Origin: Aequitasia blattaphilus
GTDB taxonomy: Bacteria; Bacillota; Clostridia; Lachnospirales; Lachnospiraceae
Assembly: GCF_024721305.1 (NCBI RefSeq)
Contig: NZ_JAMXOD010000010.1
Location: 54,522-118,521 of the forward strand
Length of the DNA stretch: 64,000 nt
Direction of reading: 5' to 3'
Shown piece after piece: positions 1-64,000 of this stretch (the stretch's first letter is position 1; each line of letters opens with the position of its first letter). The translations under genes and the position numbers were made by a program. The notes beneath the pieces are model-generated. The model had not been told where the DNA came from, ran no database searches, and worked only from the letters and a program-made list of their open reading frames with translations.

Positions 1-356
1 TCCACAAGCATCACTTGTGTGATGCTAATGCAGCGTGGGGAGAAGTACCACAAATGCTATTTGAGGGAAATGCAAAGATTGCGAACCGTTATTTCAAAAA
101 AACCTTGGGAATACTGAAAGAAGGGGCAGCAGCCGACATTATTGTAACGGACTATAATCCATTGACACCAATGACAAAAGACAATGTGAACGGTCATATT
201 CTGTTTGGTATGACGGGACGCAGTGTGGTTACAACGATTGGGAATGGACAGGTATTGATGAAGGATCGTGAATTAATGCAAATAGATGAGGAAAAGGTGC
301 TGGCAGATTGTCGCCAGGCAGCAGCAGAATTAGCCACATCTATCAATAAAAGATAG
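1..356 (+). CDS. ssnA: SsnA-family aminohydrolase, C-terminal part (5' end outside window)
   Basis: The reading frame is open from the window edge (HKHHLCDANAAWGEVP...) so this is the 3' end of a longer gene. The visible ~118 residues are the end of an amidohydrolase: the segment GILKEGAAADIIVTDYNP is the usual C-terminal beta-sandwich signature of cytosine deaminase/chlorohydrolase-type enzymes. SsnA is the putative aminohydrolase that accompanies ygfK and selenium-dependent molybdenum hydroxylases in purine/urate catabolic clusters. The catalytic metal ligands lie upstream of the window and cannot be checked. The stop is 20 nt before ygfK, consistent with one operon. The SsnA name rests mainly on this context. 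Confidence 0.8.
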   Translation, partial: HKHHLCDANAAWGEVPQMLFEGNAKIANRYFKKTLGILKEGAAADIIVTDYNPLTPMTKDNVNGHILFGMTGRSVVTTIGNGQVLMKDRELMQIDEEKVLADCRQAAAELATSINKR

Positions 357-376
357 AGGGAAGAGGAGGATGAAAC

Positions 377-3373
377 ATGAGTGATAGAATGACGCCAATG
401 CCGATTTCACAGTTGGTTGAATGGGCAGTAGAAGAAAAGAAAAAATATGGTACTGTATTCGGTGTTTATCGACCATATAAGGCAGAAGGAAGCTACAACC
501 GAACAATTTTTGGGAGGAATTTAGAGACACCAATTGGGCCAGCAGCAGGGCCTCATACTCAACTGGCTCAGAATATCATAGCTGCATATTATGCAGGCTG
601 CCGTTTCTTTGAGTTAAAGACGGTACAGATTATGGATGGAGATGAGTTGTCGGCCTGTGTAAGTAAGCCATGTATCAATGCAGATGACGAGTGCTACAAC
701 GTGGAGTGGTCAACAGAGCTTTACGTACCTCAAGCGATGGAGGAATATATTAAGGCATGGTTTGTATTAAGTATAATAGCAAAGGAATATGAGTTGGGGG
801 CTTCTGATGGATTCCAGTTTAATATGAGTGTTGGATATGACTTGGCAGGGATTCAGTCTGAGAAGGTAAATACTTTTATTGATAGTATGATAGAAGCCAA
901 AGACACAAAAATTTTCCAAGAATGCAAAAGATATTTAAAAGAGAATATCAATTTATTTACCAGTATTACGGAAGAAGACATTGAGGGGATTTCTTCCCGA
1001 ATATGTAATTCTGTGACACTTTCTACTTTGCACGGTTGTCCGCCTCAGGAAATAGAGAAAATTGCAAATCATCTGATTGATGAAAAGGGATTACATACGT
1101 TTATCAAGTGCAATCCTACACTTTTAGGTTATGAATACGCAAGAAAGACTATGGATGAAATGGGGTACGGGTATGTTGCTTTTGGAGAATTTCATTTCTT
1201 GGACGATCTTCAATATAAGGATGCTATACCCATGCTTCACCGATTAATGGAAAAAAGTAAGGAAAAAGGTGTTGAATTTGGCGTGAAAATAACCAATACT
1301 TTTCCAGTAGATATTAAGCAAAATGAGCTTCCGGGAGACGAAATGTATATGTCTGGAAAGTCTTTATATCCATTGTCAATGTCTGTTGCAGCAAGACTAA
1401 CAAAGGACTTTGATGGAAAGCTTCGTATTTCGTATTCCGGAGGTGCTGAAGCTCACAATATTGAAGGAATCATAGATGCTGGAATATGGCCGGTTACTGT
1501 GGCAACGACTCTGCTCAAACCAGGTGGCTATCAGCGCGGGCTGCAATTAGCGGAAAAGGTACAAGGTATAAACTTAACATTTGATAAGGTTTCGGTAGAA
1601 AAAACGGAAAAACTTGTTGAGGAAGCGAAAAAGGATCCGCATCATGTGAAAGCAGTAAAACCATTACCGATAAGAAAAGTAAAGGAACAAGTTCCACTTA
1701 TTGACTGCTTTATGGCACCTTGCCGTGAAGGCTGCCCGATTAACCAGGATATTACCAGATATATTGAGCTTACAAGGCAAGGGCAGTATGAAGAAGCATT
1801 GAAGGTGATTATGGAAAAGAACCCACTTCCCTTTACCACTGGAACAATTTGCCCTCATAAGTGTATGAGTAAATGTACCCGTAATTTCTATGAGGAACCG
1901 GTACAGATACGTGGGGTGAAATTAATTGCAGCGGAAAAGGGTTACGAAGCTGTCTTAAAGAATCTGCCGATACCGGAATATTCTGCCGGAAAGAAGGCTG
2001 CAATCGTAGGTGGTGGACCGGCTGGACTTGCAGCAGCTTATTTTTTGGCGAAAGGCGGAGTGAAGGTAACAATTTATGAGAAACGTGGCAGTCTTGGAGG
2101 TGTAGTGGGGCATGTTATACCAGAATTCAGAATTGCTCATGCTTCGTTGGAAAAGGATATTGCCTTGATTATAGCCTTAGGAGTAGAAGTAAAAGTAAAT
2201 ACGGAGATTAAAAATATTCAGGAATTAAAGGATGCTGGATATGACACTGTAATTTTGGCAATTGGCTCCGGTACAGTTGGAAAACTTGAGCTTGAAGGGG
2301 GAGAAACCCGCAATGCGCTTCGGTTTCTGGAACAATTTAAAAAGCAATCGTCTGAGCTGGAAGTAGGCAAATCGGTTGTGGTAGTTGGCGGCGGAAATAC
2401 AGCAATGGACACTGCCCGTGCAGCAAAAAGAATCAAGGGTGTTGAAAAGGTATCTGTGGTATACCGACGAACAAGACGGTATATGCCGGCAGATGAAGAA
2501 GAATTAGTGATGGCATTGAAAGATGGCGTAGAATTTCATGAATTGTTAATACCCAAAAAGCGAGAAGGTGGAAATCTTTTCTGTACTGTGATGGAGCTTA
2601 GCGGATTTGATGCATACGGCAGAAGAGATGTAAAGGCAACTGATAAAGAGGTTATTGTGCCAGCAGATACAGTCATTGCGGCTGTGGGAGAACAGATATC
2701 CAGTGAATTCCTTGAATCAAACGGAATAAAGTTGGATGCAAAGAAGCGTGCCTTAGTGAATGAAGAGACTCTTGAAAGCAGTGTTGGTGGAGTTTATGTG
2801 ATTGGAGATGGACTTTTAGGTCCTTCTACAGTAGTATCAGGAATTCGTGATGCCAGAAAGGCGACAGATGCCATTTTAAAGGTAAGAGACACAGGAGAGT
2901 CAACGGAATCGTTAGAGCTGAATCAATATTATGAAAAAAGAGGAATTTTGGAGCAACACACAAGAGAAGACGAAGTAGATAATCGTTGTTTGGGATGTGC
3001 AAGTGTCTGTGAAAACTGTGCAGAAGTCTGTCCAAACCGGGCCAATATTGCAATTCAGGTGCCCGGGCTTCTGAAACATCAGATTGTTCATGTGGATTCT
3101 ATGTGTAATGAGTGTGGAAACTGTAGAAGCTTCTGCCCTTATGACAGTGCTCCTTATTTGGACAAGTTTACTCTTTTTGCTAATGCAAAAGACATGGAAG
3201 ATAGCACAAACCAGGGATTCACAGTCTTAGATAAGCATGATATTATTTGTCAGGTTAGATATTTGGGAAATACGGTAATATGGAAGAAAGGTGAAGGAAA
3301 GACCTCTTTACCAAAAGAGCTTTGTATGGTGATGGAAACGGTTTGCCGGGATTATCCATATTTATGGGAATAA
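377..3373 (+). CDS. ygfK: YgfK-like putative selenate reductase/oxidoreductase subunit
   Basis: This 998-residue protein has the YgfK layout: an N-terminal dihydroorotate/dihydropyrimidine dehydrogenase-like barrel (residues ~1-430), a cysteine-rich GltD-type linker (~440-520, CREGCPINQD and CPHKCMSKC), an FAD/NAD(P) two-dinucleotide-fold module (AAIVGGGPAGLAAAYFLA near 540; VVVVGGGNTAMDTARAAK near 670), and C-terminal 4Fe-4S clusters (CLGCASVCENCAEVCPNR, CNECGNCRSFCP). It is probably a cytoplasmic flavin/iron-sulfur oxidoreductase moving electrons in reductive purine or pyrimidine-ring catabolism. The selenate reductase label is historical. It sits between ssnA and the selenium-dependent xanthine dehydrogenase, the arrangement known from urate-degrading gut bacteria. 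Length and domain order match the family; the physiological substrate is not visible from sequence. Confidence 0.9.
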   Translation: MSDRMTPMPISQLVEWAVEEKKKYGTVFGVYRPYKAEGSYNRTIFGRNLETPIGPAAGPHTQLAQNIIAAYYAGCRFFELKTVQIMDGDELSACVSKPCINADDECYNVEWSTELYVPQAMEEYIKAWFVLSIIAKEYELGASDGFQFNMSVGYDLAGIQSEKVNTFIDSMIEAKDTKIFQECKRYLKENINLFTSITEEDIEGISSRICNSVTLSTLHGCPPQEIEKIANHLIDEKGLHTFIKCNPTLLGYEYARKTMDEMGYGYVAFGEFHFLDDLQYKDAIPMLHRLMEKSKEKGVEFGVKITNTFPVDIKQNELPGDEMYMSGKSLYPLSMSVAARLTKDFDGKLRISYSGGAEAHNIEGIIDAGIWPVTVATTLLKPGGYQRGLQLAEKVQGINLTFDKVSVEKTEKLVEEAKKDPHHVKAVKPLPIRKVKEQVPLIDCFMAPCREGCPINQDITRYIELTRQGQYEEALKVIMEKNPLPFTTGTICPHKCMSKCTRNFYEEPVQIRGVKLIAAEKGYEAVLKNLPIPEYSAGKKAAIVGGGPAGLAAAYFLAKGGVKVTIYEKRGSLGGVVGHVIPEFRIAHASLEKDIALIIALGVEVKVNTEIKNIQELKDAGYDTVILAIGSGTVGKLELEGGETRNALRFLEQFKKQSSELEVGKSVVVVGGGNTAMDTARAAKRIKGVEKVSVVYRRTRRYMPADEEELVMALKDGVEFHELLIPKKREGGNLFCTVMELSGFDAYGRRDVKATDKEVIVPADTVIAAVGEQISSEFLESNGIKLDAKKRALVNEETLESSVGGVYVIGDGLLGPSTVVSGIRDARKATDAILKVRDTGESTESLELNQYYEKRGILEQHTREDEVDNRCLGCASVCENCAEVCPNRANIAIQVPGLLKHQIVHVDSMCNECGNCRSFCPYDSAPYLDKFTLFANAKDMEDSTNQGFTVLDKHDIICQVRYLGNTVIWKKGEGKTSLPKELCMVMETVCRDYPYLWE

Positions 3374-3386
3374 GGAGGTGAGAAAT

Positions 3387-5939
3387 GTGTATAGTTTACT
3401 TGTAAACGGACAGATAATTGAAGCTGTTGAAGATAAAAAGCTGATGGTATTTCTCAGAGAGGATTGTAACCTTAAATCTGTAAAAGACGGTTGCAGTGAA
3501 GGTGCCTGCGGAACGTGTACGATATTAGTAGATGGAAAGCCAATAAAGGCTTGTGTACAGAAGATATCCCGGTTTGAAGGGAAGTCTATTATCACGGTAG
3601 AAGGTTTATCAGAGAGAGAAAAGGAAATCTATACATATGCTTTTGGAGAAGCAGGAGCTGTGCAATGCGGCTTCTGCATTCCAGGCATGATTATGTGTGC
3701 GAAGGGGTTGCTGGATCAAAATCCTAATCCCGATAGACATGAGATTGCAAAGGCGATTAAGAATAATATATGTCGCTGTACTGGTTATAAGAAAATTATT
3801 GACGGAATCGAGCTGGCTGGAAAGCTTTTAAAAGAAGAGAAAATACCAGAAGCAGAAGGTGTGCTGGGAGTTGGCAAGGCGGCACATCGGATTGACGTAA
3901 GAGAAAAGGTTCTGGGGTATGGTGAATATGTAGACGACATGGTCTTAGAAGGTATGATTTATGGAAGTGCAGTTCGTTCAGCTTATCCTCGGGCTAAGGT
4001 GCTGTCTATCGATATAAGCCGTGCACAGAAGTTGCCGGGAATACGAGGAGTGGTTACAGCAGAGGATATACCGGGAACGAACCAGATTGGTCACGTTAAA
4101 AAGGATTGGGATACCTTGATTCCAGTCGGTGGTATAACACGTTATCTGGGGGATGCAGTTTGCTTGGTGGCAGGTGATACGCCGGAGATTGTAGAAGAAG
4201 CGAAGAAATTAATCGAAGTAAAATATGAAGAGCTGCCAGCAGTTTTTAGTCCTGAAGAGGCTATGAAACCGGATGCACCAAAAGTTCATTCAGGCGGAAA
4301 TATTTTGGCTCATGAACATATTAAAAGAGGAGATGCAGACCGAGCAATTCGGGAGTCGGCTCATGTTGTGACAAAAAGTTATGAAACCCCTTTCACGGAG
4401 CATGCATTTTTAGAACCGGAATGTGCAATTGCAATAGTGAATCGAGAAGATGGAGAAGCCATTATCTATTCCACAGATCAAAGTGCTTATTCTACGCAGC
4501 ATGAATGTGCAGACATGTTAGGTTATCCCCACGAAAAAGTGCATGTGATGAACAAACTGGTTGGTGGTGGATTCGGTGGGAAAGAAGATATGTCCGTTCA
4601 GCATCATGGGTTGTTATTGTCATGGTATACCGGAAAACCGGTGAAGGTGAAGTTAAGTCGTAGTGAAAGTATTTTAATACACCCCAAACGCCATGCGGCA
4701 AAGATGGAATTTACTACGGCTTGTGATGCCCAGGGCAAATTAACAGGAATGAAAGCAACTTTGATTACTGACACGGGGGCCTATGCCTCTTTGGGGGGAC
4801 CAGTACTTCAGCGAGCCTGTACTCATGCAGCGGGACCTTATAATTATCAAAATATTGATATGGAAGGAACTGCTGTTTATACAAATAATCCACCAGCCGG
4901 AGCATTTCGTGGATTTGGGGTAACTCAAACGTGTTTTGCCACAGAATGCAATCTGAATTTACTTGCAGAGATGGTAGGGATTTCGCCGTGGGAAATTCGT
5001 TACCGAAATGCAATTCGCCCAGGCCAGGAATTACCCAACGGACAATTAGCAGCGCCAGGAACAGCACTTGTGGAAACTTTGGAGGCAGTAAAGCCGATAT
5101 TTGAAAACCATGACCGAGCGGGAATTGCTTGTGCAATGAAGAATGCAGGTGTAGGTGTCGGCTTGCCTGATTATGGAAGATGCCGGATTACGGTGGAGGA
5201 TGGTAAGATGCATATCCGAACGGGAGCGACTTGTATCGGACAAGGTTTGGGAACTGTTTTGGTACAGATGTGCCATGAGGCGACAGGTATTGATGCAGAG
5301 AGGATTGTGTATCATGCATCGGAGACGAATCGTGCACCGGATTCAGGGGTAACATCTGGTTCAAGACAGACTCTTGTAACAGGGGAAGCAACAAGGAGAG
5401 CTTGTGTAGAATTGGTAAAAGATTTAAAGAATCAAGCATTAGAAGCACTAAATGGGAAAGAATATTTTGGGGAATATTTAGCAGCTACGGATCCTATGGG
5501 AAGTCCGAAAAAGAATCCAGTTTCTCATGTGGCGTATGGATATGCGACGCAAGTAGTTTTGCTGGATGAGACAGGACGAGTGGAGAGTGTTGCTGCAGCT
5601 CATGATGTGGGAAGAGCCATCAATCCATTATCTGTAGAGGGACAGATTGAGGGTGGTGTGGTTATGTCATTGGGATATGCGTTAACGGAAGATTATCCTT
5701 TGAAGGAAGGGAAACCAACAGCTAAGTTTGGTACCTTAGGATTATTCCGTGCAGACAAGACACCAGACGTAAAAAGTATTATAATAGAGAAAAACAAAGA
5801 TTCTCTGGCCTTTGGGGCAATTGGAATTGGTGAGATTACATCTATTCCAACTGCACCGGCAGTGCAGGGGGCTTACTACAAATATGATGGAGTATTCCGC
5901 ACGAAGCTTCCTTTGGAAGGGACTGCATATAGAAAGTAA
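3387..5939 (+). CDS. Selenium-dependent xanthine dehydrogenase, fused 2Fe-2S and molybdopterin subunits
   Basis: About 850 residues. The N-terminal ~150 residues are a 2Fe-2S/2Fe-2S ferredoxin module (CSEGACGTCTILVDG; later QCGFCIPGM and CRCTGYKKI). The rest is the molybdopterin-binding large subunit of the xanthine oxidase family (GGGFGGKED, GAFRGFG, GAIGIGE near the C-terminus). There is no FAD domain. This fused architecture and length match the selenium-dependent xanthine dehydrogenase family, which carries a labile non-selenocysteine selenium ligand. The expected role is purine/xanthine hydroxylation in the cytoplasm. GTG 3387 is chosen as start because AAGGAGG at 3372-3378 is 8 nt upstream; a GTG at 3378 overlaps that ribosome binding site. 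yqeB and yqeC downstream are its maturation partners. Confidence 0.88.
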   Translation: MYSLLVNGQIIEAVEDKKLMVFLREDCNLKSVKDGCSEGACGTCTILVDGKPIKACVQKISRFEGKSIITVEGLSEREKEIYTYAFGEAGAVQCGFCIPGMIMCAKGLLDQNPNPDRHEIAKAIKNNICRCTGYKKIIDGIELAGKLLKEEKIPEAEGVLGVGKAAHRIDVREKVLGYGEYVDDMVLEGMIYGSAVRSAYPRAKVLSIDISRAQKLPGIRGVVTAEDIPGTNQIGHVKKDWDTLIPVGGITRYLGDAVCLVAGDTPEIVEEAKKLIEVKYEELPAVFSPEEAMKPDAPKVHSGGNILAHEHIKRGDADRAIRESAHVVTKSYETPFTEHAFLEPECAIAIVNREDGEAIIYSTDQSAYSTQHECADMLGYPHEKVHVMNKLVGGGFGGKEDMSVQHHGLLLSWYTGKPVKVKLSRSESILIHPKRHAAKMEFTTACDAQGKLTGMKATLITDTGAYASLGGPVLQRACTHAAGPYNYQNIDMEGTAVYTNNPPAGAFRGFGVTQTCFATECNLNLLAEMVGISPWEIRYRNAIRPGQELPNGQLAAPGTALVETLEAVKPIFENHDRAGIACAMKNAGVGVGLPDYGRCRITVEDGKMHIRTGATCIGQGLGTVLVQMCHEATGIDAERIVYHASETNRAPDSGVTSGSRQTLVTGEATRRACVELVKDLKNQALEALNGKEYFGEYLAATDPMGSPKKNPVSHVAYGYATQVVLLDETGRVESVAAAHDVGRAINPLSVEGQIEGGVVMSLGYALTEDYPLKEGKPTAKFGTLGLFRADKTPDVKSIIIEKNKDSLAFGAIGIGEITSIPTAPAVQGAYYKYDGVFRTKLPLEGTAYRK

Positions 5940-5949
5940 GGATGATTGT

Positions 5950-7335
5950 ATGAAAAGGTTATTTCAAGGTGGCTGGGTTGTGGACGGAAATGGAAGAACC
6001 CGGAAGGACATTTTAGTTGAGGGAGAAAAAATTATAAAAGTAGAGTTGGGAATTCGAGATGAGGAGGCAGAAGTTATCAATGTAAGGGGAAAACTTTTGT
6101 TTCCGGGCTTCATAGATCCACATACTCATTTTGATTTGGAAGTGTCCCAGACGATAACGGTGGATGATTTTGCTTCTGGAACTCGAGCCGCAATTGTAGG
6201 GGGAACTACAACGATTTTAGATTTTGCAACTCAGAACCGGGGAGAGACGTTAAAAGCAGCTTTAGATAACTGGAATCGGAAGGCATCGGGGAATTGTTCT
6301 TGTGATTATGGTTACCATATGGCAATTTCAGAGTGGAATGAGTCAATTTCTGAGGAGATTGCAGATATGGTTGAATGGGGGATTACATCTTTTAAACTCT
6401 ATATGATTTATGATGCGATGTACCTGGACGATGGAGCGATTTATCAAGCTTTATCCAGGTTAAAAGAGGTTGGCGGACTTGCAGGAGTACATTGCGAAAA
6501 CCGGGATTTGATTGCTGCCTTAGTGGAGGAGGAAAAGGGAAAGGGAAATCTGTATCCACAAATACATCCGAGAACCAGACCAGTTCAGGCTGAGGCAGAA
6601 GCAATCAACAGGCTGCTGGAAATTGCCTCATTGGCAGATGCACCGGTTATGGTGGTGCACCTAAGTACTGCACGGGGATATCAGGTTATCCAGGAGGCTA
6701 GAAAACGAGGGCAATGTGTATACGTGGAGACTTGTCCGCAGTATCTTCTTCTGGATGACGAAAAATATAATTTGCAAGGGTTTGAAAGTGCAAAATATGT
6801 AATCTCTCCACCACTTCGAAGCAGGAAGGACAGGGATGCCCTATGGACAGCGTTGAAGAAGCAGGAAATCCAAACTGTGGCAACGGATCATTGCAGTTTT
6901 ACAATGGAGCAAAAAAGAATGGGAAAGAAGGATTTTACGAAGATACCTTGTGGTATGCCGGGAGTTGAAACAAGACCTTCTCTTCTTTATACTTATGGAG
7001 TGAAATCAGGAAAGATAACAGAAGCACAGATGTGTAGGTATCTGTCTGAGGATGTGGCAAAGCTTTACGGTATGTATCCTCAAAAGGGGGCTATCCAACC
7101 GGGAAGTGACGGTGATATTGTGGTGTGGAATCCAGAGGGGAAGCAGGTTCTAAACTGGAGAAACCAATATTCAAGCTGTGACTACAACCCATACGAAGGA
7201 ATGGAAGTATGGGGAAGGGCAGAACAGGTATATTTACGAGGTGAATTAGTGGCCAGGGATGGAGAGGTGATTTGTGTTGGGAAAGGAAAATATATACATC
7301 GATCCAGATCAGGGGGAAAAGAACAGTCTGTATAA
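5950..7335 (+). CDS. hyuA: Dihydropyrimidinase/hydantoinase-family cyclic amidohydrolase
   Basis: A 461-residue amidohydrolase-fold enzyme. Metal-binding features are visible in order: HTHFD near residue 57 (HxH), FKLYMIY with the lysine expected to be carbamylated, VHCEN and VVHLST histidines, and the TDHCSF aspartate. The family hydrolyses cyclic amide bonds (dihydropyrimidines, hydantoins, allantoin-like rings), and in this cluster it plausibly opens a purine-derived ring. The ATG at 5950 has GTAAGGATG upstream and lies 10 nt after the preceding stop. The 3' end overlaps yqeC by 62 nt, indicating translational coupling. Exact substrate is not determined; dihydropyrimidinase and D-hydantoinase remain possible labels. 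Confidence 0.87.
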   Translation: MKRLFQGGWVVDGNGRTRKDILVEGEKIIKVELGIRDEEAEVINVRGKLLFPGFIDPHTHFDLEVSQTITVDDFASGTRAAIVGGTTTILDFATQNRGETLKAALDNWNRKASGNCSCDYGYHMAISEWNESISEEIADMVEWGITSFKLYMIYDAMYLDDGAIYQALSRLKEVGGLAGVHCENRDLIAALVEEEKGKGNLYPQIHPRTRPVQAEAEAINRLLEIASLADAPVMVVHLSTARGYQVIQEARKRGQCVYVETCPQYLLLDDEKYNLQGFESAKYVISPPLRSRKDRDALWTALKKQEIQTVATDHCSFTMEQKRMGKKDFTKIPCGMPGVETRPSLLYTYGVKSGKITEAQMCRYLSEDVAKLYGMYPQKGAIQPGSDGDIVVWNPEGKQVLNWRNQYSSCDYNPYEGMEVWGRAEQVYLRGELVARDGEVICVGKGKYIHRSRSGGKEQSV

Positions 7336-8047
7336 GGCTCTGGATATTAGAGCGGAGGAGTTGACGTCGATTACTGGAGCGGGAGGAAAGACTACCTGCT
7401 TATATCGCTTGGGAAAAGAGCTAAAAGATAACCGGGTGCTGCTGACGACAACGACAAAGATGAAATATCCGGAAGGGAATGAAGTAGACAACATTAAAGT
7501 AGCACCTCAGATGGAGGAAATAGTATTGGGAACAGGGAGAACTTTTGTCTGTGGAAAACTTTCCGGGAAAGGGAAGTGTACAAGTATTGCCCCTGAAATC
7601 TTAAGCCGTTGGTGGCGGAAATATGATTATACAATTGTAGAAGCAGATGGTTCTTGTGGGTTTCCACTTAAGGGCTACAAAATAGATGAACCTTGCATCC
7701 CTGCAGAAGCTGCGTGTAACATAGGTATTGTAACACTGAAGGGATTGGGATTCCCAGCAGATGAACGAACAGTATTTCGGCTGGAAAGGTTCTGTGAAAT
7801 GGTGGGAATTCGAAAAGGTGAAATTATTAAAGAAATACATCTTGCAAGGTGGATTGTACATCCATGTGGAATGTGGAAAGGGGGATTGGGAAGACGGATT
7901 CTCTTTTTTAATCAAGTTGAAAGCAGGGATGAAATGGGACGAGTAAAAGATGTGATGGGATATTTCCCGATGGAGTTTATGAGTGAAACAAATAGAATTG
8001 TTGCTGGCTCTATGAGAGATGAGAAATATGAAGTACTCCGCAAATGA
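7274..8047 (+). CDS. yqeC: YqeC-like accessory protein for selenium-dependent hydroxylase
   Basis: The protein (~257 residues) contains an early P-loop-like GAGGKTTCLYRL and VEADGSCGFPLKGY, the signature of the YqeC family, known only as an accessory factor linked to selenium-dependent molybdenum hydroxylases. It likely acts as a nucleotide-binding maturation factor in the cytoplasm. Start is GTG 7274, with GGAGAGG upstream inside the hydantoinase gene; the reading frames overlap. Its stop nearly touches the yqeB ribosome binding site. Biochemical activity is unknown, so only the family and genomic association are asserted. Confidence 0.85.
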   Translation: MLGKENIYIDPDQGEKNSLYKALDIRAEELTSITGAGGKTTCLYRLGKELKDNRVLLTTTTKMKYPEGNEVDNIKVAPQMEEIVLGTGRTFVCGKLSGKGKCTSIAPEILSRWWRKYDYTIVEADGSCGFPLKGYKIDEPCIPAEAACNIGIVTLKGLGFPADERTVFRLERFCEMVGIRKGEIIKEIHLARWIVHPCGMWKGGLGRRILFFNQVESRDEMGRVKDVMGYFPMEFMSETNRIVAGSMRDEKYEVLRK

Positions 8048-8064
8048 GAAGGAGGGTTCAGAAC

Positions 8065-8883
8065 ATGAGGATTGAGAAAAAGATTATATGTGTTCGAGGG
8101 GCAGGGGATTTGGCAACTGGTGTAATACAGAAATTGGTTCGAAGTGGATATCAGGTGTATGCACTGGAGATAGAAAGACCAACGGCAATCCGCAGGCAGG
8201 TAGCTCTTTCTACAGCCATAACAGAAGGACACTTTAAGGTGGAAGACATTGTTGCAGAGAGAGTGGAGTGTACCATGAGAGAGCTGGAGCGCTGCTGGTC
8301 TTGTGGACATGTTCCAATTGTTGTGGATAGTGAGGCAAGAAGTGTTTATGAAATTGAACCGATTGCAGTAATTGATGGGATTTTGGCAAAGAAAAACCTA
8401 GGAACAGGACACTCTATGGCACCTATTACGATTGGATTAGGACCTGGGTTTTCAGCTCCTGAAGATGTGGATGCAGTGATTGAAACAGTGCGGGGACATT
8501 CCCTGGGGCGCCTTATTTTAGCAGGTAAGGCAAAGGAAGATACAGGAGTACCAGGTGAAATAGGAGGACGAAGTCAACAAAGGGTGCTTCATGCGCCGAG
8601 GGAAGGGACAGTAAAGCATCTGTCTGGGATTGGGGACTGGATTTTAGAGGGAGAACCGATATTTAAGGTGGATAATACGATTGTAAAAGCACCTTTTTCG
8701 GGAACTCTTAGAGGTCTTATTGGGGAAAATATGTATGTAAAGAAGGGTATGAAATCTGCCGACATTGATCCCCGCAGACTTACTCCAGAAGAAGTGTATG
8801 GGATATCGGATAAGGCAAGATGCATTGGTGGAGCTGTGCTGGAAGCATGCTTATACCTAGCAAAAGAGAAATCCACCTCATAG
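8065..8883 (+). CDS. yqeB: YqeB-like selenium-dependent molybdenum hydroxylase maturation protein
   Basis: The protein begins with a Rossmann-like IICVRGAGDLATGVIQKL and has LGPGFSAPEDVDAVIETVRG in the middle, typical of the YqeB family co-occurring with selenium-dependent molybdenum hydroxylases. Family knowledge places it in maturation of the selenium-containing cofactor, acting with YqeC and the selenophosphate pathway, whose selD gene is not in this window. ATG 8065 is preferred over ATG 8044 because GAAGGAGGG lies between them at proper distance from 8065. Its stop codon (8881-8883) is inside the stem of the terminator that ends the operon. Confidence 0.86.
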   Translation: MRIEKKIICVRGAGDLATGVIQKLVRSGYQVYALEIERPTAIRRQVALSTAITEGHFKVEDIVAERVECTMRELERCWSCGHVPIVVDSEARSVYEIEPIAVIDGILAKKNLGTGHSMAPITIGLGPGFSAPEDVDAVIETVRGHSLGRLILAGKAKEDTGVPGEIGGRSQQRVLHAPREGTVKHLSGIGDWILEGEPIFKVDNTIVKAPFSGTLRGLIGENMYVKKGMKSADIDPRRLTPEEVYGISDKARCIGGAVLEACLYLAKEKSTS

Positions 8884-8911
8884 TTGTTTGAACTATGAGG
8901 TGGATTTCTCT
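8865..8911. terminator. Long perfect two-way intrinsic terminator
   Basis: A 21-bp perfect stem (8865-8885 with 8891-8911) and 5-nt loop GTTTG separate yqeB from the convergent membrane-protein gene. The arms begin AGAGAAATCC and end GGATTTCTCT, so each direction ends in a modest U-containing tract. The yqeB stop codon is within the left arm and the opposing gene ends 2 nt outside the right arm, so one hairpin probably serves both operons. Confidence 0.9.
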
Positions 8912-8912
8912 G

Positions 8913-9533
8913 TTAGAGTTTCCCGTTGTTTACGCTCATTTTTTTGAAGAAATCAGCGATTAACTGTATGCATGGACCAGCGCAACAGGCTGTGAGAATT
9001 GTAATAACTCCAAACCTACCACCTAATATGATACCTACTGTAATCATAAAAAAATCAAAGCCGATTTTAACGTATACAAATTTCTTCTTCCACTTATCTT
9101 TAATTACCATCACAATTCCTGTAAAAGGATCCAGACCAATATCAGTGGTTATATATATCGCGACTCCCACATAAACCATAAGACATCCTAGTACAGCACC
9201 AATGATGCGACCAGTTAGTGATGAAGTAGTGAAAACAAGATTGAATAATTTATATCCAATATCTACAGCAAATCCATAAGGAAGAATGTAGATGATGGTG
9301 CCTATATTTACGTAATGTCGATCTGCTATAAATACAATTGCAACAAGAGCTACGTTTACAATGTTAGATGCAATGCCTAATTGAGAGGCTGAGAGGTTTG
9401 CAATATTTCTCATGCCATCATATACAATGGCGATGGGGTCATTGCCCAGTGCTGCATTTGCATTAAAAGCAACTCCGATGCCCACAAGAAATATACCTAC
9501 CACTGCGAGTAGGATTTTTTTGAAATTTATCAT
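8913..9533 (-). CDS. YczE/YitT-like multi-pass membrane protein
   Basis: A 206-residue hydrophobic protein with about five to six membrane segments (first: KKILLAVVGIFLVGIGVAF). The motifs ALGNDPIAIVYDG and TDIGLDPFTGIVMVI are two similar GxDP repeats, as in the YczE/DUF6198 family of small integral membrane proteins. The repeats suggest internal duplication and possibly a transporter fold. AAAGGA precedes the ATG. It lies directly downstream of the YheO-like regulator on the same strand, and both face the xdhA promoter region, so a role in purine uptake is possible but not shown. Confidence 0.75.
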   Translation of the reverse strand: MINFKKILLAVVGIFLVGIGVAFNANAALGNDPIAIVYDGMRNIANLSASQLGIASNIVNVALVAIVFIADRHYVNIGTIIYILPYGFAVDIGYKLFNLVFTTSSLTGRIIGAVLGCLMVYVGVAIYITTDIGLDPFTGIVMVIKDKWKKKFVYVKIGFDFFMITVGIILGGRFGVITILTACCAGPCIQLIADFFKKMSVNNGKL

Positions 9534-9623
9534 ATAATTACCGAATCCTTTCTTGAATCAAGGTTACATTTGGAATCGGTATTACCTTCAGCTGGAAAAG
9601 CAATACGTTAGGCTGGAAGGGTA

Positions 9624-10268
9624 CTATTTTGCAGCATCTAAATAATTGTATAAGGTAAATTTTGATATATCAAAATATGTGGATACCTTATCACCGGATT
9701 TTGTGATAAGGAATGCACCGGCTTCATTTAAAAAGCGAATTGCAGCTACCTTATCGTCTTTTGTCATTAGTGCAACAGGTTTTCCAATTAACTCAACAGA
9801 TTGCTCGATTAAATCATCTAAAATATCATTGACATTATTTGTAATTCTTTTAGGTGACTTATCTTTTGCATCTGCGGGAGTGCTAATCAGTGATTGTAAA
9901 GCACTGTCAAGGCCGAGAAGTCCTGTGATATCGTAATTCATTGAGAATATGTACTGTATCTGACTCTTTTCATCACGAATATACATTGTACTGGATTTGA
10001 GAATTCTTCCATCATTGGTTTTGGTTAAGTAAGAAAGTTCATCTTTTAATGAATCGGGATTTTTTTTCAAAGCCTCTATTACAACAGCAGACGCTCCATC
10101 TCCCAGTTTACGATTGCTTACATGTCCGTTGACAATGTAGGCAATAGAATTATCTAAGTTTTTTCTTGTTAAATCATGGATGACTATTTCACAATTATTT
10201 CCAAATTGTGTAGACAAACCATCGGCCAATTGGATTAGTAAATCCAGAGTTTTCTTAGTGGTAATCAT
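9624..10268 (-). CDS. YheO-like PAS/HTH transcriptional regulator
   Basis: About 214 residues. The N-terminal two-thirds resembles the YheO PAS-like domain (LADGLSTQFGNNCEIVIHDL and a following GHVSNRKLGDGAS), and the C-terminal part ends in a predicted helix-turn-helix region (VAAIRFLNEAGAFLITKSGDKVSTYFDIS read in segments). The family acts as cytoplasmic DNA-binding regulators of catabolic genes. ATG 10268 is chosen because AAAGGA lies upstream; a farther upstream start at 10316 has no clear site. It is divergent from xdhABC across a 349-bp gap, so it is a good candidate regulator of that operon and of the neighbouring membrane-protein gene. Confidence 0.8.
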   Translation of the reverse strand: MITTKKTLDLLIQLADGLSTQFGNNCEIVIHDLTRKNLDNSIAYIVNGHVSNRKLGDGASAVVIEALKKNPDSLKDELSYLTKTNDGRILKSSTMYIRDEKSQIQYIFSMNYDITGLLGLDSALQSLISTPADAKDKSPKRITNNVNDILDDLIEQSVELIGKPVALMTKDDKVAAIRFLNEAGAFLITKSGDKVSTYFDISKFTLYNYLDAAK

Positions 10269-10617
10269 AAATATTAATATCCTTTCGCGAAAATGTTCAA
10301 TATCCATTTCAATCATAACACATAGGAGATTTATTTCAATAGAAAATCTAAAAAAAAATTAGATGAAATAAAAAAAATTAAGAAATAAGTTACAAAACCC
10401 TTGCTTTTGAAAGAAAAAGAGTTTAATATGTACTGAAAGTGGTAATTATAGCTATAAAAACAGTTTAAAGAAGCGGAAAAAAGTGCACAATACCTACAAA
10501 AACCAGTGAACATGGAAGGGTTACTGGTAAAAGCGACTATAATGGAATCGAAAACTACAGCTGGTATGATTCTTAGATTTGGAGAACTTGGGGAAAGAAA
10601 AACAAGGAGGTTTTACT
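10269..10617 (+). promoter_or_regulatory. Intergenic control region with candidate xdhABC promoter
   Basis: This 349-bp AT-rich gap separates the regulator from xdhA. A candidate promoter is TTGCTT (10401-10406), a 17-nt spacer, and TAATAT (10424-10429). Downstream, ACCAGT (10502-10507) and ACTGGT (10523-10528) form an inverted pair that could be a regulator site in the leader. A strong AAGGAGG (10604) precedes xdhA. No known riboswitch was recognised. Confidence 0.5.
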
Positions 10618-12915
10618 ATGAGTATTGGGAAAAACATTACGAGAGTGGATGCTGAGTTAAAGGTCACAGGTGAAGCAAAGTATACAGCGGATTTAGTGCC
10701 AGGGAATGCTCTGGTTGGGAAGGTGGTACGAAGTACAATTGCAAATGGTGTGGTTAAAAGTTTTAACCTTGAAGCTGCACTTCAGGTTCCCGGAGTAATA
10801 AAGATTGTTACGTGCTTTGAAGTACCTGATTGCCAATATCCAACAGCAGGACATCCCTGGTCAGTAGAGGCATCACATCAGGATATTGCAGACCGGAAAT
10901 TGCTTAACACCAGGGTTCGAACATATGGAGATGATATTGCGGCAATTATTGCAGAGAACGATGTGGCAGCAGAGCGTGGGGCAAGAGAAATACAGGTAGA
11001 GTATGAGATATATGAACCGATACTGAGCACGAAAGAGGCTATGACACCGGGGGTGGTGGATATTCATAAAGAATTCCCGGGAAATGTTATAAAGAACACG
11101 GAATTTAGGGTTGGAGAGCGGAGCTATGAAGAGATAAAGGAGGCGGAGGAAGATGCCGTTGAGGTGGAAGCAACATATAGAACCCAGGCAGTACAGCACT
11201 GCCATATTGAAACACCTATATCCTATGCTTATATGGAAAATGACAGAATCGTAATCGTTAGCTCGACTCAAATTCCTCATATTGTCAGGAGAGTTGTTGG
11301 ACAGGCGCTTGATATCCCTTGGGGAAAGATACGTGTAATTAAGCCATATATTGGAGGAGGATTTGGAAACAAGCAGGATGTACTATACGAACCTTTAAAT
11401 GCCTATCTTACTACATTGGTTGGTGGAAGGCCAGTGAAAATGGAGATTTCTCGTGAAGAGACTTTGGCGTGTACCAGAACGCGTCATGCTATAGAGATGC
11501 AGACAAAGGCATTGGTTAGAAAAGACGGAAGACTTATCGCGAGACAATTTGCGGCATATTCGAATCAGGGAGCTTACGCATCTCATGCACATGCTATCGT
11601 GGCAAACTCTGCGAACGAATTCAAACAGATATACAATGATGCGGAAGGAATGCAGGCTCAGTGTTTTACGGTATATACAAATATGCCTACCGGCGGCGCA
11701 ATGCGGGGATATGGGATACCTCAGGGAGCATTTGCCTCGGAATGCCAGGCGGATGATATAGCGTATAAGCTGCAGATGGATCCTTTAGAGTATCGGTTGA
11801 TGAACTGTGTGAAAGAAGGATATGAGGATCCACATACACACATTAAGTTTCGTACAAATGGTATACGAGCATGTATTGATAAAGGCCGAAGAGAGTTTGG
11901 ATGGGATGAGAAGAGGGAAAAATATAAAAAGCAGACAGGTACAGTAAGAAGAGGCGTTGGAATGGCAATATTCTGCTACAAGACAGGAGTTTATCCAATA
12001 TCGCTGGAGACGGCATCATGCCGTATGGTTCTAAATCAGGACGGATCGTTACAGATGCAGATGGGAGCAACTGAAATAGGACAGGGCGCAGATACGGCAT
12101 TTACCCAGATGGCATCGGAAACAACGGGGATTACAGAAGATAAAATTCACATTGTTACGGCACAGGATACAGATATCACTCCCTTTGATACTGGTGCGTA
12201 TGCGTCAAGGCAGTCCTATGTATCAGGGAAGGCAGTTAAAAAGACAGGGGAATTGCTTGTTAAGAAGATACTTAAGTATGCTGCAGCTATGGTAGGTATG
12301 GAAAGGGAACAACTCAGATTAGTAAACAATGAAATTGTTGATAAAAATTCCAAGGAGCTTGTGCTGCCATTAGAAACAGTTGCGACAACTGCTTTTTATA
12401 GCCTAGAGCATTCGAAACATATTACTGCTGAGGCAACCAGTCAATGCAGGGACAATACATTTGCAAGTGGCGTCTGTTTTGCAGAGGTGGAGGTGGATAT
12501 TGGGGTAGGGAAAATAGAGATTTTAAATATTTTAAATGTTCATGACAGCGGCACCTTGATTAACCCTAAGCTAGCGGAAGCCCAGGTTCATGGAGGAATG
12601 AGCATGGGGCTTGGATATGCGTTAGGGGAGGAGCTTCTATTCAATCAGGAAACTGGAAAGCCATTAAATGATAACTTGCTGGATTATAAACTGCCAACTT
12701 CCATGGATACGCCAGACTTACAGGTGGGATTTATTGAACTGTCTGATGAAACGGGACCTTATGGAAATAAGGCTCTTGGAGAACCGCCAGCGATTCCTGT
12801 TGCCCCGGCGATTCGGAATGCAGTGTTGCATGCAACTGATGTTGCTATTGATTCTCTTCCGTTAGCTCCACAGAAACTTATATGTGAATTTAGGAAACAT
12901 GGACTAATACAGTAG
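10618..12915 (+). CDS. xdhA: Xanthine dehydrogenase-family molybdopterin-binding subunit
   Basis: A 765-residue large subunit without the 2Fe-2S fusion seen in the enzyme at 3387. Family motifs are visible: GEAKYTADLVPGNAL at the start of the aldehyde oxidase/xanthine dehydrogenase a/b hammerhead domain, YIGGGFGNKQDVLYEP and GGAMRGYGIPQGAF around the molybdopterin site, and LGEPPAIPVAPAI near the C-terminus. It should form a cytoplasmic heterotrimer with XdhB and XdhC encoded immediately downstream. ATG 10618 follows AAGGAGG. Substrate (xanthine, hypoxanthine or another N-heterocycle) cannot be assigned from sequence. Confidence 0.88.
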   Translation: MSIGKNITRVDAELKVTGEAKYTADLVPGNALVGKVVRSTIANGVVKSFNLEAALQVPGVIKIVTCFEVPDCQYPTAGHPWSVEASHQDIADRKLLNTRVRTYGDDIAAIIAENDVAAERGAREIQVEYEIYEPILSTKEAMTPGVVDIHKEFPGNVIKNTEFRVGERSYEEIKEAEEDAVEVEATYRTQAVQHCHIETPISYAYMENDRIVIVSSTQIPHIVRRVVGQALDIPWGKIRVIKPYIGGGFGNKQDVLYEPLNAYLTTLVGGRPVKMEISREETLACTRTRHAIEMQTKALVRKDGRLIARQFAAYSNQGAYASHAHAIVANSANEFKQIYNDAEGMQAQCFTVYTNMPTGGAMRGYGIPQGAFASECQADDIAYKLQMDPLEYRLMNCVKEGYEDPHTHIKFRTNGIRACIDKGRREFGWDEKREKYKKQTGTVRRGVGMAIFCYKTGVYPISLETASCRMVLNQDGSLQMQMGATEIGQGADTAFTQMASETTGITEDKIHIVTAQDTDITPFDTGAYASRQSYVSGKAVKKTGELLVKKILKYAAAMVGMEREQLRLVNNEIVDKNSKELVLPLETVATTAFYSLEHSKHITAEATSQCRDNTFASGVCFAEVEVDIGVGKIEILNILNVHDSGTLINPKLAEAQVHGGMSMGLGYALGEELLFNQETGKPLNDNLLDYKLPTSMDTPDLQVGFIELSDETGPYGNKALGEPPAIPVAPAIRNAVLHATDVAIDSLPLAPQKLICEFRKHGLIQ

Positions 12916-12930
12916 TAGGAGGATAATATT

Positions 12931-13818
12931 ATGTATGATTTTGAAAGTTTTTATAAAGTGGAGACAGTAGATGAAGCAATTGAAGCTTTGGAAAAGCAGG
13001 ATGAAGCAATTGTCATTTCGGGTGGAAGCGATGTACTTGTAAAAATCAGAGAAGGTAAGCTTGCAGGCTGCTCATTAATCAGCATTCATAATATACCAGA
13101 GCTAAAAGGAATTCGTCTTCTGGAAGATGGAACTATTTCAATAGGGGCTGCCCAGACATTTTATGAGGTAACAAACAATGAGCTGGTAAGGAGATACATC
13201 CCAATTCTAGGAAATGCAGTTGATCAGGCAGGAGGTCCTCAGCTTCGTAAAGTGGGGACGATTGGAGGAAATATTTGTAATGGAGCGACAAGCGCAGACA
13301 GTGCTTCCACACTGTTTATTTTAAATGCACAGTTAGTATTAAAAAGTAAAAAAGGTGTGCACACAATACCCATAAATGAATTCTATTTAGGACCAGGAAA
13401 AACGATAAGGGAACATAATGAGTTATTAACTGAAATAAGAATCCCTCGAAAAGATTATGAGCAGTTTTACGGACACTATATAAAATATGGAAAGCGTAAA
13501 GCAATGGAAATTGCTACGTTGGGATGTGCCTGTGGAGTCCGTCTGAGCCCAGATAAAAGAAAGGTGGAAGAGGTTCGCCTGTCTTATGGAGTGGCAGCAC
13601 CTACACCTATTCGTTGTGGTAGTATTGAGGCCTGGGCGTGTGGAAAGGAATTAAAGAAAGATTTTGTAGAGTTGTTCGGAAAGAAGGCCTTGGAGGAGGT
13701 TAATCCGCGTTCAAGCTGGCGGGCTTCTAAAGAGTTTAGGCTTCAATTGGTGGAGGAATTAGCGAAGCGAGCGCTTATACAGGCAGTTACTTATGCAGGA
13801 GGTGAAATAGATGCTTAA
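12931..13818 (+). CDS. xdhB: Xanthine dehydrogenase-family FAD-binding subunit
   Basis: A 295-residue medium subunit of the molybdopterin dehydrogenase FAD-binding type. VISGGSDVLVKIREG (near residue 30) and TIGGNICNGATSADSA (near 110) are the FAD-contacting loops characteristic of this family; the C-terminal CO-dehydrogenase-flavoprotein-like domain follows. It transfers electrons from the iron-sulfur subunit to NAD or another acceptor. The gene begins 15 nt after xdhA and overlaps xdhC by 8 nt. Confidence 0.9.
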   Translation: MYDFESFYKVETVDEAIEALEKQDEAIVISGGSDVLVKIREGKLAGCSLISIHNIPELKGIRLLEDGTISIGAAQTFYEVTNNELVRRYIPILGNAVDQAGGPQLRKVGTIGGNICNGATSADSASTLFILNAQLVLKSKKGVHTIPINEFYLGPGKTIREHNELLTEIRIPRKDYEQFYGHYIKYGKRKAMEIATLGCACGVRLSPDKRKVEEVRLSYGVAAPTPIRCGSIEAWACGKELKKDFVELFGKKALEEVNPRSSWRASKEFRLQLVEELAKRALIQAVTYAGGEIDA

Positions 13819-14287
13819 AGTCATCAATATTAAGGTAAATGGAATAGACAGGGAGGTCGCGGTACAGGAACAAGAGTCTTTACTTGAAACATTGCGGAAC
13901 AGACTGGGGCTTACGAGTGTAAAGAAAGGCTGTGAGGTGGGAGAATGTGGAGCCTGTACAGTATTGCTCAATGGTAAGGCAATTGACAGCTGTATCTATC
14001 TTTCGTTATGGGCTGATGGGCAGAGCGTGGTGACAGTTGAAGGATTAAAGTCTGAAAATGGAGAGTTGAATTATATACAGAAGGCATTTATAAAAGAGGC
14101 GGCAGTTCAATGTGGATTCTGCACCCCGGGGTTGATACTTACAGCTGTTGAGATTATTGGAGACGATAGAATTTATAGCAGAGAAGAACTTCGAAAGTTG
14201 ATTTCAGGACATTTGTGCCGTTGCACGGGGTATGAGAACATATTAAATGCAATTGAAAAAGCCAAGGGAAGTAAAATAAATGGTTAG
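13811..14287 (+). CDS. xdhC: Xanthine dehydrogenase-family 2Fe-2S subunit
   Basis: A 158-residue small subunit with both cluster motifs: CEVGECGACTVLLNG for the plant-type ferredoxin cluster and QCGFCTPG plus CRCTGYENI for the helical second cluster. Length is normal for the family. It starts inside the end of xdhB with AGGAGGTGA upstream, indicating coupled translation. Its stop overlaps the convergent mocA-like gene by 4 nt. Confidence 0.92.
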   Translation: MLKVINIKVNGIDREVAVQEQESLLETLRNRLGLTSVKKGCEVGECGACTVLLNGKAIDSCIYLSLWADGQSVVTVEGLKSENGELNYIQKAFIKEAAVQCGFCTPGLILTAVEIIGDDRIYSREELRKLISGHLCRCTGYENILNAIEKAKGSKING

Positions 14288-14877
14288 TAGTCTTCTGTTT
14301 TTTTTGCTTTTGACAGAAGTGTAAAATAATCCTCTGATGTGTCAATATCCAGGAAAGGAAGAGAATCCGTGAAAGAAACTCTTTGAATCAGCTGAGGATT
14401 TTTTGCGATTACAGAGCGTCCACCAGTGTCGCCTGTAATTTCAAGCAGTGATTCACGAAGAGAAGAGGGAAAGATGACAGGGTTTTGATTTTGCCCGTCA
14501 AGTGTTGGAATAATGATAGAACCTGGCTTTTGACGATGAACTTCTAACAAGCGTTTGATGACAGAAGAGCTCAAAAGAGGTTGATCTCCAACGAAGAACA
14601 TAAAGGCAGAGGAAGGATCACTCTGTAAAACTCCGAGACGAATAGAGGAGCTTTGTCCGGTTTGAGCCATAGGATTTAAAAGGGTCTGGAATCCGTATTG
14701 AGAAGCTAAGCACGAGTATTGCTCTTGGCGGGTGACTAGAAGCTTTTTGGAAAAAGAAACGTTGCTGATTGCGCGCATGGTATGTTCCAGTACCGGGATT
14801 CCATTAAAATCCAATGAGAGCTTATCTCGTTTTAAACGTTGGCTGTATCCAGATGCCAATAATATTGCTGTAATCAT
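14284..14877 (-). CDS. mocA: MocA/YgfJ-like molybdenum cofactor nucleotidyltransferase
   Basis: A 197-residue nucleotidyltransferase of the MobA/MocA fold: the start AILLASGYSQRLKRDKL matches the LxAxGxSxRMGxxK nucleotide-binding loop, and FFVGDQPLL is the metal-binding GDxP motif. In clusters with xanthine dehydrogenase-type enzymes this family attaches cytidine to molybdopterin or acts as the YgfJ accessory protein. It is encoded on the opposite strand to xdhABC with a 4-nt tail-to-tail overlap, so it needs its own promoter in the 14878-15112 gap. Confidence 0.82.
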   Translation of the reverse strand: MITAILLASGYSQRLKRDKLSLDFNGIPVLEHTMRAISNVSFSKKLLVTRQEQYSCLASQYGFQTLLNPMAQTGQSSSIRLGVLQSDPSSAFMFFVGDQPLLSSSVIKRLLEVHRQKPGSIIIPTLDGQNQNPVIFPSSLRESLLEITGDTGGRSVIAKNPQLIQRVSFTDSLPFLDIDTSEDYFTLLSKAKKTEDY

Positions 14878-15044
14878 AGTGAGCTTCCTCCCCTTCCTTT
14901 TTTGTTAATAATAGGCATAGAGGATTAAAAAGTCAACATTCACAACAAAAAAAGAGCATTTTACTACAAAAATATTGTGAAAATAAAATAGAAGTGGCAT
15001 AATCAGTTTGTTGAAAGATTATTTATTAAATTTTCATTTGGCTA

Positions 15045-15075
15045 TTGAAAAAACTTATTTTCGTTGTACTATATA
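15045..15075 (+). promoter_or_regulatory. Candidate recombinase promoter
   Basis: In the 235-bp gap between the divergent mocA-like and recombinase genes, TTGAAA (15045-15050) is followed at 18-19 nt by CTATAT/TATATA (15069-15075). AAAAGGAG precedes the recombinase ATG. The remainder of the gap is AT-rich and shows nothing else I can name. Confidence 0.5.
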
Positions 15076-15112
15076 AAGGCTAACTAAAATTGTACAAAAG
15101 GAGTAAACGAAA

Positions 15113-15985
15113 ATGAGTAAGTATCTAGATGAAGAAGAAGGTGAGCTTGCTAGGTTTCGGGAGTATCTGAAAACAGAAGAGAAAAGTAGGACTACTGTTG
15201 AGAAGTATGAAAGAGATGCAAGGAAGTTTCTTGTCTTTGTAAGAAGCAATACGGGAACAAGCGATAAGATATCAAAAACACTGGTTTTGGATTATAAGGA
15301 AGCACTGATGAAGGAGTATAGGACCAGTAGTGTGAATTCCATGCTGGCAGCGGTAAATAATTATCTAATCTTTTCTGAAAGAGCAGACTGCAAGGTGAAG
15401 CAGGTGAAAATTCAACGCCAGCCGTTTCTTGAAGAGGATAAGTGCCTGACAGTTGAAGACGTGGAGAAGCTTTTAAAGGTAGCAAAGAGCAAGGGAAAGC
15501 AAAGACTGGCAATGATTATTGAAACTCTTTATGGTACGGGGATTCGGGTGAGTGAGCTGGCATTTATTACGCTGGAGCATTTACGCTCAGGAGCAATTAA
15601 CGTCCACAACAAAGGGAAGACAAGGCTTATTGCCATCACAAAGAAGCTTCGCAAAAAGTTATTGCATTATGCAAAGGTAAACCAAATACAAAGCGGACCA
15701 CTATTTGTAACCCGTTCAGGGAAGTGCATGAACCGCAGTAATCTATGGCGTGAAATACAAAAAATATGTGAAGAGGCAGGGGTAGCCTCAAAAAAGGGAT
15801 TTCCACATAATTTCAGACGCCTGTTTGCAAGATGTTTTTATGCGGTTGATAAAGACTTGGTCAATCTAGCAGATATATTGGGGCATAGCAGTATTGAAAC
15901 AACTAGGATATACACCGCGACAACTTACAAAAATTTCGTAGAGAAATTAGAAAGTATGGACGATGTCTTAAGAAAAACAACATAA
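15113..15985 (+). CDS. Tyrosine recombinase, probable DNA invertase of the adjacent switch
   Basis: A 290-residue XerC/D-like recombinase with an N-terminal SAM-like core-binding domain (residues ~10-95) and a C-terminal catalytic domain. The catalytic set is visible: R145 in GTGIRVSEL, a beta-hairpin lysine near 168-170 (NKGKTR), H232 and R235 in HNFRR, H258 in LGHSS, and Y267 in TRIYT. The last codons and stop lie inside the left 24-bp inverted repeat of the segment that follows. There is no excisionase, relaxase or phage gene nearby, so a local invertase fits better than a mobile-element integrase. Because the repeat sequence is unchanged by inversion, the stop codon survives either orientation. 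Confidence 0.88.
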   Translation: MSKYLDEEEGELARFREYLKTEEKSRTTVEKYERDARKFLVFVRSNTGTSDKISKTLVLDYKEALMKEYRTSSVNSMLAAVNNYLIFSERADCKVKQVKIQRQPFLEEDKCLTVEDVEKLLKVAKSKGKQRLAMIIETLYGTGIRVSELAFITLEHLRSGAINVHNKGKTRLIAITKKLRKKLLHYAKVNQIQSGPLFVTRSGKCMNRSNLWREIQKICEEAGVASKKGFPHNFRRLFARCFYAVDKDLVNLADILGHSSIETTRIYTATTYKNFVEKLESMDDVLRKTT

Positions 15986-16000
15986 TTTCCATTATGTTGT
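15977..16000 (+). repeat. Left inverted repeat (IR-L), probable recombination site
   Basis: A 24-bp site made of arms ACAACATAAT and ATTATGTTGT around the asymmetric centre TTCC. Flanking A and T runs extend the local dyad to 13-bp arms. It is the exact reverse complement of the site at 16224-16247. Palindromic arms with a short asymmetric core are what tyrosine recombinases use, and the asymmetry sets inversion polarity. Confidence 0.9.
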
Positions 16001-16044
16001 TTTAGATATTATTTCAAGCTTGAAATTCAACAAATATTTTAATA

Positions 16045-16073
16045 ATTATAGCAAATTGACTGACAATTGTCTA
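16045..16073 (-). promoter_or_regulatory. Near-consensus sigma-A promoter inside invertible segment
   Basis: On the minus strand: TAGACA (16073-16068), exactly 17 nt, then TATAAT (16050-16045), with an extended -10 TG one base upstream (TGCTATAAT). The -35 differs from TTGACA at one position. A perfect 10-bp dyad GACAATTGTC (16062-16071) overlaps the -35 and could be an operator. In the current orientation it directs transcription antisense to the recombinase gene. Confidence 0.82.
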
Positions 16074-16115
16074 GAAAAAATCATTTTAATATTGGGGAAA
16101 TTATATTTGGGTAGC

Positions 16116-16185
16116 AAAAAATAGAGTCTTTGGTATGTGAAGAGGAGAAATATCGTTTCTCCTTATTTGTGTGTCCAAAGACTCT
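16116..16185 (-). terminator. Minus-strand intrinsic terminator inside invertible segment
   Basis: Outer 11-bp stem AGAGTCTTTGG (16123-16133) with CCAAAGACTCT (16175-16185), inner 8-bp stem AGGAGAAA (16143-16150) with TTTCTCCT (16156-16163). On the minus strand the stem is followed by a six-U run (A run at 16116-16121). There is no U run on the plus-strand side. After inversion this would stop recombinase read-through just before the operon promoter. Confidence 0.78.
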
Positions 16186-16213
16186 CCCTTTCTGATGAGC
16201 TACCAATTTTTTT

Positions 16214-16264
16214 AAAAGCAGTTACAACATAATGGAAATTATGTTGTAATTGCTTTTTTTGTGT
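16214..16264 (+). terminator. Plus-strand terminator built from the right repeat in this orientation
   Basis: The right repeat is extended by flanking bases on both sides into a 20-bp stem (16214-16233 with 16238-16257, one G-U pair, loop GGAA), followed by more T residues (GCTTTTTTTG). Half of the lower stem comes from inside the invertible segment. Inversion would replace those bases with non-pairing ones, leaving only about 10 AT-rich base pairs set back from the U run. Confidence 0.75.
16224..16247 (-). repeat. Right inverted repeat (IR-R), probable recombination site
   Basis: Exact reverse complement of the 24-bp IR-L, with centre GGAA instead of TTCC. It sits 37 bp upstream of the first gene of the surface operon and overlaps the plus-strand terminator described for 16214-16264. 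Confidence 0.9.
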
Positions 16265-16284
16265 AGGAAAGGAAGAGGATGTAG

Positions 16285-17472
16285 ATGAAGAAGAGAGTGA
16301 AAAGTATTGGGTTTGCCTTGGTTTTGTTGGTCATGATTTTCCAACCAGGAGGAACTTTAGGAGAGCCTGAAGGTACAGAAGAAGAGGTGGAAATCATACA
16401 AGAGGAAGCTCTCGAGGAGGAAATCAAGGAAGAAGAGGAAGCTGAAATAGTGGAGGCAGAACAGGAAGAAGAACAGGAAGAAGAACAGGAGCCACAGGAA
16501 TCCCAGGAAGATTTAACTGGAAGTACCATATGGCCAGGGACAAATGTACAGCAGAAGGATTTGAAAGACCGATATCATTTAACCTTTTCAGAAGATTTTT
16601 CCGAGGTAATGAAAGCAATAGAATCAGACTATAGAAAAGAGTACAAGCTGCCAGAAGAAGGAGATATTGTCCTCAAAGCAACGAATTGGCAAGATATTAT
16701 TGCGGTGTATCTGCTGAAGAAACAACAAAAAGGAGAGACAGAGCTGTTCCTTTCAGGGGATGATCAGGAAGATTTAAAGAGGGTCTATCGGGAAATGAAC
16801 CGAGTTGTTGCTTTGGAGCCAGCACGCATTTTGTATCTTAGTGTAAAAGAGGAAGCGGTTCGTTTTCAGTCTGTAAGTGTGGAAGCGCTGATTCGTCAAG
16901 ATCAAAGTCTGGAACAGCCAGTATACAAAGAAAGTGAACAAGAGTTTTTGCGAGCCTATAGTAGTGAAGAATGCAGACTTCTGTGTGCGGCCGAGACTGG
17001 AATAGAAGAATTTTTAAATCAATCGGAAGAAGAGATTGATGGCAAACGCCAGGCAGTAAGAAAAAATGCATTTCAAGCCATCGGAAAGGTTTCTTATATC
17101 TGGGGAGGAAAGTCCGATGCAATTGGACTGGACTCAAGGTGGAAAGATAAAAATGCATTTGGATTAGACTGTAGTGGCTTTGTCTCTTGGGCATTTTTAA
17201 ATGGAGTTCATGAAAATATAGGCGGGGGAACCACAGGACAGTGGATGGCATCCGTACCCGTTACACAAGAAGAAGCAAGACCGGGAGATTTGGTTTTCCT
17301 AGGACCACCGACAGAATCAGACGAGATTCCTCACGTAGGAATTGTAGCGGGGAAAGACAGATTAGGTGGACTCATTGCAATTCACTGCAATGCATCCGAC
17401 AAGGGGGTAACGGTAGAGGCAGCGTATCCAGCTGGATTTCGATATGTTCGCCGTCCTATCATATTTCAATAA
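16285..17472 (+). CDS. Exported NlpC/P60 cell-wall peptidase, first gene of surface operon
   Basis: A 395-residue protein with a signal peptide (residues ~1-26), then a very acidic Glu-rich stretch (~27-75), a middle region of no recognised family, and a C-terminal NlpC/P60 domain. The catalytic cysteine is C296 in FGLDCSGFVSWAF and the histidine is H350 in IPHVGIVAG; a further histidine in AIHCNAS completes a plausible triad. Such enzymes cleave peptidoglycan stem peptides. Here it may open the wall for assembly of the surface fibre encoded downstream. GGAAGAGG precedes the ATG. Expression should depend on the invertible segment 37 bp upstream. Confidence 0.85.
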   Translation: MKKRVKSIGFALVLLVMIFQPGGTLGEPEGTEEEVEIIQEEALEEEIKEEEEAEIVEAEQEEEQEEEQEPQESQEDLTGSTIWPGTNVQQKDLKDRYHLTFSEDFSEVMKAIESDYRKEYKLPEEGDIVLKATNWQDIIAVYLLKKQQKGETELFLSGDDQEDLKRVYREMNRVVALEPARILYLSVKEEAVRFQSVSVEALIRQDQSLEQPVYKESEQEFLRAYSSEECRLLCAAETGIEEFLNQSEEEIDGKRQAVRKNAFQAIGKVSYIWGGKSDAIGLDSRWKDKNAFGLDCSGFVSWAFLNGVHENIGGGTTGQWMASVPVTQEEARPGDLVFLGPPTESDEIPHVGIVAGKDRLGGLIAIHCNASDKGVTVEAAYPAGFRYVRRPIIFQ

Positions 17473-17499
17473 ATCAAAAGAAAAAGGAGAGTCGTATCA

Positions 17500-18162
17500 A
17501 TGAGTAGAGCAACTGAAGTACTGGCATTACCAATCGTAGACATTAGAAAAGGAAGTCATAAGGGTGTGGCGAAAAACATATTGCTTAATCCCGAGACGGG
17601 AGAACTACATTTGACACTGGAAAAGGAACATCCAGGAGAAGTGGAGTTACTAGGCGTGACAGACATTACAGGAGTGGGAGAGAATTATCTTTTAATTCCC
17701 AGTCAAGAAGTTCTAAAAGGACTTTACACTCATGAGGAGGTTCTTTCTATTTTAAAAAGCAGCTTTGTGCTGTTAGGGGTGGAAGTGGTGGATCAAGTGG
17801 GAAATCAATTAGGAGAGATTTCCGATTTCACCTTAGGTGAAGGAAGGGGAATCGGCAGTATCTTTTTAGACAGCGGACAAGAGATTGAAGGAGGACATAT
17901 CCTGTCGGTATGCCCAGACATTGTGTTTGTCGATATTCGGGAGGGAAGTAAGGCAGTGGAAATCATTCAAAAGGATACTCAGAACACAAAAATCGAGAAG
18001 CAGGAAGAACAAAGCCTGCCAATTGGTCTTGTATTAAAGGAAGACATCCGAAGTGCAGATGGAGAGTTTCAATTGAAAAAGGGAAGTGTGATTACAGAAG
18101 AGGTAATGGAGGAAGCAGAGGCTCATGATGCATTATTGCTGCTGGCTCTTCATGCAGAATAA
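17500..18162 (+). CDS. PRC-barrel-like cytoplasmic protein
   Basis: A 220-residue protein without signal peptide or membrane segment. Two PRC-barrel-like units are suggested: residues ~8-70 (LPIVDIRKGSHKGVAKNILL) and ~92-150 (LLGVEVVDQVGNQLGEISDF). PRC-barrels are small beta modules that dock on partner proteins or RNA. It lies between the NlpC/P60 gene and the DivIVA-like genes with clean ribosome binding sites, so it may belong to a cytoplasmic scaffold that positions the secretion apparatus. That role is inference. Confidence 0.65.
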   Translation: MSRATEVLALPIVDIRKGSHKGVAKNILLNPETGELHLTLEKEHPGEVELLGVTDITGVGENYLLIPSQEVLKGLYTHEEVLSILKSSFVLLGVEVVDQVGNQLGEISDFTLGEGRGIGSIFLDSGQEIEGGHILSVCPDIVFVDIREGSKAVEIIQKDTQNTKIEKQEEQSLPIGLVLKEDIRSADGEFQLKKGSVITEEVMEEAEAHDALLLLALHAE

Positions 18163-18187
18163 ATAAGAGGAAGGGAGTGTAAGAATC

Positions 18188-18685
18188 ATGGAGTTTGAAG
18201 AAGAACGAAGGGGATACAACAAGGAACAGGTTGATGAATACATTACCACACTTCGGGATGAATACCAAAATCTTTTGAAAGAGCTTCAGGCAGGAACAGA
18301 GGCTATAGAAGATTTAAAGCGAAGCAAAAGAAGAATGTCGGACAAGCTGGAAAGCCTTCAAAAAGAGAAAAAAGAATTGTCTCAGCAGGTGGAGCAAATG
18401 AGATTAACAGAAAACACATCCTATAGTGAAGCTATCGCCTCTGCTCTTGTGACAGCAGAAATATCGGCACAGCAGATTATTGCAAAGGCAAAAAAGGAGG
18501 CAAGACTTATTGGGGATGCAGCGACAAGAGATTTAAGTGACATTATACAGGCTAAGCAGGAAGCCCTGGATGAGATTAAACAGGTATCCGGGAAACTTTT
18601 CAAGCTGCTGAGAGAAGAGGAAGCGCTAAAGGCTGAAAGAGTGTCCATGCCAAATCCTTTCAGGGAGGGAAAAAAGGAGGAATAA
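18188..18685 (+). CDS. DivIVA-like coiled-coil protein
   Basis: A 165-residue protein starting with a DivIVA-like segment (FEEERRGYNKEQVDEYITTL), followed by continuous predicted coiled coil (~25-150). DivIVA proteins bind curved or polar membrane and recruit partners. AAGGGAG precedes the ATG. It is the first of three consecutive DivIVA-like genes ahead of the sipW-like peptidase, which suggests a dedicated localisation scaffold for the surface structure. Confidence 0.72.
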   Translation: MEFEEERRGYNKEQVDEYITTLRDEYQNLLKELQAGTEAIEDLKRSKRRMSDKLESLQKEKKELSQQVEQMRLTENTSYSEAIASALVTAEISAQQIIAKAKKEARLIGDAATRDLSDIIQAKQEALDEIKQVSGKLFKLLREEEALKAERVSMPNPFREGKKEE

Positions 18686-18689
18686 TTCG

Positions 18690-18887
18690 ATGAGCATAGA
18701 AGAGAAAATGAAATTTACTAAGGTAAAGAATGGAGAGCTGTATCTATCGGAAGAAGTAGATTCTTATGTGAATAGCCTAAGAACCTCCTATGCAGAATTA
18801 ATGGAAGAAGAAAAGCAGCTGCAAAGGCGACTGAAGCTCTTGTCAAATGAGCTTTTGAAACTGCTAAAGGAGGAAGTGGCGGAATGA
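18690..18887 (+). CDS. Short DivIVA-N-like protein
   Basis: A 65-residue protein whose core (FTKVKNGELYLSEEVDSYVN) is clearly paralogous to the start of the next gene (FTKIRNGKMYLAEEVDLYIN). It has only the membrane-targeting-like head and one short coiled coil. AAAGGAGG lies upstream, and it overlaps the next gene by 4 nt, so it is translated in the operon rather than being a broken fragment. It may modulate assembly of the longer paralogue. Confidence 0.68.
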   Translation: MSIEEKMKFTKVKNGELYLSEEVDSYVNSLRTSYAELMEEEKQLQRRLKLLSNELLKLLKEEVAE

Positions 18888-19603
18888 CTGAGTTTACAAA
18901 GATTCGAAACGGAAAAATGTATTTGGCCGAGGAGGTGGATCTTTACATCAACATGCTCAAGGATTCCTATACAGAAACAGTGGAAGAAGGAGAGCATTTG
19001 CAGGAACAGCTAAAGCAGGAGAGAACCCTCCACTACGAGGAGCAGAAGGAGTTACAGCAGCTACTTATAAAGGAACAGGATACCAGAAGAAAGGTAGAAG
19101 AGGAAGTAAAAGCCCTTCGTGTGGAAAGAGGAAAAGAAGGGGAAGCCGATATCTTGTATGAGGCACAGATAGCAGAATTAAAGAAAGCTTTGGAGCAACT
19201 TCAAATGGACTGTCAAAGAATTCAAGAGGAGAAAGAAGAGCAGGAGAGGGAAATCAAACAGCTTACACAGAAGTTGAGTCAAAAAACACCAGTTGAGTAT
19301 GTGGATTCCAGAGCAGAGAGATATATCAGCCTGATTGATCGGGCAGCTCAGATGGCAGAAGACTATGTAAAGGATATTGAAGAAAGAGCAGAGGAACAGT
19401 TAAGAAGTTCCAGAAACCAGGCCTTTGAGATTATCCGGGAGGCGAAGGAAGAGTCAGAGGGTATGGTAGAAGAGGCAGAAGAAAAAGTACAGGATATCTT
19501 AAAAGCAGCCAGAGAAGAGTATGGGGAAATACGTGCACTGATTGAAAAATCCAGTCAGGAGTACGCAAAGCTTTCCGAGGCAGAGAGAGAACTGGGGTTT
19601 TGA
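18884..19603 (+). CDS. DivIVA-like coiled-coil protein, long paralogue
   Basis: A 239-residue protein with the FTKIRNGKMYLAEEVDLYIN head followed by long Glu/Lys/Gln-rich coiled coil (~30-235). The later part (AEDYVKDIEERAEEQLRSS) is like other DivIVA or ATP-synthase-b-like helices. It starts within the stop of the 65-residue paralogue (ATGA overlap). Its position directly before the signal peptidase gene fits a scaffold for localised secretion. Confidence 0.72.
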   Translation: MTEFTKIRNGKMYLAEEVDLYINMLKDSYTETVEEGEHLQEQLKQERTLHYEEQKELQQLLIKEQDTRRKVEEEVKALRVERGKEGEADILYEAQIAELKKALEQLQMDCQRIQEEKEEQEREIKQLTQKLSQKTPVEYVDSRAERYISLIDRAAQMAEDYVKDIEERAEEQLRSSRNQAFEIIREAKEESEGMVEEAEEKVQDILKAAREEYGEIRALIEKSSQEYAKLSEAERELGF

Positions 19604-19633
19604 AGAAAATAAACCATGAAAGGGGGAGAAGAG

Positions 19634-20356
19634 ATGGCAAAAAGTTTGGAAGAGATTGAAGCCGCCTTTCGGAATCAATATCAAAAAGATAAGAAAAATC
19701 CAGAGGAAGAGATAAAAGAAGAAAAAGTTGAAAAGGCAGCCATGAAGGAAGCCATCACAGAAGAGGGGGAAGGGGAATCAAAAGTAACAGAAACCGTAAC
19801 AGAGAAGAAACCTGAAAAAGCAGGACGTGCTGCCATTATATCAGACATTATTTTTTACTTTGCATTAATCGCTATGGTGGTTTGTGCGGTTCTATTTTCC
19901 AGAGGAGCCTTTGGAACCCAGACCTTTGGAGGGTACCGATTCTATGAGGTCTTAACCACCTCCATGGAAAGCGTATACCCGAGGGGAAGCTTGGTGTTGA
20001 TAAAAAAGACAGAGGCCAGTGAGCTAGTGGTAGGAGATGACATTACCTTTGCAAAGGACTCCAGCAACTTGATTACCCATCGGATTATTGAGATAAAGGA
20101 GGACTATGAAGGAAGTGGAAAGAGAGCCTTTGTGACCAAAGGAGTGGACAACGCAACGGCAGATGCAGATGTGGTTCTTGCTGATAACGTTATGGGAAAA
20201 GTCACGAAGGGAATTCCAAGGATGGGGGCGGCTCTGAGCTGGATAGGAAGTAACCTGTGGCTAATTATAGTTCTGTTTTTATCCTTAATGGCATTTTCCT
20301 TTTTTATAAAAATCTTTTGGAGGGAGAGTAAGAAAGAAAAGATAAAAAAGAACTAA
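19634..20356 (+). CDS. sipW: SipW-type (ER-type) signal peptidase I
   Basis: A 240-residue protein with a charged cytoplasmic N-terminus (~1-65), a membrane segment (~68-90), the catalytic domain, and a second C-terminal membrane segment (~205-228). S110 in TTSMESVYPRGSLVL is the nucleophile, and H149 in LITHRIIEI replaces the lysine of ordinary bacterial peptidases, giving the Ser-His dyad of SipW/ER-type enzymes. SipW enzymes process TasA-like fibre proteins. Two downstream products have matching leaders (GTFAWQA at 20487; GTLTWRG at 26705). The ATG at 19634 follows AGGGGGAG; an upstream ATG at 19616 overlaps that site. Confidence 0.88.
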   Translation: MAKSLEEIEAAFRNQYQKDKKNPEEEIKEEKVEKAAMKEAITEEGEGESKVTETVTEKKPEKAGRAAIISDIIFYFALIAMVVCAVLFSRGAFGTQTFGGYRFYEVLTTSMESVYPRGSLVLIKKTEASELVVGDDITFAKDSSNLITHRIIEIKEDYEGSGKRAFVTKGVDNATADADVVLADNVMGKVTKGIPRMGAALSWIGSNLWLIIVLFLSLMAFSFFIKIFWRESKKEKIKKN

Positions 20357-20373
20357 GAAGAGAGATAAAAAGC

Positions 20374-20445
20374 AGGATTCAAATAGAAATAAATAAAGGA
20401 GGATGAATGTAAAAGTATAGAGAGTTTTGAATCCTATTTTTTACA
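20374..20445 (+). promoter_or_regulatory. Possible attenuator and internal promoter between sipW and the TasA-like gene
   Basis: AGGATTCAAA (20374-20383) pairs with TTTGAATCCT (20426-20435) and is followed by ATTTTTTAC, an intrinsic-terminator-like structure with an unusually long loop of about 42 nt. The loop contains AAAGGAGG abutting ATGAATG and a stop after a few codons. TTTGAA followed at ~16 nt by TATTAT downstream may be an internal promoter. Together these could raise fibre-protein output relative to the peptidase. Confidence 0.4.
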
Positions 20446-20486
20446 TATATTATAAAGAAACTTAAAATAAACAAGGAGGAAGTAAC

Positions 20487-22436
20487 ATGAAAAACAAGCA
20501 TAAAAAAGTGGTTTCAGGAGTCACAGCCATCTGTTGTGCAGCAGCAGTACTGGTTGCAGGAACTTTTGCATGGCAGGCAATTGCCAATGCAATTAACCCC
20601 TTTAGTGATGCAGAGGTAACGGGAGGGTCAGGAGGAAATCTCCATGATGACTTTGACAGTAAAACAGGAACAAAGAAGATTTACGTAGAAAATACCGGAG
20701 ATGCTGATATATTTGTCCGGGTGAAATTAGAAGAGGTCTTTGTAAAGGATAGTGCAAAAGCACCAACGACCCCGGACTGGAAGCTGCATATCCCAGCCGG
20801 TAAGAAAGTAGCAGACTGTGAGGGGACCGATCAGTTCCATGGTATCTATGGAGATGCTTTTACATGGACTATGGGAAGCAGTGATGCCTATAGCTACAAA
20901 TCCATTGTGGATTCTGATGAATGGAAGGCAGCTGTGGTAAAGGATGATACAGAAGCCACCAGAAAAGCTCAGGATCAGTTAGTGGGAGATGCCTTAGGAA
21001 GTGCAACCAGTGGATCAACCATAGTAAAGCTAGGGGATGCCAAAACAACAGAAAAGACAGCACCTGCTTGTAGTGTTATTACCATGAAGGAATATACAGA
21101 AAAAAGTGATGCCGATAAGCAAACCTTTAGCGGATGGGTTTATGACGTAGATGGATATGCTTACTGGTCACAGCCTTTAGCAAAGGATGGAACCACAGGT
21201 CTTCTATTGAACGGTGTTACTTTGCCAACAGAAAACAGTGAGACCTACTACTATGCCATTAATGCAACTATGGAATACGTAGATGGTAAAGATATCGCAG
21301 CCTGGACAGGAGTAGGAGAGGACGGAGAGCGTACCCTTACCTTAAATGGAAAGGATCAGATGACGGCTTCTAAAAATGATAAAGGAGAGAAGATTAAATC
21401 TGGTTCTCAGGTAGGAAACACTACGATAGAAGGAAGCACCAATGCCAAGTCAATGCTAAACATGATTGCAGGTAATGTGAAGGATTTAGAAACCACGGAT
21501 GCACCAAAGAATCTCAACATAGGAGATAAGGTCAGTGCACCTACAATTAAAGATAAGGATGGAAATACAGTAGCCATTACTCAGTGGGAAAGCAGTAATC
21601 CAAGTGCAGTAGAGGTGGATTCAAAAACAGGAGAAATGACGGTAAAAGGAACGGGAACGGCAACCATTACCGGAAAAGACAAGGATGGAAATGAAGTAAC
21701 CTTTGAGGTAACGGTAACAGACCAGCTAACACCAGAGAGTGAAAGTGTAACGGTAACAGCAGGAGGAAGTACCGATCTTCCAAGTATTAAGGATGCCCAA
21801 GGAAAAGTAGTGGATCCAAAGAACCTCACCTGGACCAGCAGTGACAGCAGTAAGGTAACAGTGGATGGAGGAACTGGAAAGGTTACAGGAGTGGCAGCAA
21901 CAGAGACTCCGGTAAAGATTACGGGAACAGATGGAAATGGTAACAAAGCAGAGTTTACCGTTACCGTAGGGGCAGCCCAAAAGACAGCAACCCAAAAGCT
22001 GGATGAAGCAGTGGTAGAGAAGTACCAGGCTGAACCAACGATGAAAGAGGGTTGTAAGATTGCAGATGATCAGCAGTGGCCAAACACCACAATTATTCCT
22101 TACTATACAGAAGATCCTCTGATGAACAGTCAGGATTTTGGAACCATTGAAGATAATTATGGAGTGATAGAGCTGACGAAGCTTTTAAAGGAAAGCGAAT
22201 ATAGCAAGGATGTTACCTTTGCAGCAGGAGAAAGAATTGTAAAAATAGAAAATGGAAGTCTTTATATTTGGTATTTACCAGACTACGACGATTTTGAAGA
22301 TGGTGGAACAAACGAAGGTTATCATCCAGAAGGAACAATTATAGCGACTTATACGGATCCGGTGACAAAGGAGACCGCATCTAAGAATATCAAGATAGGA
22401 ATCTGGTATAAGGGAACCATTCTTGGAAGAGATTAG
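20487..22436 (+). CDS. TasA/CalY-like exported fibre protein with two Big2 domains
   Basis: A 649-residue protein. The leader ends with GTFAWQAIANAINPFSD, typical of SipW-processed TasA/camelysin-like proteins, and the next ~250 residues (KIYVENTGDADIFVRVKLEE...) resemble the TasA-type beta sandwich. Two bacterial Ig-like (Big2) domains follow at ~338-412 (ITQWESSNPSAVEVDSKTG) and ~413-496 (LTWTSSDSSKVTVDGGTG), then an unassigned ~150-residue tail. No LPxTG-like anchor is present. It likely forms or caps an extracellular fibre. Its position between sipW and the DGR target suggests these three act together. Confidence 0.8.
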   Translation: MKNKHKKVVSGVTAICCAAAVLVAGTFAWQAIANAINPFSDAEVTGGSGGNLHDDFDSKTGTKKIYVENTGDADIFVRVKLEEVFVKDSAKAPTTPDWKLHIPAGKKVADCEGTDQFHGIYGDAFTWTMGSSDAYSYKSIVDSDEWKAAVVKDDTEATRKAQDQLVGDALGSATSGSTIVKLGDAKTTEKTAPACSVITMKEYTEKSDADKQTFSGWVYDVDGYAYWSQPLAKDGTTGLLLNGVTLPTENSETYYYAINATMEYVDGKDIAAWTGVGEDGERTLTLNGKDQMTASKNDKGEKIKSGSQVGNTTIEGSTNAKSMLNMIAGNVKDLETTDAPKNLNIGDKVSAPTIKDKDGNTVAITQWESSNPSAVEVDSKTGEMTVKGTGTATITGKDKDGNEVTFEVTVTDQLTPESESVTVTAGGSTDLPSIKDAQGKVVDPKNLTWTSSDSSKVTVDGGTGKVTGVAATETPVKITGTDGNGNKAEFTVTVGAAQKTATQKLDEAVVEKYQAEPTMKEGCKIADDQQWPNTTIIPYYTEDPLMNSQDFGTIEDNYGVIELTKLLKESEYSKDVTFAAGERIVKIENGSLYIWYLPDYDDFEDGGTNEGYHPEGTIIATYTDPVTKETASKNIKIGIWYKGTILGRD

Positions 22437-22456
22437 CAGAGGAAGGAGTATTAAGA

Positions 22457-24652
22457 ATGATCAAAAAAATGAAATTAAAGAAAGGAACGGCACTGCTACT
22501 GACAGGTGTATTGGCAATAAGTGGGATAATTGCAGCAATTGGAGCAACACTAGCGGCAACCCCTATTAACTGGACAGCTACAGTACCAGAGGGGGCACCA
22601 GCAAATGTACGATTTCATGTAGATGCAGCTGGTCTTAAGGACGAAAAGGGAAAAGAACTCTCCGTTTCAGCGTCTGGCGTATCCACATGGGGAAGCAGTG
22701 ACGCGACTATTGCCCGCGTGAAAGGGCGTGACGAAGGAAAAGGAACATATTTGGCAGTAAAGCCAGGAGTCTTTGTGGCTTACCGCAGTACCCTTGAAGG
22801 ACAATTAGGTGGTACAACAGCCATGGTCTATGATTCCACCAAGCCCTATACCTACACCGTAGCTAAAAACCATTCCGTGATTAAGGATAAAGGGGGAACG
22901 GATACCATTCCCCTTACAATGAAAGACATGAATGATAAGGAAATCACAGATGCAGTGGCATGGTCTTCTGATGATACCAGTGTGGCAACGGTTCATGAGA
23001 GTACTGGTACTATTACTGCAGTAGGAGAGGAAGGACTAGCCAATATCGCCGGAAAGTTTACTGACTGTTATGGCCAGCCCCAGAAGATTCAGTACTCAGT
23101 AGTGGTAGGAAGAATTGTAGCAAGTGATGTGGTAGGCCCTGATGGAAATGGCAAGTATTGGACACCAATGGAAGCACCAAAGAACATCTGGCGGGAAGCG
23201 GATGAAGATGGAAATCCAAAGGAGCCGGCAAGCTACATCTATGATGAGAATAATCCTCTTACAGGAGAAGATAGTACTCCTGCAATAAAGGGAGAGGATG
23301 GAAAGTACTATGTGGAGCTGGAAGATAGTAAAAACATCTATGAACCAGTCAAAGAAGATGGAACGATAGATGAGGGAACTAAAATCTGGGGTGGACTAGA
23401 CCTTAAACCTGGAAATGAAGATGACAAGGAAGTCAAGAACTTTGGAACCAAGATCAGTCCGGATTATTGGGCAGACTTCAATGAAAACATCTATGGTCAA
23501 ATCAGCAGAACGACAGGTAAAACCAGCACCTTAACTGGTGGAGGAATTGATGAGGATCCCCTAACAGATCCAGTGAAGCCGATTCTGGATAACACAGCCA
23601 CAGATGGACACTACTACTTTGGGCCACTAACTGATAGTGATGGAGTTTCTTATTACATAGGAGATGACTGGAAGGAGGGTGGAACAGGAGATGGCATCTT
23701 AAATACAGATCATTCCGCAATCCCTCATAGCAGCGATCTTATTTACTACCGAAATGAGGATGGGTCAATGGATACAGAAAAGCCAGTCACTGAGATTCCA
23801 GCAAGCAGCATTGTATTAGGAACACCAGTGAGCGATACCATTGGATTGGGAGAGAAGGAAGGTTCCCCCAGCATCACTGTACTGCCAAATGATACGACAA
23901 ATCAGACCGTGGTATGGAGCAGCTCCGACACAAGTGTTGCAACAGTAGATGCAGACACAGGAGAAGTTACAGGAGTAGCAGATGGAACGGCAACCATAAC
24001 GGCAACCATCACCAATAAAAATGGCACCACAGTGGCATCCTCCTATGCCATAACGGTAAAGGATCCTTGGGGAGGAATTGGAAAGGTACCAGGAGAAACT
24101 TTTACAGCAAGTGGAAAAGAATGGACGATCTTAAAGGTAGATGGGAATGGAAATGCCTTGGTAGTTACCAAGTATCTTCAAGGTACCTCACAGTTTAATC
24201 CGACAGAAGGTGCAGGAAATGCTTATGTCAGCAGCACCTTAAGGACGACTATGAATAACTTTTATAGCACTCTGGAAACCAGTGACACTGCATCAAAGAA
24301 TTCGGGAGAGAGGGCAAAGATCTGGATTACCGATTTGGCACAGCCTTCAAACTTCCTGAATAACACTCCAGCATACAATGCAGCAGGAGGCTTATCAGCA
24401 GTAGACTCGGGAGGCCTAAAAACCTGTTTCCCTCTGAGCTATCAAGAGGCTAACACTTATTTTAGTTCAAATGCAGCAAGGGTGGCCTATCAAGAGGGTG
24501 CATCCTCAAGCTATTCTTATTTTCTGCGCTCGCCGGGCTCTGCTTCTCATTATGCAGCAATTGTCTATATTTCGGGGGCGCTTTACGATACTTTTAATTA
24601 TGTTACTTCTACCCTTGGCGTGCGTCCCGCTTTATGGATTAAACTGCCCTAA
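22457..24652 (+). CDS. DGR target: exported Big2 protein with C-terminal variable C-type-lectin-like domain
   Basis: A 731-residue exported protein: leader (LLLTGVLAISGIIAAIGATLA), Big2-like domains at ~131-218 and ~445-536 (VVWSSSDTSVATVDADTG), then a C-terminal domain from ~553 (GKEWTILKVDGNGNALVV) to the end, DUF6273-like, a C-type-lectin-type fold common in Firmicute DGR targets. The last 45 residues contain the variable repeat, matching the template at 25313-25430 apart from mainly A-site changes. Invariant framework residues LRSPGSAS and LGVRPALWI surround variable positions. No sortase motif is present, so it is either released or held by the fibre. It lies directly upstream of avd, as in classical DGRs. 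Confidence 0.92.
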   Translation: MIKKMKLKKGTALLLTGVLAISGIIAAIGATLAATPINWTATVPEGAPANVRFHVDAAGLKDEKGKELSVSASGVSTWGSSDATIARVKGRDEGKGTYLAVKPGVFVAYRSTLEGQLGGTTAMVYDSTKPYTYTVAKNHSVIKDKGGTDTIPLTMKDMNDKEITDAVAWSSDDTSVATVHESTGTITAVGEEGLANIAGKFTDCYGQPQKIQYSVVVGRIVASDVVGPDGNGKYWTPMEAPKNIWREADEDGNPKEPASYIYDENNPLTGEDSTPAIKGEDGKYYVELEDSKNIYEPVKEDGTIDEGTKIWGGLDLKPGNEDDKEVKNFGTKISPDYWADFNENIYGQISRTTGKTSTLTGGGIDEDPLTDPVKPILDNTATDGHYYFGPLTDSDGVSYYIGDDWKEGGTGDGILNTDHSAIPHSSDLIYYRNEDGSMDTEKPVTEIPASSIVLGTPVSDTIGLGEKEGSPSITVLPNDTTNQTVVWSSSDTSVATVDADTGEVTGVADGTATITATITNKNGTTVASSYAITVKDPWGGIGKVPGETFTASGKEWTILKVDGNGNALVVTKYLQGTSQFNPTEGAGNAYVSSTLRTTMNNFYSTLETSDTASKNSGERAKIWITDLAQPSNFLNNTPAYNAAGGLSAVDSGGLKTCFPLSYQEANTYFSSNAARVAYQEGASSSYSYFLRSPGSASHYAAIVYISGALYDTFNYVTSTLGVRPALWIKLP
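24514..24634 (+). repeat. DGR variable repeat (VR)
   Basis: A 121-nt copy at the 3' end of the target gene aligned with the 118-nt TR at 25313-25430. I count 22 substitutions, 19 at TR adenines, plus one extra 3-nt codon in VR within the AAT run. The three non-adenine changes are all G to T (TGG to TTT, AGT to ATT). The 3' ends share GGCGTGCGTCCCG, the GC-rich part expected for initiation of mutagenic homing, after which the sequences diverge. Confidence 0.95.
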
Positions 24653-24731
24653 TTAATCATTACTCTTCTATCTTCAAATCTTAAATCATTCAAAAGGCGT
24701 GAAGAAGGGAAAAGGTAAACATAAGAGAAAT

Positions 24732-24781
24732 CACCGTGGGTAAAGCCACGGTGCAGTCCCCGCCGTAAGGCGGGTGGCTGC
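24732..24781 (+). other. Tandem hairpins between DGR target and avd
   Basis: Hairpin 1: CACCGTGG (24732-24739) with CCACGGTG (24746-24753), loop GTAAAG. Hairpin 2: CCCGCC (24759-24764) with GGCGGG (24769-24774), GNRA-type loop GTAA, extended outward by GCAG/CTGC and a bulged T to 12 pairs (24753-24781). No U run follows, so this is not an intrinsic terminator. Some DGRs have a hairpin or cruciform downstream of VR that promotes homing; this pair is farther from VR (about 100 nt), so that role is speculative. Confidence 0.7.
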
Positions 24782-24802
24782 AAAAAATGGAAGGAGACTG
24801 AG

Positions 24803-25210
24803 ATGTCGGAACAGGAAAAAAGTGAATTGCTTATTATAACGAAAGCAAAGGATTTATGTAGCTATGTCATGGTAATTACGGAGAAGTGTCCGAAACGATT
24901 TCGATTTACCTACGTAAGCCGTTTGCAAAATCTGGCATTGGAAGTAGTAGAGCATATATACAGAGCCAATGATATATTTCTGGGAGGTGTGGATGTACAA
25001 CATAACTATGAGAGAAGACTTGCCCATCAAAGACAGGCGTTTACAGACCTTCGATTGTTGGGGTATATGACACAGGCCTCGTTGGAGCAAAAATGTATCA
25101 TTGCCAAACAATATGAGATGATTTCCAGACAGGTCTTCGATTGTCAAAACCTGCTGGGGGCATGGATGAACAGTGATAAAAGAAGAATGATGAAACAAAA
25201 AAATAATTGA
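24803..25210 (+). CDS. avd: DGR accessory variability determinant (Avd), four-helix bundle
   Basis: A 135-residue, all-helical, lysine/arginine-rich protein with the spacing of four long helices and a basic C-terminus (NSDKRRMMKQKNN). The segments FRFTYVSRLQNLALEVVEHIYRAND and RRLAHQRQAFTDLRLLGYM, quoted in parts, are typical of the 23S-rRNA-IVP/four-helix-bundle family to which Avd belongs. Avd pentamers bind the reverse transcriptase and template RNA and are required for mutagenic cDNA synthesis. AAGGAG lies upstream of the ATG. Its place between target and TR matches the classical target-avd-TR-RT order. Confidence 0.9.
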   Translation: MSEQEKSELLIITKAKDLCSYVMVITEKCPKRFRFTYVSRLQNLALEVVEHIYRANDIFLGGVDVQHNYERRLAHQRQAFTDLRLLGYMTQASLEQKCIIAKQYEMISRQVFDCQNLLGAWMNSDKRRMMKQKNN

Positions 25211-25312
25211 GAAGAGATTCAAAGTGTGTTACGAGATAAAAGCAATATAAGGAGTTTTTATCCGGTAAGTCCCTTTGAATAGGGATAGGGAAATGATTGT
25301 ATGGGCAGCACG

Positions 25313-25430
25313 TTCTTATTGGCTGCGCTCGCCGGGCTCTGCATCTAATAATGCAACAAATGTCAATAGTTCGGGGGCGCTTAACAATAATAATAATGTT
25401 AATAATACAAATGGCGTGCGTCCCGATTTA
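25313..25430 (+). ncRNA. DGR template repeat (TR) within the non-coding template RNA
   Basis: This lies in the 346-bp gap between avd and the reverse transcriptase (25211-25556). Read in the VR frame, TR encodes YWLRSPGSAS then an Asn-rich run ending NGVRPDL; the excess AAT/AAC codons are the usual DGR template design, because A mutagenesis of AAY codons spreads over many residues without stops. The region upstream (25211-25312) includes a small hairpin TCCCT/AGGGA. The downstream spacer (25431-25556) includes AAGGAG/CTCCTT; such TR-RT spacers are needed for template RNA function in studied DGRs. Confidence 0.94.
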
Positions 25431-25556
25431 CTCTCATTGCTAGAAACCTGATTCTAAGTGGAAGGGTCTGTGCGCAGAGTAAAGGAGTCATTCTCCTTTT
25501 CGGCAATGCTGGAAAAAAATTGTGGATGATAGCAGAGACGTTGTTTAGATACATGG

Positions 25557-26708
25557 ATGATTTTTCTGCTTGTAAAGCCTTGTGCTTGGTGTGAATTTCA
25601 AAAGCCGGGCTTTTCATTCACCCAAAATGCAGGATGGAGTGTAGAAGATGTGACGGATTATGAAAAGCTTTACAGCTTTCAAAACCTATATAAGGCACAT
25701 TTGCAATCACGGAAGGGAAAACGTAACAAATCAGAGGTGATTGCTTTTGAGTGTGATTTGAGTAATAAACTCTGGCAAATGGCGAAGGACTTAAAAGAAC
25801 GTAAATACCAATTATCTGGTTATTATAATTTCACAATATATGAACCAAAAAAGAGGGAAATATATGCGGGATTTTATAGAGACAGGATACTACAACATTG
25901 TTTATGCGATGAGATATTGATGCCTCTCTTAGGCAAGCGTGTTATATATGATAATGCTGCATGTCAAAAGGGGAAAGGAACTCATTTCGCAATAAATCGT
26001 TTAAGTAGATTTTTGAGAGAGTACTACAAGATATATGGAAATACAGGATATGTTTTGAAATGTGATGTTCATCATTATTTTGAGAGTATTTCACATGAGA
26101 TTTTAAAAACGATGCTTTCTAAGGTGGTAAAAGATAAGGATGTGAAAAAACTCTTATATCAACTGATTGATAGCTATGAAACATCTTCTGCAAGAGGAAT
26201 TCCGTTGGGAAACCAAACCAGCCAATGGTTTGGCATTTATTATATGAACTCTTTAGACAGATTGATCAAGGAAGAATTAAGTATTCAGTGGTATACAAGA
26301 TACATGGATGATTTTGTTATGATTTATCCGGACAAGGAATATCTCCATATGGTGTTGGAAAAAATAACCAGGTTCACTGAAGATGCTTTAGGCTTAAAGC
26401 TTAACCGAAAAACTCAAGTATTTCCCCTTAAAAATGGTATTGAATATTTGGGATTTCGCTTCTACGTAAGTGACACAGGCAAGGTGATTCGACGAATGAA
26501 GCGTGCATCAAAACAGAGATTAAAAAAAAGGATACTAAAAATTGAAAAAGACTATGCATGTGGAAAAATTGATGCAACAAAGGTAAGACAAAGTCTGGCT
26601 GGATTTAATGGACACTTAAAGCATGGTCATACTTACCATCTTCAAAGCGAAACGCTTTGTAAGATTGGATTTCAGATAAAGCAAAACAAAAAGGAGGAAA
26701 AGCAGTGA
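25557..26708 (+). CDS. DGR reverse transcriptase
   Basis: A group-II-related reverse transcriptase. Using this start (383 residues), the active-site aspartates are D170 (LKCDVHHYF) and the YMDD box at 249-252. The region LGNQTSQW at 217-224 has the SQ variant that distinguishes DGR enzymes from group II intron, retron or Abi reverse transcriptases. There is no maturase or endonuclease domain. The true start is uncertain: homologous sequence begins near YEKLYSFQNLYKAH (residue ~35), and GTG 25650 with GGATGGAG upstream is a plausible alternative. The stop overlaps the next gene by 4 nt, so the DGR is embedded in the surface operon. Confidence 0.95.
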   Translation: MIFLLVKPCAWCEFQKPGFSFTQNAGWSVEDVTDYEKLYSFQNLYKAHLQSRKGKRNKSEVIAFECDLSNKLWQMAKDLKERKYQLSGYYNFTIYEPKKREIYAGFYRDRILQHCLCDEILMPLLGKRVIYDNAACQKGKGTHFAINRLSRFLREYYKIYGNTGYVLKCDVHHYFESISHEILKTMLSKVVKDKDVKKLLYQLIDSYETSSARGIPLGNQTSQWFGIYYMNSLDRLIKEELSIQWYTRYMDDFVMIYPDKEYLHMVLEKITRFTEDALGLKLNRKTQVFPLKNGIEYLGFRFYVSDTGKVIRRMKRASKQRLKKRILKIEKDYACGKIDATKVRQSLAGFNGHLKHGHTYHLQSETLCKIGFQIKQNKKEEKQ

Positions 26709-29700
26709 AAAAGAAATTCAAAAGCATGAGCACAGGAAAACGAATCATCAGCATCATCCTGTGCTTTGTATGCATCCTCTCTGCTGGGATGTCCGGAACT
26801 CTCACCTGGCGTGGAGTGGCAGGTGCCACGAATGAGTTTTCCGGAACGAAGGGGGATTATGCTGTGACATTAAAGAAATGGGAAAAGGATTTGGAAGGAA
26901 ATACTACCACCACTCCCGTTGGGAGTGCAGAGTTCTATTTGTACCGGATTTTAAATGCCAACCCGGAAACCAGTAAGCAGGTAGGGGGACGGTATCAGAC
27001 GGATGAAAAAGGTTTGATTCAGGTAGGAAATCTGGAGGCAGGAGAGTATTACTTTTTGGAAACCAACCCCTCTTACTCCTATGATTATGATAAGGACGGA
27101 GAAGAAGAGAAAAGAAGGTATGACTTTTCCGTCAATACGAAAACTGCCAGCGCCACTGGCATTGTAGAAACAAAAGCCTATAACCGAAAGACCGGGGCAG
27201 ATTTAACCGTTACCAAGACCGTGGAAAATTTTAACGGGAAGGAAATCAGTGAGGAGCAAAAAGCAATGTCCTTTCCCTTCACCATTGCCTTTGGTGATGG
27301 GAAAAGCTACTCCTACCGTATCAATGATGGAGAGCTTCAAGAATTAAAGGAAGGAACCTTTTCCTTAAAGCATGGAGAGACTGCCACTTTTCCAAATGTG
27401 CCCATAGGAGTCCATTATCAGGTGACAGAAAAGCCGGGGGAAGAAGGACAGATTGTCTCCCGGAACTCTAGTGGAAACATGGGAAAGGATGGAAGTAAGG
27501 TGGCCTTTATCAACCGCTTTGGAGATTCAGAGTCTGGAAACCTAACGGTGAAAAAGACTGTAAAAGGAACCACAGAGCCAGAGGAGCTGGAAACTCTCTT
27601 TACCTTTGTAGTGAACCTTGGAACAGAGGCAGAGAAGAAATACCCCTATGATGTCTATGACTCCAATGGAAAAGTGGAAAGCCTGGAGCTAAAGTCAGGG
27701 GAAACCATTTCGTTAAAGCATGACCAATGGGCTGTTTTTACTGACTTGGCAAAAGGAACCCCTTATCACGTAAAGGAAGAAGAGACAGAAGGATATACCC
27801 CTCAAATGAAGGAACAAAGAGGGCAAACCTTAGAAGGAAGCACCCTGGTATCTTTTGTGAATGTAAAAGATACAGAAGAAGCTTATGGAAAGTTAATTGT
27901 AACGAAAACCATAGAGGTACCAGAGGGGGAAGAGATAGACACAGGGAAAGACTTCCACTTTACCATTCGTGTGGGAGAAGAGAAGTATACCTGTACTTTA
28001 AAGCATGGGGAACGCTATGAGATTGACAACATTCCCATTGGAACCCCCTATGAGGTAGTAGAAGGAGACTATTATGGAGCCAACTATGTAACCTCCAGTA
28101 TCAACTCCAATGCCACTATTGTAGAAGGAGAAAACCTGGCAGCCTTTATGAATACTAAAATCACCCCTCCCACAGAGGAGAAGTTTGCAGCTCTTCATTT
28201 AGAAAAGCAGGTAGCAGAAGGTGATGAGGAAAAGGAATTCACCTTTCATGTAAAAATTGGAAACAATGAACCAGAGGAGGTGGTTCTAAAGCATGGAGAG
28301 AGCATCGATTATAAGGACATCCCAGTAGGAACGCCGTATCAGATTTTAGAGGATGACTATTACAAAGAGGGCTATACAACCACCAGCATTGGGGGGACCG
28401 GCACCATTACAGAAGAAGGTGTAAAAGCGCAATATACCAATACCTGGAAGGAGCCAAAGAAGGAAACAGGAAGCTTAGAGCTGCATAAGGAAGTCAGTGG
28501 TGCAGGAGATATAGAAAAGGAATTTACATTCCAGGTCACCTTTTCCGATGGAAAGGACTACCCCTACCAGGTAAATGGCGGAAAAGAGTCCCAAACTTTA
28601 AAGGAAGGAAAGCTCACCCTAAAGCATGGAGAAAAGGCCATCTTTACCGGCCTGCCTCGGGGAGTTGGATATGAAGTGACAGAGGAAGAAACGGAGGGGT
28701 ATAAGCAAAGCATCATCTGGCAAAGTGGAATCATAATACCGGAAGAACAGGCAGTAATCCAGCATAACAACCATCTGGAGCCGAAGAAAGAGGAAGGAAG
28801 GCTTCTGATCAAAAAAGTAACAACAGGAGAGGGAGCTGACCTTGAAAAGACCTTTGACTTTATCCTACGAATTAACGGAGAAAAGCAGGAATTTACCTTA
28901 AAGAATGGAGAAGAAAAGGAGTTTACTCTTCCCAAGGGAGCAATTTATGAGATAGAGGAAAAAGATTACTTTTTGGAAGGATATCTCTTAAAGACTCTGG
29001 AAAAAGGGTATGGAACCATGACCAGAGAGGGAATTCAGGTTACGGCAGAAAATACCTATATAGGAACAGTGGTTACAAACTTAACAGGGCAGAAAACCTG
29101 GAAGGTACCAAAGGATGTCAAGCTGCCGGAATCCATTACCCTGTATCTAAAAGAAGGAGAGCGGGTAGTAGCAGAAGCAGAAGCAACCGAAAAGAGTGAG
29201 TGGAAGTATACCTTTAAGAATGTACCAAAGTATGACAGGGAAGGAAAAGAGATTGCCTACACCATAGAAGAGAAACCAGTAGAGAACTTTATCCAACAGG
29301 CAGAAGGACTAAACCTAACCAATACCTATGTAGAACCGGCACAGCTTCCGGCACTGGCAATGGAAGTGGAAAAGAAGGTAATGGTACAAGGAGAGGAAAA
29401 AGCAAAAGAAGCAACCTTTACCTTTGTCCTGGAAGGAAAAGACAATGCTCCAATGCCAGAGGGAGCAAAGGAGAACAAAAAAGAGATCCAGATTAATGGA
29501 GAAGGAAACAAAGACTTTGGAATCATCACCTATACCTTGCCGGGCACCTATACTTATACAATCTCAGAGGTAATGGGAGAAAGTAAAGGTTATACCTACG
29601 ATACCAGTGTTTATACCTATACTGTAACCGTAGAAGAAAAGGAAGGAACTTTAACTGCAAAAGGTGTTCTAAAGAAAGGAGAAGAGACGAAAGAGAAGGC

Positions 29701-30274
29701 TGTCTTTGAAAACCACTACGTACCACAGGAAAAGAATGAGGAAAGCCTAACGGTCAATAAGGTTTGGGCAGGAAATACCAATCCTCAGCAGCCATCTGCA
29801 ATTCAGGTACAACTGTATCAAAATGGAAAGGCAGAGGGAGAGCCAATTACCTTAAACGCTTCTAACAACTGGATGTATACCTGGACAGGTCTGTCAAAGG
29901 ATGTAAGCTGGACAGTAGATGAAGTTCATGTACCAGAGGATTATACAAAGACCATTCTAAAGAATGGACAGCAAGGCTATACCATTACCAATACCTACAC
30001 ACCGGGAGGCGGAGGTCAGGCAGACCCAGACAAGGACTCCGGTAAAGAAGGCTCTGAAGGTAAAACAGGAGGAGGCAGCACAGGAGGAAGCGGATCCGGA
30101 ATCAGTGGAAGTGGCTCCGGAAGTGGAAGTGGCTCCGGAGACAGTGGAAAGGTAGCCACACCTAAGACCAATGACCCGGCAGCAATGACCTTCTGGTTTA
30201 TCCTACTAATTCTGGCCATGGCAGGACTGCGGATTATGGTGTTTGGAACGACTCTGGGAAAGGGCAAAAAGTAA
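26705..30274 (+). CDS. Giant isopeptide-type pilin/adhesin with sortase anchor
   Basis: A 1189-residue surface protein. The leader ends GTLTWRGVAGATNEFSG, resembling the SipW-processed leader of the TasA-like protein. It is followed by a Cna_B/prealbumin-like domain (~48-160), about six DUF5979-like repeats (starts such as LTVTKTVENF, LTVKKTVKGT, LIVTKTIEVP, LHLEKQVAEG, LELHKEVSGA, LLIKKVTTGE), a Cna_B domain (~795-870), an FctA/Spy0128-like domain (~880-1010) and a last Cna_B. A Gly/Ser-rich stalk precedes the sorting signal TPKTNDPA, a membrane helix and the basic tail KGKK. These folds commonly form self-made isopeptide bonds. The next gene encodes its likely sortase. It starts at GTG 26705 overlapping the reverse transcriptase stop. 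Confidence 0.88.
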   Translation: MKKKFKSMSTGKRIISIILCFVCILSAGMSGTLTWRGVAGATNEFSGTKGDYAVTLKKWEKDLEGNTTTTPVGSAEFYLYRILNANPETSKQVGGRYQTDEKGLIQVGNLEAGEYYFLETNPSYSYDYDKDGEEEKRRYDFSVNTKTASATGIVETKAYNRKTGADLTVTKTVENFNGKEISEEQKAMSFPFTIAFGDGKSYSYRINDGELQELKEGTFSLKHGETATFPNVPIGVHYQVTEKPGEEGQIVSRNSSGNMGKDGSKVAFINRFGDSESGNLTVKKTVKGTTEPEELETLFTFVVNLGTEAEKKYPYDVYDSNGKVESLELKSGETISLKHDQWAVFTDLAKGTPYHVKEEETEGYTPQMKEQRGQTLEGSTLVSFVNVKDTEEAYGKLIVTKTIEVPEGEEIDTGKDFHFTIRVGEEKYTCTLKHGERYEIDNIPIGTPYEVVEGDYYGANYVTSSINSNATIVEGENLAAFMNTKITPPTEEKFAALHLEKQVAEGDEEKEFTFHVKIGNNEPEEVVLKHGESIDYKDIPVGTPYQILEDDYYKEGYTTTSIGGTGTITEEGVKAQYTNTWKEPKKETGSLELHKEVSGAGDIEKEFTFQVTFSDGKDYPYQVNGGKESQTLKEGKLTLKHGEKAIFTGLPRGVGYEVTEEETEGYKQSIIWQSGIIIPEEQAVIQHNNHLEPKKEEGRLLIKKVTTGEGADLEKTFDFILRINGEKQEFTLKNGEEKEFTLPKGAIYEIEEKDYFLEGYLLKTLEKGYGTMTREGIQVTAENTYIGTVVTNLTGQKTWKVPKDVKLPESITLYLKEGERVVAEAEATEKSEWKYTFKNVPKYDREGKEIAYTIEEKPVENFIQQAEGLNLTNTYVEPAQLPALAMEVEKKVMVQGEEKAKEATFTFVLEGKDNAPMPEGAKENKKEIQINGEGNKDFGIITYTLPGTYTYTISEVMGESKGYTYDTSVYTYTVTVEEKEGTLTAKGVLKKGEETKEKAVFENHYVPQEKNEESLTVNKVWAGNTNPQQPSAIQVQLYQNGKAEGEPITLNASNNWMYTWTGLSKDVSWTVDEVHVPEDYTKTILKNGQQGYTITNTYTPGGGGQADPDKDSGKEGSEGKTGGGSTGGSGSGISGSGSGSGSGSGDSGKVATPKTNDPAAMTFWFILLILAMAGLRIMVFGTTLGKGKK

Positions 30275-30290
30275 GGATGATGAAGACAGA

Positions 30291-31016
30291 ATGAAAATGA
30301 ACATAAGGATTGCAGGAGTTTGTATTCTTCTGGGAATAATCGGATATAGTACCTATCGGCTGCTGGCATCAAATCAGGTTTATCAGGAGGAACAAAAGAC
30401 CCATCAGGAGCTTTTGACCTATAAGCCAGAGCCAGAGGAACAAACTAAGGCTATTATAAACCAGTCCCTTTTAGATCTGCAAAAGAAGAATCCGGATGTG
30501 GCGGGGTGGATTACCATCCCCGGCACCGGAGTTGATTACCCTTTTTTATGGGCAAATGATTATCAAACCTATCTTCGAACGGATATTAATAAGGAGCCAA
30601 GCATTTCAGGAGCCATCTTTTTAGATTACCGGTTTGACCGGGAGCTGGCAGGGTTTAAGGGCATCCTGTTTGGCCACAGTATGGACAATGGAAGTATGTT
30701 TGGAAGCCTTGCAAACTATCAGGAGAGGGAGTTCTTTCAGGGACACCAGGAGGGAACCATCCATCTGCCCTATGAGAACTTAAAGCTCTCTCTTGTAGCT
30801 GCTATGGTGGTACAGTGGGATGACGCAGAAGTATATGGGGTGGCAGATACGAAGGAGAAAAAGGAAGCTTTTTTGGAAACGTTAAGGGAGAGAAACATCC
30901 ATGGGAGAGAGAGGGTTCCACAAGATTTGACACAAGAGGATCGCTTTATTCTCCTGTCTACCTGCAGCTATGTGCAGGAAGAAGAACGCACAGTGGTGGT
31001 GTTTCGCATCCAGTAA
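30291..31016 (+). CDS. srtB: Class B sortase
   Basis: About 241 residues: one N-terminal membrane helix (~8-25), then a sortase B-type catalytic domain. The active-site residues are H129 (FGHSMDNG), C225 (LLSTCSY) and R239 (VVVFRIQ). Class B sortases anchor proteins with NPxTN-like signals or polymerise pilins; the upstream protein has TPKTND, a good substrate. ATG 30291 is preferred to an upstream in-frame start at 30243 that overlaps the pilin gene heavily; AAGGATGA lies between them. Confidence 0.92.
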   Translation: MKMNIRIAGVCILLGIIGYSTYRLLASNQVYQEEQKTHQELLTYKPEPEEQTKAIINQSLLDLQKKNPDVAGWITIPGTGVDYPFLWANDYQTYLRTDINKEPSISGAIFLDYRFDRELAGFKGILFGHSMDNGSMFGSLANYQEREFFQGHQEGTIHLPYENLKLSLVAAMVVQWDDAEVYGVADTKEKKEAFLETLRERNIHGRERVPQDLTQEDRFILLSTCSYVQEEERTVVVFRIQ

Positions 31017-31049
31017 AACCAGTCAAAACCAGTCAAAACCAGTGAAGGA
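31010..31049 (+). repeat. 10-bp tandem repeat after sortase gene
   Basis: The unit CCAGTCAAAA occurs nearly three times in tandem (CCAGTAAAA, then two full copies, then CCAGTGAAGG), spanning the sortase stop codon and the LytTR-gene leader. Slippage would alter only the spacer, not a reading frame. Confidence 0.8.
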
Positions 31050-31055
31050 GAGTGC

Positions 31056-31844
31056 ATGAAGATAAAGATTGCTATTTGCGAGGCAGATGTAGAAGCCTTA
31101 AGCACCCTGGAAAAATGGGTCAAAGAGTCCATGAGAACCTGGGAGCTGGAAACATCACTTAGGACCTATTGCTATGAAGAAATCTTTTTAACGGATATCA
31201 AAGAGAGAGTGTTTTGTCCGGACATTCTCTTTTTGGGAATCTATTTATCCCATGTAAGCGGGATAGCAGTGGCAGAAGAGCTGCGGGAGTTAGGATATGA
31301 AGGACGAATTATCTTCTTTACCGTATCGGAAGAACACTATCCAGAAGCATTTGATGTTCATGCCTATCATTACCTGCTAAAGAACAAGACAAGCCAGACG
31401 GCTTTTGAAAAGGTGCTGCGCCGTTGTGTGGAGGAAATTTTAGAAGATGAAATGGAGTATCTCATCTTAACAAGAGCAGGAGAAGTCCGCAAGATTCCGC
31501 TGGAAAGCATCCTGTATATTGAGGCAACGAACCGTATCCTAACGGTACACTATAAAAGTTCGGAGGGAGAAAGAAGCTTTGAGTATTATGCAAGTCTTGG
31601 AAAGGTGGAAAACCTACTGTTGGGGCATGGGTTTATACGATGCCACCGAAGCTTTTTAGTGGCACTCCGTGCCATAGAGGTTGTGTACCGTCAGGATCTA
31701 AAGCTTCGAAATGGTACCCAGATTCCCTTAGGACGTTCTCATTTTAAAGAAATCAAGGAGGAAATCAATAGCTTTAAAAGCCCAATGAAGTTTCCATTAG
31801 GGTATGAAGAGCTGGCACCGGCAGGAGGTAGTGATGGAGGATAA
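31056..31844 (+). CDS. LytTR-family regulator with degenerate receiver domain
   Basis: A 262-residue protein with an N-terminal receiver-like domain (~1-125) and a C-terminal LytTR DNA-binding domain (~140-245, e.g. IPLESILYIEATNRILTVHY, FIRCHRSFLVALRAIE). In the receiver the phosphoacceptor position is glycine (LFLGIYL, G61) where active regulators have aspartate (LFLDI), so it may not be phosphorylated. There is no partner histidine kinase adjacent. It lies between sortase B and a membrane protein, so it may be a local regulator of the pilus/DGR operon that works through protein level or ligand binding. Confidence 0.85.
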   Translation: MKIKIAICEADVEALSTLEKWVKESMRTWELETSLRTYCYEEIFLTDIKERVFCPDILFLGIYLSHVSGIAVAEELRELGYEGRIIFFTVSEEHYPEAFDVHAYHYLLKNKTSQTAFEKVLRRCVEEILEDEMEYLILTRAGEVRKIPLESILYIEATNRILTVHYKSSEGERSFEYYASLGKVENLLLGHGFIRCHRSFLVALRAIEVVYRQDLKLRNGTQIPLGRSHFKEIKEEINSFKSPMKFPLGYEELAPAGGSDGG

Positions 31845-32550
31845 AAAAAGGAGAAGCTCTTGGAGACCCCTTTCTTTCTTGCTTGGGCTTACCCTTCTTC
31901 TGGTAGCGGGGGTTTTCCTGATTTTTTCAACAGTAGTAGCAGCAGAGCAGACCTCTTATGATTGTGCCAGTGGCAGCCACCCCTATGAGGTGGAGATAAA
32001 AACACCGGCAAAGGAAGACCAGGAAGGCAGTAGGGTTTATACCTGTACTTGGTGTGGATACACCTTTGAGGAAAGGATTCCAAAGTATGGACATACTTGG
32101 AGCGAGTGGCAGGTGCAAAGAGAAGCAACCTGTAAGGAAGAGGGTCTTTGGTATCGATATTGCGTGGCCTGCGATCAGGAGGATGGAAGACAAGAGAAGG
32201 TACTGGCTGCTTTGCCCCACCAATACGGAGAGTGGCAGACTATACAGAAGGCAGAAGTGGGAGTGGAAGGAAAGGAAGAGCGCATTTGTATTTATGGGTG
32301 TGGAGAAAAAGAAGAAAAAAGTATTTCGGAGATTCAGGAGATGGAAGCTTTGCCAGAGGAGAAAGAAAAAGTTCTTTCGGAAAAGGAAAAGCCATTTCCC
32401 CAAAAAAGGGTTAGCTGGAGTGCCTGTGACACGCTCCTTGTGGGAGGAGGCAGTCTTCTTGTTGGCATCTATGGTATTTTGATTTATAGCGATGTAGTGG
32501 TTCTTTTGTGGTATCGGAAGCTCAAAAAGAGAAGAATGGCTGTAAGATAG
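31834..32550 (+). CDS. Membrane-anchored protein with Cys-pair extracellular repeats
   Basis: About 238 residues: an N-terminal membrane helix or signal anchor, an extracellular region with three repeats built around paired cysteines and HxWxEW-type segments (YTCTWCGY, GHTWSEWQVQ, YRYCVACDQ, CIYGCGEK), an acidic stretch, and a C-terminal membrane helix (~205-228) with the basic tail KLKKRRM. Such Cys-pair repeats occur in large surface proteins of gut Clostridia. No enzymatic motif is evident. The start is ATG 31834 (or GTG 31831), with AGGAGG in the end of the preceding gene. Confidence 0.7.
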   Translation: MEDKKRRSSWRPLSFLLGLTLLLVAGVFLIFSTVVAAEQTSYDCASGSHPYEVEIKTPAKEDQEGSRVYTCTWCGYTFEERIPKYGHTWSEWQVQREATCKEEGLWYRYCVACDQEDGRQEKVLAALPHQYGEWQTIQKAEVGVEGKEERICIYGCGEKEEKSISEIQEMEALPEEKEKVLSEKEKPFPQKRVSWSACDTLLVGGGSLLVGIYGILIYSDVVVLLWYRKLKKRRMAVR

Positions 32551-32565
32551 AAAGAAAGGAATTCA

Positions 32566-32808
32566 ATGGAAACAAGACATTTGATTGAGTTGGCGGTTGT
32601 GATAGGAATGGGTGTGACCGGGTTTGGATTGCGTCGTTATACCAGTACGAAGCTAAAAGATCTGGAAGGAAACAGCGTCATTAAAAAGAAAAAAGATGCG
32701 AAGGGAAACGTGATTGAGGGAACAGATGATGAAGCGAAGGAAAAGGGGCACTACCAGGAGACTTTGGATGATGGGAGTACTTCTGGGGATTCTCCCCCTG
32801 ACTCTTAG
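32566..32808 (+). CDS. Small protein of unknown function with N-terminal hydrophobic helix
   Basis: An 80-residue product with a possible membrane helix at residues ~6-24 (LIELAVVIGMGVTGFGL) and a charged hydrophilic tail. GAAAGGA is upstream, and it overlaps the next gene by 41 nt. I do not recognise the family. Its place in an unbroken operon supports it being real. Confidence 0.55.
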   Translation: METRHLIELAVVIGMGVTGFGLRRYTSTKLKDLEGNSVIKKKKDAKGNVIEGTDDEAKEKGHYQETLDDGSTSGDSPPDS

Positions 32809-33631
32809 AACCTTTCAAGAGGTGTATGCAGAAGCAGAGCAAAAGGCGGAGCTTACGGTTTGCCTGGAGGGAAGGGTGGAGTTGCTTGAAAAGGGAGAAG
32901 AGAAGGAAATCAAAGAAGGAGAGTTCTCCTTTTATCTCATCAGTGAGAACCCAGAGATACAATTAGAAGAGAATGAACGAAGAACAGAAGCAGGGGGGAG
33001 AATAAATCTTGGAAGCTATACAGTAAAAAAAGAAGGTGTTTATGTGTTTTTAGTAAAACAAAAGCCTGGAAATAGAAGGGGCAGTGTCTATGACCTTTCC
33101 GAGTTTCGGATTCTATTGGAGGTAGAGGAAGATAAAGAAGGGTGCTTAAGCTATCGAAAGCGGATTTTCCAAAATGGGAAAGAGGTAGAAGAGTTGGTGT
33201 TTTCCAATACCTGTCAGAAGGAAGAGGAAGTATTGGAGGTTTCTTTTGAAGAGGTTGGGAGGCCTGAGAAAAAGGGGGAAATAAAATGCCGGGGAGTGGT
33301 ACGAAACATGGGAAAAGGAAGTGCCAAGGATTTACGGATGCGCTTTTACATTCCTTCTTACTGCAGCTATTTGAGCCATGTGGGAAATGGGACATATGGA
33401 GTGATTGAGCAGAAAGAACAGGTTACCTTTTACCGGGAAGTGCTGGAATCTGGAGAGGAAGAAGAGTTTTTGATTACCTTTAGGCTTCATACATGCAGGC
33501 CGAGAGACTATCAGATTAGGCCAGTGCTGTGGTATGGCACAAATGAGAGACCAGAAGAATTCTATGTAAATGATCCAAAGAATCCGGCTCATCGAGCCGA
33601 GTTTGACACATGGCAAGAAAAACAAGACTGA
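32768..33631 (+). CDS. Exported FctA-like pilin/adhesin subunit
   Basis: About 287 residues: a signal peptide (MMGVLLGILPLTLRTFQEVYA), an FctA/Spy0128-type isopeptide domain (~30-140: EFSFYLISENPEIQLEE, FGGR-like spacing, GVYVFLVKQKPGN), and a C-terminal domain of DUF11-like character (~150-285). There is no sortase motif or C-terminal helix, so if it joins the pilus it would do so by other means. ATG 32768 is supported by AGGAG at 32756-32760; an in-frame upstream start at 32714 lacks a site. It overlaps the preceding gene. Confidence 0.65.
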   Translation: MMGVLLGILPLTLRTFQEVYAEAEQKAELTVCLEGRVELLEKGEEKEIKEGEFSFYLISENPEIQLEENERRTEAGGRINLGSYTVKKEGVYVFLVKQKPGNRRGSVYDLSEFRILLEVEEDKEGCLSYRKRIFQNGKEVEELVFSNTCQKEEEVLEVSFEEVGRPEKKGEIKCRGVVRNMGKGSAKDLRMRFYIPSYCSYLSHVGNGTYGVIEQKEQVTFYREVLESGEEEEFLITFRLHTCRPRDYQIRPVLWYGTNERPEEFYVNDPKNPAHRAEFDTWQEKQD

Positions 33632-34299
33632 AAGAGAAACAGGGGATGATGCGAAAGATGATTGGAGTACTGGCAGCAGCAATGATAATCGGAATATTGG
33701 CATATGGAATACTGTTAAACCGGGGGCAGGTAGAGTGGGCCTGTGGTGCACTGGTTATACCCATGACCGCTTTTTCCGTATATGTAGCAATTCGAACCAC
33801 ACTGTTTGGAGGTCCTCCTTTATTGGTGGCAGTAATAGGCGTATTAGCAGTGGTGGTTCCTACCTGGGTATTTCAGGAAGCACTTAAGAAGACGGAGAGG
33901 GCGATAGAACCCCAGGAAGCAAAGACCGAGGAGGATAATCGGGAGATTTTATGCCATCAGGCAAAGGAGTATGGAGAAGTAGTGCTTCAGACTACTGGAA
34001 GCGAAGAAATAAAAGAAGTAAAAGAGGAAGAGAAACAAGACCACAGAGAGCCAGAGGAGGATTCTGTAGTTTTAGAGACCAGACGCTTAGTGGAGCGAGT
34101 TAGAAGGCAGAGAATGGAGCTTTTAAGGGAAGAGGAGAAAGAAAGAGCTCTTTATCAGAGTATGCTGGAAAAGGGAGATTATCTGTATCAGAAGGGAAGT
34201 TATCGGCTAGCCTGCCAGTTGTATGAAGAATGTAAAAGATATGCGGGAAGTGAAGAGGAGCTGGAACAGGTACAGCAGAGATTGAAGGATAAAAGGTGA
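33610..34299 (+). CDS. Membrane protein of unknown function with coiled-coil tail, last gene of surface operon
   Basis: A product of up to 229 residues. Two or three membrane helices occupy residues ~15-85, followed by a highly charged cytoplasmic-type coiled-coil region (~95-225) with a TPR-like end (YLYQKGSYRLACQLYEECKRY). I do not recognise a family. The start is uncertain: ATG 33610 overlaps the previous stop, and ATG 33649 or 33658 after AGGGG are alternatives. The stop lies in the terminator hairpin. Confidence 0.6.
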   Translation: MARKTRLKEKQGMMRKMIGVLAAAMIIGILAYGILLNRGQVEWACGALVIPMTAFSVYVAIRTTLFGGPPLLVAVIGVLAVVVPTWVFQEALKKTERAIEPQEAKTEEDNREILCHQAKEYGEVVLQTTGSEEIKEVKEEEKQDHREPEEDSVVLETRRLVERVRRQRMELLREEEKERALYQSMLEKGDYLYQKGSYRLACQLYEECKRYAGSEEELEQVQQRLKDKR

Positions 34300-34326
34300 T
34301 GAAGGCGAAAGCCTGAATCACCTTTT
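34291..34326 (+). terminator. Hairpin at end of surface operon
   Basis: AAAAGGTGAT (34291-34300) pairs perfectly with ATCACCTTTT (34317-34326); the inner AGGC/GCCT stem is closed by a GAAA tetraloop. The stop codon is inside the left arm and the structure ends in UUUU, so it is a plausible intrinsic terminator, though the U tract is short. Confidence 0.7.
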
Positions 34327-34378
34327 AAGGTTGTGTTAAGGTTGCGGTTAGAAAGAGATAAGACTGTTCTTTTAATAT
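34325..34378 (+). promoter_or_regulatory. OmpR-type direct repeats and promoter of the ABC/two-component operon
   Basis: TTAAGGTTG occurs at 34325-34333 and again at 34336-34344, exactly 11 bp apart, with a weaker GGTTAG at the next half-turn. Such 11-bp direct repeats are typical binding sites for OmpR/PhoB-type response regulators. A -10-like TAATAT is at 34373-34378 with a poor -35, as in activator-dependent promoters. The candidate regulator is encoded at 41099. Confidence 0.6.
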
Positions 34379-34428
34379 ATACATAGTAAGAAAGTACAAG
34401 GCTATGCAGATAGTGAAAGGAGACTGAT

Positions 34429-35115
34429 ATGGAAGAACTCATACAAATAAAAGATATGTACAAAATTTACAATCCCGGGCAGGATGAGGTAAGAGCTCTT
34501 GATGGAGTTGATTTAATCATTTGCGAGGGAGAATATGTTGCAATTATTGGACAATCAGGTTCGGGGAAATCCACCCTTATGAATATGCTGGGATGTCTGG
34601 ATGTTCCCACATCAGGAGAATATTACTTACATAGGCAGAATGTTGCACAGTTGAAGGATAATGAACTGGCACATATACGGAATAAAGAAATTGGTTTTAT
34701 CTTTCAAGGGTTTAACTTGATAGCAAATCTGGATGCAATGGGAAATGTGGAGCTTCCTCTTACCTATAGAGGAATTGGAAAAAGCACACGGCAAAAAATC
34801 GCAAGACAGGCACTGTACACGGTAGGTTTAGAAAAGCGAATGAGCCACAGGCCATCAGAGATGTCTGGTGGACAGCAGCAAAGAGTAGCGGTAGCAAGGG
34901 CAATTGCGGCGAAACCACCGGTTATTCTTGCAGATGAGCCTACCGGTAATCTGGATACAAAGACAACGAAGGAGATTATGACAATATTAAAAGAGCTGAA
35001 TGATGCAGGACGAACCATTATTGTGATTACTCATGATGATGAGATTGCAGAGCAGGCAGATAGAGTGATTAGGCTTCAGGATGGAAAAATTATGGAAGAC
35101 TATACGAACCAATAG
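34429..35115 (+). CDS. MacB-type ABC transporter ATPase (copy 1)
   Basis: A 228-residue ATPase with Walker [10 protein letters not shown], signature [14 protein letters not shown], Walker [13 protein letters not shown] and the H-loop [14 protein letters not shown]. It belongs to the LolD/MacB/SalX-type group that works with FtsX-like permeases. It starts a four-gene set (ATPase, adaptor, permease, small membrane protein) that is repeated at 52174-56143. In Gram-positives such systems export or extract peptides or lipids at the membrane. GAAAGGAG precedes the ATG. Confidence 0.92.
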
Positions 35116-35131
35116 AAGGGAGGGGTATACA

Positions 35132-36715
35132 GTGAAGAAAAATGAGCTGGAAAAACTGGATGTTATAGAAGAAAAAGTAAAGAAGAAAAAACTGCCGGGC
35201 TGGGTCATTGTTCCGATTATTATCATAGTGATTTTTGTGGTTATTGTAGCACAAAGAATTATGTTTGCAGGTGTTGGAGCAAGGAATAAAAGCCAAAGTC
35301 TGGATGTTATAAAGGTCACCGAAGGAACAATAAAGGAAACCTTTGAAACTTCGGGAACGGTGGACAGTGAAAGAAAAAAGACATTCTATTCACCGGTAAA
35401 TGCACCGATTTCTTCTCCCCCACTTGAAGTAGGAAAAATTGTGAAGGCAGGAGAAGCTTTAGTAACTTTTGATACGAAGGATTTGGAGAAAAATAATAAG
35501 GAATCAAACCTTCAGGCATTATCTACTCAGTATTCCAATCAGGCGACCAAAGAGCAGGCAGCAAAAGCGGCAGAGGCATCAGCAAAACAGGCAGCAAAGC
35601 TAGAAGAGCAAAAGCAAGTGCTGCGGAATCAGATTGGAGAGAAGCGTACAGAAATAGCAAATATGGAAAAGGAGAGTGCAGCAGCAAGGACTGAACAGAC
35701 ACAAGTAATGGCGGAGCTTGAAAATGTAAAGGCTGATTTGGCTGCAAATGAAACGCAGATACTGCAGGAACAGGCAGCAAAAGAAAGTGAAGAACTAAAA
35801 GCACTGGTAGAAAAAGATACTGCTTTGGGTGAAATACACGCAGATAACGCGAAAAGAGCGGCTGATAAAATAGTTGAGCTGGAACAAGGAAAACGTGATT
35901 TGGAAGTCTATAGGGATGAGCTGAATTCAAGATTATCTACGGGTGAGGCAGAACAGATTCAAGCAGCATCAAAGGAATTGGAAGTACTGGAGACCTCTCT
36001 TTTGCAGCTGGAAGGCCAGGATCATACAGCAACGGAAGCAGGAATTACCAGTGGACAGGCAAGTCAAATGGCAGTATCGGAGGATTTGGCACGGCTTACA
36101 AATATGTCGACAGAACAGCTTTTGCAGCAGGGACGTGAGGGTATAAAGGCAGAATTTGATGGAATTATTTCAAAAGTGGAGAACCAAGGAGGAGGAATGG
36201 CTGCTCAAGGGGGGGCTTTGTTTACATTAGTGGATACAAGTGCAATTTCTGTAGGTCTGGAAGTATCTGCAAATGACTTTGCTAAGCTTATCATTGGAAA
36301 TGAGGCAAGTATACGTATTGGCAAGTATAAGTATAAGGGAACCTTAGAGAAAATAGATCGCATTGCGACAAAGAATGAGAAGGGAAATGCTGTTATAGGT
36401 GCAGCAATTAAAATCATGGATGCAGATGAGAACATTTTCATAGGAGTTCCCGCAAAGGTATCTCTTACAGTAGCAAAAGAAGAGAAGGCATTGTATCTGC
36501 CGGCAGAAGTAATTAATGAAAGTAAAAGTGGAAGCTTTGTCTATGTGATTGAAGAGAATGTGGTTAAGAAGGTAAATGTTGAGACGGGAATTAATACAGG
36601 TGAAAATATAGAAATTGTAAAAGGGCTTACGAAAGATGCTCAGGTTGTACATGATACCAGTGGTTCAGTGATAGAAGGGATGAAGGCAACACCCCATCTA
36701 AGAGAAGAAATGTAG
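35132..36715 (+). CDS. MacA/HlyD-like membrane-fusion adaptor (copy 1)
   Basis: About 527 residues: an N-terminal cytoplasmic stretch, one membrane helix (~25-45, LPGWVIVPIIIIVIFVVIVA), a lipoyl/barrel-sandwich start (GTIKETFETSGTVDSER), a long coiled coil (~140-310), then beta-barrel and membrane-proximal domains. It links the ATPase/permease pair to the outer face. The GTG at 35132 follows GGAGGGG. Its paralogue at 52877 is closely similar throughout. Confidence 0.87.
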   Translation: MKKNELEKLDVIEEKVKKKKLPGWVIVPIIIIVIFVVIVAQRIMFAGVGARNKSQSLDVIKVTEGTIKETFETSGTVDSERKKTFYSPVNAPISSPPLEVGKIVKAGEALVTFDTKDLEKNNKESNLQALSTQYSNQATKEQAAKAAEASAKQAAKLEEQKQVLRNQIGEKRTEIANMEKESAAARTEQTQVMAELENVKADLAANETQILQEQAAKESEELKALVEKDTALGEIHADNAKRAADKIVELEQGKRDLEVYRDELNSRLSTGEAEQIQAASKELEVLETSLLQLEGQDHTATEAGITSGQASQMAVSEDLARLTNMSTEQLLQQGREGIKAEFDGIISKVENQGGGMAAQGGALFTLVDTSAISVGLEVSANDFAKLIIGNEASIRIGKYKYKGTLEKIDRIATKNEKGNAVIGAAIKIMDADENIFIGVPAKVSLTVAKEEKALYLPAEVINESKSGSFVYVIEENVVKKVNVETGINTGENIEIVKGLTKDAQVVHDTSGSVIEGMKATPHLREEM

Positions 36716-36728
36716 AGAGGACTGCAAT

Positions 36729-37967
36729 ATGGGACAGATTATGGAATATGTAAAAATGGCGATTTATAACATTGCATTTAATAAAGGACGCTCCTTTCTA
36801 ACAATGCTTGGAATCATTATTGGGATATCCTCTGTTATTACAGTGGTATCCATTGGAAGCGGTGTAAAAGCAGCAATATTGAAAGACTCGAAAGAAAAGA
36901 CGGTAACGGTTACAGTGAACCAGGATAAAAGTGCAGATACACAGATTATAACACCGGAGGATATGGTGCTTATAAAAAAGCGGTTGGGAAGTCGTATAAA
37001 GGGTGTTGCTACAACGATGCCGGTTTATGGAACAGCCTATACCAATAAGGGGAAATTTGATACGGATATAGCATTTACAACTCCAGATACAGTACGTGAT
37101 CCCTATGAGAAAAAATTGATTAGAGGGTCTTACTTTACAGAGGAGGATATAAAAAACGCAGAGCTAAAGTGTGTGATTGATAAGGAAGGAGCACTATTTC
37201 TTTTTGGAAATTTGGATGTTATAGGTATGAATCTAGATGTATTGATTGATAACAAGGTTCAAAGTGTTCAGATAATAGGCATTCGTGATACAGATCCAAA
37301 GGTGATGGAAGAGAACCAACAAGCAGCAAAATTGTATGACATGAAGATGCCCCTTGATTTTGAAATGCCTTATACTTCCTATGAAGCATGGGGTGGGAAC
37401 GTAGGTATCAATTATTCTTCTATTACGGCTTATTTGGCACCAGGGGAAAAAGCAAACAGAATTGGGAAGGAAATTATAAAGACATTAAATACTCTTCATA
37501 CAGAAGGGGGAGAAAGTCTGTTTAAAAAGGAGAAAGGGATGGATATAACGAAATATATGACTCAGACAGTAAATACACTTACAACATTTGTGGGCTTTGT
37601 AGCTGGAATCTCTCTTTTGGTAGGAGGAATTGGAGTTATGAATATAATGTTGGTATCTGTGACGGAACGCACAAGAGAAATTGGAATTCGGAAATCCCTG
37701 GGAGCAAGAACCAACTCGATTGTCACCCAATTTCTGTTTGAATCGGCCATTATTTCTGTAATTGGTGGAATGATAGGCATTGTTTCAGGGGCGGGCATTG
37801 CAGTATTAGTATCTTCACTTAAAATAACAGGAATTTCTGCGAAATTGTCCATAGGAGCAGTGATTATCGCAACCTGTTTTTCTTGTGGAGTAGGAATTAT
37901 ATTTGGGATTTATCCAGCAAGAAAAGCAGCAAGGTTAAGTCCAATTGAAGCATTGAGACAAATGTAA
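36729..37967 (+). CDS. MacB/FtsX-type ABC permease (copy 1)
   Basis: A 412-residue permease: a membrane helix near the N-terminus (GRSFLTMLGIIIGISSVITVVS), a large extracellular MacB-periplasmic-core-like domain (~55-270), and three C-terminal helices including VSVTERTREIGIRKSLGA, the coupling-helix signature of FtsX-like permeases. It pairs with the ATPase and adaptor upstream. Confidence 0.92.
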   Translation: MGQIMEYVKMAIYNIAFNKGRSFLTMLGIIIGISSVITVVSIGSGVKAAILKDSKEKTVTVTVNQDKSADTQIITPEDMVLIKKRLGSRIKGVATTMPVYGTAYTNKGKFDTDIAFTTPDTVRDPYEKKLIRGSYFTEEDIKNAELKCVIDKEGALFLFGNLDVIGMNLDVLIDNKVQSVQIIGIRDTDPKVMEENQQAAKLYDMKMPLDFEMPYTSYEAWGGNVGINYSSITAYLAPGEKANRIGKEIIKTLNTLHTEGGESLFKKEKGMDITKYMTQTVNTLTTFVGFVAGISLLVGGIGVMNIMLVSVTERTREIGIRKSLGARTNSIVTQFLFESAIISVIGGMIGIVSGAGIAVLVSSLKITGISAKLSIGAVIIATCFSCGVGIIFGIYPARKAARLSPIEALRQM

Positions 37968-37995
37968 ACAAAGCAAAGTAGAGGAGAAAGCAAAA

Positions 37996-38421
37996 ATGTT
38001 TAAACCAAACAAATTACTAAAAGTAATATCTGTTCTGATAATTCTATCAGCAGTTTTTGATACGGTAAATTTAATTATTGGAAAAATATCTTTGGATTCA
38101 ATAAAAAATATAGAAGGTATTGAACAAAAAATGATTGATGCGTTGGAAGCGGGATATACGCCATTGGCAGTGAGCATGAGTATTGTTGCTATTGTAGTGG
38201 CACTTACAGCAGGCATTCTAGGGATTGCGGGGCGAGCATACCGAGTGGCATGGATTTGCATGATTGTATATATAGGAGGAGCCATGGTGAACTTTTTTCA
38301 GAATCAGGCAGCTATGGCGGAAATACAAGTGAGTTTAGCAAGTATTTTACTGAGTGCAGTGATTAGTCTTATACTTCCAATTTTATATTTATGGGGGCTT
38401 TATCAATCAAAAGACAGCTAA
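37996..38421 (+). CDS. Four-helix small membrane protein (copy 1)
   Basis: A 141-residue protein with four predicted membrane helices and the C-terminal signature ILYLWGLYQSKDS, shared with the paralogue at 55730 (VLYLWGLYQSKED). The family is unrecognised, but its fixed position after the permease in both operons indicates a partner or accessory of the transporter. Confidence 0.8.
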   Translation: MFKPNKLLKVISVLIILSAVFDTVNLIIGKISLDSIKNIEGIEQKMIDALEAGYTPLAVSMSIVAIVVALTAGILGIAGRAYRVAWICMIVYIGGAMVNFFQNQAAMAEIQVSLASILLSAVISLILPILYLWGLYQSKDS

Positions 38422-38456
38422 AAAATGCACAATCAGATAACGAAAGGAGTCCACAG

Positions 38457-39320
38457 ATGAGTAAATTGGAAATTGTGGGGCTAACAAAAGCCTACGGAAA
38501 AAAGATTGCAAATGATCATATTAACATCTCTCTTAATTGTGGCGTGTACGGTTTATTGGGACCAAATGGTGCTGGGAAAACAACCTTGATGCGGCAAATC
38601 GTGGCTCTTACCAAGCCAACCAGTGGCGAGATTTTATATGATGGACAGAAGATAGAAGTACTGGATACGAAGTACAGGAATTTATTAGGGTATCTGCCAC
38701 AGGATTTTGATGCTTACGGAAACTTTAAGATTCTGGAGTTTCTGGAGTATATGGCTGCACTCAAGGATGTCAAAGACAGCAAAGCAAAGATTAATGAATT
38801 GATGAGTTTAGTAGGATTGCAGGAAGTGAAAGGGAGAAAAATCGCAAAGCTATCAGGGGGAATGAAGAGAAGAGTAGGAATCGCACAAGCCCTGCTCAAT
38901 AATCCGAAAATTTTAGTTTTGGATGAGCCGACGGCAGGTTTGGATCCCCAGGAAAGGAACCGGTTTCGAAACATGATATCCAATTTGGGAAAAGAAGCAA
39001 TTGTAATATTGTCGACCCATATAATTTCGGATGTTGAGCAGGTTGCGAAAGAAATCATCATGATTAAAAATGGAAGAGTAAGAATAAAGGCCAGTGGCAA
39101 GGAACTGTTGGGGAAGATGGCTGGAAAGGTATTTGGTATAAGAGTAAAGGATGAGGAGCAGATTGCAGAGATTAATGAAAAGTACAAAATTGTTAATGTA
39201 CAAAGAGGAGCAGACTATACCAATGTTCGCTTTATCAGTCACTCAAAGCCTGAAATAGTGGATGTATGGAAAGAGGAGCCTATGTTTGAAGATGTTTACA
39301 TTGAATACTTCGAAAGATAA
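38457..39320 (+). CDS. ABC-2-type transporter ATPase
   Basis: A 287-residue ATPase of the drug/peptide exporter type: Walker A GPNGAGKTTLMR, signature LSGGMKRRVGIAQALL, Walker B ILVLDEPTAGLDPQE, and H-loop LSTHIISDV. It begins a second transporter set with the two permease genes downstream. ATG 38457 follows GAAAGGAG; an upstream in-frame start overlaps the preceding gene. Confidence 0.92.
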   Translation: MSKLEIVGLTKAYGKKIANDHINISLNCGVYGLLGPNGAGKTTLMRQIVALTKPTSGEILYDGQKIEVLDTKYRNLLGYLPQDFDAYGNFKILEFLEYMAALKDVKDSKAKINELMSLVGLQEVKGRKIAKLSGGMKRRVGIAQALLNNPKILVLDEPTAGLDPQERNRFRNMISNLGKEAIVILSTHIISDVEQVAKEIIMIKNGRVRIKASGKELLGKMAGKVFGIRVKDEEQIAEINEKYKIVNVQRGADYTNVRFISHSKPEIVDVWKEEPMFEDVYIEYFER

Positions 39321-39337
39321 TGTGAGAGGAGCTCAAA

Positions 39338-40111
39338 ATGAATAAGTTAGTGAGGTTAGAGTTAAAGAAAGCAATAGTAAGAAAAGGAGTCTTGATAACC
39401 TGGGGAGTAGTTCTCTTTCTGGTTTGTATGATTGCAGGTGGAACTACGGTGAGTGACAGCTACTCAAGTGTATTCCAAAAAATATATCTAGTGTCGCCAC
39501 TAATGGGTATTTTGATGTTTATGATTTTTTCGGAAGCTTATATTATGGAATATAAATATAGGACAGATGATTCAATTAAGACAACAAAGAAACAGAAAGA
39601 GGTAGTGATTGCCAAAAGCATTGCAAATACGATTGCAGCAAGTCTTATATGTATTTCGATATTGGCTGCTATGATGATTCGGGCTGCGTCAGCAGTAGAT
39701 TTTCAAGGTCTGGACACGCCAATAAAAGAAATATGGTTTTTGGAAAATAGTGGTTCCAATATAACAGTGTTGGAAATGGCAGGAATTCAGAGTCTAACAT
39801 TTATTATAGGAAGCTTTTTGTTTGCACAAATTGGTCTGTTTCTATCGAGTACAAGCAAATCAGCAGTCAAACCGTTTCTTCTGGGTGGAATCGTAATGGG
39901 AATTCCATTTCTGGGGAATATATATGGAGTTTCACAAGTATTTCCCCTCAAATTTTTACTGTATACACCTTTATATGGAATGTTCAGCTCACAGCTGATA
40001 CGGTATGGAGCGCCCACGAGTGCATACGTATTTGATGGCATTTTTTCTATCACAATCGGCTATTTATTTTATCGGTTCACAATTAGGAGCTTTACGAGAA
40101 GAAGAGGTTAA
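39338..40111 (+). CDS. ABC-2 family membrane permease
   Basis: A 257-residue protein with about six membrane segments and a short cytoplasmic N-terminus (MNKLVRLELKKAIVRKG). It is a permease partner for the ATPase upstream, in an arrangement like lantibiotic-immunity or envelope-stress exporters. The N-terminal amphipathic pattern is characteristic of ABC-2 half permeases. No substrate can be assigned. Confidence 0.8.
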   Translation: MNKLVRLELKKAIVRKGVLITWGVVLFLVCMIAGGTTVSDSYSSVFQKIYLVSPLMGILMFMIFSEAYIMEYKYRTDDSIKTTKKQKEVVIAKSIANTIAASLICISILAAMMIRAASAVDFQGLDTPIKEIWFLENSGSNITVLEMAGIQSLTFIIGSFLFAQIGLFLSSTSKSAVKPFLLGGIVMGIPFLGNIYGVSQVFPLKFLLYTPLYGMFSSQLIRYGAPTSAYVFDGIFSITIGYLFYRFTIRSFTRRRG

Positions 40112-40115
40112 TCTT

Positions 40116-41081
40116 ATGCTGAAATGGGAATTAAAAAAGATACGTAAGGAGAAAGTGATTTTTGCGATATTGGTGATACTAATCCTAAATATTTCAGTTA
40201 TTACATTTCTGAAGCTGGATTATAATGATGAGAAAGAAAAAAAAGAGTATGATACAAACAGAGACAGCCTGAAGGAAATAAGCAGCCTGAAGAAGGATAA
40301 AGAACGAGACAGAAGCCTTAACGTTCTGGCAGAGGCAGCAGGTGATAAGCTGGAAAAGGATAGGACAGATTTATACGAAAATATTGATTTCTATCGGGTT
40401 TTTCATTTCAGAATAGGGAATTTACTGGTGAATGCTTCGATGGTTATAATTATTATCATTATATTTTCACAAATATATATATATGAGAGAAACTCAAAGG
40501 TTGATAGGATGATATTCTCTTCTAAAAACAAGTTTCGTGTATTGTATTCAAAGTTGGGACTGACATTTTTGATTCCTACAGGAATATATGCATTCTACAT
40601 TTTGGTTATAGGAGTCATAACGGTTCTACAGTATGGACCACCCAAAGGCGGGAAGCTTCAAGCGTATAGAATGGTAGAAATGCCACTATTATTAAAAGGC
40701 AGTCCTACCATTCAGCAATATGTGTTTGCTACCGGAATGACACTAGTGGGCATGTATATATTATTAGCAGTATATGCGAGTGTGTGTTCTGCTTTAAGCA
40801 GGAGCTTGACCGGATCTATAGCAGGCTCATCTATGATTTTGTTTCTATTTAAAGTAATGACAGGACTGAAATTTCTGCCGGAGGAATTTATGAATGTTTT
40901 AAAGAATATAAATTTTGTGGATATTTTTGCAAATCCACAGATACTTGTAGGCATGGAGAAAGGATGCTTGACCGTTCTAAATAGCCATCTGGATTTGCAT
41001 TATATATGCTATATGGTGTTATTTGCATTACTTGTCTTGGGTATTTTGATTCATGTTTATCTATTTCAGAAGAGGATTTAG
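40116..41081 (+). CDS. ABC-2 family membrane permease, second subunit
   Basis: About 321 residues: MLKWELKKIRKEK, a first membrane helix, an extracellular segment rich in Lys/Asp (~40-90), then five more helices. It begins 5 nt after the preceding permease gene. ATG 40116 is chosen because upstream starts overlap that gene extensively. It is probably the heterodimer partner of the 39338 product. Confidence 0.78.
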   Translation: MLKWELKKIRKEKVIFAILVILILNISVITFLKLDYNDEKEKKEYDTNRDSLKEISSLKKDKERDRSLNVLAEAAGDKLEKDRTDLYENIDFYRVFHFRIGNLLVNASMVIIIIIIFSQIYIYERNSKVDRMIFSSKNKFRVLYSKLGLTFLIPTGIYAFYILVIGVITVLQYGPPKGGKLQAYRMVEMPLLLKGSPTIQQYVFATGMTLVGMYILLAVYASVCSALSRSLTGSIAGSSMILFLFKVMTGLKFLPEEFMNVLKNINFVDIFANPQILVGMEKGCLTVLNSHLDLHYICYMVLFALLVLGILIHVYLFQKRI

Positions 41082-41098
41082 AGAAAGAAGGAAATTTT

Positions 41099-41818
41099 AT
41101 GGACTCTTTAATAAAGAACAAAAAAATATTAATCGTTGATGATGAGAAAGAGATTGTGAATATTTTAAGAACGGTTTTATTGAAGGAGGGATTTCGGAAA
41201 ATATATGCTGCACAAGATGGAAAAACGGGACTACAAACATTTTATGATGTAAAGCCAGATCTTGTAATTCTGGATATTATGCTGCCGGATCAGGAAGGTT
41301 ATGATGTATGTAAAGAAATTCGTTATAGCTCTAACATACCGATACTTTTTCTGTCAGCGAAAACAGAAGAAATAGACCGTGTATTAGGATTATCCATTGG
41401 GGCAGATGATTACATAACGAAGCCTTTCAGCCCCAGGGAGGTTACGTTAAGGGTTAAAATAAATTTGAAGAAAAATATTATAATGGACAATACAAGCAAG
41501 GAAGATTTAACTTTAAAATTTGGACCTTATAAAATTGATCAGAAAAAGGTGGAAGTGACGAAAAGAGGTGAAGTGATTCAGCTTAAGCCAAAAGAGTATA
41601 GGATGTTTCTTTTTATGGCGAACAATTTAAATCACATCATTAGTAAAGAGCAATTTTGTAATAAGGTGTGGGGAGAGGATTTTGAGGGATTTGACAATAC
41701 GATTATGGTACACATAAGAAGGTTAAGGGAAAAGCTGGAAGATGATCCTTCCAATCCTCAATATATTTTAAATGTAAAGGGGCTGGGCTACAAGCTTAGT
41801 GTAAAGGATGAGGAATGA
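41099..41818 (+). CDS. OmpR-type response regulator
   Basis: A 239-residue regulator: receiver domain with acidic pair DD near residue 14, phosphoacceptor D59 (LVILDIMLPD) and K108 (YITKPF), then a winged-helix DNA-binding domain (LKPKEYRMFLFMANN, MVHIRRLREKLEDDP). GAAGGAA precedes ATG 41099. It overlaps the histidine kinase gene by 4 nt. A likely target is the promoter with 11-bp direct repeats at 34325-34344 that begins this operon. Confidence 0.93.
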   Translation: MDSLIKNKKILIVDDEKEIVNILRTVLLKEGFRKIYAAQDGKTGLQTFYDVKPDLVILDIMLPDQEGYDVCKEIRYSSNIPILFLSAKTEEIDRVLGLSIGADDYITKPFSPREVTLRVKINLKKNIIMDNTSKEDLTLKFGPYKIDQKKVEVTKRGEVIQLKPKEYRMFLFMANNLNHIISKEQFCNKVWGEDFEGFDNTIMVHIRRLREKLEDDPSNPQYILNVKGLGYKLSVKDEE

Positions 41819-42855
41819 AAAAAACAAATTTAACCATTAAATATATGCTTATGACTGCATCTATTGTTCTGATTGTAACGGTAATTAATGTTGTGTGCGT
41901 GTTTCTGTTACTGATGCAGTCGAATTTGAATCATGCGTTAGTGGAGGTATTAATCGCCATACCTATTTTGGAAGGAATTGTAATTATTTATTTTGGAGCA
42001 AAGTTTTCAAGAAAGGTTACAGAGCCAATGAAGGAAGTAATAAGAGGGGTAGAGAGTCTTGAAGATGAAAATTACGAGCTTTTGGATGAAGAAGGAATTT
42101 ACAGGGATGTCAAGGTGAAGCTTAATATGTTAGCCAGTAAATTAAAGCAGAATGAAATTGAAAGAAAAAAGACGGAGGAAATGAGGAACGAGTGGATATC
42201 AAATATAACCCACGACATTAAGACCCCATTGTCTTCCATCAAGGGATATGCAGAGCTTTTGGAGAGCTATTCCGATTTTACAGAGGATGAGATTAAACAA
42301 TATGGAGCAGTAATCAATGAGAAGTCTGAATATATAAAGAGCTTGGTAGACGATTTGAACTTGACCATTTATTTAAAAGATGAGAACAGAAAACTATGTA
42401 TGCAAAAAGCGAATTTAGTAACGGAAATAAGAAACTCCATTATTAGCATATTAAATGACCCTATATATTCTGGAAGAGAAATTGTGTTTGAAAGCAACCA
42501 GGCGGTTATTGAGGAAGAGTTTGATCGGAAGCTTTTAAAACGATTAATCAATAACATTATCTATAATGCCCTTGTCCACAACAGTGATGAGGTGAAGGTT
42601 AGTGTGGAAGTATTGAAAATGGACAGGACTCATATCATTGTAAAAGATAATGGAAGAGGAATGACCGAGAAGGATTTGGAAAACATATTTGATAAATACT
42701 ATCGGGGAACCAATACCTCTGCTTCTCACAAAGGTTCAGGACTTGGAATGGCAATTGTATATAATATTGTCAAGGCTCATGGTTGGGATATTGGCATAGA
42801 AAGTGAAATAGGAAAGGGAACGAGGATTGAAATAGCTATAGAGAAATTGCATTAA
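41815..42855 (+). CDS. Sensor histidine kinase
   Basis: A 346-residue kinase with two N-terminal membrane helices (~12-35, ~45-62) and almost no extracellular loop, as in intramembrane-sensing kinases tied to ABC exporters. A HAMP-like linker follows, then H133 in ITHDIKTPLSSIKGY, an N-box (LINNIIYNALVHNSD), and ATP-lid motifs DNGRGMTEKDL and GSGLGMAIVYNI. It partners the response regulator upstream; the short loop suggests the transporter itself may do the sensing. Confidence 0.92.
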   Translation: MKKTNLTIKYMLMTASIVLIVTVINVVCVFLLLMQSNLNHALVEVLIAIPILEGIVIIYFGAKFSRKVTEPMKEVIRGVESLEDENYELLDEEGIYRDVKVKLNMLASKLKQNEIERKKTEEMRNEWISNITHDIKTPLSSIKGYAELLESYSDFTEDEIKQYGAVINEKSEYIKSLVDDLNLTIYLKDENRKLCMQKANLVTEIRNSIISILNDPIYSGREIVFESNQAVIEEEFDRKLLKRLINNIIYNALVHNSDEVKVSVEVLKMDRTHIIVKDNGRGMTEKDLENIFDKYYRGTNTSASHKGSGLGMAIVYNIVKAHGWDIGIESEIGKGTRIEIAIEKLH

Positions 42856-42912
42856 AATACATACATATATTCGTCAAAATCAAACAAAAATATAATAAAT
42901 GCAAAAGAAGCG

Positions 42913-42949
42913 TAGACAAATGGCTGTGTGATATGTATAATTATCACAC
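42913..42949 (+). promoter_or_regulatory. Tad operon promoter with operator-like dyad
   Basis: TAGACA (42913-42918), 17 nt, TATAAT (42936-42941). GTGTGATA (42926-42933) and TATCACAC (42942-42949) form an 8-bp inverted repeat flanking the -10, a good repressor-site layout. A leader of about 120 nt follows before GTG 43070; I recognise no riboswitch there. The core elements are identical to those of the invertible promoter at 16045-16073. Confidence 0.65.
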
Positions 42950-43069
42950 GGGTTACGACTCGTTTCTGATTAATTTCTTTTATTACCTTTTAGGAAGTCA
43001 CTCGTCCGTATCAGGACAATATATTAGCAGTGAACAACTAAATAGCAAATCCAAAGAGGGAGGTACAGT

Positions 43070-43975
43070 GTGAACAGTAAAACTCTTGCCATTTGTGATT
43101 ACGAGAGTGGATATGCCAAAGCCTTTGCAGCATGTATGGGAAGGAAAAAGGAACTTGCTTTTCAAGTATATGTGTGTGATAGCCTATCTCAACTCCATGA
43201 AGTAATGGAACAGACGCAGCTTCATTTCTTGTTTGTCACAGCGGACATTCCATTGGAAGAAAGAAAAAAAATCCGTGCAAATAAAATCTTTGTGTTTACC
43301 TGCACCGGTGAGGAGAATCTCTTAGAAAACGAGATAGAGGTTTTCAAGTATCAATCTGCAGATAAAATACTGGAGATTCTATATAAACATAGTGATTTGA
43401 AGGAGCAAGGAGGTCTTTTCTTTCAGAATACGACGTCTCAAAAAAATAAAATTCTTGGTGTTTTTAGCCCAACTTCAAAGAGTGCATGCGTCACGTATGG
43501 AATGAGCCTTGCTCAAAAAAAGAGGATGGAAGGAAAAGTACTATTTGTTCCGACACACTCCTATATGGCTAATTCTTTATTTCAGAAGGAGGAAGAAAAA
43601 GGGAATCTTTCAGATGTGTTCTATTTTATGCGTCAGGAAGAAGCAGATGTTTCTGTTTTTCTTGCTACAGTTGTGAGTAAGGAAGCAGACTATGATTTTA
43701 TTTATCCTTTTGAAATGGCGGAAGATATCAAGGGAATTACTGGAGAAGAGTGGAGAAAATTTGTTCAGCTTATTTTGGAGAAAAGTTTTTATGAAATATT
43801 GATTTTAGATCTTAATGAAGCCATTGCTGATCTTCCTGAACTTTTCGCTCTTTGTCATGAGATATATATTCCTCCCTCAAGTGATTGCTATCATGAAAGT
43901 TTATGTCAGAGATTTATAGAAGAATTATCGGTAATAGGCATAAAGGAAGTGAAAGAGAAGATATGCATGACGTAG
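43070..43975 (+). CDS. tadZ: TadZ/CpaE-like Tad pilus assembly protein
   Basis: A 301-residue protein with a receiver-like N-terminal half lacking obvious phosphorylation residues and a C-terminal ParA/MinD-like half with weak nucleotide motifs (GVFSPTSKSACVTYGMSLA in the place of a Walker A). TadZ/CpaE localises Tad machinery to the pole. It starts at GTG with GGGAGG upstream and overlaps tadA. Name assigned from context plus fold; similarity is diverged. Confidence 0.7.
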   Translation: MNSKTLAICDYESGYAKAFAACMGRKKELAFQVYVCDSLSQLHEVMEQTQLHFLFVTADIPLEERKKIRANKIFVFTCTGEENLLENEIEVFKYQSADKILEILYKHSDLKEQGGLFFQNTTSQKNKILGVFSPTSKSACVTYGMSLAQKKRMEGKVLFVPTHSYMANSLFQKEEEKGNLSDVFYFMRQEEADVSVFLATVVSKEADYDFIYPFEMAEDIKGITGEEWRKFVQLILEKSFYEILILDLNEAIADLPELFALCHEIYIPPSSDCYHESLCQRFIEELSVIGIKEVKEKICMT

Positions 43976-45177
43976 AGACTCTTCATAAAGATATTTTGGC
44001 GGGAATCAACCTTTCAGAAGACATTGATGATGAGGAGCTAATTTACCGAATCTATAGTGTAATAAAAGAATATGCCAGAAATTGTTATATTTCATTAGGG
44101 GAAAGAGCACTTTTGGGAAAAGAGCTATTTAATACTTTTCGAAAGTTAGACATATTGGAAGAATTTCTTCTTGATGATGAAATAACAGAAATCATGATTA
44201 ATGGAACAGAATCTATATTTTATGAGAAACACGGTCGCCTTTTCCCATCAGACCGCCGTTTCTACTCAAAAGAAAAACTAAACGATTTAATACAACAAAT
44301 CGTATCTCGGGCAAATCGCCTAGTAAATGAAGCATCCCCAATTGTAGACACAAGATTAGAAGACGGTTCACGAGTCAACGTTGTCTTGCACCCAGTGGCC
44401 TTAAATGGACCAATTCTAACAATAAGAAAATTTCCGAAAGACAAAATAACAATGGATAGACTATTGACCCTTGGTTCTGTAAATCAAGAGGTGGCAGACT
44501 TTCTGATTATGTTAGTGCGTGCCAGATACAACATTTTCATTAGTGGTGGAACTGGCTCTGGAAAAACCACTTTTTTAAATGCGCTTTCACAGTTTATTCC
44601 AAGAGAAGAAAGAGTCATTGTAATAGAGGATAATGCAGAACTGGATATTATTGACATACCCAATATGGTACACATGGAGGCGAGAAATCCAAATACGGAA
44701 GGAGTTGGAGAAATTACGATAGACATGCTTATTAAGACTGCGCTTCGTCAGCGTCCAAGCAGGATTATTATTGGTGAAATCAGAGGGAAAGAGGCAATTT
44801 CGCTTTTGCAGGCGCTTAATACAGGCCATTCTGGGAGTATTAGTACGGGTCATGGAAATAATACAAAAGATATGCTAGGGCGCATTGCGACAATGGTATT
44901 GATGGGAATGGATATGCCACTACCGGCAGTGGAAAGACAAATTGCATCAGGAATTGACATACTAGTACATCTGGGAAGGATGCCGGATAAGTCCAGAAAA
45001 TTGATCGAAATTTCAGAAATCACAGGGTATGAAAATAATGAAATTCAAGTGACACTGTTATATCAGTATAGAGGAGGGCAATGGATAAAGATCAATGAGA
45101 TTAAGAATAAGGAAAAATTGCTTCTGGAAGGATATAACGAAGAAGGATTATCTGAGCATACTTTTGAGGTCGAGTAG
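43963..45177 (+). CDS. tadA: TadA/CpaF secretion ATPase
   Basis: A 404-residue hexameric secretion ATPase: EEFLLDDEITEIMING at the start of the core, Walker A SGGTGSGKTTFLN, Asp box VIVIEDNAELD, Walker B RPSRIIIGEIRGKEA and His box TGHSGSISTGHGN. It powers Flp pilus polymerisation. ATG 43963 is inside the end of tadZ. Confidence 0.95.
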   Translation: MHDVETLHKDILAGINLSEDIDDEELIYRIYSVIKEYARNCYISLGERALLGKELFNTFRKLDILEEFLLDDEITEIMINGTESIFYEKHGRLFPSDRRFYSKEKLNDLIQQIVSRANRLVNEASPIVDTRLEDGSRVNVVLHPVALNGPILTIRKFPKDKITMDRLLTLGSVNQEVADFLIMLVRARYNIFISGGTGSGKTTFLNALSQFIPREERVIVIEDNAELDIIDIPNMVHMEARNPNTEGVGEITIDMLIKTALRQRPSRIIIGEIRGKEAISLLQALNTGHSGSISTGHGNNTKDMLGRIATMVLMGMDMPLPAVERQIASGIDILVHLGRMPDKSRKLIEISEITGYENNEIQVTLLYQYRGGQWIKINEIKNKEKLLLEGYNEEGLSEHTFEVE

Positions 45178-45850
45178 CTTAGGAATACTCACATATGTCT
45201 TGTTTTACAGGAGTCCTATAGGTATAGTCTTTCTATTTCCGTTATATGTACTTTTTTTGACGAAAGAAACAGAAGAGTGTCTAAGGAAAAAAAAGAATGC
45301 TTTTAATGAACAGTTTAAAAATGCAGTTGCTGCGATAGCTTCGGGGCTATCGGTAGGCAATTCCGTTGAAAATGCGGTGGTGAGTGGAGAAAAAGAACTG
45401 AGATTGATATATGACTCAAAGGAACGAATTATTAGAGAGTTTCAGATTATGATACGTCAACTAAAGCTGCATGTTTCAATGGAGAAAATATTTGAGGATT
45501 TGGCTCTTCGAGTTCCGGAAGAGGATGTGAGAGATTTTGTGACGGTTTTTGTGACGGTTAAAAAAAGTGGAGGAAATCTTGTTGCAATTATTGCTGATAC
45601 GGCACGACAAATTTCTGAAAAGCAAGAGGTAGAAAGAGAGATAGAGATACTACTTGCAGCTAAGAAATATGAGTTTAAGATTATGACAATGGTTCCGTTT
45701 CTAATTATCGGATATATGAGTTTAAGCTTTCCGGAATTTATGAAACCTCTTTATGGAAATATTTTTGGAGTAGGAGTTATGACGATATGCTTGGGTATAT
45801 ATACAGTTGCTTATTACATGGGATTAAAGATTATAAAAATAGAGGTATAG
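45095..45850 (+). CDS. tadB: TadB-like pilus platform membrane protein
   Basis: A protein of up to 251 residues with N-terminal helices, a cytoplasmic T2SSF domain (NAVAAIASGLSVGNSVENAV, PEEDVRDFVTVFVTVKKSGG) and C-terminal helices. It is an inner-membrane platform component with TadC. The start is uncertain: ATG 45095 overlaps tadA by 83 nt, and a later TTG near 45161 with GAAGGA upstream is possible. Confidence 0.86.
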   Translation: MRLRIRKNCFWKDITKKDYLSILLRSSSLGILTYVLFYRSPIGIVFLFPLYVLFLTKETEECLRKKKNAFNEQFKNAVAAIASGLSVGNSVENAVVSGEKELRLIYDSKERIIREFQIMIRQLKLHVSMEKIFEDLALRVPEEDVRDFVTVFVTVKKSGGNLVAIIADTARQISEKQEVEREIEILLAAKKYEFKIMTMVPFLIIGYMSLSFPEFMKPLYGNIFGVGVMTICLGIYTVAYYMGLKIIKIEV

Positions 45851-45858
45851 TCATTGTT

Positions 45859-47052
45859 ATGTTTTTACTATTAGGAGTGGGAGCAGGTTTCTGTATCTAT
45901 GAGTATTCAGGATTATCTAAACAGGCTATTACCGAAATTGAAAGAAAGGAGGTTAATCAAGGAAATAAGAAGGAAGAGGTGGATTTATTTATTGATGGAC
46001 GAAAAGAAGATACACTTCAGATACTAGTGGAAGAAACAGAATATTCAAGAGAAGAAATCCAAAAAAAATTCAAAAAATACTGTAATGATATGGATACAAT
46101 TATATTGGGAAAGAATGAAAGCCTGGATTATGTGACTGAGAGACTGAACTTAATACAAAAGATACCGAAAGAGCCTATTCGAATTGAATGGATACTTGAC
46201 CGCTATGATGTCATAAATTATAAGGGAGAGCTCATGGAAGATAAACTTCCAGAAAAAGGAACTTTGGTTCAGCTAAAAGGAGTTCTTACCTATGAAAGAA
46301 GGCCGGAGGAACAAGCAGTCTATGAAAGGGCAGTGATGTTGTACCCAGGATATTTGAAGAAAGGCGAGAAAGATATACATGATATAAAGGAGCGAATTGT
46401 GTATGAGGAAGAAAACTCCAGAACAGAGAAGACCTTTAAACTGCCTGAAAAGAGTGATGGGAAAGTATTTGAATATCGTGTATCAAAAGAAAATCGGGGG
46501 CTATCCTTTGTGGTACTTGGACTATCGATTGGAGTCCTTCTTTTCTTTAAAACGAAACAGGATCAGAAGAATGAACAAAAAAAGAGAGAAGAGCAAATGA
46601 TGAGAGACTATCCTTTTCTTGTAAATAAGATGATTTTACTTTTACAGGCAGGAATGAGCATGGGACAGGTATGGGACAAGATGGTTTTAGAATATGAAAA
46701 ACAGATAAAAGTAACAGGGAATCGCTTTGTCTACGAAGAGATGAAGAAAACATGGAATCAAAGTAAGAGCGGAATGTCATTTGTAAAGAGTATTGAAGAA
46801 TTTGGGCAGAGATGTAAGAAAAGCTCATATTTGAAGCTAAGCGCAATTCTAGCACAGAATTTAAGAAAAGGGAATAAGGGGTTAGTTACAATGCTGAAAG
46901 CCGAAGGAAGGCTGGCCTTTGAGGAAAGGAAGGCTCGCGCAAAACAAAAGGGGGAAGAGGCGGGAACGAAGTTGTTATTGCCGATGTTTATGATGCTGAT
47001 CATTGCATTGATTATCGTAATAATTCCAGCATTTCTATCAATTCAAATCTAA
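45859..47052 (+). CDS. tadC: TadC-like pilus platform membrane protein, long form
   Basis: About 397 residues, longer than typical TadC because of a ~200-residue extracytoplasmic insert near the N-terminus (~20-220) before the T2SSF domain (FLVNKMILLLQAGMSMGQVW, GNRFVYEEMKKTWNQSKSG). Two C-terminal helices end the protein. The ATG at 45859 is preferred to one at 45787 inside tadB. Such inserts are seen in Clostridia Tad loci. Confidence 0.82.
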   Translation: MFLLLGVGAGFCIYEYSGLSKQAITEIERKEVNQGNKKEEVDLFIDGRKEDTLQILVEETEYSREEIQKKFKKYCNDMDTIILGKNESLDYVTERLNLIQKIPKEPIRIEWILDRYDVINYKGELMEDKLPEKGTLVQLKGVLTYERRPEEQAVYERAVMLYPGYLKKGEKDIHDIKERIVYEEENSRTEKTFKLPEKSDGKVFEYRVSKENRGLSFVVLGLSIGVLLFFKTKQDQKNEQKKREEQMMRDYPFLVNKMILLLQAGMSMGQVWDKMVLEYEKQIKVTGNRFVYEEMKKTWNQSKSGMSFVKSIEEFGQRCKKSSYLKLSAILAQNLRKGNKGLVTMLKAEGRLAFEERKARAKQKGEEAGTKLLLPMFMMLIIALIIVIIPAFLSIQI

Positions 47053-47068
47053 ATCAAGGAGGAAGGTT

Positions 47069-47248
47069 ATGTGGAGATTACAGTATTTATGGAAGCAGCT
47101 TGTAAAAGATGAAAAAGGAATAGGTGTTGTGGAGGTGATCTTAATATTAGTGGTTTTAATTGGATTGGTTTTAATATTTAAAAGTCAACTAACTGCTTTA
47201 GTCCAAACCATTTTTGAAAAAATCACAAGTGAAAGTTCTGGTATATAG
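47069..47248 (+). CDS. flp: Flp-type major pilin (59 residues)
   Basis: A short gene encoding MWRLQYLWKQLVKDEKG, then IGVVEVILILVVLIGLVLIF and a hydrophilic end. It has the prepilin peptidase site G/IGVVE with Glu at +5 and a single hydrophobic helix, the pattern of Flp1-like pilins. AAGGAGGAAGG lies upstream. It sits between tadC and the pseudopilin-like genes, as expected for the major pilin. It should be processed by the A24 peptidase at 49457. Confidence 0.88.
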   Translation: MWRLQYLWKQLVKDEKGIGVVEVILILVVLIGLVLIFKSQLTALVQTIFEKITSESSGI

Positions 47249-47251
47249 TGT

Positions 47252-48616
47252 ATGAAAGTCAAGGGCGAGATCACGGTTTTTTTAAGTCTTATTTTTTTGA
47301 TATTGATATCCTTTATTGCAGCTATGGTTGAAAGTGCATCAATACAAGTGGCAAAAAATCAAAGTAGAGAAAACATTAACATGGCAGTGGAATCTGTCTT
47401 TGGAGAATATCAAAAAAAATTATGGGATCAGTACCATATTTTTGCATTGGATTCAACCTATGAAACCGGGAATTATGATATCAGTCGTGTTAATGAGCGC
47501 ATTTCCTACTATAGTGGACAGAATACTGAAATGGAAATAACGGATTTACTTCTGCTTTCGGATTATGAAAACAGACATTTTCGTAATCAGGTATTGGAAT
47601 ACGTGAAAGAAAAGTGGGGATATGGATATATGGAAGAATGGATTCATACAGAAAAAGAGATAATAGAAGAGGATCGAGATAGAGAGGAGTTTACGAAAGA
47701 TGAAGACAGAGCCAAGAAGGAGATTCAAGAGTATCTTGAAGAAAATGAAGCAAGTATAGATGAGGATAAGAATCCAATTGAACATATTGAAGGAATAAAA
47801 AAAGGTGGCATTTTAGAGTTAGTGAAACCGAAGAATGTGCAGATATCAGAAAAAGGAGTAAAGGGAGAGGACGTCTATTCACAGCGAGATATACAAAAGG
47901 GATACGGAAATGTGAAGATAAAAGGAAATGAAGATATTGGAATTGAAAAAATTGCAATTACAGAGTATGCTCTTGATCATTTTGAATGTTTTACAAATCA
48001 GAAGGAAGGAAAGGCTCTGGAATATCAACTAGAGTATATACTTAGTGGAAAATACACAGATAGGACGAATCTGGAAGAAGTAGTCCGAAAGCTGATTTGG
48101 CTGCGTTTTACCCCGAACTATATTTACTTAAGATCTGACCAAGAGTTGATTGCGGAAGCTAGAGCCCTTGCCCTTTCGATATCTACATTGGTAGCGATTC
48201 CCCAGATGACAGAAGTCCTGACTCAGGGGATTCTATTGGCATGGGCCTATGGAGAAGGAGTGATGGACGTACGTTCTTTATTAAAGGGGGGAGGGGTTCC
48301 TATTATGAAAACGAAGGAGTCCTGGAGTCTGCAGCTAATGTCTCTGATGAAGCTGGGAACAGAAGAAGATACAATAGAATCTCCCGTTCATGAAGAGGGA
48401 CTGGATTACAAAGCATACCTTAGGTTATTATTCTATCTTCAACGTCCAAAGATTGTATCGGATAGAATTTTGGATCTTATTGAAATCAATTTAAGAGATG
48501 AGGGGGCTGCATTTTTTTACGTGGATTATATGGTAGGAGGTCTGGTTATCCAGTGCACAAATAGATTTCGCCGTGGAGTTTCCTATCAGTTCCCTGTGAG
48601 CTTTTCTTATAACTAG
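47252..48616 (+). CDS. DUF5702-like Tad-locus surface protein
   Basis: A 454-residue protein with an N-terminal helix (ITVFLSLIFLILISFIAAMVESASIQ) like TadE/TadG pseudopilins and a large extracellular region. In Clostridia Tad loci this position is filled by DUF5702 proteins of unknown role, plausibly a tip or adhesive component. No enzymatic motif is evident. Confidence 0.75.
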   Translation: MKVKGEITVFLSLIFLILISFIAAMVESASIQVAKNQSRENINMAVESVFGEYQKKLWDQYHIFALDSTYETGNYDISRVNERISYYSGQNTEMEITDLLLLSDYENRHFRNQVLEYVKEKWGYGYMEEWIHTEKEIIEEDRDREEFTKDEDRAKKEIQEYLEENEASIDEDKNPIEHIEGIKKGGILELVKPKNVQISEKGVKGEDVYSQRDIQKGYGNVKIKGNEDIGIEKIAITEYALDHFECFTNQKEGKALEYQLEYILSGKYTDRTNLEEVVRKLIWLRFTPNYIYLRSDQELIAEARALALSISTLVAIPQMTEVLTQGILLAWAYGEGVMDVRSLLKGGGVPIMKTKESWSLQLMSLMKLGTEEDTIESPVHEEGLDYKAYLRLLFYLQRPKIVSDRILDLIEINLRDEGAAFFYVDYMVGGLVIQCTNRFRRGVSYQFPVSFSYN

Positions 48617-48665
48617 ACAAGTCTGGATGCCCTTTTGGTTAGGAAAGAATTAGCTCAGATAAAAT

Positions 48666-49478
48666 ATGAAGAAAAGGAGATGGATTCGTGCTATGACAAA
48701 GTCAACTAAAAGGGTATCCAGATTTGCCTTGCCTCAAAAAACACGTGGCAGTATTACAATAGAAGCTGCTTTTGCGGTACCCTTCTTTTTTCTTGCAGTT
48801 TTAACCCTTGTATTTATGCTGGAAGCAATGGCTATCAAAATCAATGTGCGGAGCGGGCTGATGAATGCTGGAAAACAGACCTGCAATGATTTGGCAAAAG
48901 GAGATTTCTTTTCACCAAGTCAGATTGAAAATGGGATTGTGAAATCTGTGGGTGAGGAGCGGATGAATCGCAGCTTGATAAAAGGTGGAAGCAGCGGAAT
49001 CAAGTGTGAAAAGTCCTATGTGTTCGGAGGCACAGGAATCTGTAATCTTGTGGTAGAGTATGAATTAAAGGCGCCTTTCCCTCTGTTTCCAATAGCGGGA
49101 GTCTATCAGAAAGAAGAGGTGAAAATCAAAGCGTGGACAGGATATCTAAACTCTTTTGACGGCGGAGATTCTAAGGAGATGGTCTATATCACAGAGACAG
49201 GAGTTGTTTATCATAGAAATTTTCAATGCACCCATCTTAAGCTTTCTATTAAGATGGTGCCGGAACCAGGTATCAATGAATTACGGAATATGGAAGGCGG
49301 AAAATACCATTTGTGTATATTATGCAAAGGGAAGGGGACTGGCAATTCTGTGTATGTCACGGATTATGGAGACAAGTATCATTACACGATAGGATGCACG
49401 GGGTTAAAAAGAACAATTTATACAGTTCCATTGTCAGAGGCAGTGGGGAAGGGGGCGTGTCAAAGGTGTTCAAAATAA
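48666..49478 (+). CDS. tadE: TadE-like pseudopilin with extended C-terminus
   Basis: Up to 270 residues. The helix region RGSITIEAAFAVPFFFLAVL is a TadE-type N-terminus with a Glu at the expected position. The C-terminal half has two similar cysteine units, VYHRNFQCTHLKLS with HLCILCKG and YHYTIGCTGLKR with ACQRCSK, which may bind metal or form disulfides. ATG 48693 after AAAAGGAG is an alternative start. It overlaps the peptidase gene. Confidence 0.75.
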   Translation: MKKRRWIRAMTKSTKRVSRFALPQKTRGSITIEAAFAVPFFFLAVLTLVFMLEAMAIKINVRSGLMNAGKQTCNDLAKGDFFSPSQIENGIVKSVGEERMNRSLIKGGSSGIKCEKSYVFGGTGICNLVVEYELKAPFPLFPIAGVYQKEEVKIKAWTGYLNSFDGGDSKEMVYITETGVVYHRNFQCTHLKLSIKMVPEPGINELRNMEGGKYHLCILCKGKGTGNSVYVTDYGDKYHYTIGCTGLKRTIYTVPLSEAVGKGACQRCSK

Positions 49479-49879
49479 CTACTGGTGTTTTGTTTTGCTT
49501 TCTTCTATTTCTCAATTGGTATGATATTAAGTATAGAAGTATTCCTTTAATGCTTTTTAGCATTGGGGGAGGAATTATTCTGGTTGTCACAGGTTTTTGG
49601 GGAAGCCTTACTACAAAAGACGTTCTTATTGGGAGTTTACCGGGAATTTCATGTCTTGCCGTTGGAGCTGTTACAAGGGAAAAGCTGGGATATGGAGATG
49701 GATTAACAGTGATTTTAATTGGCATAGTAGAAGGCAGTGTGCCGGTTTGCATCATTTTCATTTTTGCGTGCTTTGGTGCCATATGCGTAGGAGCCATTCT
49801 GGGGAAAAAAAGTGTACCATTTATACCATTTTTAACATTAGGGTATGTTATCACAGAAGTCATTAAGGAGATCAAATGA
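49457..49879 (+). CDS. tadV: Prepilin peptidase of the A24/TadV type
   Basis: A 140-residue multi-pass membrane protein with the two catalytic aspartates of A24 peptidases: WYDIKYRSIP near the N-terminus and GYGDG in the middle. The size is that of the short TadV/CpaA form without methylase domain. GTG 49457 with GGGGAAGGGGG upstream overlaps the end of tadE by 22 nt. It should process the Flp pilin at 47069. Confidence 0.88.
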   Translation: MSKVFKITTGVLFCFLLFLNWYDIKYRSIPLMLFSIGGGIILVVTGFWGSLTTKDVLIGSLPGISCLAVGAVTREKLGYGDGLTVILIGIVEGSVPVCIIFIFACFGAICVGAILGKKSVPFIPFLTLGYVITEVIKEIK

Positions 49880-50280
49880 AGAACAGGGTAAAAGGTAGTA
49901 CAACCATAGAAATGGCAATAATAGCACCTATGATTCTACTTGTTTTCATGATGATTATATACTGTATTTTTTATTTTCATGATAAGAATATACTGCTAGG
50001 GGTGGCAAATGAAGTTGCTTCTGTTGGAAGCATGAAAATGAGAACGGAAGGTGAGGAGGTATTATCAGAACTAGATGCTTTTTTATCAGAGAGAATTCAG
50101 AAAAAGTGTATTTTGCTTCAGGTAACGGATTACAAGATAAAGGTACTGGAAAATGAAGTTTATGTTTCTATTTATGCAAAGAAGAAGCAGTTAAAGGTTC
50201 GAGTGGAAAGAAGGATGGAGGTAGCGCGTGTGGAAAAGGAGATAAGGAGAAGAACGAATTGGAAAGAATTATTACAATAG
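49876..50280 (+). CDS. TadE/TadF-like small pseudopilin
   Basis: A 134-residue protein with an N-terminal helix beginning GSTTIEMAIIAPMILLVFMM, typical of TadE/TadF pseudopilins, and a short hydrophilic end. It overlaps the peptidase gene by 4 nt. The role is inferred from the family: a minor pilin needed for assembly. Confidence 0.82.
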   Translation: MKNRVKGSTTIEMAIIAPMILLVFMMIIYCIFYFHDKNILLGVANEVASVGSMKMRTEGEEVLSELDAFLSERIQKKCILLQVTDYKIKVLENEVYVSIYAKKKQLKVRVERRMEVARVEKEIRRRTNWKELLQ

Positions 50281-50951
50281 AGGCCAAAGAAATTTATAGG
50301 GAAGACTACCAAATAAAAATGATTCGGCTAAACAAGATAGAAGGGCTTCTTCCTATTCGTGGGATCGGATGGGGAACGAAAAGCCAATATTCTTATAAAG
50401 TAAATGGAAAAGTATCAATGGGCGGGATATATGAAAGAGGTAAGGTGAAGGCGGAAGATATAAATAGTTTTGCTAAAAACGTCCTTTGTTTGATGGATGA
50501 TTTAGAGAAACACTTGCTTGATATAAATAAGTTGCTGTTTCAGAAGGACTACATTTTTTATGGGCGGGAACGATTCTATTTCTGTTATTATCCTCCCTGT
50601 AACAGAGAGGTATATGAAGAGTTCCATGAATTAATGGAATATTTTGTGAAGCATATAGACTATAATGATGAAATCGCTGTAGAAAAACTACATTTTCTGT
50701 ACGATAAAACCCGGGAAGAAAACTACGATTTAGAGGAATTGCTGAAACAAAGTATTGGTATGGAAAAGTCAGAAGAAGAGGAAATTCCAATTCAAGAGAT
50801 TTCCTATATAGATGAAGAAGAGAAGGAAGAACCGGTTTTTGTTCGTGAGAAAAAAGCATCTGTCATTTGTCGAGCAAAAAAAATGATTAAGAGAAGGAAG
50901 AAAAAGAAATGGGGGGATTTTGATGATTTGTTGCTAGATGAAGAAGTCTAA
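50259..50951 (+). CDS. DUF6382-like protein ending the Tad operon
   Basis: A 230-residue cytoplasmic protein with the DUF6382-like N-terminal region (EGLLPIRGIGWGTKSQYSYK, LLFQKDYIFYGRERFYFCYYPP in parts) and a very acidic, then very basic tail (KKMIKRRKKKKWGDF). In related loci DUF6382 is often fused to an FHA domain, absent here. It starts at TTG 50259 with AAGGAG upstream. Function is unknown. Confidence 0.7.
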   Translation: MERIITIEAKEIYREDYQIKMIRLNKIEGLLPIRGIGWGTKSQYSYKVNGKVSMGGIYERGKVKAEDINSFAKNVLCLMDDLEKHLLDINKLLFQKDYIFYGRERFYFCYYPPCNREVYEEFHELMEYFVKHIDYNDEIAVEKLHFLYDKTREENYDLEELLKQSIGMEKSEEEEIPIQEISYIDEEEKEEPVFVREKKASVICRAKKMIKRRKKKKWGDFDDLLLDEEV

Positions 50952-50986
50952 GGTATACTATTGCGTAAGAAGAAAGGATGAATCTT

Positions 50987-51604
50987 ATGCAAAAACTTTT
51001 TAAAGAGGCGCCCTGTACAGCTATTATTGCAGCAATAAACATTGTGGTCTTTTTTTTCCTGACTTTCCAGGGGAGGACAGAAGATGCAGGATTTTTATTG
51101 GAGCATGGAGGGATGTATGTTCCTTATGTTTTTGAGAGAAATGAATACTATCGTATTTTCACAAGTATCTTTATACATGCGGGCTTCAATCATTTGGTAA
51201 ACAACATGATTTCCTTGTTTCTCTTTGGAATTAATCTGGAAAAGACCATCGGAAAAGTAAAATTTATAGTGATTTATTTTATCAGTGGGCTGGGAGCTAA
51301 CTTATTATCGGGTTGGTTTGATGTTGTACAAAATGAATATGTAGTTTCCGTTGGGGCTTCCGGGGCTATATTTGGACTAATAGGAGCGCTTCTATATGTG
51401 GCAATCCGCAATAGGGGACGCATTGGAAATATATCAGGAAGAGGATTGCTCATAATGATAGTCTTTACGCTCTACTATGGATTTACCAGCGTAGGAGTGG
51501 ATAATATCGCTCATTTAGGCGGTTTGATATTGGGCTTTATTCTGGGAGTTTTGCTTTACTGGAAAAGAAAGCCGAGATATAATGAATATAGAAGTCATTA
51601 TTAG
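50987..51604 (+). CDS. Rhomboid-family intramembrane serine protease
   Basis: A ~205-residue six-helix protein with the catalytic Ser in SVGASGAIFGLIGAL and the His in NIAHLGGLILGF, plus the conserved HAGFNHLVNNM loop. Rhomboids cleave membrane-spanning substrates. ATG 50987 is chosen since AAAGG abuts the earlier ATG at 50978. It may act on envelope proteins, but no specific substrate is indicated. Confidence 0.9.
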   Translation: MQKLFKEAPCTAIIAAINIVVFFFLTFQGRTEDAGFLLEHGGMYVPYVFERNEYYRIFTSIFIHAGFNHLVNNMISLFLFGINLEKTIGKVKFIVIYFISGLGANLLSGWFDVVQNEYVVSVGASGAIFGLIGALLYVAIRNRGRIGNISGRGLLIMIVFTLYYGFTSVGVDNIAHLGGLILGFILGVLLYWKRKPRYNEYRSHY

Positions 51605-51624
51605 GACGAAGGAGGGATGTAGCA

Positions 51625-52041
51625 ATGAAGGATGAAAATTGTATTTTTTGTAAACTTGCTAACGGAGAAATTCCAACGGCTACCTTATACGAGGATGAAG
51701 ATTTTCGGGTGATACTAGATGCTTCACCAGCATCGAAAGGTCACGCTTTAATCATTCCAAAGAATCATTACCGGAATTTATTTGATTTAGATGATTCAAT
51801 TAGTAAAAAGGTCATGCCTCTTGCAAAAAAAATGGTGAATCAGCTCAAAACGATTTTGGGATGTGATGGATACAACATTGTACAAAACAACGAAGCTCCG
51901 GCAGGGCAGACAGTGTTTCATTTTCATATGCATTTGATACCAAGATATGAAGGAGATCAAGTGGGACTGGGATGGAAAATGGGAACCCTGGAGGATAAGG
52001 ACAAAGAAGAATTACTTGAAAAAATGAAGGATTTTTACTAA
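51625..52041 (+). CDS. HIT-family nucleotide hydrolase
   Basis: A 138-residue protein with CIFCKLANGEIPTA at the start (Zn-type Cys pair) and the catalytic triad HFHMHLIPR. HIT proteins hydrolyse dinucleoside polyphosphates or adenosine phosphoramidates in the cytoplasm. AAGGAGG precedes the ATG. A terminator follows directly. Confidence 0.93.
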   Translation: MKDENCIFCKLANGEIPTATLYEDEDFRVILDASPASKGHALIIPKNHYRNLFDLDDSISKKVMPLAKKMVNQLKTILGCDGYNIVQNNEAPAGQTVFHFHMHLIPRYEGDQVGLGWKMGTLEDKDKEELLEKMKDFY

Positions 52042-52066
52042 AAAGAAGCTTTGGCTTCTTTTTTTG
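52041..52066 (+). terminator. Intrinsic terminator after HIT gene
   Basis: AAAAGAAGC (52041-52049) pairs with GCTTCTTTT (52054-52062) around loop TTTG, followed by more T residues. Confidence 0.92.
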
Positions 52067-52105
52067 TACAAAAATCCGTACATAGAATTAACTCGCAATA
52101 TAGGC

Positions 52106-52134
52106 TTGCAAAAAGAAAGAAGAGGTTGTACAAT
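52106..52134 (+). promoter_or_regulatory. Promoter of second MacB-like operon
   Basis: TTGCAA (52106-52111), 17-nt spacer, TACAAT (52129-52134). The perfect dyad GTACAATTGTAC (52128-52139) overlaps the -10 and could be a repressor site. The 11-bp TTAAGG repeats of copy 1 are absent, so the two operons are probably regulated differently. Confidence 0.65.
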
Positions 52135-52173
52135 TGTACTATTGAAGTAATGCAGTTTGAAAAGGAGGACAGC

Positions 52174-52872
52174 ATGGAGGAACTTGTACGAATTAAAAAC
52201 ATGTATAAAATATACAATCCTGGAGAGGACGAAGTAAGAGCTCTTGATGGGGTTGACATAACGATACATGAGGGTGAATACGTTGCGATTATTGGACAAT
52301 CGGGTTCCGGGAAATCTACTCTTATGAATATGCTTGGATGCCTGGATGTTCCAACATCTGGATCTTACTACCTGCATAATCAAGATGTTTCTCAGATGAA
52401 AGATAATGATTTGGCTCAGATTCGGAACAAAGAGATAGGGTTTATTTTTCAAGGATTCAATCTAATTGCGAACTTAGATGCCATTGGAAATGTAGAACTT
52501 CCTTTAATCTATAGAGGAATTAGTAAGGGAGCGAGGCAAAAGATTGCAAAGCAGGCGTTGTCGATTGTCGGTTTGGAAAAGAGGATGAAGCATAAGCCCT
52601 CAGAAATGTCGGGAGGGCAGCAGCAAAGAGTTGCAGTAGCAAGAGCAATTGCAGCAAAACCACCTGTTATTCTGGCAGATGAACCAACGGGAAACCTGGA
52701 TACTAAGACGACGAAAGAAATTATGGAAATACTAAGAGAGCTGCATAGAGCAGGAAGAACAGTTATTGTTATTACCCATGATGATGAGATTGCAGAGCAG
52801 GCAGCGAGAGTAATCAAACTAAAAGATGGAAAGATTGTGGCAGATTATATGAATCAACAAGGGGAGGAATAG
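52174..52872 (+). CDS. MacB-type ABC transporter ATPase (copy 2)
   Basis: A 232-residue paralogue of the ATPase at 34429, nearly identical in the motif regions ([35 protein letters not shown]). AAAGGAGG precedes ATG 52174; an in-frame upstream start at 52051 would run through the terminator and promoter. It pairs with the adaptor and permease downstream. Confidence 0.92.
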   Translation: MEELVRIKNMYKIYNPGEDEVRALDGVDITIHEGEYVAIIGQSGSGKSTLMNMLGCLDVPTSGSYYLHNQDVSQMKDNDLAQIRNKEIGFIFQGFNLIANLDAIGNVELPLIYRGISKGARQKIAKQALSIVGLEKRMKHKPSEMSGGQQQRVAVARAIAAKPPVILADEPTGNLDTKTTKEIMEILRELHRAGRTVIVITHDDEIAEQAARVIKLKDGKIVADYMNQQGEE

Positions 52873-52876
52873 GCAA

Positions 52877-54457
52877 GTGAAAAAAGAAGAACTAGAGAAG
52901 CTGGATATCGTAGAAGAGGAAGTACTTAAGAAGAAAAAGAAGCTACCAGGATGGGTCATTATACCGATCATTGTTGTTGTTTTTGGAGTGGTTGTGCTAA
53001 TAGCATCACTTATGGGCGGTGACTCGAAAGGCCAGGGAACCAGCCTGGATGTTGTTAAGATAAAGGAAGGGACGGTAGAAGAAACCTTTGAAACATCAGG
53101 AACCGTAGACAGTGAGAGAAAGAAAACATTTTATTCACCTGTAAACGCACCGATTTCTTCTCCGAAATTAGAAGTTGGAAAATTAGTAAAAGCTGGAGAT
53201 GTTCTGGTGACTTTTGATACAAAAGATTTGGAAAAGAATAATCAGGAATCAAATCTTCAAGCGTTGTCAACACAATACACGAATCAAGCGACAAAAGAAC
53301 AAGCAGCAAAAACTGCAGATGCGTCAGCAAGACAGTCAGCAAAACTAGAGGAACAAAAGCAAAAATTGCGGGATCAGATTGCAAGTAAGCAGGCAGAAAT
53401 TACGGATATGGAAAACCGAATGACAGAGTCAAATGTAAACAACGCCAGCATTATGATGGAGCTTGAGAATGTTCGTATAGATTTGGAAACAAATGCAGCA
53501 CAAATCCAACAGGAAAAAGTAAATAAGGAAAACGAAGAGTTGAAAGCATTAGTTGAAAAGGATGCAACACTGGCAGCTACATATACGGATAATGCAAAAA
53601 AGTCAGCAGAAAAAATCATTGAGTTGGAGCAAGGCAAGAGTGATTTGGAAGCATATCAAAATGAGCTGAATGCACAATTATCAACTGGAGATGCGGAAGC
53701 AATTCAAGCAGCCTCGAAAGAGGTAGAGGCATTGCAGACGTCTTTGTCGGAATTGGAAGGTCAAGATACAACGACGGATGCAGGAATCACAAGTGGTCAA
53801 ATCAACCAAATGGCAGTTTCAGAAGATTTATCAAGACTTGCCAGTATGACAACCGAAGAGCTGCTGCAGACAGCCAGAAATGGGATAAAGGCAGAATTTG
53901 ATGGTATTATTTCTAAAGTAGATACTCAAGGTGGAGGGATGGCAACGCAAGGAATAGAGCTATTTACTTTGGTTGATACAAAGGCAATTACAGTGCGTGT
54001 AGAGGTATCGGCTAATGATTTTTCAAAGCTTGAAACAGGAAATGCCGCAAGCGTGCGTATTGGAAAAAACAAATATAAAGGTATTATCGAGAAGGTTGAC
54101 CGCATTGCTACACAAAATGAAAAGGGAAACTCTGTATTGGGAGCAACCGTTAAGATAACCAATGCAGATGAGAACATTTTTATTGGAGTTCCTGCAAAAG
54201 TATCTGTTTCAGTAGCAAAGGTGGAGAATGCACTTTACCTTCCATCTGAAATAATTAATGAAAGCAAAAGTGGAAGCTTTGTCTATATGATTGAAGGTGG
54301 CAAGGTAAAAAAAGTAATTGTAGAAACTGGAGTCAACTCAGGCTCAAATGTAGAGATTGTAAAAGGATTGGAGAAAGATGCACAGGTAGTTTATGATACC
54401 AGTGGCTCTGTAAAAGAAGGAATGAGTGCTACAGCAGTATTGGTGGAAGATAAATAG
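52877..54457 (+). CDS. MacA/HlyD-like membrane-fusion adaptor (copy 2)
   Basis: A 526-residue paralogue of the 35132 product: one membrane helix (LPGWVIIPIIVVVFGVVVLI), GTVEETFETSGTVDSER, a long coiled coil, and a C-terminal barrel with GVPAKVSVSVAKVENALYLP. It starts at GTG 52877, 4 nt after the ATPase stop. The coiled coil is the region that differs most between copies. Confidence 0.87.
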   Translation: MKKEELEKLDIVEEEVLKKKKKLPGWVIIPIIVVVFGVVVLIASLMGGDSKGQGTSLDVVKIKEGTVEETFETSGTVDSERKKTFYSPVNAPISSPKLEVGKLVKAGDVLVTFDTKDLEKNNQESNLQALSTQYTNQATKEQAAKTADASARQSAKLEEQKQKLRDQIASKQAEITDMENRMTESNVNNASIMMELENVRIDLETNAAQIQQEKVNKENEELKALVEKDATLAATYTDNAKKSAEKIIELEQGKSDLEAYQNELNAQLSTGDAEAIQAASKEVEALQTSLSELEGQDTTTDAGITSGQINQMAVSEDLSRLASMTTEELLQTARNGIKAEFDGIISKVDTQGGGMATQGIELFTLVDTKAITVRVEVSANDFSKLETGNAASVRIGKNKYKGIIEKVDRIATQNEKGNSVLGATVKITNADENIFIGVPAKVSVSVAKVENALYLPSEIINESKSGSFVYMIEGGKVKKVIVETGVNSGSNVEIVKGLEKDAQVVYDTSGSVKEGMSATAVLVEDK

Positions 54458-54470
54458 AAAGGACACTAGA

Positions 54471-55706
54471 ATGGGACAGATTATTGAATACATAAAAATG
54501 GCTATTTATAATATCCTTTCAAATAAGGGACGTTCCTTTCTTACCATGTTGGGAATTATTATCGGTATATCTTCAGTTATTACCGTTGTTTCCATTGGAA
54601 GCGGAGTAAAGGAAGAAATGCTGGAGAGCACAGAAGAAAAGTCTGTAGCTATTGCAGTGAATGGAGATGAAACAATTAATACCCAGATTATTACACAGGA
54701 TGATTTGGTTGCCCTGAAGAACCAATTGGGAGAACGAACAAAAGGTGTGGTTGCTTCCATGTCGGCATCTGGGACAACAGAGACGAATAAAGGAAAGTTT
54801 GATGCCTATATAACGTTTACCACTCCAGATGGTGTAAATGACCCAAATGAAAAGGAATTGCTTAGAGGAGCATACTTTACAGAAGAAGATTTGAATAATG
54901 TAGAGCCAAAGTGTATAATAGACAGGGCAAGTGCTCTATCCCTTTTTGGCGATTTAGATGTTGTTGGAATGAATGTGGAAGTACTGGTGGAAAATAAGAT
55001 TCAAAGCGTCCAAATCATTGGAGTCCGGGATACAGATGAAGAAATGATGAAAGCCAATCAGGAAGCGGCAGATATGCTGGGTATTACAGTGCCTATTTAT
55101 TTTGAAATGCCTTATACTACATACGAGCTATGGGGAATGCCTGTAGGCAATTATTCCGCCATTTCGGTATACCTTGCATCGGGGGAGAATGGAAATAGCG
55201 TTGCGAAAGCGGCAATCAAGATTCTGGATACCCGCCATATAAATGATGGTGAAAACCTGTTTGAAAAACAACAGGGTATGGATATGATGAACTACATGAG
55301 TACCATGATGGATATGCTGACAGCCTTTATTGCTTTTGTAGCGGGAATTTCTCTTTTAGTTGGAGGAATCGGTGTTATGAATATTATGCTGGTATCAGTA
55401 ACAGAGCGTACCAGAGAAATCGGCATTCGAAAGTCTCTTGGGGCGAAAACCAGCTCCATCGTTACACAGTTTTTATTTGAATCCGCTATTATTTCCGGCA
55501 TTGGTGGAATCATTGGGATTATTTCCGGTGCCAGTATTGCAGCATTAATATCTGCGCTGAATATAGGTGGACTATCTTCAAAACTATCAGTAGGAGCCAT
55601 CATCATTGCCACTTGTTTTTCTTGTGGAGTAGGACTTCTCTTTGGAATATATCCAGCAAGAAAGGCAGCAAAACTAAGCCCAATTGAGGCGTTGAGACAA
55701 TTATAG
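54471..55706 (+). CDS. MacB/FtsX-type ABC permease (copy 2)
   Basis: A 411-residue paralogue of the 36729 product, with the same GRSFLTMLGIIIGISSVITV helix, an extracellular core, and VSVTERTREIGIRKSLGA before the last helices. The extracellular core diverges more than the membrane part, suggesting different cargo or sensing. ATG 54471 follows GAAAGGA. Confidence 0.92.
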   Translation: MGQIIEYIKMAIYNILSNKGRSFLTMLGIIIGISSVITVVSIGSGVKEEMLESTEEKSVAIAVNGDETINTQIITQDDLVALKNQLGERTKGVVASMSASGTTETNKGKFDAYITFTTPDGVNDPNEKELLRGAYFTEEDLNNVEPKCIIDRASALSLFGDLDVVGMNVEVLVENKIQSVQIIGVRDTDEEMMKANQEAADMLGITVPIYFEMPYTTYELWGMPVGNYSAISVYLASGENGNSVAKAAIKILDTRHINDGENLFEKQQGMDMMNYMSTMMDMLTAFIAFVAGISLLVGGIGVMNIMLVSVTERTREIGIRKSLGAKTSSIVTQFLFESAIISGIGGIIGIISGASIAALISALNIGGLSSKLSVGAIIIATCFSCGVGLLFGIYPARKAAKLSPIEALRQL

Positions 55707-55729
55707 TTATAAAATAGGAGGAGAGAGAA

Positions 55730-56143
55730 ATGTTTAAACCAACCAAATTATTGAAAGTAGTATCTGTTATTCTGATTATTGTAAGTGTATTAGGAGTGAT
55801 AAGCTTAGGGCTTGGAATGGTGTCCCTGAATGCATTGAAGAGTATGGACGGTGTTGATCAAAGTTTAATCGATGCAACAGAAGCAGCATACTCACCACTT
55901 ATGCTGACAGTCAGTGTTGTATCGATTGTATTAGCCTTTGTAGCAGCTGTTTTGGGTCTAAGAGGAAGGTCGTATAAGGTTGCTCTTATATGTATGATAG
56001 CATATATCGTTCTTGATATTGTATCTGTGATTCAAACTGCAATGATAACTGGAATGGGAACAACGACAATAGTAAGTACATTCATTGGCTTGTTATTACC
56101 AGTTTTATACCTCTGGGGACTATACCAGTCAAAAGAAGATTAA
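55730..56143 (+). CDS. Four-helix small membrane protein (copy 2)
   Basis: A 137-residue paralogue of the 37996 product: the same MFKPxKLLKVxSV start, four membrane helices and LYLWGLYQSKED end. GGAGGAGAG precedes the ATG. Conservation of this gene in both copies argues that it is a functional component of the transporter set. Confidence 0.8.
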   Translation: MFKPTKLLKVVSVILIIVSVLGVISLGLGMVSLNALKSMDGVDQSLIDATEAAYSPLMLTVSVVSIVLAFVAAVLGLRGRSYKVALICMIAYIVLDIVSVIQTAMITGMGTTTIVSTFIGLLLPVLYLWGLYQSKED

Positions 56144-56166
56144 GAAAGCATAATATATTTCGAAAC

Positions 56167-56202
56167 AAAAAAAGATTACCTCTGACAGGGTAATCTTTTT
56201 TT
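56167..56202 (+). terminator. Intrinsic terminator after second MacB-like operon
   Basis: GATTACC (56174-56180) pairs with GGTAATC (56189-56195), extended by A7/T7, ending in a T run. Confidence 0.93.
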
Positions 56203-56223
56203 GTGTTTTTTCATAAAAGTTCC

Positions 56224-56320
56224 TTGACATATTCGTACAAGTTGTACGGTTGAATTTATCAAAATCATAAGTTATACTGTACATATACGTAAATACAAAT
56301 AATAGGTACGTACAAATTAT
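56224..56320 (+). promoter_or_regulatory. Arabinose operon promoter with AraR-like operators
   Basis: TTGAAT (56250-56255), 17 nt, TATACT (56273-56278). A perfect 15-bp inverted repeat CGTACAAGTTGTACG (56234-56248) touches the -35, and TACGTACAAATT at about 56306-56317 matches the right half of the AraR consensus (ATTTGTACGTACAAAT). TTGACA at 56224-56229 may be a second -35. Two operators flanking the promoter suggest cooperative repression by the AraR encoded at 62709. Confidence 0.75.
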
Positions 56321-56384
56321 GAGAGCATGAACAGATTTTTCATGACTGTCGAAGCCGATACTGGAATAGAATTGGAGGAAAGAA

Positions 56385-57095
56385 ATGCTGGAAGAATTGA
56401 AAAAACAGGTTTATGAAGCCAACATGCTACTACCCAAATATGGATTGGTTACATTTACCTGGGGAAATGTAAGCGGTATTGATCGAGAAAAGGAACTGTT
56501 TGTTATCAAGCCAAGTGGAATTGCATATGAAGATCTTAAACCAGAAGATATGGTTGTTATGAGCTTAGATGGCAAGAAAATCGAAGGAGAATATAATCCT
56601 TCTTCAGATACAGAAACCCACCGTATTCTGTATCAGCGCTTTCCAAACGTAGGTGGGATTGTGCATACACATTCAGCATGGGCAACAAGCTGGGCTCAGG
56701 CGGGAAGAGGAATTCCTTGTTATGGAACCACTCATGCGGACTATTTTTACAAAGAAATTCCATGTGTCCGAAACTTAGATGCAAAAGAGATTGAAGAGGC
56801 TTACGAGAAAAATACAGGTGTGTTAATTGCAGATGAGTTTGAGAAGAAGGGAAGAGACTATGAAGCGTGTCCGGCAACTCTGTGCAAGAACCATGGAGTG
56901 TTTTCCTGGGGAAAGGACGCCATGGAAGCGCTTCATAACGCCGTTGTCATAGAAGAAGTTGCAAAAATGGCAGCAAGAACAGAGATGATTAATCCAAAGG
57001 TAATAGAGGCTCCTCAGGTGCTGCAAGACAAACACTATTTCAGAAAACATGGAGCAAACGCATATTACGGACAAACAAAGAAAGTGGAGGAATAA
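56385..57095 (+). CDS. araD: L-ribulose-5-phosphate 4-epimerase
   Basis: A 236-residue class II aldolase/epimerase: [12 protein letters not shown] with the phosphate-binding GN, VKPSGI-like [11 protein letters not shown], and Zn histidines in [14 protein letters not shown] with a later [10 protein letters not shown]. It converts L-ribulose 5-phosphate to D-xylulose 5-phosphate, the last step of arabinose entry to the pentose phosphate pathway. GGAGG precedes the ATG. Confidence 0.94.
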
Positions 57096-57099
57096 AATT

Positions 57100-58596
57100 A
57101 TGATGAAACAAAAGGAATACAAATTTTGGTTTTGTACAGGAAGTCAGGATTTATATGGGCAGGAAACCTTGAAGCATGTGGCTGAACATTCACAGGCAAT
57201 GGTAGAAGTATTAAATGCCTCAGGTGCTTTCCCCTATGAAATTGTATGGAAACCGACCTTAATTACGAACGAACTAATCCGTAGAACATTTAACGAAGCA
57301 AACATGGATGAAACATGTGCAGGTGTTATCACGTGGATGCATACATTTTCACCATCTAAATCTTGGATTTTAGGACTACAGGAATTTCGCAAGCCATTGC
57401 TTCACTTTCACACACAATTCAACAGAGAAATTCCATATGACTCAATAGACATGGATTTCATGAACGAGAATCAAAGTGCCCATGGCGACAGAGAATACGG
57501 TCATATTTTCTCACGCCTTCGCAAGACTAGAAAAATTATTGTAGGTTACTGGGAAGACAAAGAAGTACAGGAGAAAATTGCATCCTGGATGGCAACAGCA
57601 ATTGGAGTTATTGAAAGCAGCCATGTACGTATTATGCGTATTGCTGATAATATGCGAAATGTAGCCGTAACAGAAGGGGATAAAGTAGAAGCACAAATCA
57701 AGTTTGGATGGGAAGTAGACGCATATCCGGTAAATGAAATTGTAGAGCGTGTAAATTCTGTTTCACAAGCAGATGTTGATGCTATGGTGGAAGAATATTA
57801 TTCAAAATATGAGATTCTTTTGGAAGGCAGAGACGAAAAAGAATTTCGGGAGCATGTAGCAGTTCAGGCACAAATCGAAGTTGGATTTGAAAGCTTTTTA
57901 GAAGAAAAAAATTATCATGGAATTGTAACACATTTTGGTGATTTAGGCGGACTCAAGCAGCTTCCGGGACTGGCAATCCAAAGATTGATGGAAAAGGGAT
58001 ATGGTTTTGGTGGAGAAGGAGATTGGAAAACTGCAGCTATGGTTCGCTTGATGAAGATCATGACTCAAGGTGTTAAAAATCCAAAGGGAACCTCCTTCAT
58101 GGAAGATTACACATACAACCTTGTAAAAGGAAAAGAAGGTATTTTACAATCCCATATGTTAGAAGTGTGTCCAAGTGTGGCAAATGGACCAATCAGCATC
58201 AAAGAACAACCATTGAGCATGGGAGACCGAGAGGATCCTGCCAGATTAGTATTTACCTCAAAGGAAGGTCCGGCAGTAGCCACTTCCTTAATCGATTTGG
58301 GAAATCGATTCCGCTTGATTATCAATGATGTAGACTGCAAGCAAGTAGACAAACCAATGCCAAAGCTTCCAGTGGCAACGGCATTTTGGACACCTCAGCC
58401 AAACCTGATTGTTGGTGCTGAAGCATGGATTTTAGCAGGTGGAGCACACCATACAGCATTTTCCTATGATTTGACATCAGAACAGATGGGTGATTGGGCC
58501 GAAGCAATGGGGATTGAAGCGGTATATATTGATAAAGATACAACAATCCGCCAGTTTAAGAATGAGCTGATGTGGAATGAAATTGCCTTTAAATAA
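57100..58596 (+). CDS. araA: L-arabinose isomerase
   Basis: A 498-residue enzyme, the normal length for AraA, with FWFCTGSQDLYGQETL at the N-terminus, WMHTFSPSKSWI, and catalytic metal-ligand regions GEGDWKTAAMVR and AGGAHHTAFSYDL. It isomerises L-arabinose to L-ribulose. ATG 57100 follows GTGGAGG at the end of araD. The kinase step is probably supplied by the FGGY kinase that starts at 63799. Confidence 0.96.
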   Translation: MMKQKEYKFWFCTGSQDLYGQETLKHVAEHSQAMVEVLNASGAFPYEIVWKPTLITNELIRRTFNEANMDETCAGVITWMHTFSPSKSWILGLQEFRKPLLHFHTQFNREIPYDSIDMDFMNENQSAHGDREYGHIFSRLRKTRKIIVGYWEDKEVQEKIASWMATAIGVIESSHVRIMRIADNMRNVAVTEGDKVEAQIKFGWEVDAYPVNEIVERVNSVSQADVDAMVEEYYSKYEILLEGRDEKEFREHVAVQAQIEVGFESFLEEKNYHGIVTHFGDLGGLKQLPGLAIQRLMEKGYGFGGEGDWKTAAMVRLMKIMTQGVKNPKGTSFMEDYTYNLVKGKEGILQSHMLEVCPSVANGPISIKEQPLSMGDREDPARLVFTSKEGPAVATSLIDLGNRFRLIINDVDCKQVDKPMPKLPVATAFWTPQPNLIVGAEAWILAGGAHHTAFSYDLTSEQMGDWAEAMGIEAVYIDKDTTIRQFKNELMWNEIAFK

Positions 58597-58673
58597 ATAC
58601 AAGTCAAGAACAAAATAAATACAAGTATGCATTATATACAATAAGATGTACATACATTTGTGAAAAAGTGCTC

Positions 58674-58702
58674 TTGTTAAAGGTGGATATGTACGATATA
58701 TT
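58674..58702 (+). promoter_or_regulatory. Candidate promoter of sugar ABC operon
   Basis: TTGTTA (58674-58679), 17 nt, TATATT (58697-58702). The spacer contains ATATGTAC, reminiscent of an AraR half site, and GATGTACATACATTTGTG lies upstream. A perfect GAGAAC/GTTCTC dyad is near 58724-58737. AraR control is plausible. Confidence 0.5.
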
Positions 58703-58765
58703 GTATTCATAAACAATAGAAAAGAGAACGAGTTCTCGAAAACCTTAAACAAGGAGGAGTAATGT

Positions 58766-59875
58766 ATGAAAAAATTTATTGGAGTAGTGCTTTCGATCGT
58801 AATGGTTCTTTCTCTGGTTGCATGTAGCGGCGGAAAAGAAAAAGAAAGTAGTGAAGGTACAAAAGAAGGTAGTGGAAGTGGCAAGACCGTAGGTGTTGCA
58901 ATGCCAACACAGAGTTCTGAAAGATGGATTAAAGATGGCGACAATATGAAAAAGCAATTGGAGGACTTAGGATATAAGGTAGACCTTCAGTATGCAGAAG
59001 ATGATGTACAGGCTCAAGTGTCTCAAATTGAAAATCTACTAGCCAGTGGAGTAGATTGCTTAGTAGTAGCAGCTGTTGATTCCTCAGCTCTCGTAAATGC
59101 ATTAGCACAAGCAAAGAGTGCAGGAATTCCAGTTATTGCTTATGACCGCCTTCTTATGGATACAGATGCAGTAAGCTACTATGCAACCTTTGATAACAAA
59201 GGTGTAGGTACAGCAATCGGAAAATATGTGGAAGAAAACATGGATTTAGCAAACACAAAGGAAGCATATACATTTGAATTATTCATGGGATCACCAGATG
59301 ACAATAATGCGGTAATGTTGTATGAAGGAATCATGGAAGTTATCCAGCCATACATCGATAAGGGAACTTTGATTTGTAAATCAGGTCAAACAAGCTTTGA
59401 AAAATCAAATACATTAAGATGGGATCAGCAAACAGCAATGAAGCGCTGCGAAGATATACTAAGTACATATTATGCAGACGAAAAATTAGACATTGCATTT
59501 TCAGCATTTGATGGGTTGTCTTACGGAATTAAGGCAGCGTGTGAAGGAGCTGGATACAAGGTTGGGGAAGATTGGCCAATGATTACAGGACAGGATGCTG
59601 AGTTAATGGCAATCAAAAATATTATTTCTGGATCACAGACAATGTCCATTGCAAAAGATACTCGTGTTCTTGCAGAAAAATGTGTAACAATGGTTGAAGC
59701 AGTTTTAAATGATGCAGAGCCAGAAATCAATGATACAGAGCAATACGACAATGGGAAATTAGTAGTACCTTCTTACCTGTGTACACCAGAAGCAGTTGAT
59801 AAGGATAATTACAAAGAGATATTAGTTGATACCGGATACTATACAGAAGAAGAGATTTCATCAGATTCAGAATAG
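58766..59875 (+). CDS. chvE: Sugar ABC transporter substrate-binding lipoprotein (ChvE-like)
   Basis: A 369-residue lipoprotein: signal peptide with lipobox LVAC (SLVACSGG), then a periplasmic-binding fold of the galactose/ribose type (VGVAMPTQSSERWIKDGDNM, VVAAVDSSALVNALAQAK). It matches the multiple-monosaccharide binder family found with MmsA/MmsB-type ABC proteins. In this operon arabinose or a related pentose is the likely ligand. A strong ribosome binding site AAGGAGG precedes it. Confidence 0.9.
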   Translation: MKKFIGVVLSIVMVLSLVACSGGKEKESSEGTKEGSGSGKTVGVAMPTQSSERWIKDGDNMKKQLEDLGYKVDLQYAEDDVQAQVSQIENLLASGVDCLVVAAVDSSALVNALAQAKSAGIPVIAYDRLLMDTDAVSYYATFDNKGVGTAIGKYVEENMDLANTKEAYTFELFMGSPDDNNAVMLYEGIMEVIQPYIDKGTLICKSGQTSFEKSNTLRWDQQTAMKRCEDILSTYYADEKLDIAFSAFDGLSYGIKAACEGAGYKVGEDWPMITGQDAELMAIKNIISGSQTMSIAKDTRVLAEKCVTMVEAVLNDAEPEINDTEQYDNGKLVVPSYLCTPEAVDKDNYKEILVDTGYYTEEEISSDSE

Positions 59876-59883
59876 TAAAAGCA

Positions 59884-59910
59884 TGGGGCTGTGGATTATC
59901 CACCGCCCCA
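59884..59910 (+). other. Intercistronic hairpin after binding-protein gene
   Basis: TGGGGC/GCCCCA outer stem and GTGGA/TCCAC inner stem with one mismatch and loop TTA, without a U run. Such hairpins often protect the upstream binding-protein mRNA 3' end and so raise its level over the membrane components. Confidence 0.75.
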
Positions 59911-59950
59911 TAATAATAAGGAAAACTTGTAGTAGGAAGGAGAGAATAGC

Positions 59951-61513
59951 ATGTCGGATATCATTTTAGAGATGAGACATATCACAAAAGAGTTCTCGGG
60001 TGTAAAAGCGTTGGATGATGTAACATTCAAAGTCAAACGTGGCGAAATTCATGCACTATGCGGTGAGAATGGAGCAGGAAAGTCCACGCTAATGAATGTA
60101 CTTTCGGGAGTATGGTCTTACGGAAATTATTCGGGAGATATTGTATATAATGGTGAAACTTGTAAATTCCACCATATAAAGGACAGCGAAGAAAAAGGAA
60201 TTGTTATTATTCATCAAGAGCTGGCACTAAGTCCTTATTTAAGCATTGCAGAAAATGTATTTATGGGCAATGAAAGAACCTCGGCAAAAGGTGTAATTAG
60301 TTGGAATAAAACAAGAAGCGAAGCAATGGAGGTATTGAAAAAAGTTGGTTTAAATAACGAAGATGTAAATACCCCTGTCTATAAGTTGGGTGTGGGAAAG
60401 CAACAGCTTATTGAAATTGCAAAGGCTCTTGCCAAAAAAGTGGATTTGCTTATATTAGATGAACCAACAGCTGCATTGAATGATGAAGAGAGTGCCAAAC
60501 TGCTTGAGATTATGCTGGAGCTGAAAAAAGAAGGAATAACATCTATTATTATTTCCCATAAGTTAAATGAAGTCAGTTATGTTTCTGATTCAATCACGAT
60601 TATACGAGATGGAAAAACGATTGAAACAATTGAAAAAGAGAAAGAAAACTTTACAGAAGATCGAATCATAAAAGGAATGGTGGGGCGCGAACTTACCAAT
60701 CGTTATCCAGAGAGAGACCCCAACGAATGCAAAATCGGTGAAAAGGTACTCGAGGTTGAAAACTGGTCTGTTTACCGGCCGGAGGATGCCAGTAGAAAAA
60801 TGATTAAGAATGTGAACTTTTATGTAAGAGCAGGTGAAGTCGTTGGTTTCGCTGGGTTAATGGGAGCGGGAAGAACGGAATTGGCCATGAGTATTTTTGG
60901 AAAAGAATATGGACAGAAGATTACAGGAACCATCAAGGTGCACGGGAAAGAAGTTAAGATTAAAAATGTGCGGGATGCAATCAATAATAAGATTGCCTAT
61001 ACATCAGAAGATCGGAAAACCTACGGATTAGTACTTATTGATGACATTAAACATAATATGACAATGGCAGCATTAAATTATTATTTTTCAAAAAGCGGTA
61101 TTGTAGATCAAAATAAGGAAATAATAGAAGCAGAAAAGTATAAAAAACTGATTAACGTAAAGGCAACATCAATCAACCAAAAAGTAAGCTCTTTATCAGG
61201 AGGAAATCAGCAAAAGGTAGTTCTTGCAAAGTGGATGCTGGCACAGCCCGATGTACTTATTTTAGATGAACCAACCCGAGGGATAGATGTTGGAGCTAAA
61301 TATGAGATTTATTCCGCAATTAATGAGCTGGCAAAAGAAGGGAAGGCAGTAATCGTGATTTCATCGGAATTGCCAGAGATTATAGGAACCTGTGACAGGG
61401 CATACGTTATCAACGAAGGCAGGATTGCAGGAGAGGTGTCAAGAGAAGAACTGTCTCAGGAAAGAATTATGGGCTTAGTAATGGAAGATAATAGAAAGGG
61501 AGACGAGGCGTAA
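59951..61513 (+). CDS. mmsA: Sugar ABC transporter ATPase, two-domain
   Basis: A 520-residue double ATPase: first Walker [13 protein letters not shown] and Walker [14 protein letters not shown]; second half with degenerate [12 protein letters not shown], a normal signature [14 protein letters not shown] and [15 protein letters not shown]. This is the usual arrangement for CUT2-family sugar importers. Its stop overlaps the permease ATG by 1 nt. Confidence 0.95.
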
Positions 61514-62682
61514 TGGAAAAACAAAAAAAGTTAAATATTAATCTACAGGAATATGCGATGTTTCTTGCGCTAATTGCAATTTTTGTCATTTTTTATTTTT
61601 TGACAGGAGGAAAGAACGCATCACCATTTAATATCAACAATCTAGTAATGCAAAATAGCTATGTTGTTATTTTGGCAACAGGTATGCTATTATGTGTTTT
61701 AACAGGTAATATTGATTTGGGTGTAGGCTCTGTGGTTGCACTAACTGGAGCAGTATCAGCTATATTAGTGGTACAAAAAGACGTACCTTATCCAATTGCC
61801 TTTTTAGTAGCACTTTTAATTGGTCTGATTAGTGGAATGTTTGTAGGCTTCTTTGTTGCATACATTGGAATCCCTCCATTTGTTGTAACTCTTGCAACGA
61901 TGTTGATGGGAAGAGGACTTACCTATACATTACTGCAGGCAAAGACAGTGGGACCATTGCCAGACAATTACGTTAAGTACGCAGCAGGCTTTGTACCATC
62001 CATAAAAGTTCCTTTTGGAGATGGGCAAATTGATTTGGTTTGTATTGGTGTGGCATTAGTGGCAACAATCTTCTTGATTATTGTTGAAATGCGAAATATT
62101 AAAACGCGGAAAAAATATAATTTTGCAATGATTCCTTTATGGCAGACAGCAGTCAGAATAGTTTTGATTGCTGGAATTGTATGGTTCTTCTTTTATAAGT
62201 TGTCCAGACTGAATGGAATTCCAATTGTGTTAATTATAATGGCTATCATCGTGGTGATTTACAACTTTATTTGCTCGAAAACGGTAGCAGGCAGACAAAT
62301 ATATGCGTTAGGTGGAAATGCCAAGGCAGCAAGACTATCAGGAATTAATACAAAGAGAGTATTCTTTTGGGTGTACACAAACATGGGACTCTTATCGGCA
62401 GTAGCAGGTATTGTTTTATCTGCCCGTAATGCAGCAGCAACTCCAAAAGCAGGTGAAAGCTTTGAAATGGATGCGATTGCATCTTGTTATATCGGAGGTG
62501 CGGCAGCAGCAGGTGGGGTAGGTACAATTATAGGAGCTTTAGTTGGAGCCTTCACAATGGGAATCCTAAATAATGGGATGTCCCTTATGGGACTTTCCAC
62601 CGACATTCAAAAGGTTGTTAAGGGTCTTGTGCTTTTAGGCGCAGTAACCTTTGATGTTCTGTCAAAGAATCGAAAAAAATAG
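61513..62682 (+). CDS. mmsB: Sugar ABC transporter permease
   Basis: A 389-residue permease with ~10 helices and CUT2 motifs GNIDLGVGSVVALTGA and GGNAKAARLSGINTKRV, AAAGGVGTIIGALVGAF near the end. It pairs with the ATPase upstream and the ChvE-like lipoprotein. Confidence 0.95.
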   Translation: MEKQKKLNINLQEYAMFLALIAIFVIFYFLTGGKNASPFNINNLVMQNSYVVILATGMLLCVLTGNIDLGVGSVVALTGAVSAILVVQKDVPYPIAFLVALLIGLISGMFVGFFVAYIGIPPFVVTLATMLMGRGLTYTLLQAKTVGPLPDNYVKYAAGFVPSIKVPFGDGQIDLVCIGVALVATIFLIIVEMRNIKTRKKYNFAMIPLWQTAVRIVLIAGIVWFFFYKLSRLNGIPIVLIIMAIIVVIYNFICSKTVAGRQIYALGGNAKAARLSGINTKRVFFWVYTNMGLLSAVAGIVLSARNAAATPKAGESFEMDAIASCYIGGAAAAGGVGTIIGALVGAFTMGILNNGMSLMGLSTDIQKVVKGLVLLGAVTFDVLSKNRKK

Positions 62683-62708
62683 ATGAAATAAAATAGAAGG
62701 GGTATGTT

Positions 62709-63797
62709 ATGGGAAAGAAACCGAAGTATGTAGAGATTGTCGATTGGATAAGAAGTCAAATCGATAGTGGAGAATTGAAACATGGAGATCGTATTGCATC
62801 TGAAAATGAATTGATGTCTAAGTTTCAGGTAAGCAGACAAACGGTACGACATGCCCTTTCTGTTCTAGTGGGTCAACAAACCCTGGAAAAAAAACAAGGA
62901 AGTGGAACTTATGTATCTCTTCCAGAAATGCAAGGAACAAACCAAAGAATTCGAACGAAACGAATAGGAGTAGTTACAACGTATGTAAATGATTATATTT
63001 TTTCTCCAATTATACAATCGATTGAAGAAGTTCTGTCGGAGACGGACTATACGATGCATCTTTCTTTTACCTATAATTCCATTACGAAAGAAAGAGAAAT
63101 ACTGGAAGGTTTTTGTGAAACTATGAATGTAGACGGAATCATTGCAGAACCAACAAAAAGCAATTTACCAAACCCAAACATCCCTCTTTTTAAGGAACTG
63201 CAAGATAAAGGAATTCCGATTTTACAGCTAAATAGTTATTATAATAATCTGGATGCCCCTCATGTAAGTGTCAATGATAAAATGACAGCTAAAATTGTAA
63301 CAGAGTATCTAATTCATCAAGGCCATAAGAACATTGCTGGAATATTTAAAAGTGATGATGGTCAGGGCGGCCGGCGCTATCTAGGCTATATGGAGGCTTT
63401 AATGGAGGCTGGCATTTCCGTTAAGGACAGTCGTATCTCATGGATTGATACGGAAGATTTAAGAGGCGGATTAGACGGCTTGATACAGGCATTTAAAAGA
63501 AGTGAAGGCTGTAGTGCCTGTGTTTGTTACAATGATGAAGTAGCGGAGAAGATTTTAAATCTTTGTCAAATGTATAATGTCTCTGTGCCTGAGGAAATTT
63601 CTGTTGTTGGTATTGATAATTCAAATAGCGCAAAATATACGCTTCCCCCCCTTACCAGTGCCAACAATCCAGTAAAGGATGTAGGGAAATATGCAGCCCA
63701 GGGAATTCTTCAAATGATTGAAGGAGAAAAGATAGATAGTGTGGAACTGGACTCTGAAATTGTTGAGAGAGAGTCTGTAAAAAGGATGGAGATTTAG
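62709..63797 (+). CDS. araR: AraR-type repressor (GntR HTH with LacI-type effector domain)
   Basis: A 362-residue regulator with an N-terminal GntR winged helix ([35 protein letters not shown]) and a C-terminal LacI/GalR-like ligand-binding domain (~75-360). This chimera is characteristic of AraR, which releases ATTTGTACGTACAAAT-like operators on binding L-arabinose. Such sites lie upstream of araD and possibly the binding-protein gene. AGAAGGGG precedes the ATG. Confidence 0.9.
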
Positions 63798-63798
63798 A

Positions 63799-64000
63799 AT
63801 GGACAATAGAAAATTACAAATTGAAAGTGGAAAAGTATCCCTGGGAATCGAATTCGGTTCCACAAGAATCAAAGCAGTTCTAATTGATCAAAAAGCAACT
63901 CCCTTAGCCTCAGGAAGCTATGAGTGGGAAAATCAATTGGTGGACGGCCTTTGGACCTATAGTCTGGAGGAAATCCATAAAGGGTTACAGGAAAGCTACC
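63799..64000 (+). CDS. FGGY-family carbohydrate kinase, N-terminal part (3' end outside window)
   Basis: Only the first 67 codons are present. The ATPase phosphate-1 motif [16 protein letters not shown] is typical of FGGY kinases (ribulokinase, xylulokinase). It starts 2 nt after araR. In context it most likely supplies L-ribulokinase activity, since no other araB is visible, but the substrate-specific part lies outside the window. Confidence 0.88.

Follow-up and report, generated by a model that had tools for sequence, protein, structure and literature searches.

A predicted invertible promoter switch ahead of a surface-fibre operon carrying a diversity-generating retroelement in Aequitasia blattaphilus

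Could a short stretch of DNA beside a recombinase gene decide when Aequitasia blattaphilus builds a surface fibre, and when it mutates one of the proteins encoded with that fibre? The question is raised by a window of 64,000 nucleotides from this member of the Lachnospiraceae (NCBI RefSeq assembly GCF_024721305.1, contig NZ_JAMXOD010000010.1, positions 54,522 to 118,521 of the forward strand), which is the whole stretch analysed here and from whose first letter all coordinates below are counted. We consider it very probable that the locus is a phase-variation switch, in which a recombinase inverts the interval 15977-16247 and thereby gates a surface-fibre operon that carries a diversity-generating retroelement (DGR). 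A sequence-only reading of the same window had drawn attention to this arrangement. Its observation is confirmed by our analysis, and its interpretation is supported.

That reading described exact 24-bp inverted repeats with opposite TTCC and GGAA cores around 223 bp, and the repeats are indeed found. Two exact copies of 24 nt, spaced 223 nt apart, lie at 15977-16000 (the left recombination site, IRL, plus strand) and 16224-16247 (the right site, IRR, minus strand), and enclose the predicted invertible segment at 16001-16223. Each site is a palindrome of 10+4+10 nt, IRL reading ACAACATAAT-TTCC-ATTATGTTGT, and the sole asymmetry resides in the four central bases, TTCC on the left and GGAA on the right. 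No other such pair occurs in the 3.2-Mb genome, even when up to 2 mismatches are allowed. The stop codon of the recombinase gene falls inside IRL, and the first gene of the downstream operon starts at 16285, 37 nt past IRR. The window copy thus has the general form of an inverton, namely near-identical inverted repeats of 10-40 nt flanking a short intergenic segment.

The adjoining gene (15113-15985, plus strand), which had been taken for a tyrosine recombinase, matches the Pfam Phage_integrase family (6e-25) and encodes an Xer-like tyrosine recombinase, a predicted invertase. The nearest named NCBIfam models are XerA/XerD-like and are matched far below their curated cut-offs, the NCBIfam models for tyrosine-type DNA invertases give weak matches, and the relatives with solved structures include XerA-like, XerD and XerH chains. 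Four aligned homologues keep the R, HxxR, H and Y motifs, which we take to be the catalytic motifs of a tyrosine recombinase, and the protein is predicted to act on the adjoining sites. To our eye the half-sites resemble the XerD arm of dif; a loose dif-like scan returned 106 and 117 matches against 151 and 163 in a reversed control, a pattern too loose to be informative. Recombinase homologues (E <=1e-25) occur in 103 of 398 genomes sampled from the family, with a single one in the genome of the window.

Sites of the same type accompany these homologues. We searched just downstream of recombinase genes for paired ACATAAT-N4-ATTATGT sites, with at most 3 mismatches each and mutually inverted cores, at loci selected as the best recombinase matches plus one further locus (L116). 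Such a pair was found downstream of 21 of the 26 matches with at least 600 bp of downstream sequence, matches that are not independent, as L063-L065 are near-identical and L069 and L070 belong to one genus. In 379 control windows drawn from these loci there was no inverted-core pair and one pair of any kind. The five matches lacking an inverted pair are L076, with direct sites, L078, with one site, both matches at L084 and the second match at L075. Recombination between two sites by a tyrosine recombinase requires matching cores. The core sequence varies from locus to locus, yet within each pair the cores match and are inverted.

Some loci depart from the simple pair. The two switch-type sites at L076 (genome G205) have the same core orientation, which predicts deletion instead of inversion. 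Three sites stand in series at L069 and L070 (G417 and G048), two of them sharing core and orientation, and from this arrangement two alternative inversions of unequal length look possible. The contig ends within 400 bp downstream of the recombinase for 8 of 34 matches; such early ends would fit mixed orientations, and other repeats could equally explain them. In a genome of the same genus as the window (G001), the end of L066 and the start of L117, on contigs C35 and C38, bear a left and a right site that match each other and apparently belong to a single switch, split between contigs that both end inside the segment. An Rfam search of these ends gave no match; they resemble, as we see them, the ends of group II introns, and an element has probably inserted into this switch.

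Both orientations of a homologous switch occur naturally. L063, L064 and L065, from metagenome-assembled genomes named Ruminococcaceae, uncultured Clostridia and Oscillospiraceae, have a homologous locus in common, with a recombinase in L063 and L065 that is 49% identical to that of the window; the L064 contig stops at the left site. When L063 is compared with L065, the flanks are co-linear (plus strand, 96-98% identity) and the segment is reversed (minus strand, 95% identity). The promoter-like sequence TTGACA-17-TACTAT accordingly faces the downstream gene in L065 and the opposite way in L063, and of these two only L063 has a terminator-like hairpin directed at that gene. The sequence-only reading had looked to related genomes for the opposite orientation. 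This expectation held for the homologous switch, while the window copy is present in its own genome assembly in the OFF orientation only, and its inversion is something we infer.

What, then, would inversion change? The segment was said to hold a strong promoter and a terminator, and predicted counterparts of both are there: the top-scoring promoter-like site, and a hairpin followed by seven T. The former, TAGACA-17-TATAAT with an extended -10 (TG), occupies 16045-16073 on the minus strand. It ranks first of 12 promoter-like matches in 14850-17000, agrees with the consensus at 11 of 12 positions in addition to the extended -10, and has a score matched by the best site in 3 of 1000 shuffled segments (dinucleotide shuffling). 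As drawn it faces away from the operon, in agreement with the earlier description of this orientation as OFF. A promoter inside the segment that is oriented to the downstream gene is a further mark of invertons, and one is found here by consensus match alone; the modelled inverted form places it ahead of 16285 with a predicted leader of 99 nt. The promoter score of the orthologous switch in G001 was equalled in 25 of 1000 shuffles; the switch in a genome of another genus (G409) has a promoter score no better than chance (335 of 1000). Judged by promoter score, that is from consensus matches alone, 22 switches including the window are drawn OFF in 16 cases, ON in two and unclear in four.

Two terminator-like structures lie between this promoter and the operon. 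The long hairpin (16110-16204, then seven T; the whole feature, 16110-16213, is on the plus strand) is terminator-like in both directions and would insulate in either orientation, and the region 16095-16265 folds with a z of -8.4. Inversion would still leave a 63-nt hairpin (-23.3) and T-run reading toward the operon, now placed ahead of the promoter. The other structure (16214-16260, plus strand) is built around IRR itself. As drawn, 16214-16257 forms a stem of 20 bp (-24.3 kcal/mol) that adjoins a T-run; modelled inversion leaves 10 bp (-10.3 kcal/mol) and displaces the T-run from the stem. Inversion breaks this stem because the segment contains ten bases of its left arm but not the bases with which they pair. 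The equivalent stem in G409 is merely weakened, from -22.1 as drawn to -17.1 inverted (-26.7 and -20.6 in a fixed window), and a breakable terminator of the IRR type was looked for in the G001 switch and none was seen. Among the 16 switches drawn OFF, operon-facing hairpins of up to 100 nt and at least 12 kcal/mol were found in 10 OFF forms and 7 ON forms, so that the terminators of the family are not orientation-specific; a narrower scan (up to 60 nt) found operon-facing terminators in 7 of 16 OFF forms and 2 of 16 ON forms. Given the weakened stem in G409, its absence from G001 and the 10 against 7 in the family, the breakable terminator characterises the window and is not family-wide. A search for structured RNA in 14800-27000 had RmaA as its best match, with E 0.048 and a score of 30.7 against a gathering threshold of 57, which we took as chance.

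These structures invite other explanations. The repeats might be nothing but a bidirectional terminator or a protein-binding palindrome that never inverts: IRR does form a terminator-like stem, and terminators commonly take the form of a palindrome that overlaps the end of a gene. We hold this to be highly improbable, since it is at odds with an asymmetry confined to the core and inverted between copies at 21 of 26 recombinase matches, against 0 of 379 in the control, and with a homologous segment reversed between the near-identical genomes of L063 and L065. Many tyrosine recombinases are integrases, and the recombinase and its sites could likewise descend from the integration and excision apparatus of a mobile element, the segment being its relic. 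The direct sites at L076 would suit such an origin, which we nevertheless regard as extremely improbable given that sites are inverted at 21 of 26 matches and direct at 1 of 26, that three species of two genera share the recombinase together with the switch and surface operon, and that neither the exact site nor a close relative of the recombinase turned up in a search of viral contigs. Both of these readings were rejected because sites of this family recur beside homologous recombinases and one homologous switch is found inverted. A different proposal accepts inversion and has it act through termination only, with an upstream promoter, such as that of the recombinase itself, reading through the segment. 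It can draw on the IRR stem, complete in the drawn form only, on the chance-level promoter in the G409 segment, and on C. difficile flagellar switching, which acts after initiation according to an excerpt of PMC7446863. With its terminator-like form in both directions, the internal hairpin would stop upstream read-through in either orientation; the segments of the window and G001 contain near-consensus promoters beyond chance; and the L063 and L065 promoters face opposite ways. We consider regulation by termination only to be quite unlikely.

The preferred reading remains a promoter that is turned round by the recombinase, and its steps may be laid out as follows. The recombinase (15113-15985) would recombine the two palindromic sites and so invert 15977-16247. 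In the OFF state the promoter would fire leftward, antisense to the recombinase gene, while two serial terminator-like structures face the operon; the antisense transcript could bias switching. In the ON state the promoter would face 16285 behind its predicted leader, with the internal hairpin now upstream of it, where it would insulate the operon from upstream transcription without blocking the promoter. The IRR terminator would lose half its stem on inversion and should therefore let promoter transcripts pass. We infer that the promoter is used, that transcripts terminate as described, that the fibre is assembled and that transcription reads through to the DGR.

The genes under this predicted control are co-directional, lie on the plus strand and are separated by mostly short gaps. 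The first (16285-17472) encodes an NlpC/P60 protein whose N-terminus reads like a signal peptide. It is followed by genes for a PRC-barrel protein (17500-18162, with orthologues in G001 and G409), a DivIVA-like coiled coil (18188-18685), a further DivIVA-like protein (18884-19603, slightly below the Pfam cut-off) and a SipW-like signal peptidase I (19616-20356), which scores above the cut-off for TIGR02228 (2.7e-25) and below it for the SipW model (1e-23). Next come two genes for Big_2 proteins, one a surface protein with a SipW-type N-terminus (20487-22436; TIGR04090, below cut-off) and the other combining Big_2 with DUF6273 (22457-24652). Beyond the DGR lie genes for a Cna_B/FctA pilin-like protein of 1189 aa with a sortase-type motif and membrane tail at its C-terminus (26705-30274), a class B sortase (30243-31016; above the Pfam cut-off, slightly below that of NCBIfam SrtB), a LytTR response regulator (31056-31844) and a second FctA-type isopeptide-domain protein (32714-33631; NCBIfam below cut-off). 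The combination by which sortase-assembled pilus loci are recognised, an isopeptide pilin with a sorting signal and a dedicated sortase, is present in the form of Cna_B/FctA and strep_pil_rpt matches and the class B sortase. By its likeness to streptococcal pilus islands, we read the operon as encoding a fibre that is anchored by sortase and has a signal peptidase of its own. On the other side of the switch are genes that are apparently unrelated, for a YgfK-type putative selenate reductase subunit (377-3373) and the xanthine dehydrogenase XdhA (10579-12915).

The DGR that had been reported within this operon was recovered with all its parts, each on the plus strand. The reverse transcriptase (RT; 25557-26708) matches Pfam RVT_1 (1.3e-13) and is assigned to the DGR type by its neighbours, namely the accessory protein Avd (24803-25210), the template repeat (TR; 25323-25430) and the variable repeat (VR; 24524-24634). 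RT and accessory protein, the latter recognised by Avd models below their cut-offs, stand beside the target, the Big_2 and DUF6273 protein, whose gene carries VR at its 3' end. Comparison of VR with TR gives 20 substitutions, of which 19 fall on adenines of the template, the pattern by which DGRs are known, and one 3-nt length difference. Taken together with RT and Avd, the repeats make up a complete and canonical DGR. The DUF6273 domain forms the end of the target protein and also appears in papers on DGR-bearing phages, in the extracts of them consulted here.

Under the preferred reading, the operon would build a SipW-processed, sortase-anchored fibre whose DGR mutates one surface protein. 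As the DGR and its target both lie inside the gated operon, hypermutation and display are therefore predicted in ON cells only. Least secure in this chain is the dependence of the DGR on the switch, since the 9 kb between them make read-through uncertain. The switch might instead control the first genes, with the DGR and the two Ig-like proteins served mainly by an internal promoter near 20440 and hypermutation left ungated. A promoter-like site, TTTACA-17-TAAAAT, does occur at 20440-20468 (10 of 12 consensus positions), in the 130-bp gap before the first Big_2 gene, and the RT gene starts about 9.3 kb from the switch. Between 17000 and 36000, both strands together contain 22 promoter-like matches against a mean of 30.7 in shuffled sequence, so that a match of this kind is expected by chance; the site is not conserved in the three gaps before the orthologous Big_2 gene, two copies in G001 and one in G409, where promoter-like matches reach at most 8 of 12; and the genes are co-directional with mostly short gaps. 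An internal promoter that frees the DGR from the switch therefore strikes us as rather unlikely. For the inverting switch upstream, we incline slightly towards a two-tier mode of diversification in a bacterium of Gram-positive type, in which stochastic inversion would gate retro-mutagenesis through promoter reversal and a breakable terminator, and variants would arise only in a reversible ON subpopulation.

How widely are switch, operon and DGR found together? In G001, the recombinase, switch, PRC-barrel, DivIVA-like and signal peptidase genes, both Big_2 genes and Avd share one contig, and RT, CnaB and sortase genes follow one another on a separate contig (C46). A second copy in the same genome extends over two further contigs, one with the recombinase and the other running from the PRC-barrel gene through that of a DUF6273-type protein. 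In G409 the recombinase and a switch of 416 bp are accompanied by the same set of surface genes, slightly reordered, and a search of that genome for an RT match at E <=1e-12 found none. The PRC-barrel and DivIVA-like genes (17500-19603 in the window) accompany the surface operon in all three species. For comparison, RT matches were sought in 76 genomes, that is 75 with a recombinase homologue at E <=1e-56 plus G002, and were present in 27. Inspected by eye among the recombinase matches listed for these 76 genomes, a DGR-like RT stands near the recombinase in the genus of the window only, the nearest other pair on one contig being about 40 kb apart, in G040. Because G001 has the DGR and G409 no detected RT, the switch and surface operon are the broader unit and the DGR an accessory, which by its distribution would have been gained in the genus of the window or lost in G409. 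NlpC/P60 served poorly as a marker of relatives, with matches in 54 of 145 genomes that mostly covered the hydrolase domain alone, and eight NlpC-match loci examined at length had no recombinase match.

Other homologous switches precede other genes. From 18 listed downstream proteins, 14 were scanned; nine had a Pfam match and five had none. Six of the nine look like surface functions (signal peptidase, camelysin, choline-binding repeats, polysaccharide synthesis, cadherin-like, VWA/Cna_B), and the remaining three are TIR-TPR, radical SAM and SIS proteins. The TIR-TPR protein stands behind a switch of the same family at L077, and is perhaps a phase-variable defence gene. At L081 a switch of the same family lies ahead of the radical SAM gene.

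Several known systems share parts of this design. The fim switch of E. coli, with FimB and FimE, likewise sets a recombinase gene beside a short inverted-repeat element that holds the promoter of a surface fibre; it differs in its recombinase subfamily, in its chaperone-usher pili and in having no known DGR. Streptococcal pilus islands of the FCT type combine a signal-peptidase-like protein, an isopeptide-domain pilin and a class B sortase, to which the window operon adds NlpC/P60, PRC-barrel and DivIVA-like genes. We know of no DGR or invertible promoter in such islands.

Closest to the switch itself is a clostridial inverton group (139, with invertase group 35), in which a tyrosine-type recombinase lies beside short invertons and 32 of 33 members come from Clostridia (main text of PMC11892184). 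Jin et al. (2025) present reads in which such invertons change orientation, and their inverton in Clostridium sp. D5, with 26-nt repeats 205 nt apart, is close in size to the switch of the window (PMC11892184). The window switch likely belongs to the same or a sister family, compared by description, and is therefore known in kind. Unlike the window switch with its surface and DGR cargo, the invertons in the main text of Jin et al. come with no mention of a retroelement, sortase, pilus or pilin. The flagellar and cwpV switches of C. difficile offer another parallel, the flagellar switch having orientation-dependent termination in the excerpt of PMC7446863. Here, as in the window, a clostridial recombinase, RecV, switches surface structures. 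RecV acts on loci elsewhere in the C. difficile genome, whereas the window genome has one adjoining recombinase and one site pair was found in it. For the DGR, the nearest counterpart is in Bacteroides, where a DGR diversifies type V tip pilins; as in the window it mutates a cellular surface fibre, there at the tip, but the pili are Gram-negative ones of type V, and the passage on them makes no mention of an invertible promoter over the DGR (PMC12632263). A literature search of partial coverage found no paper joining a DGR to an invertible promoter. What looks new is thus the surface and DGR cargo together with the breakable terminator, and the wiring of an invertible switch to a DGR is unusual.

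It is a compact arrangement for one sequence to serve both as a recombination site and as the centre of a terminator; this could be sought elsewhere, although it is not general in this family. Recombinase homologues are widespread and the cargo behind their switches is varied. If the switch of A. blattaphilus turns mutator and target on together, the timing of DGR mutation could be tested in orientation-locked cells. If this reading is true, two well-known modes of bacterial surface variation would be tied together in a single locus.
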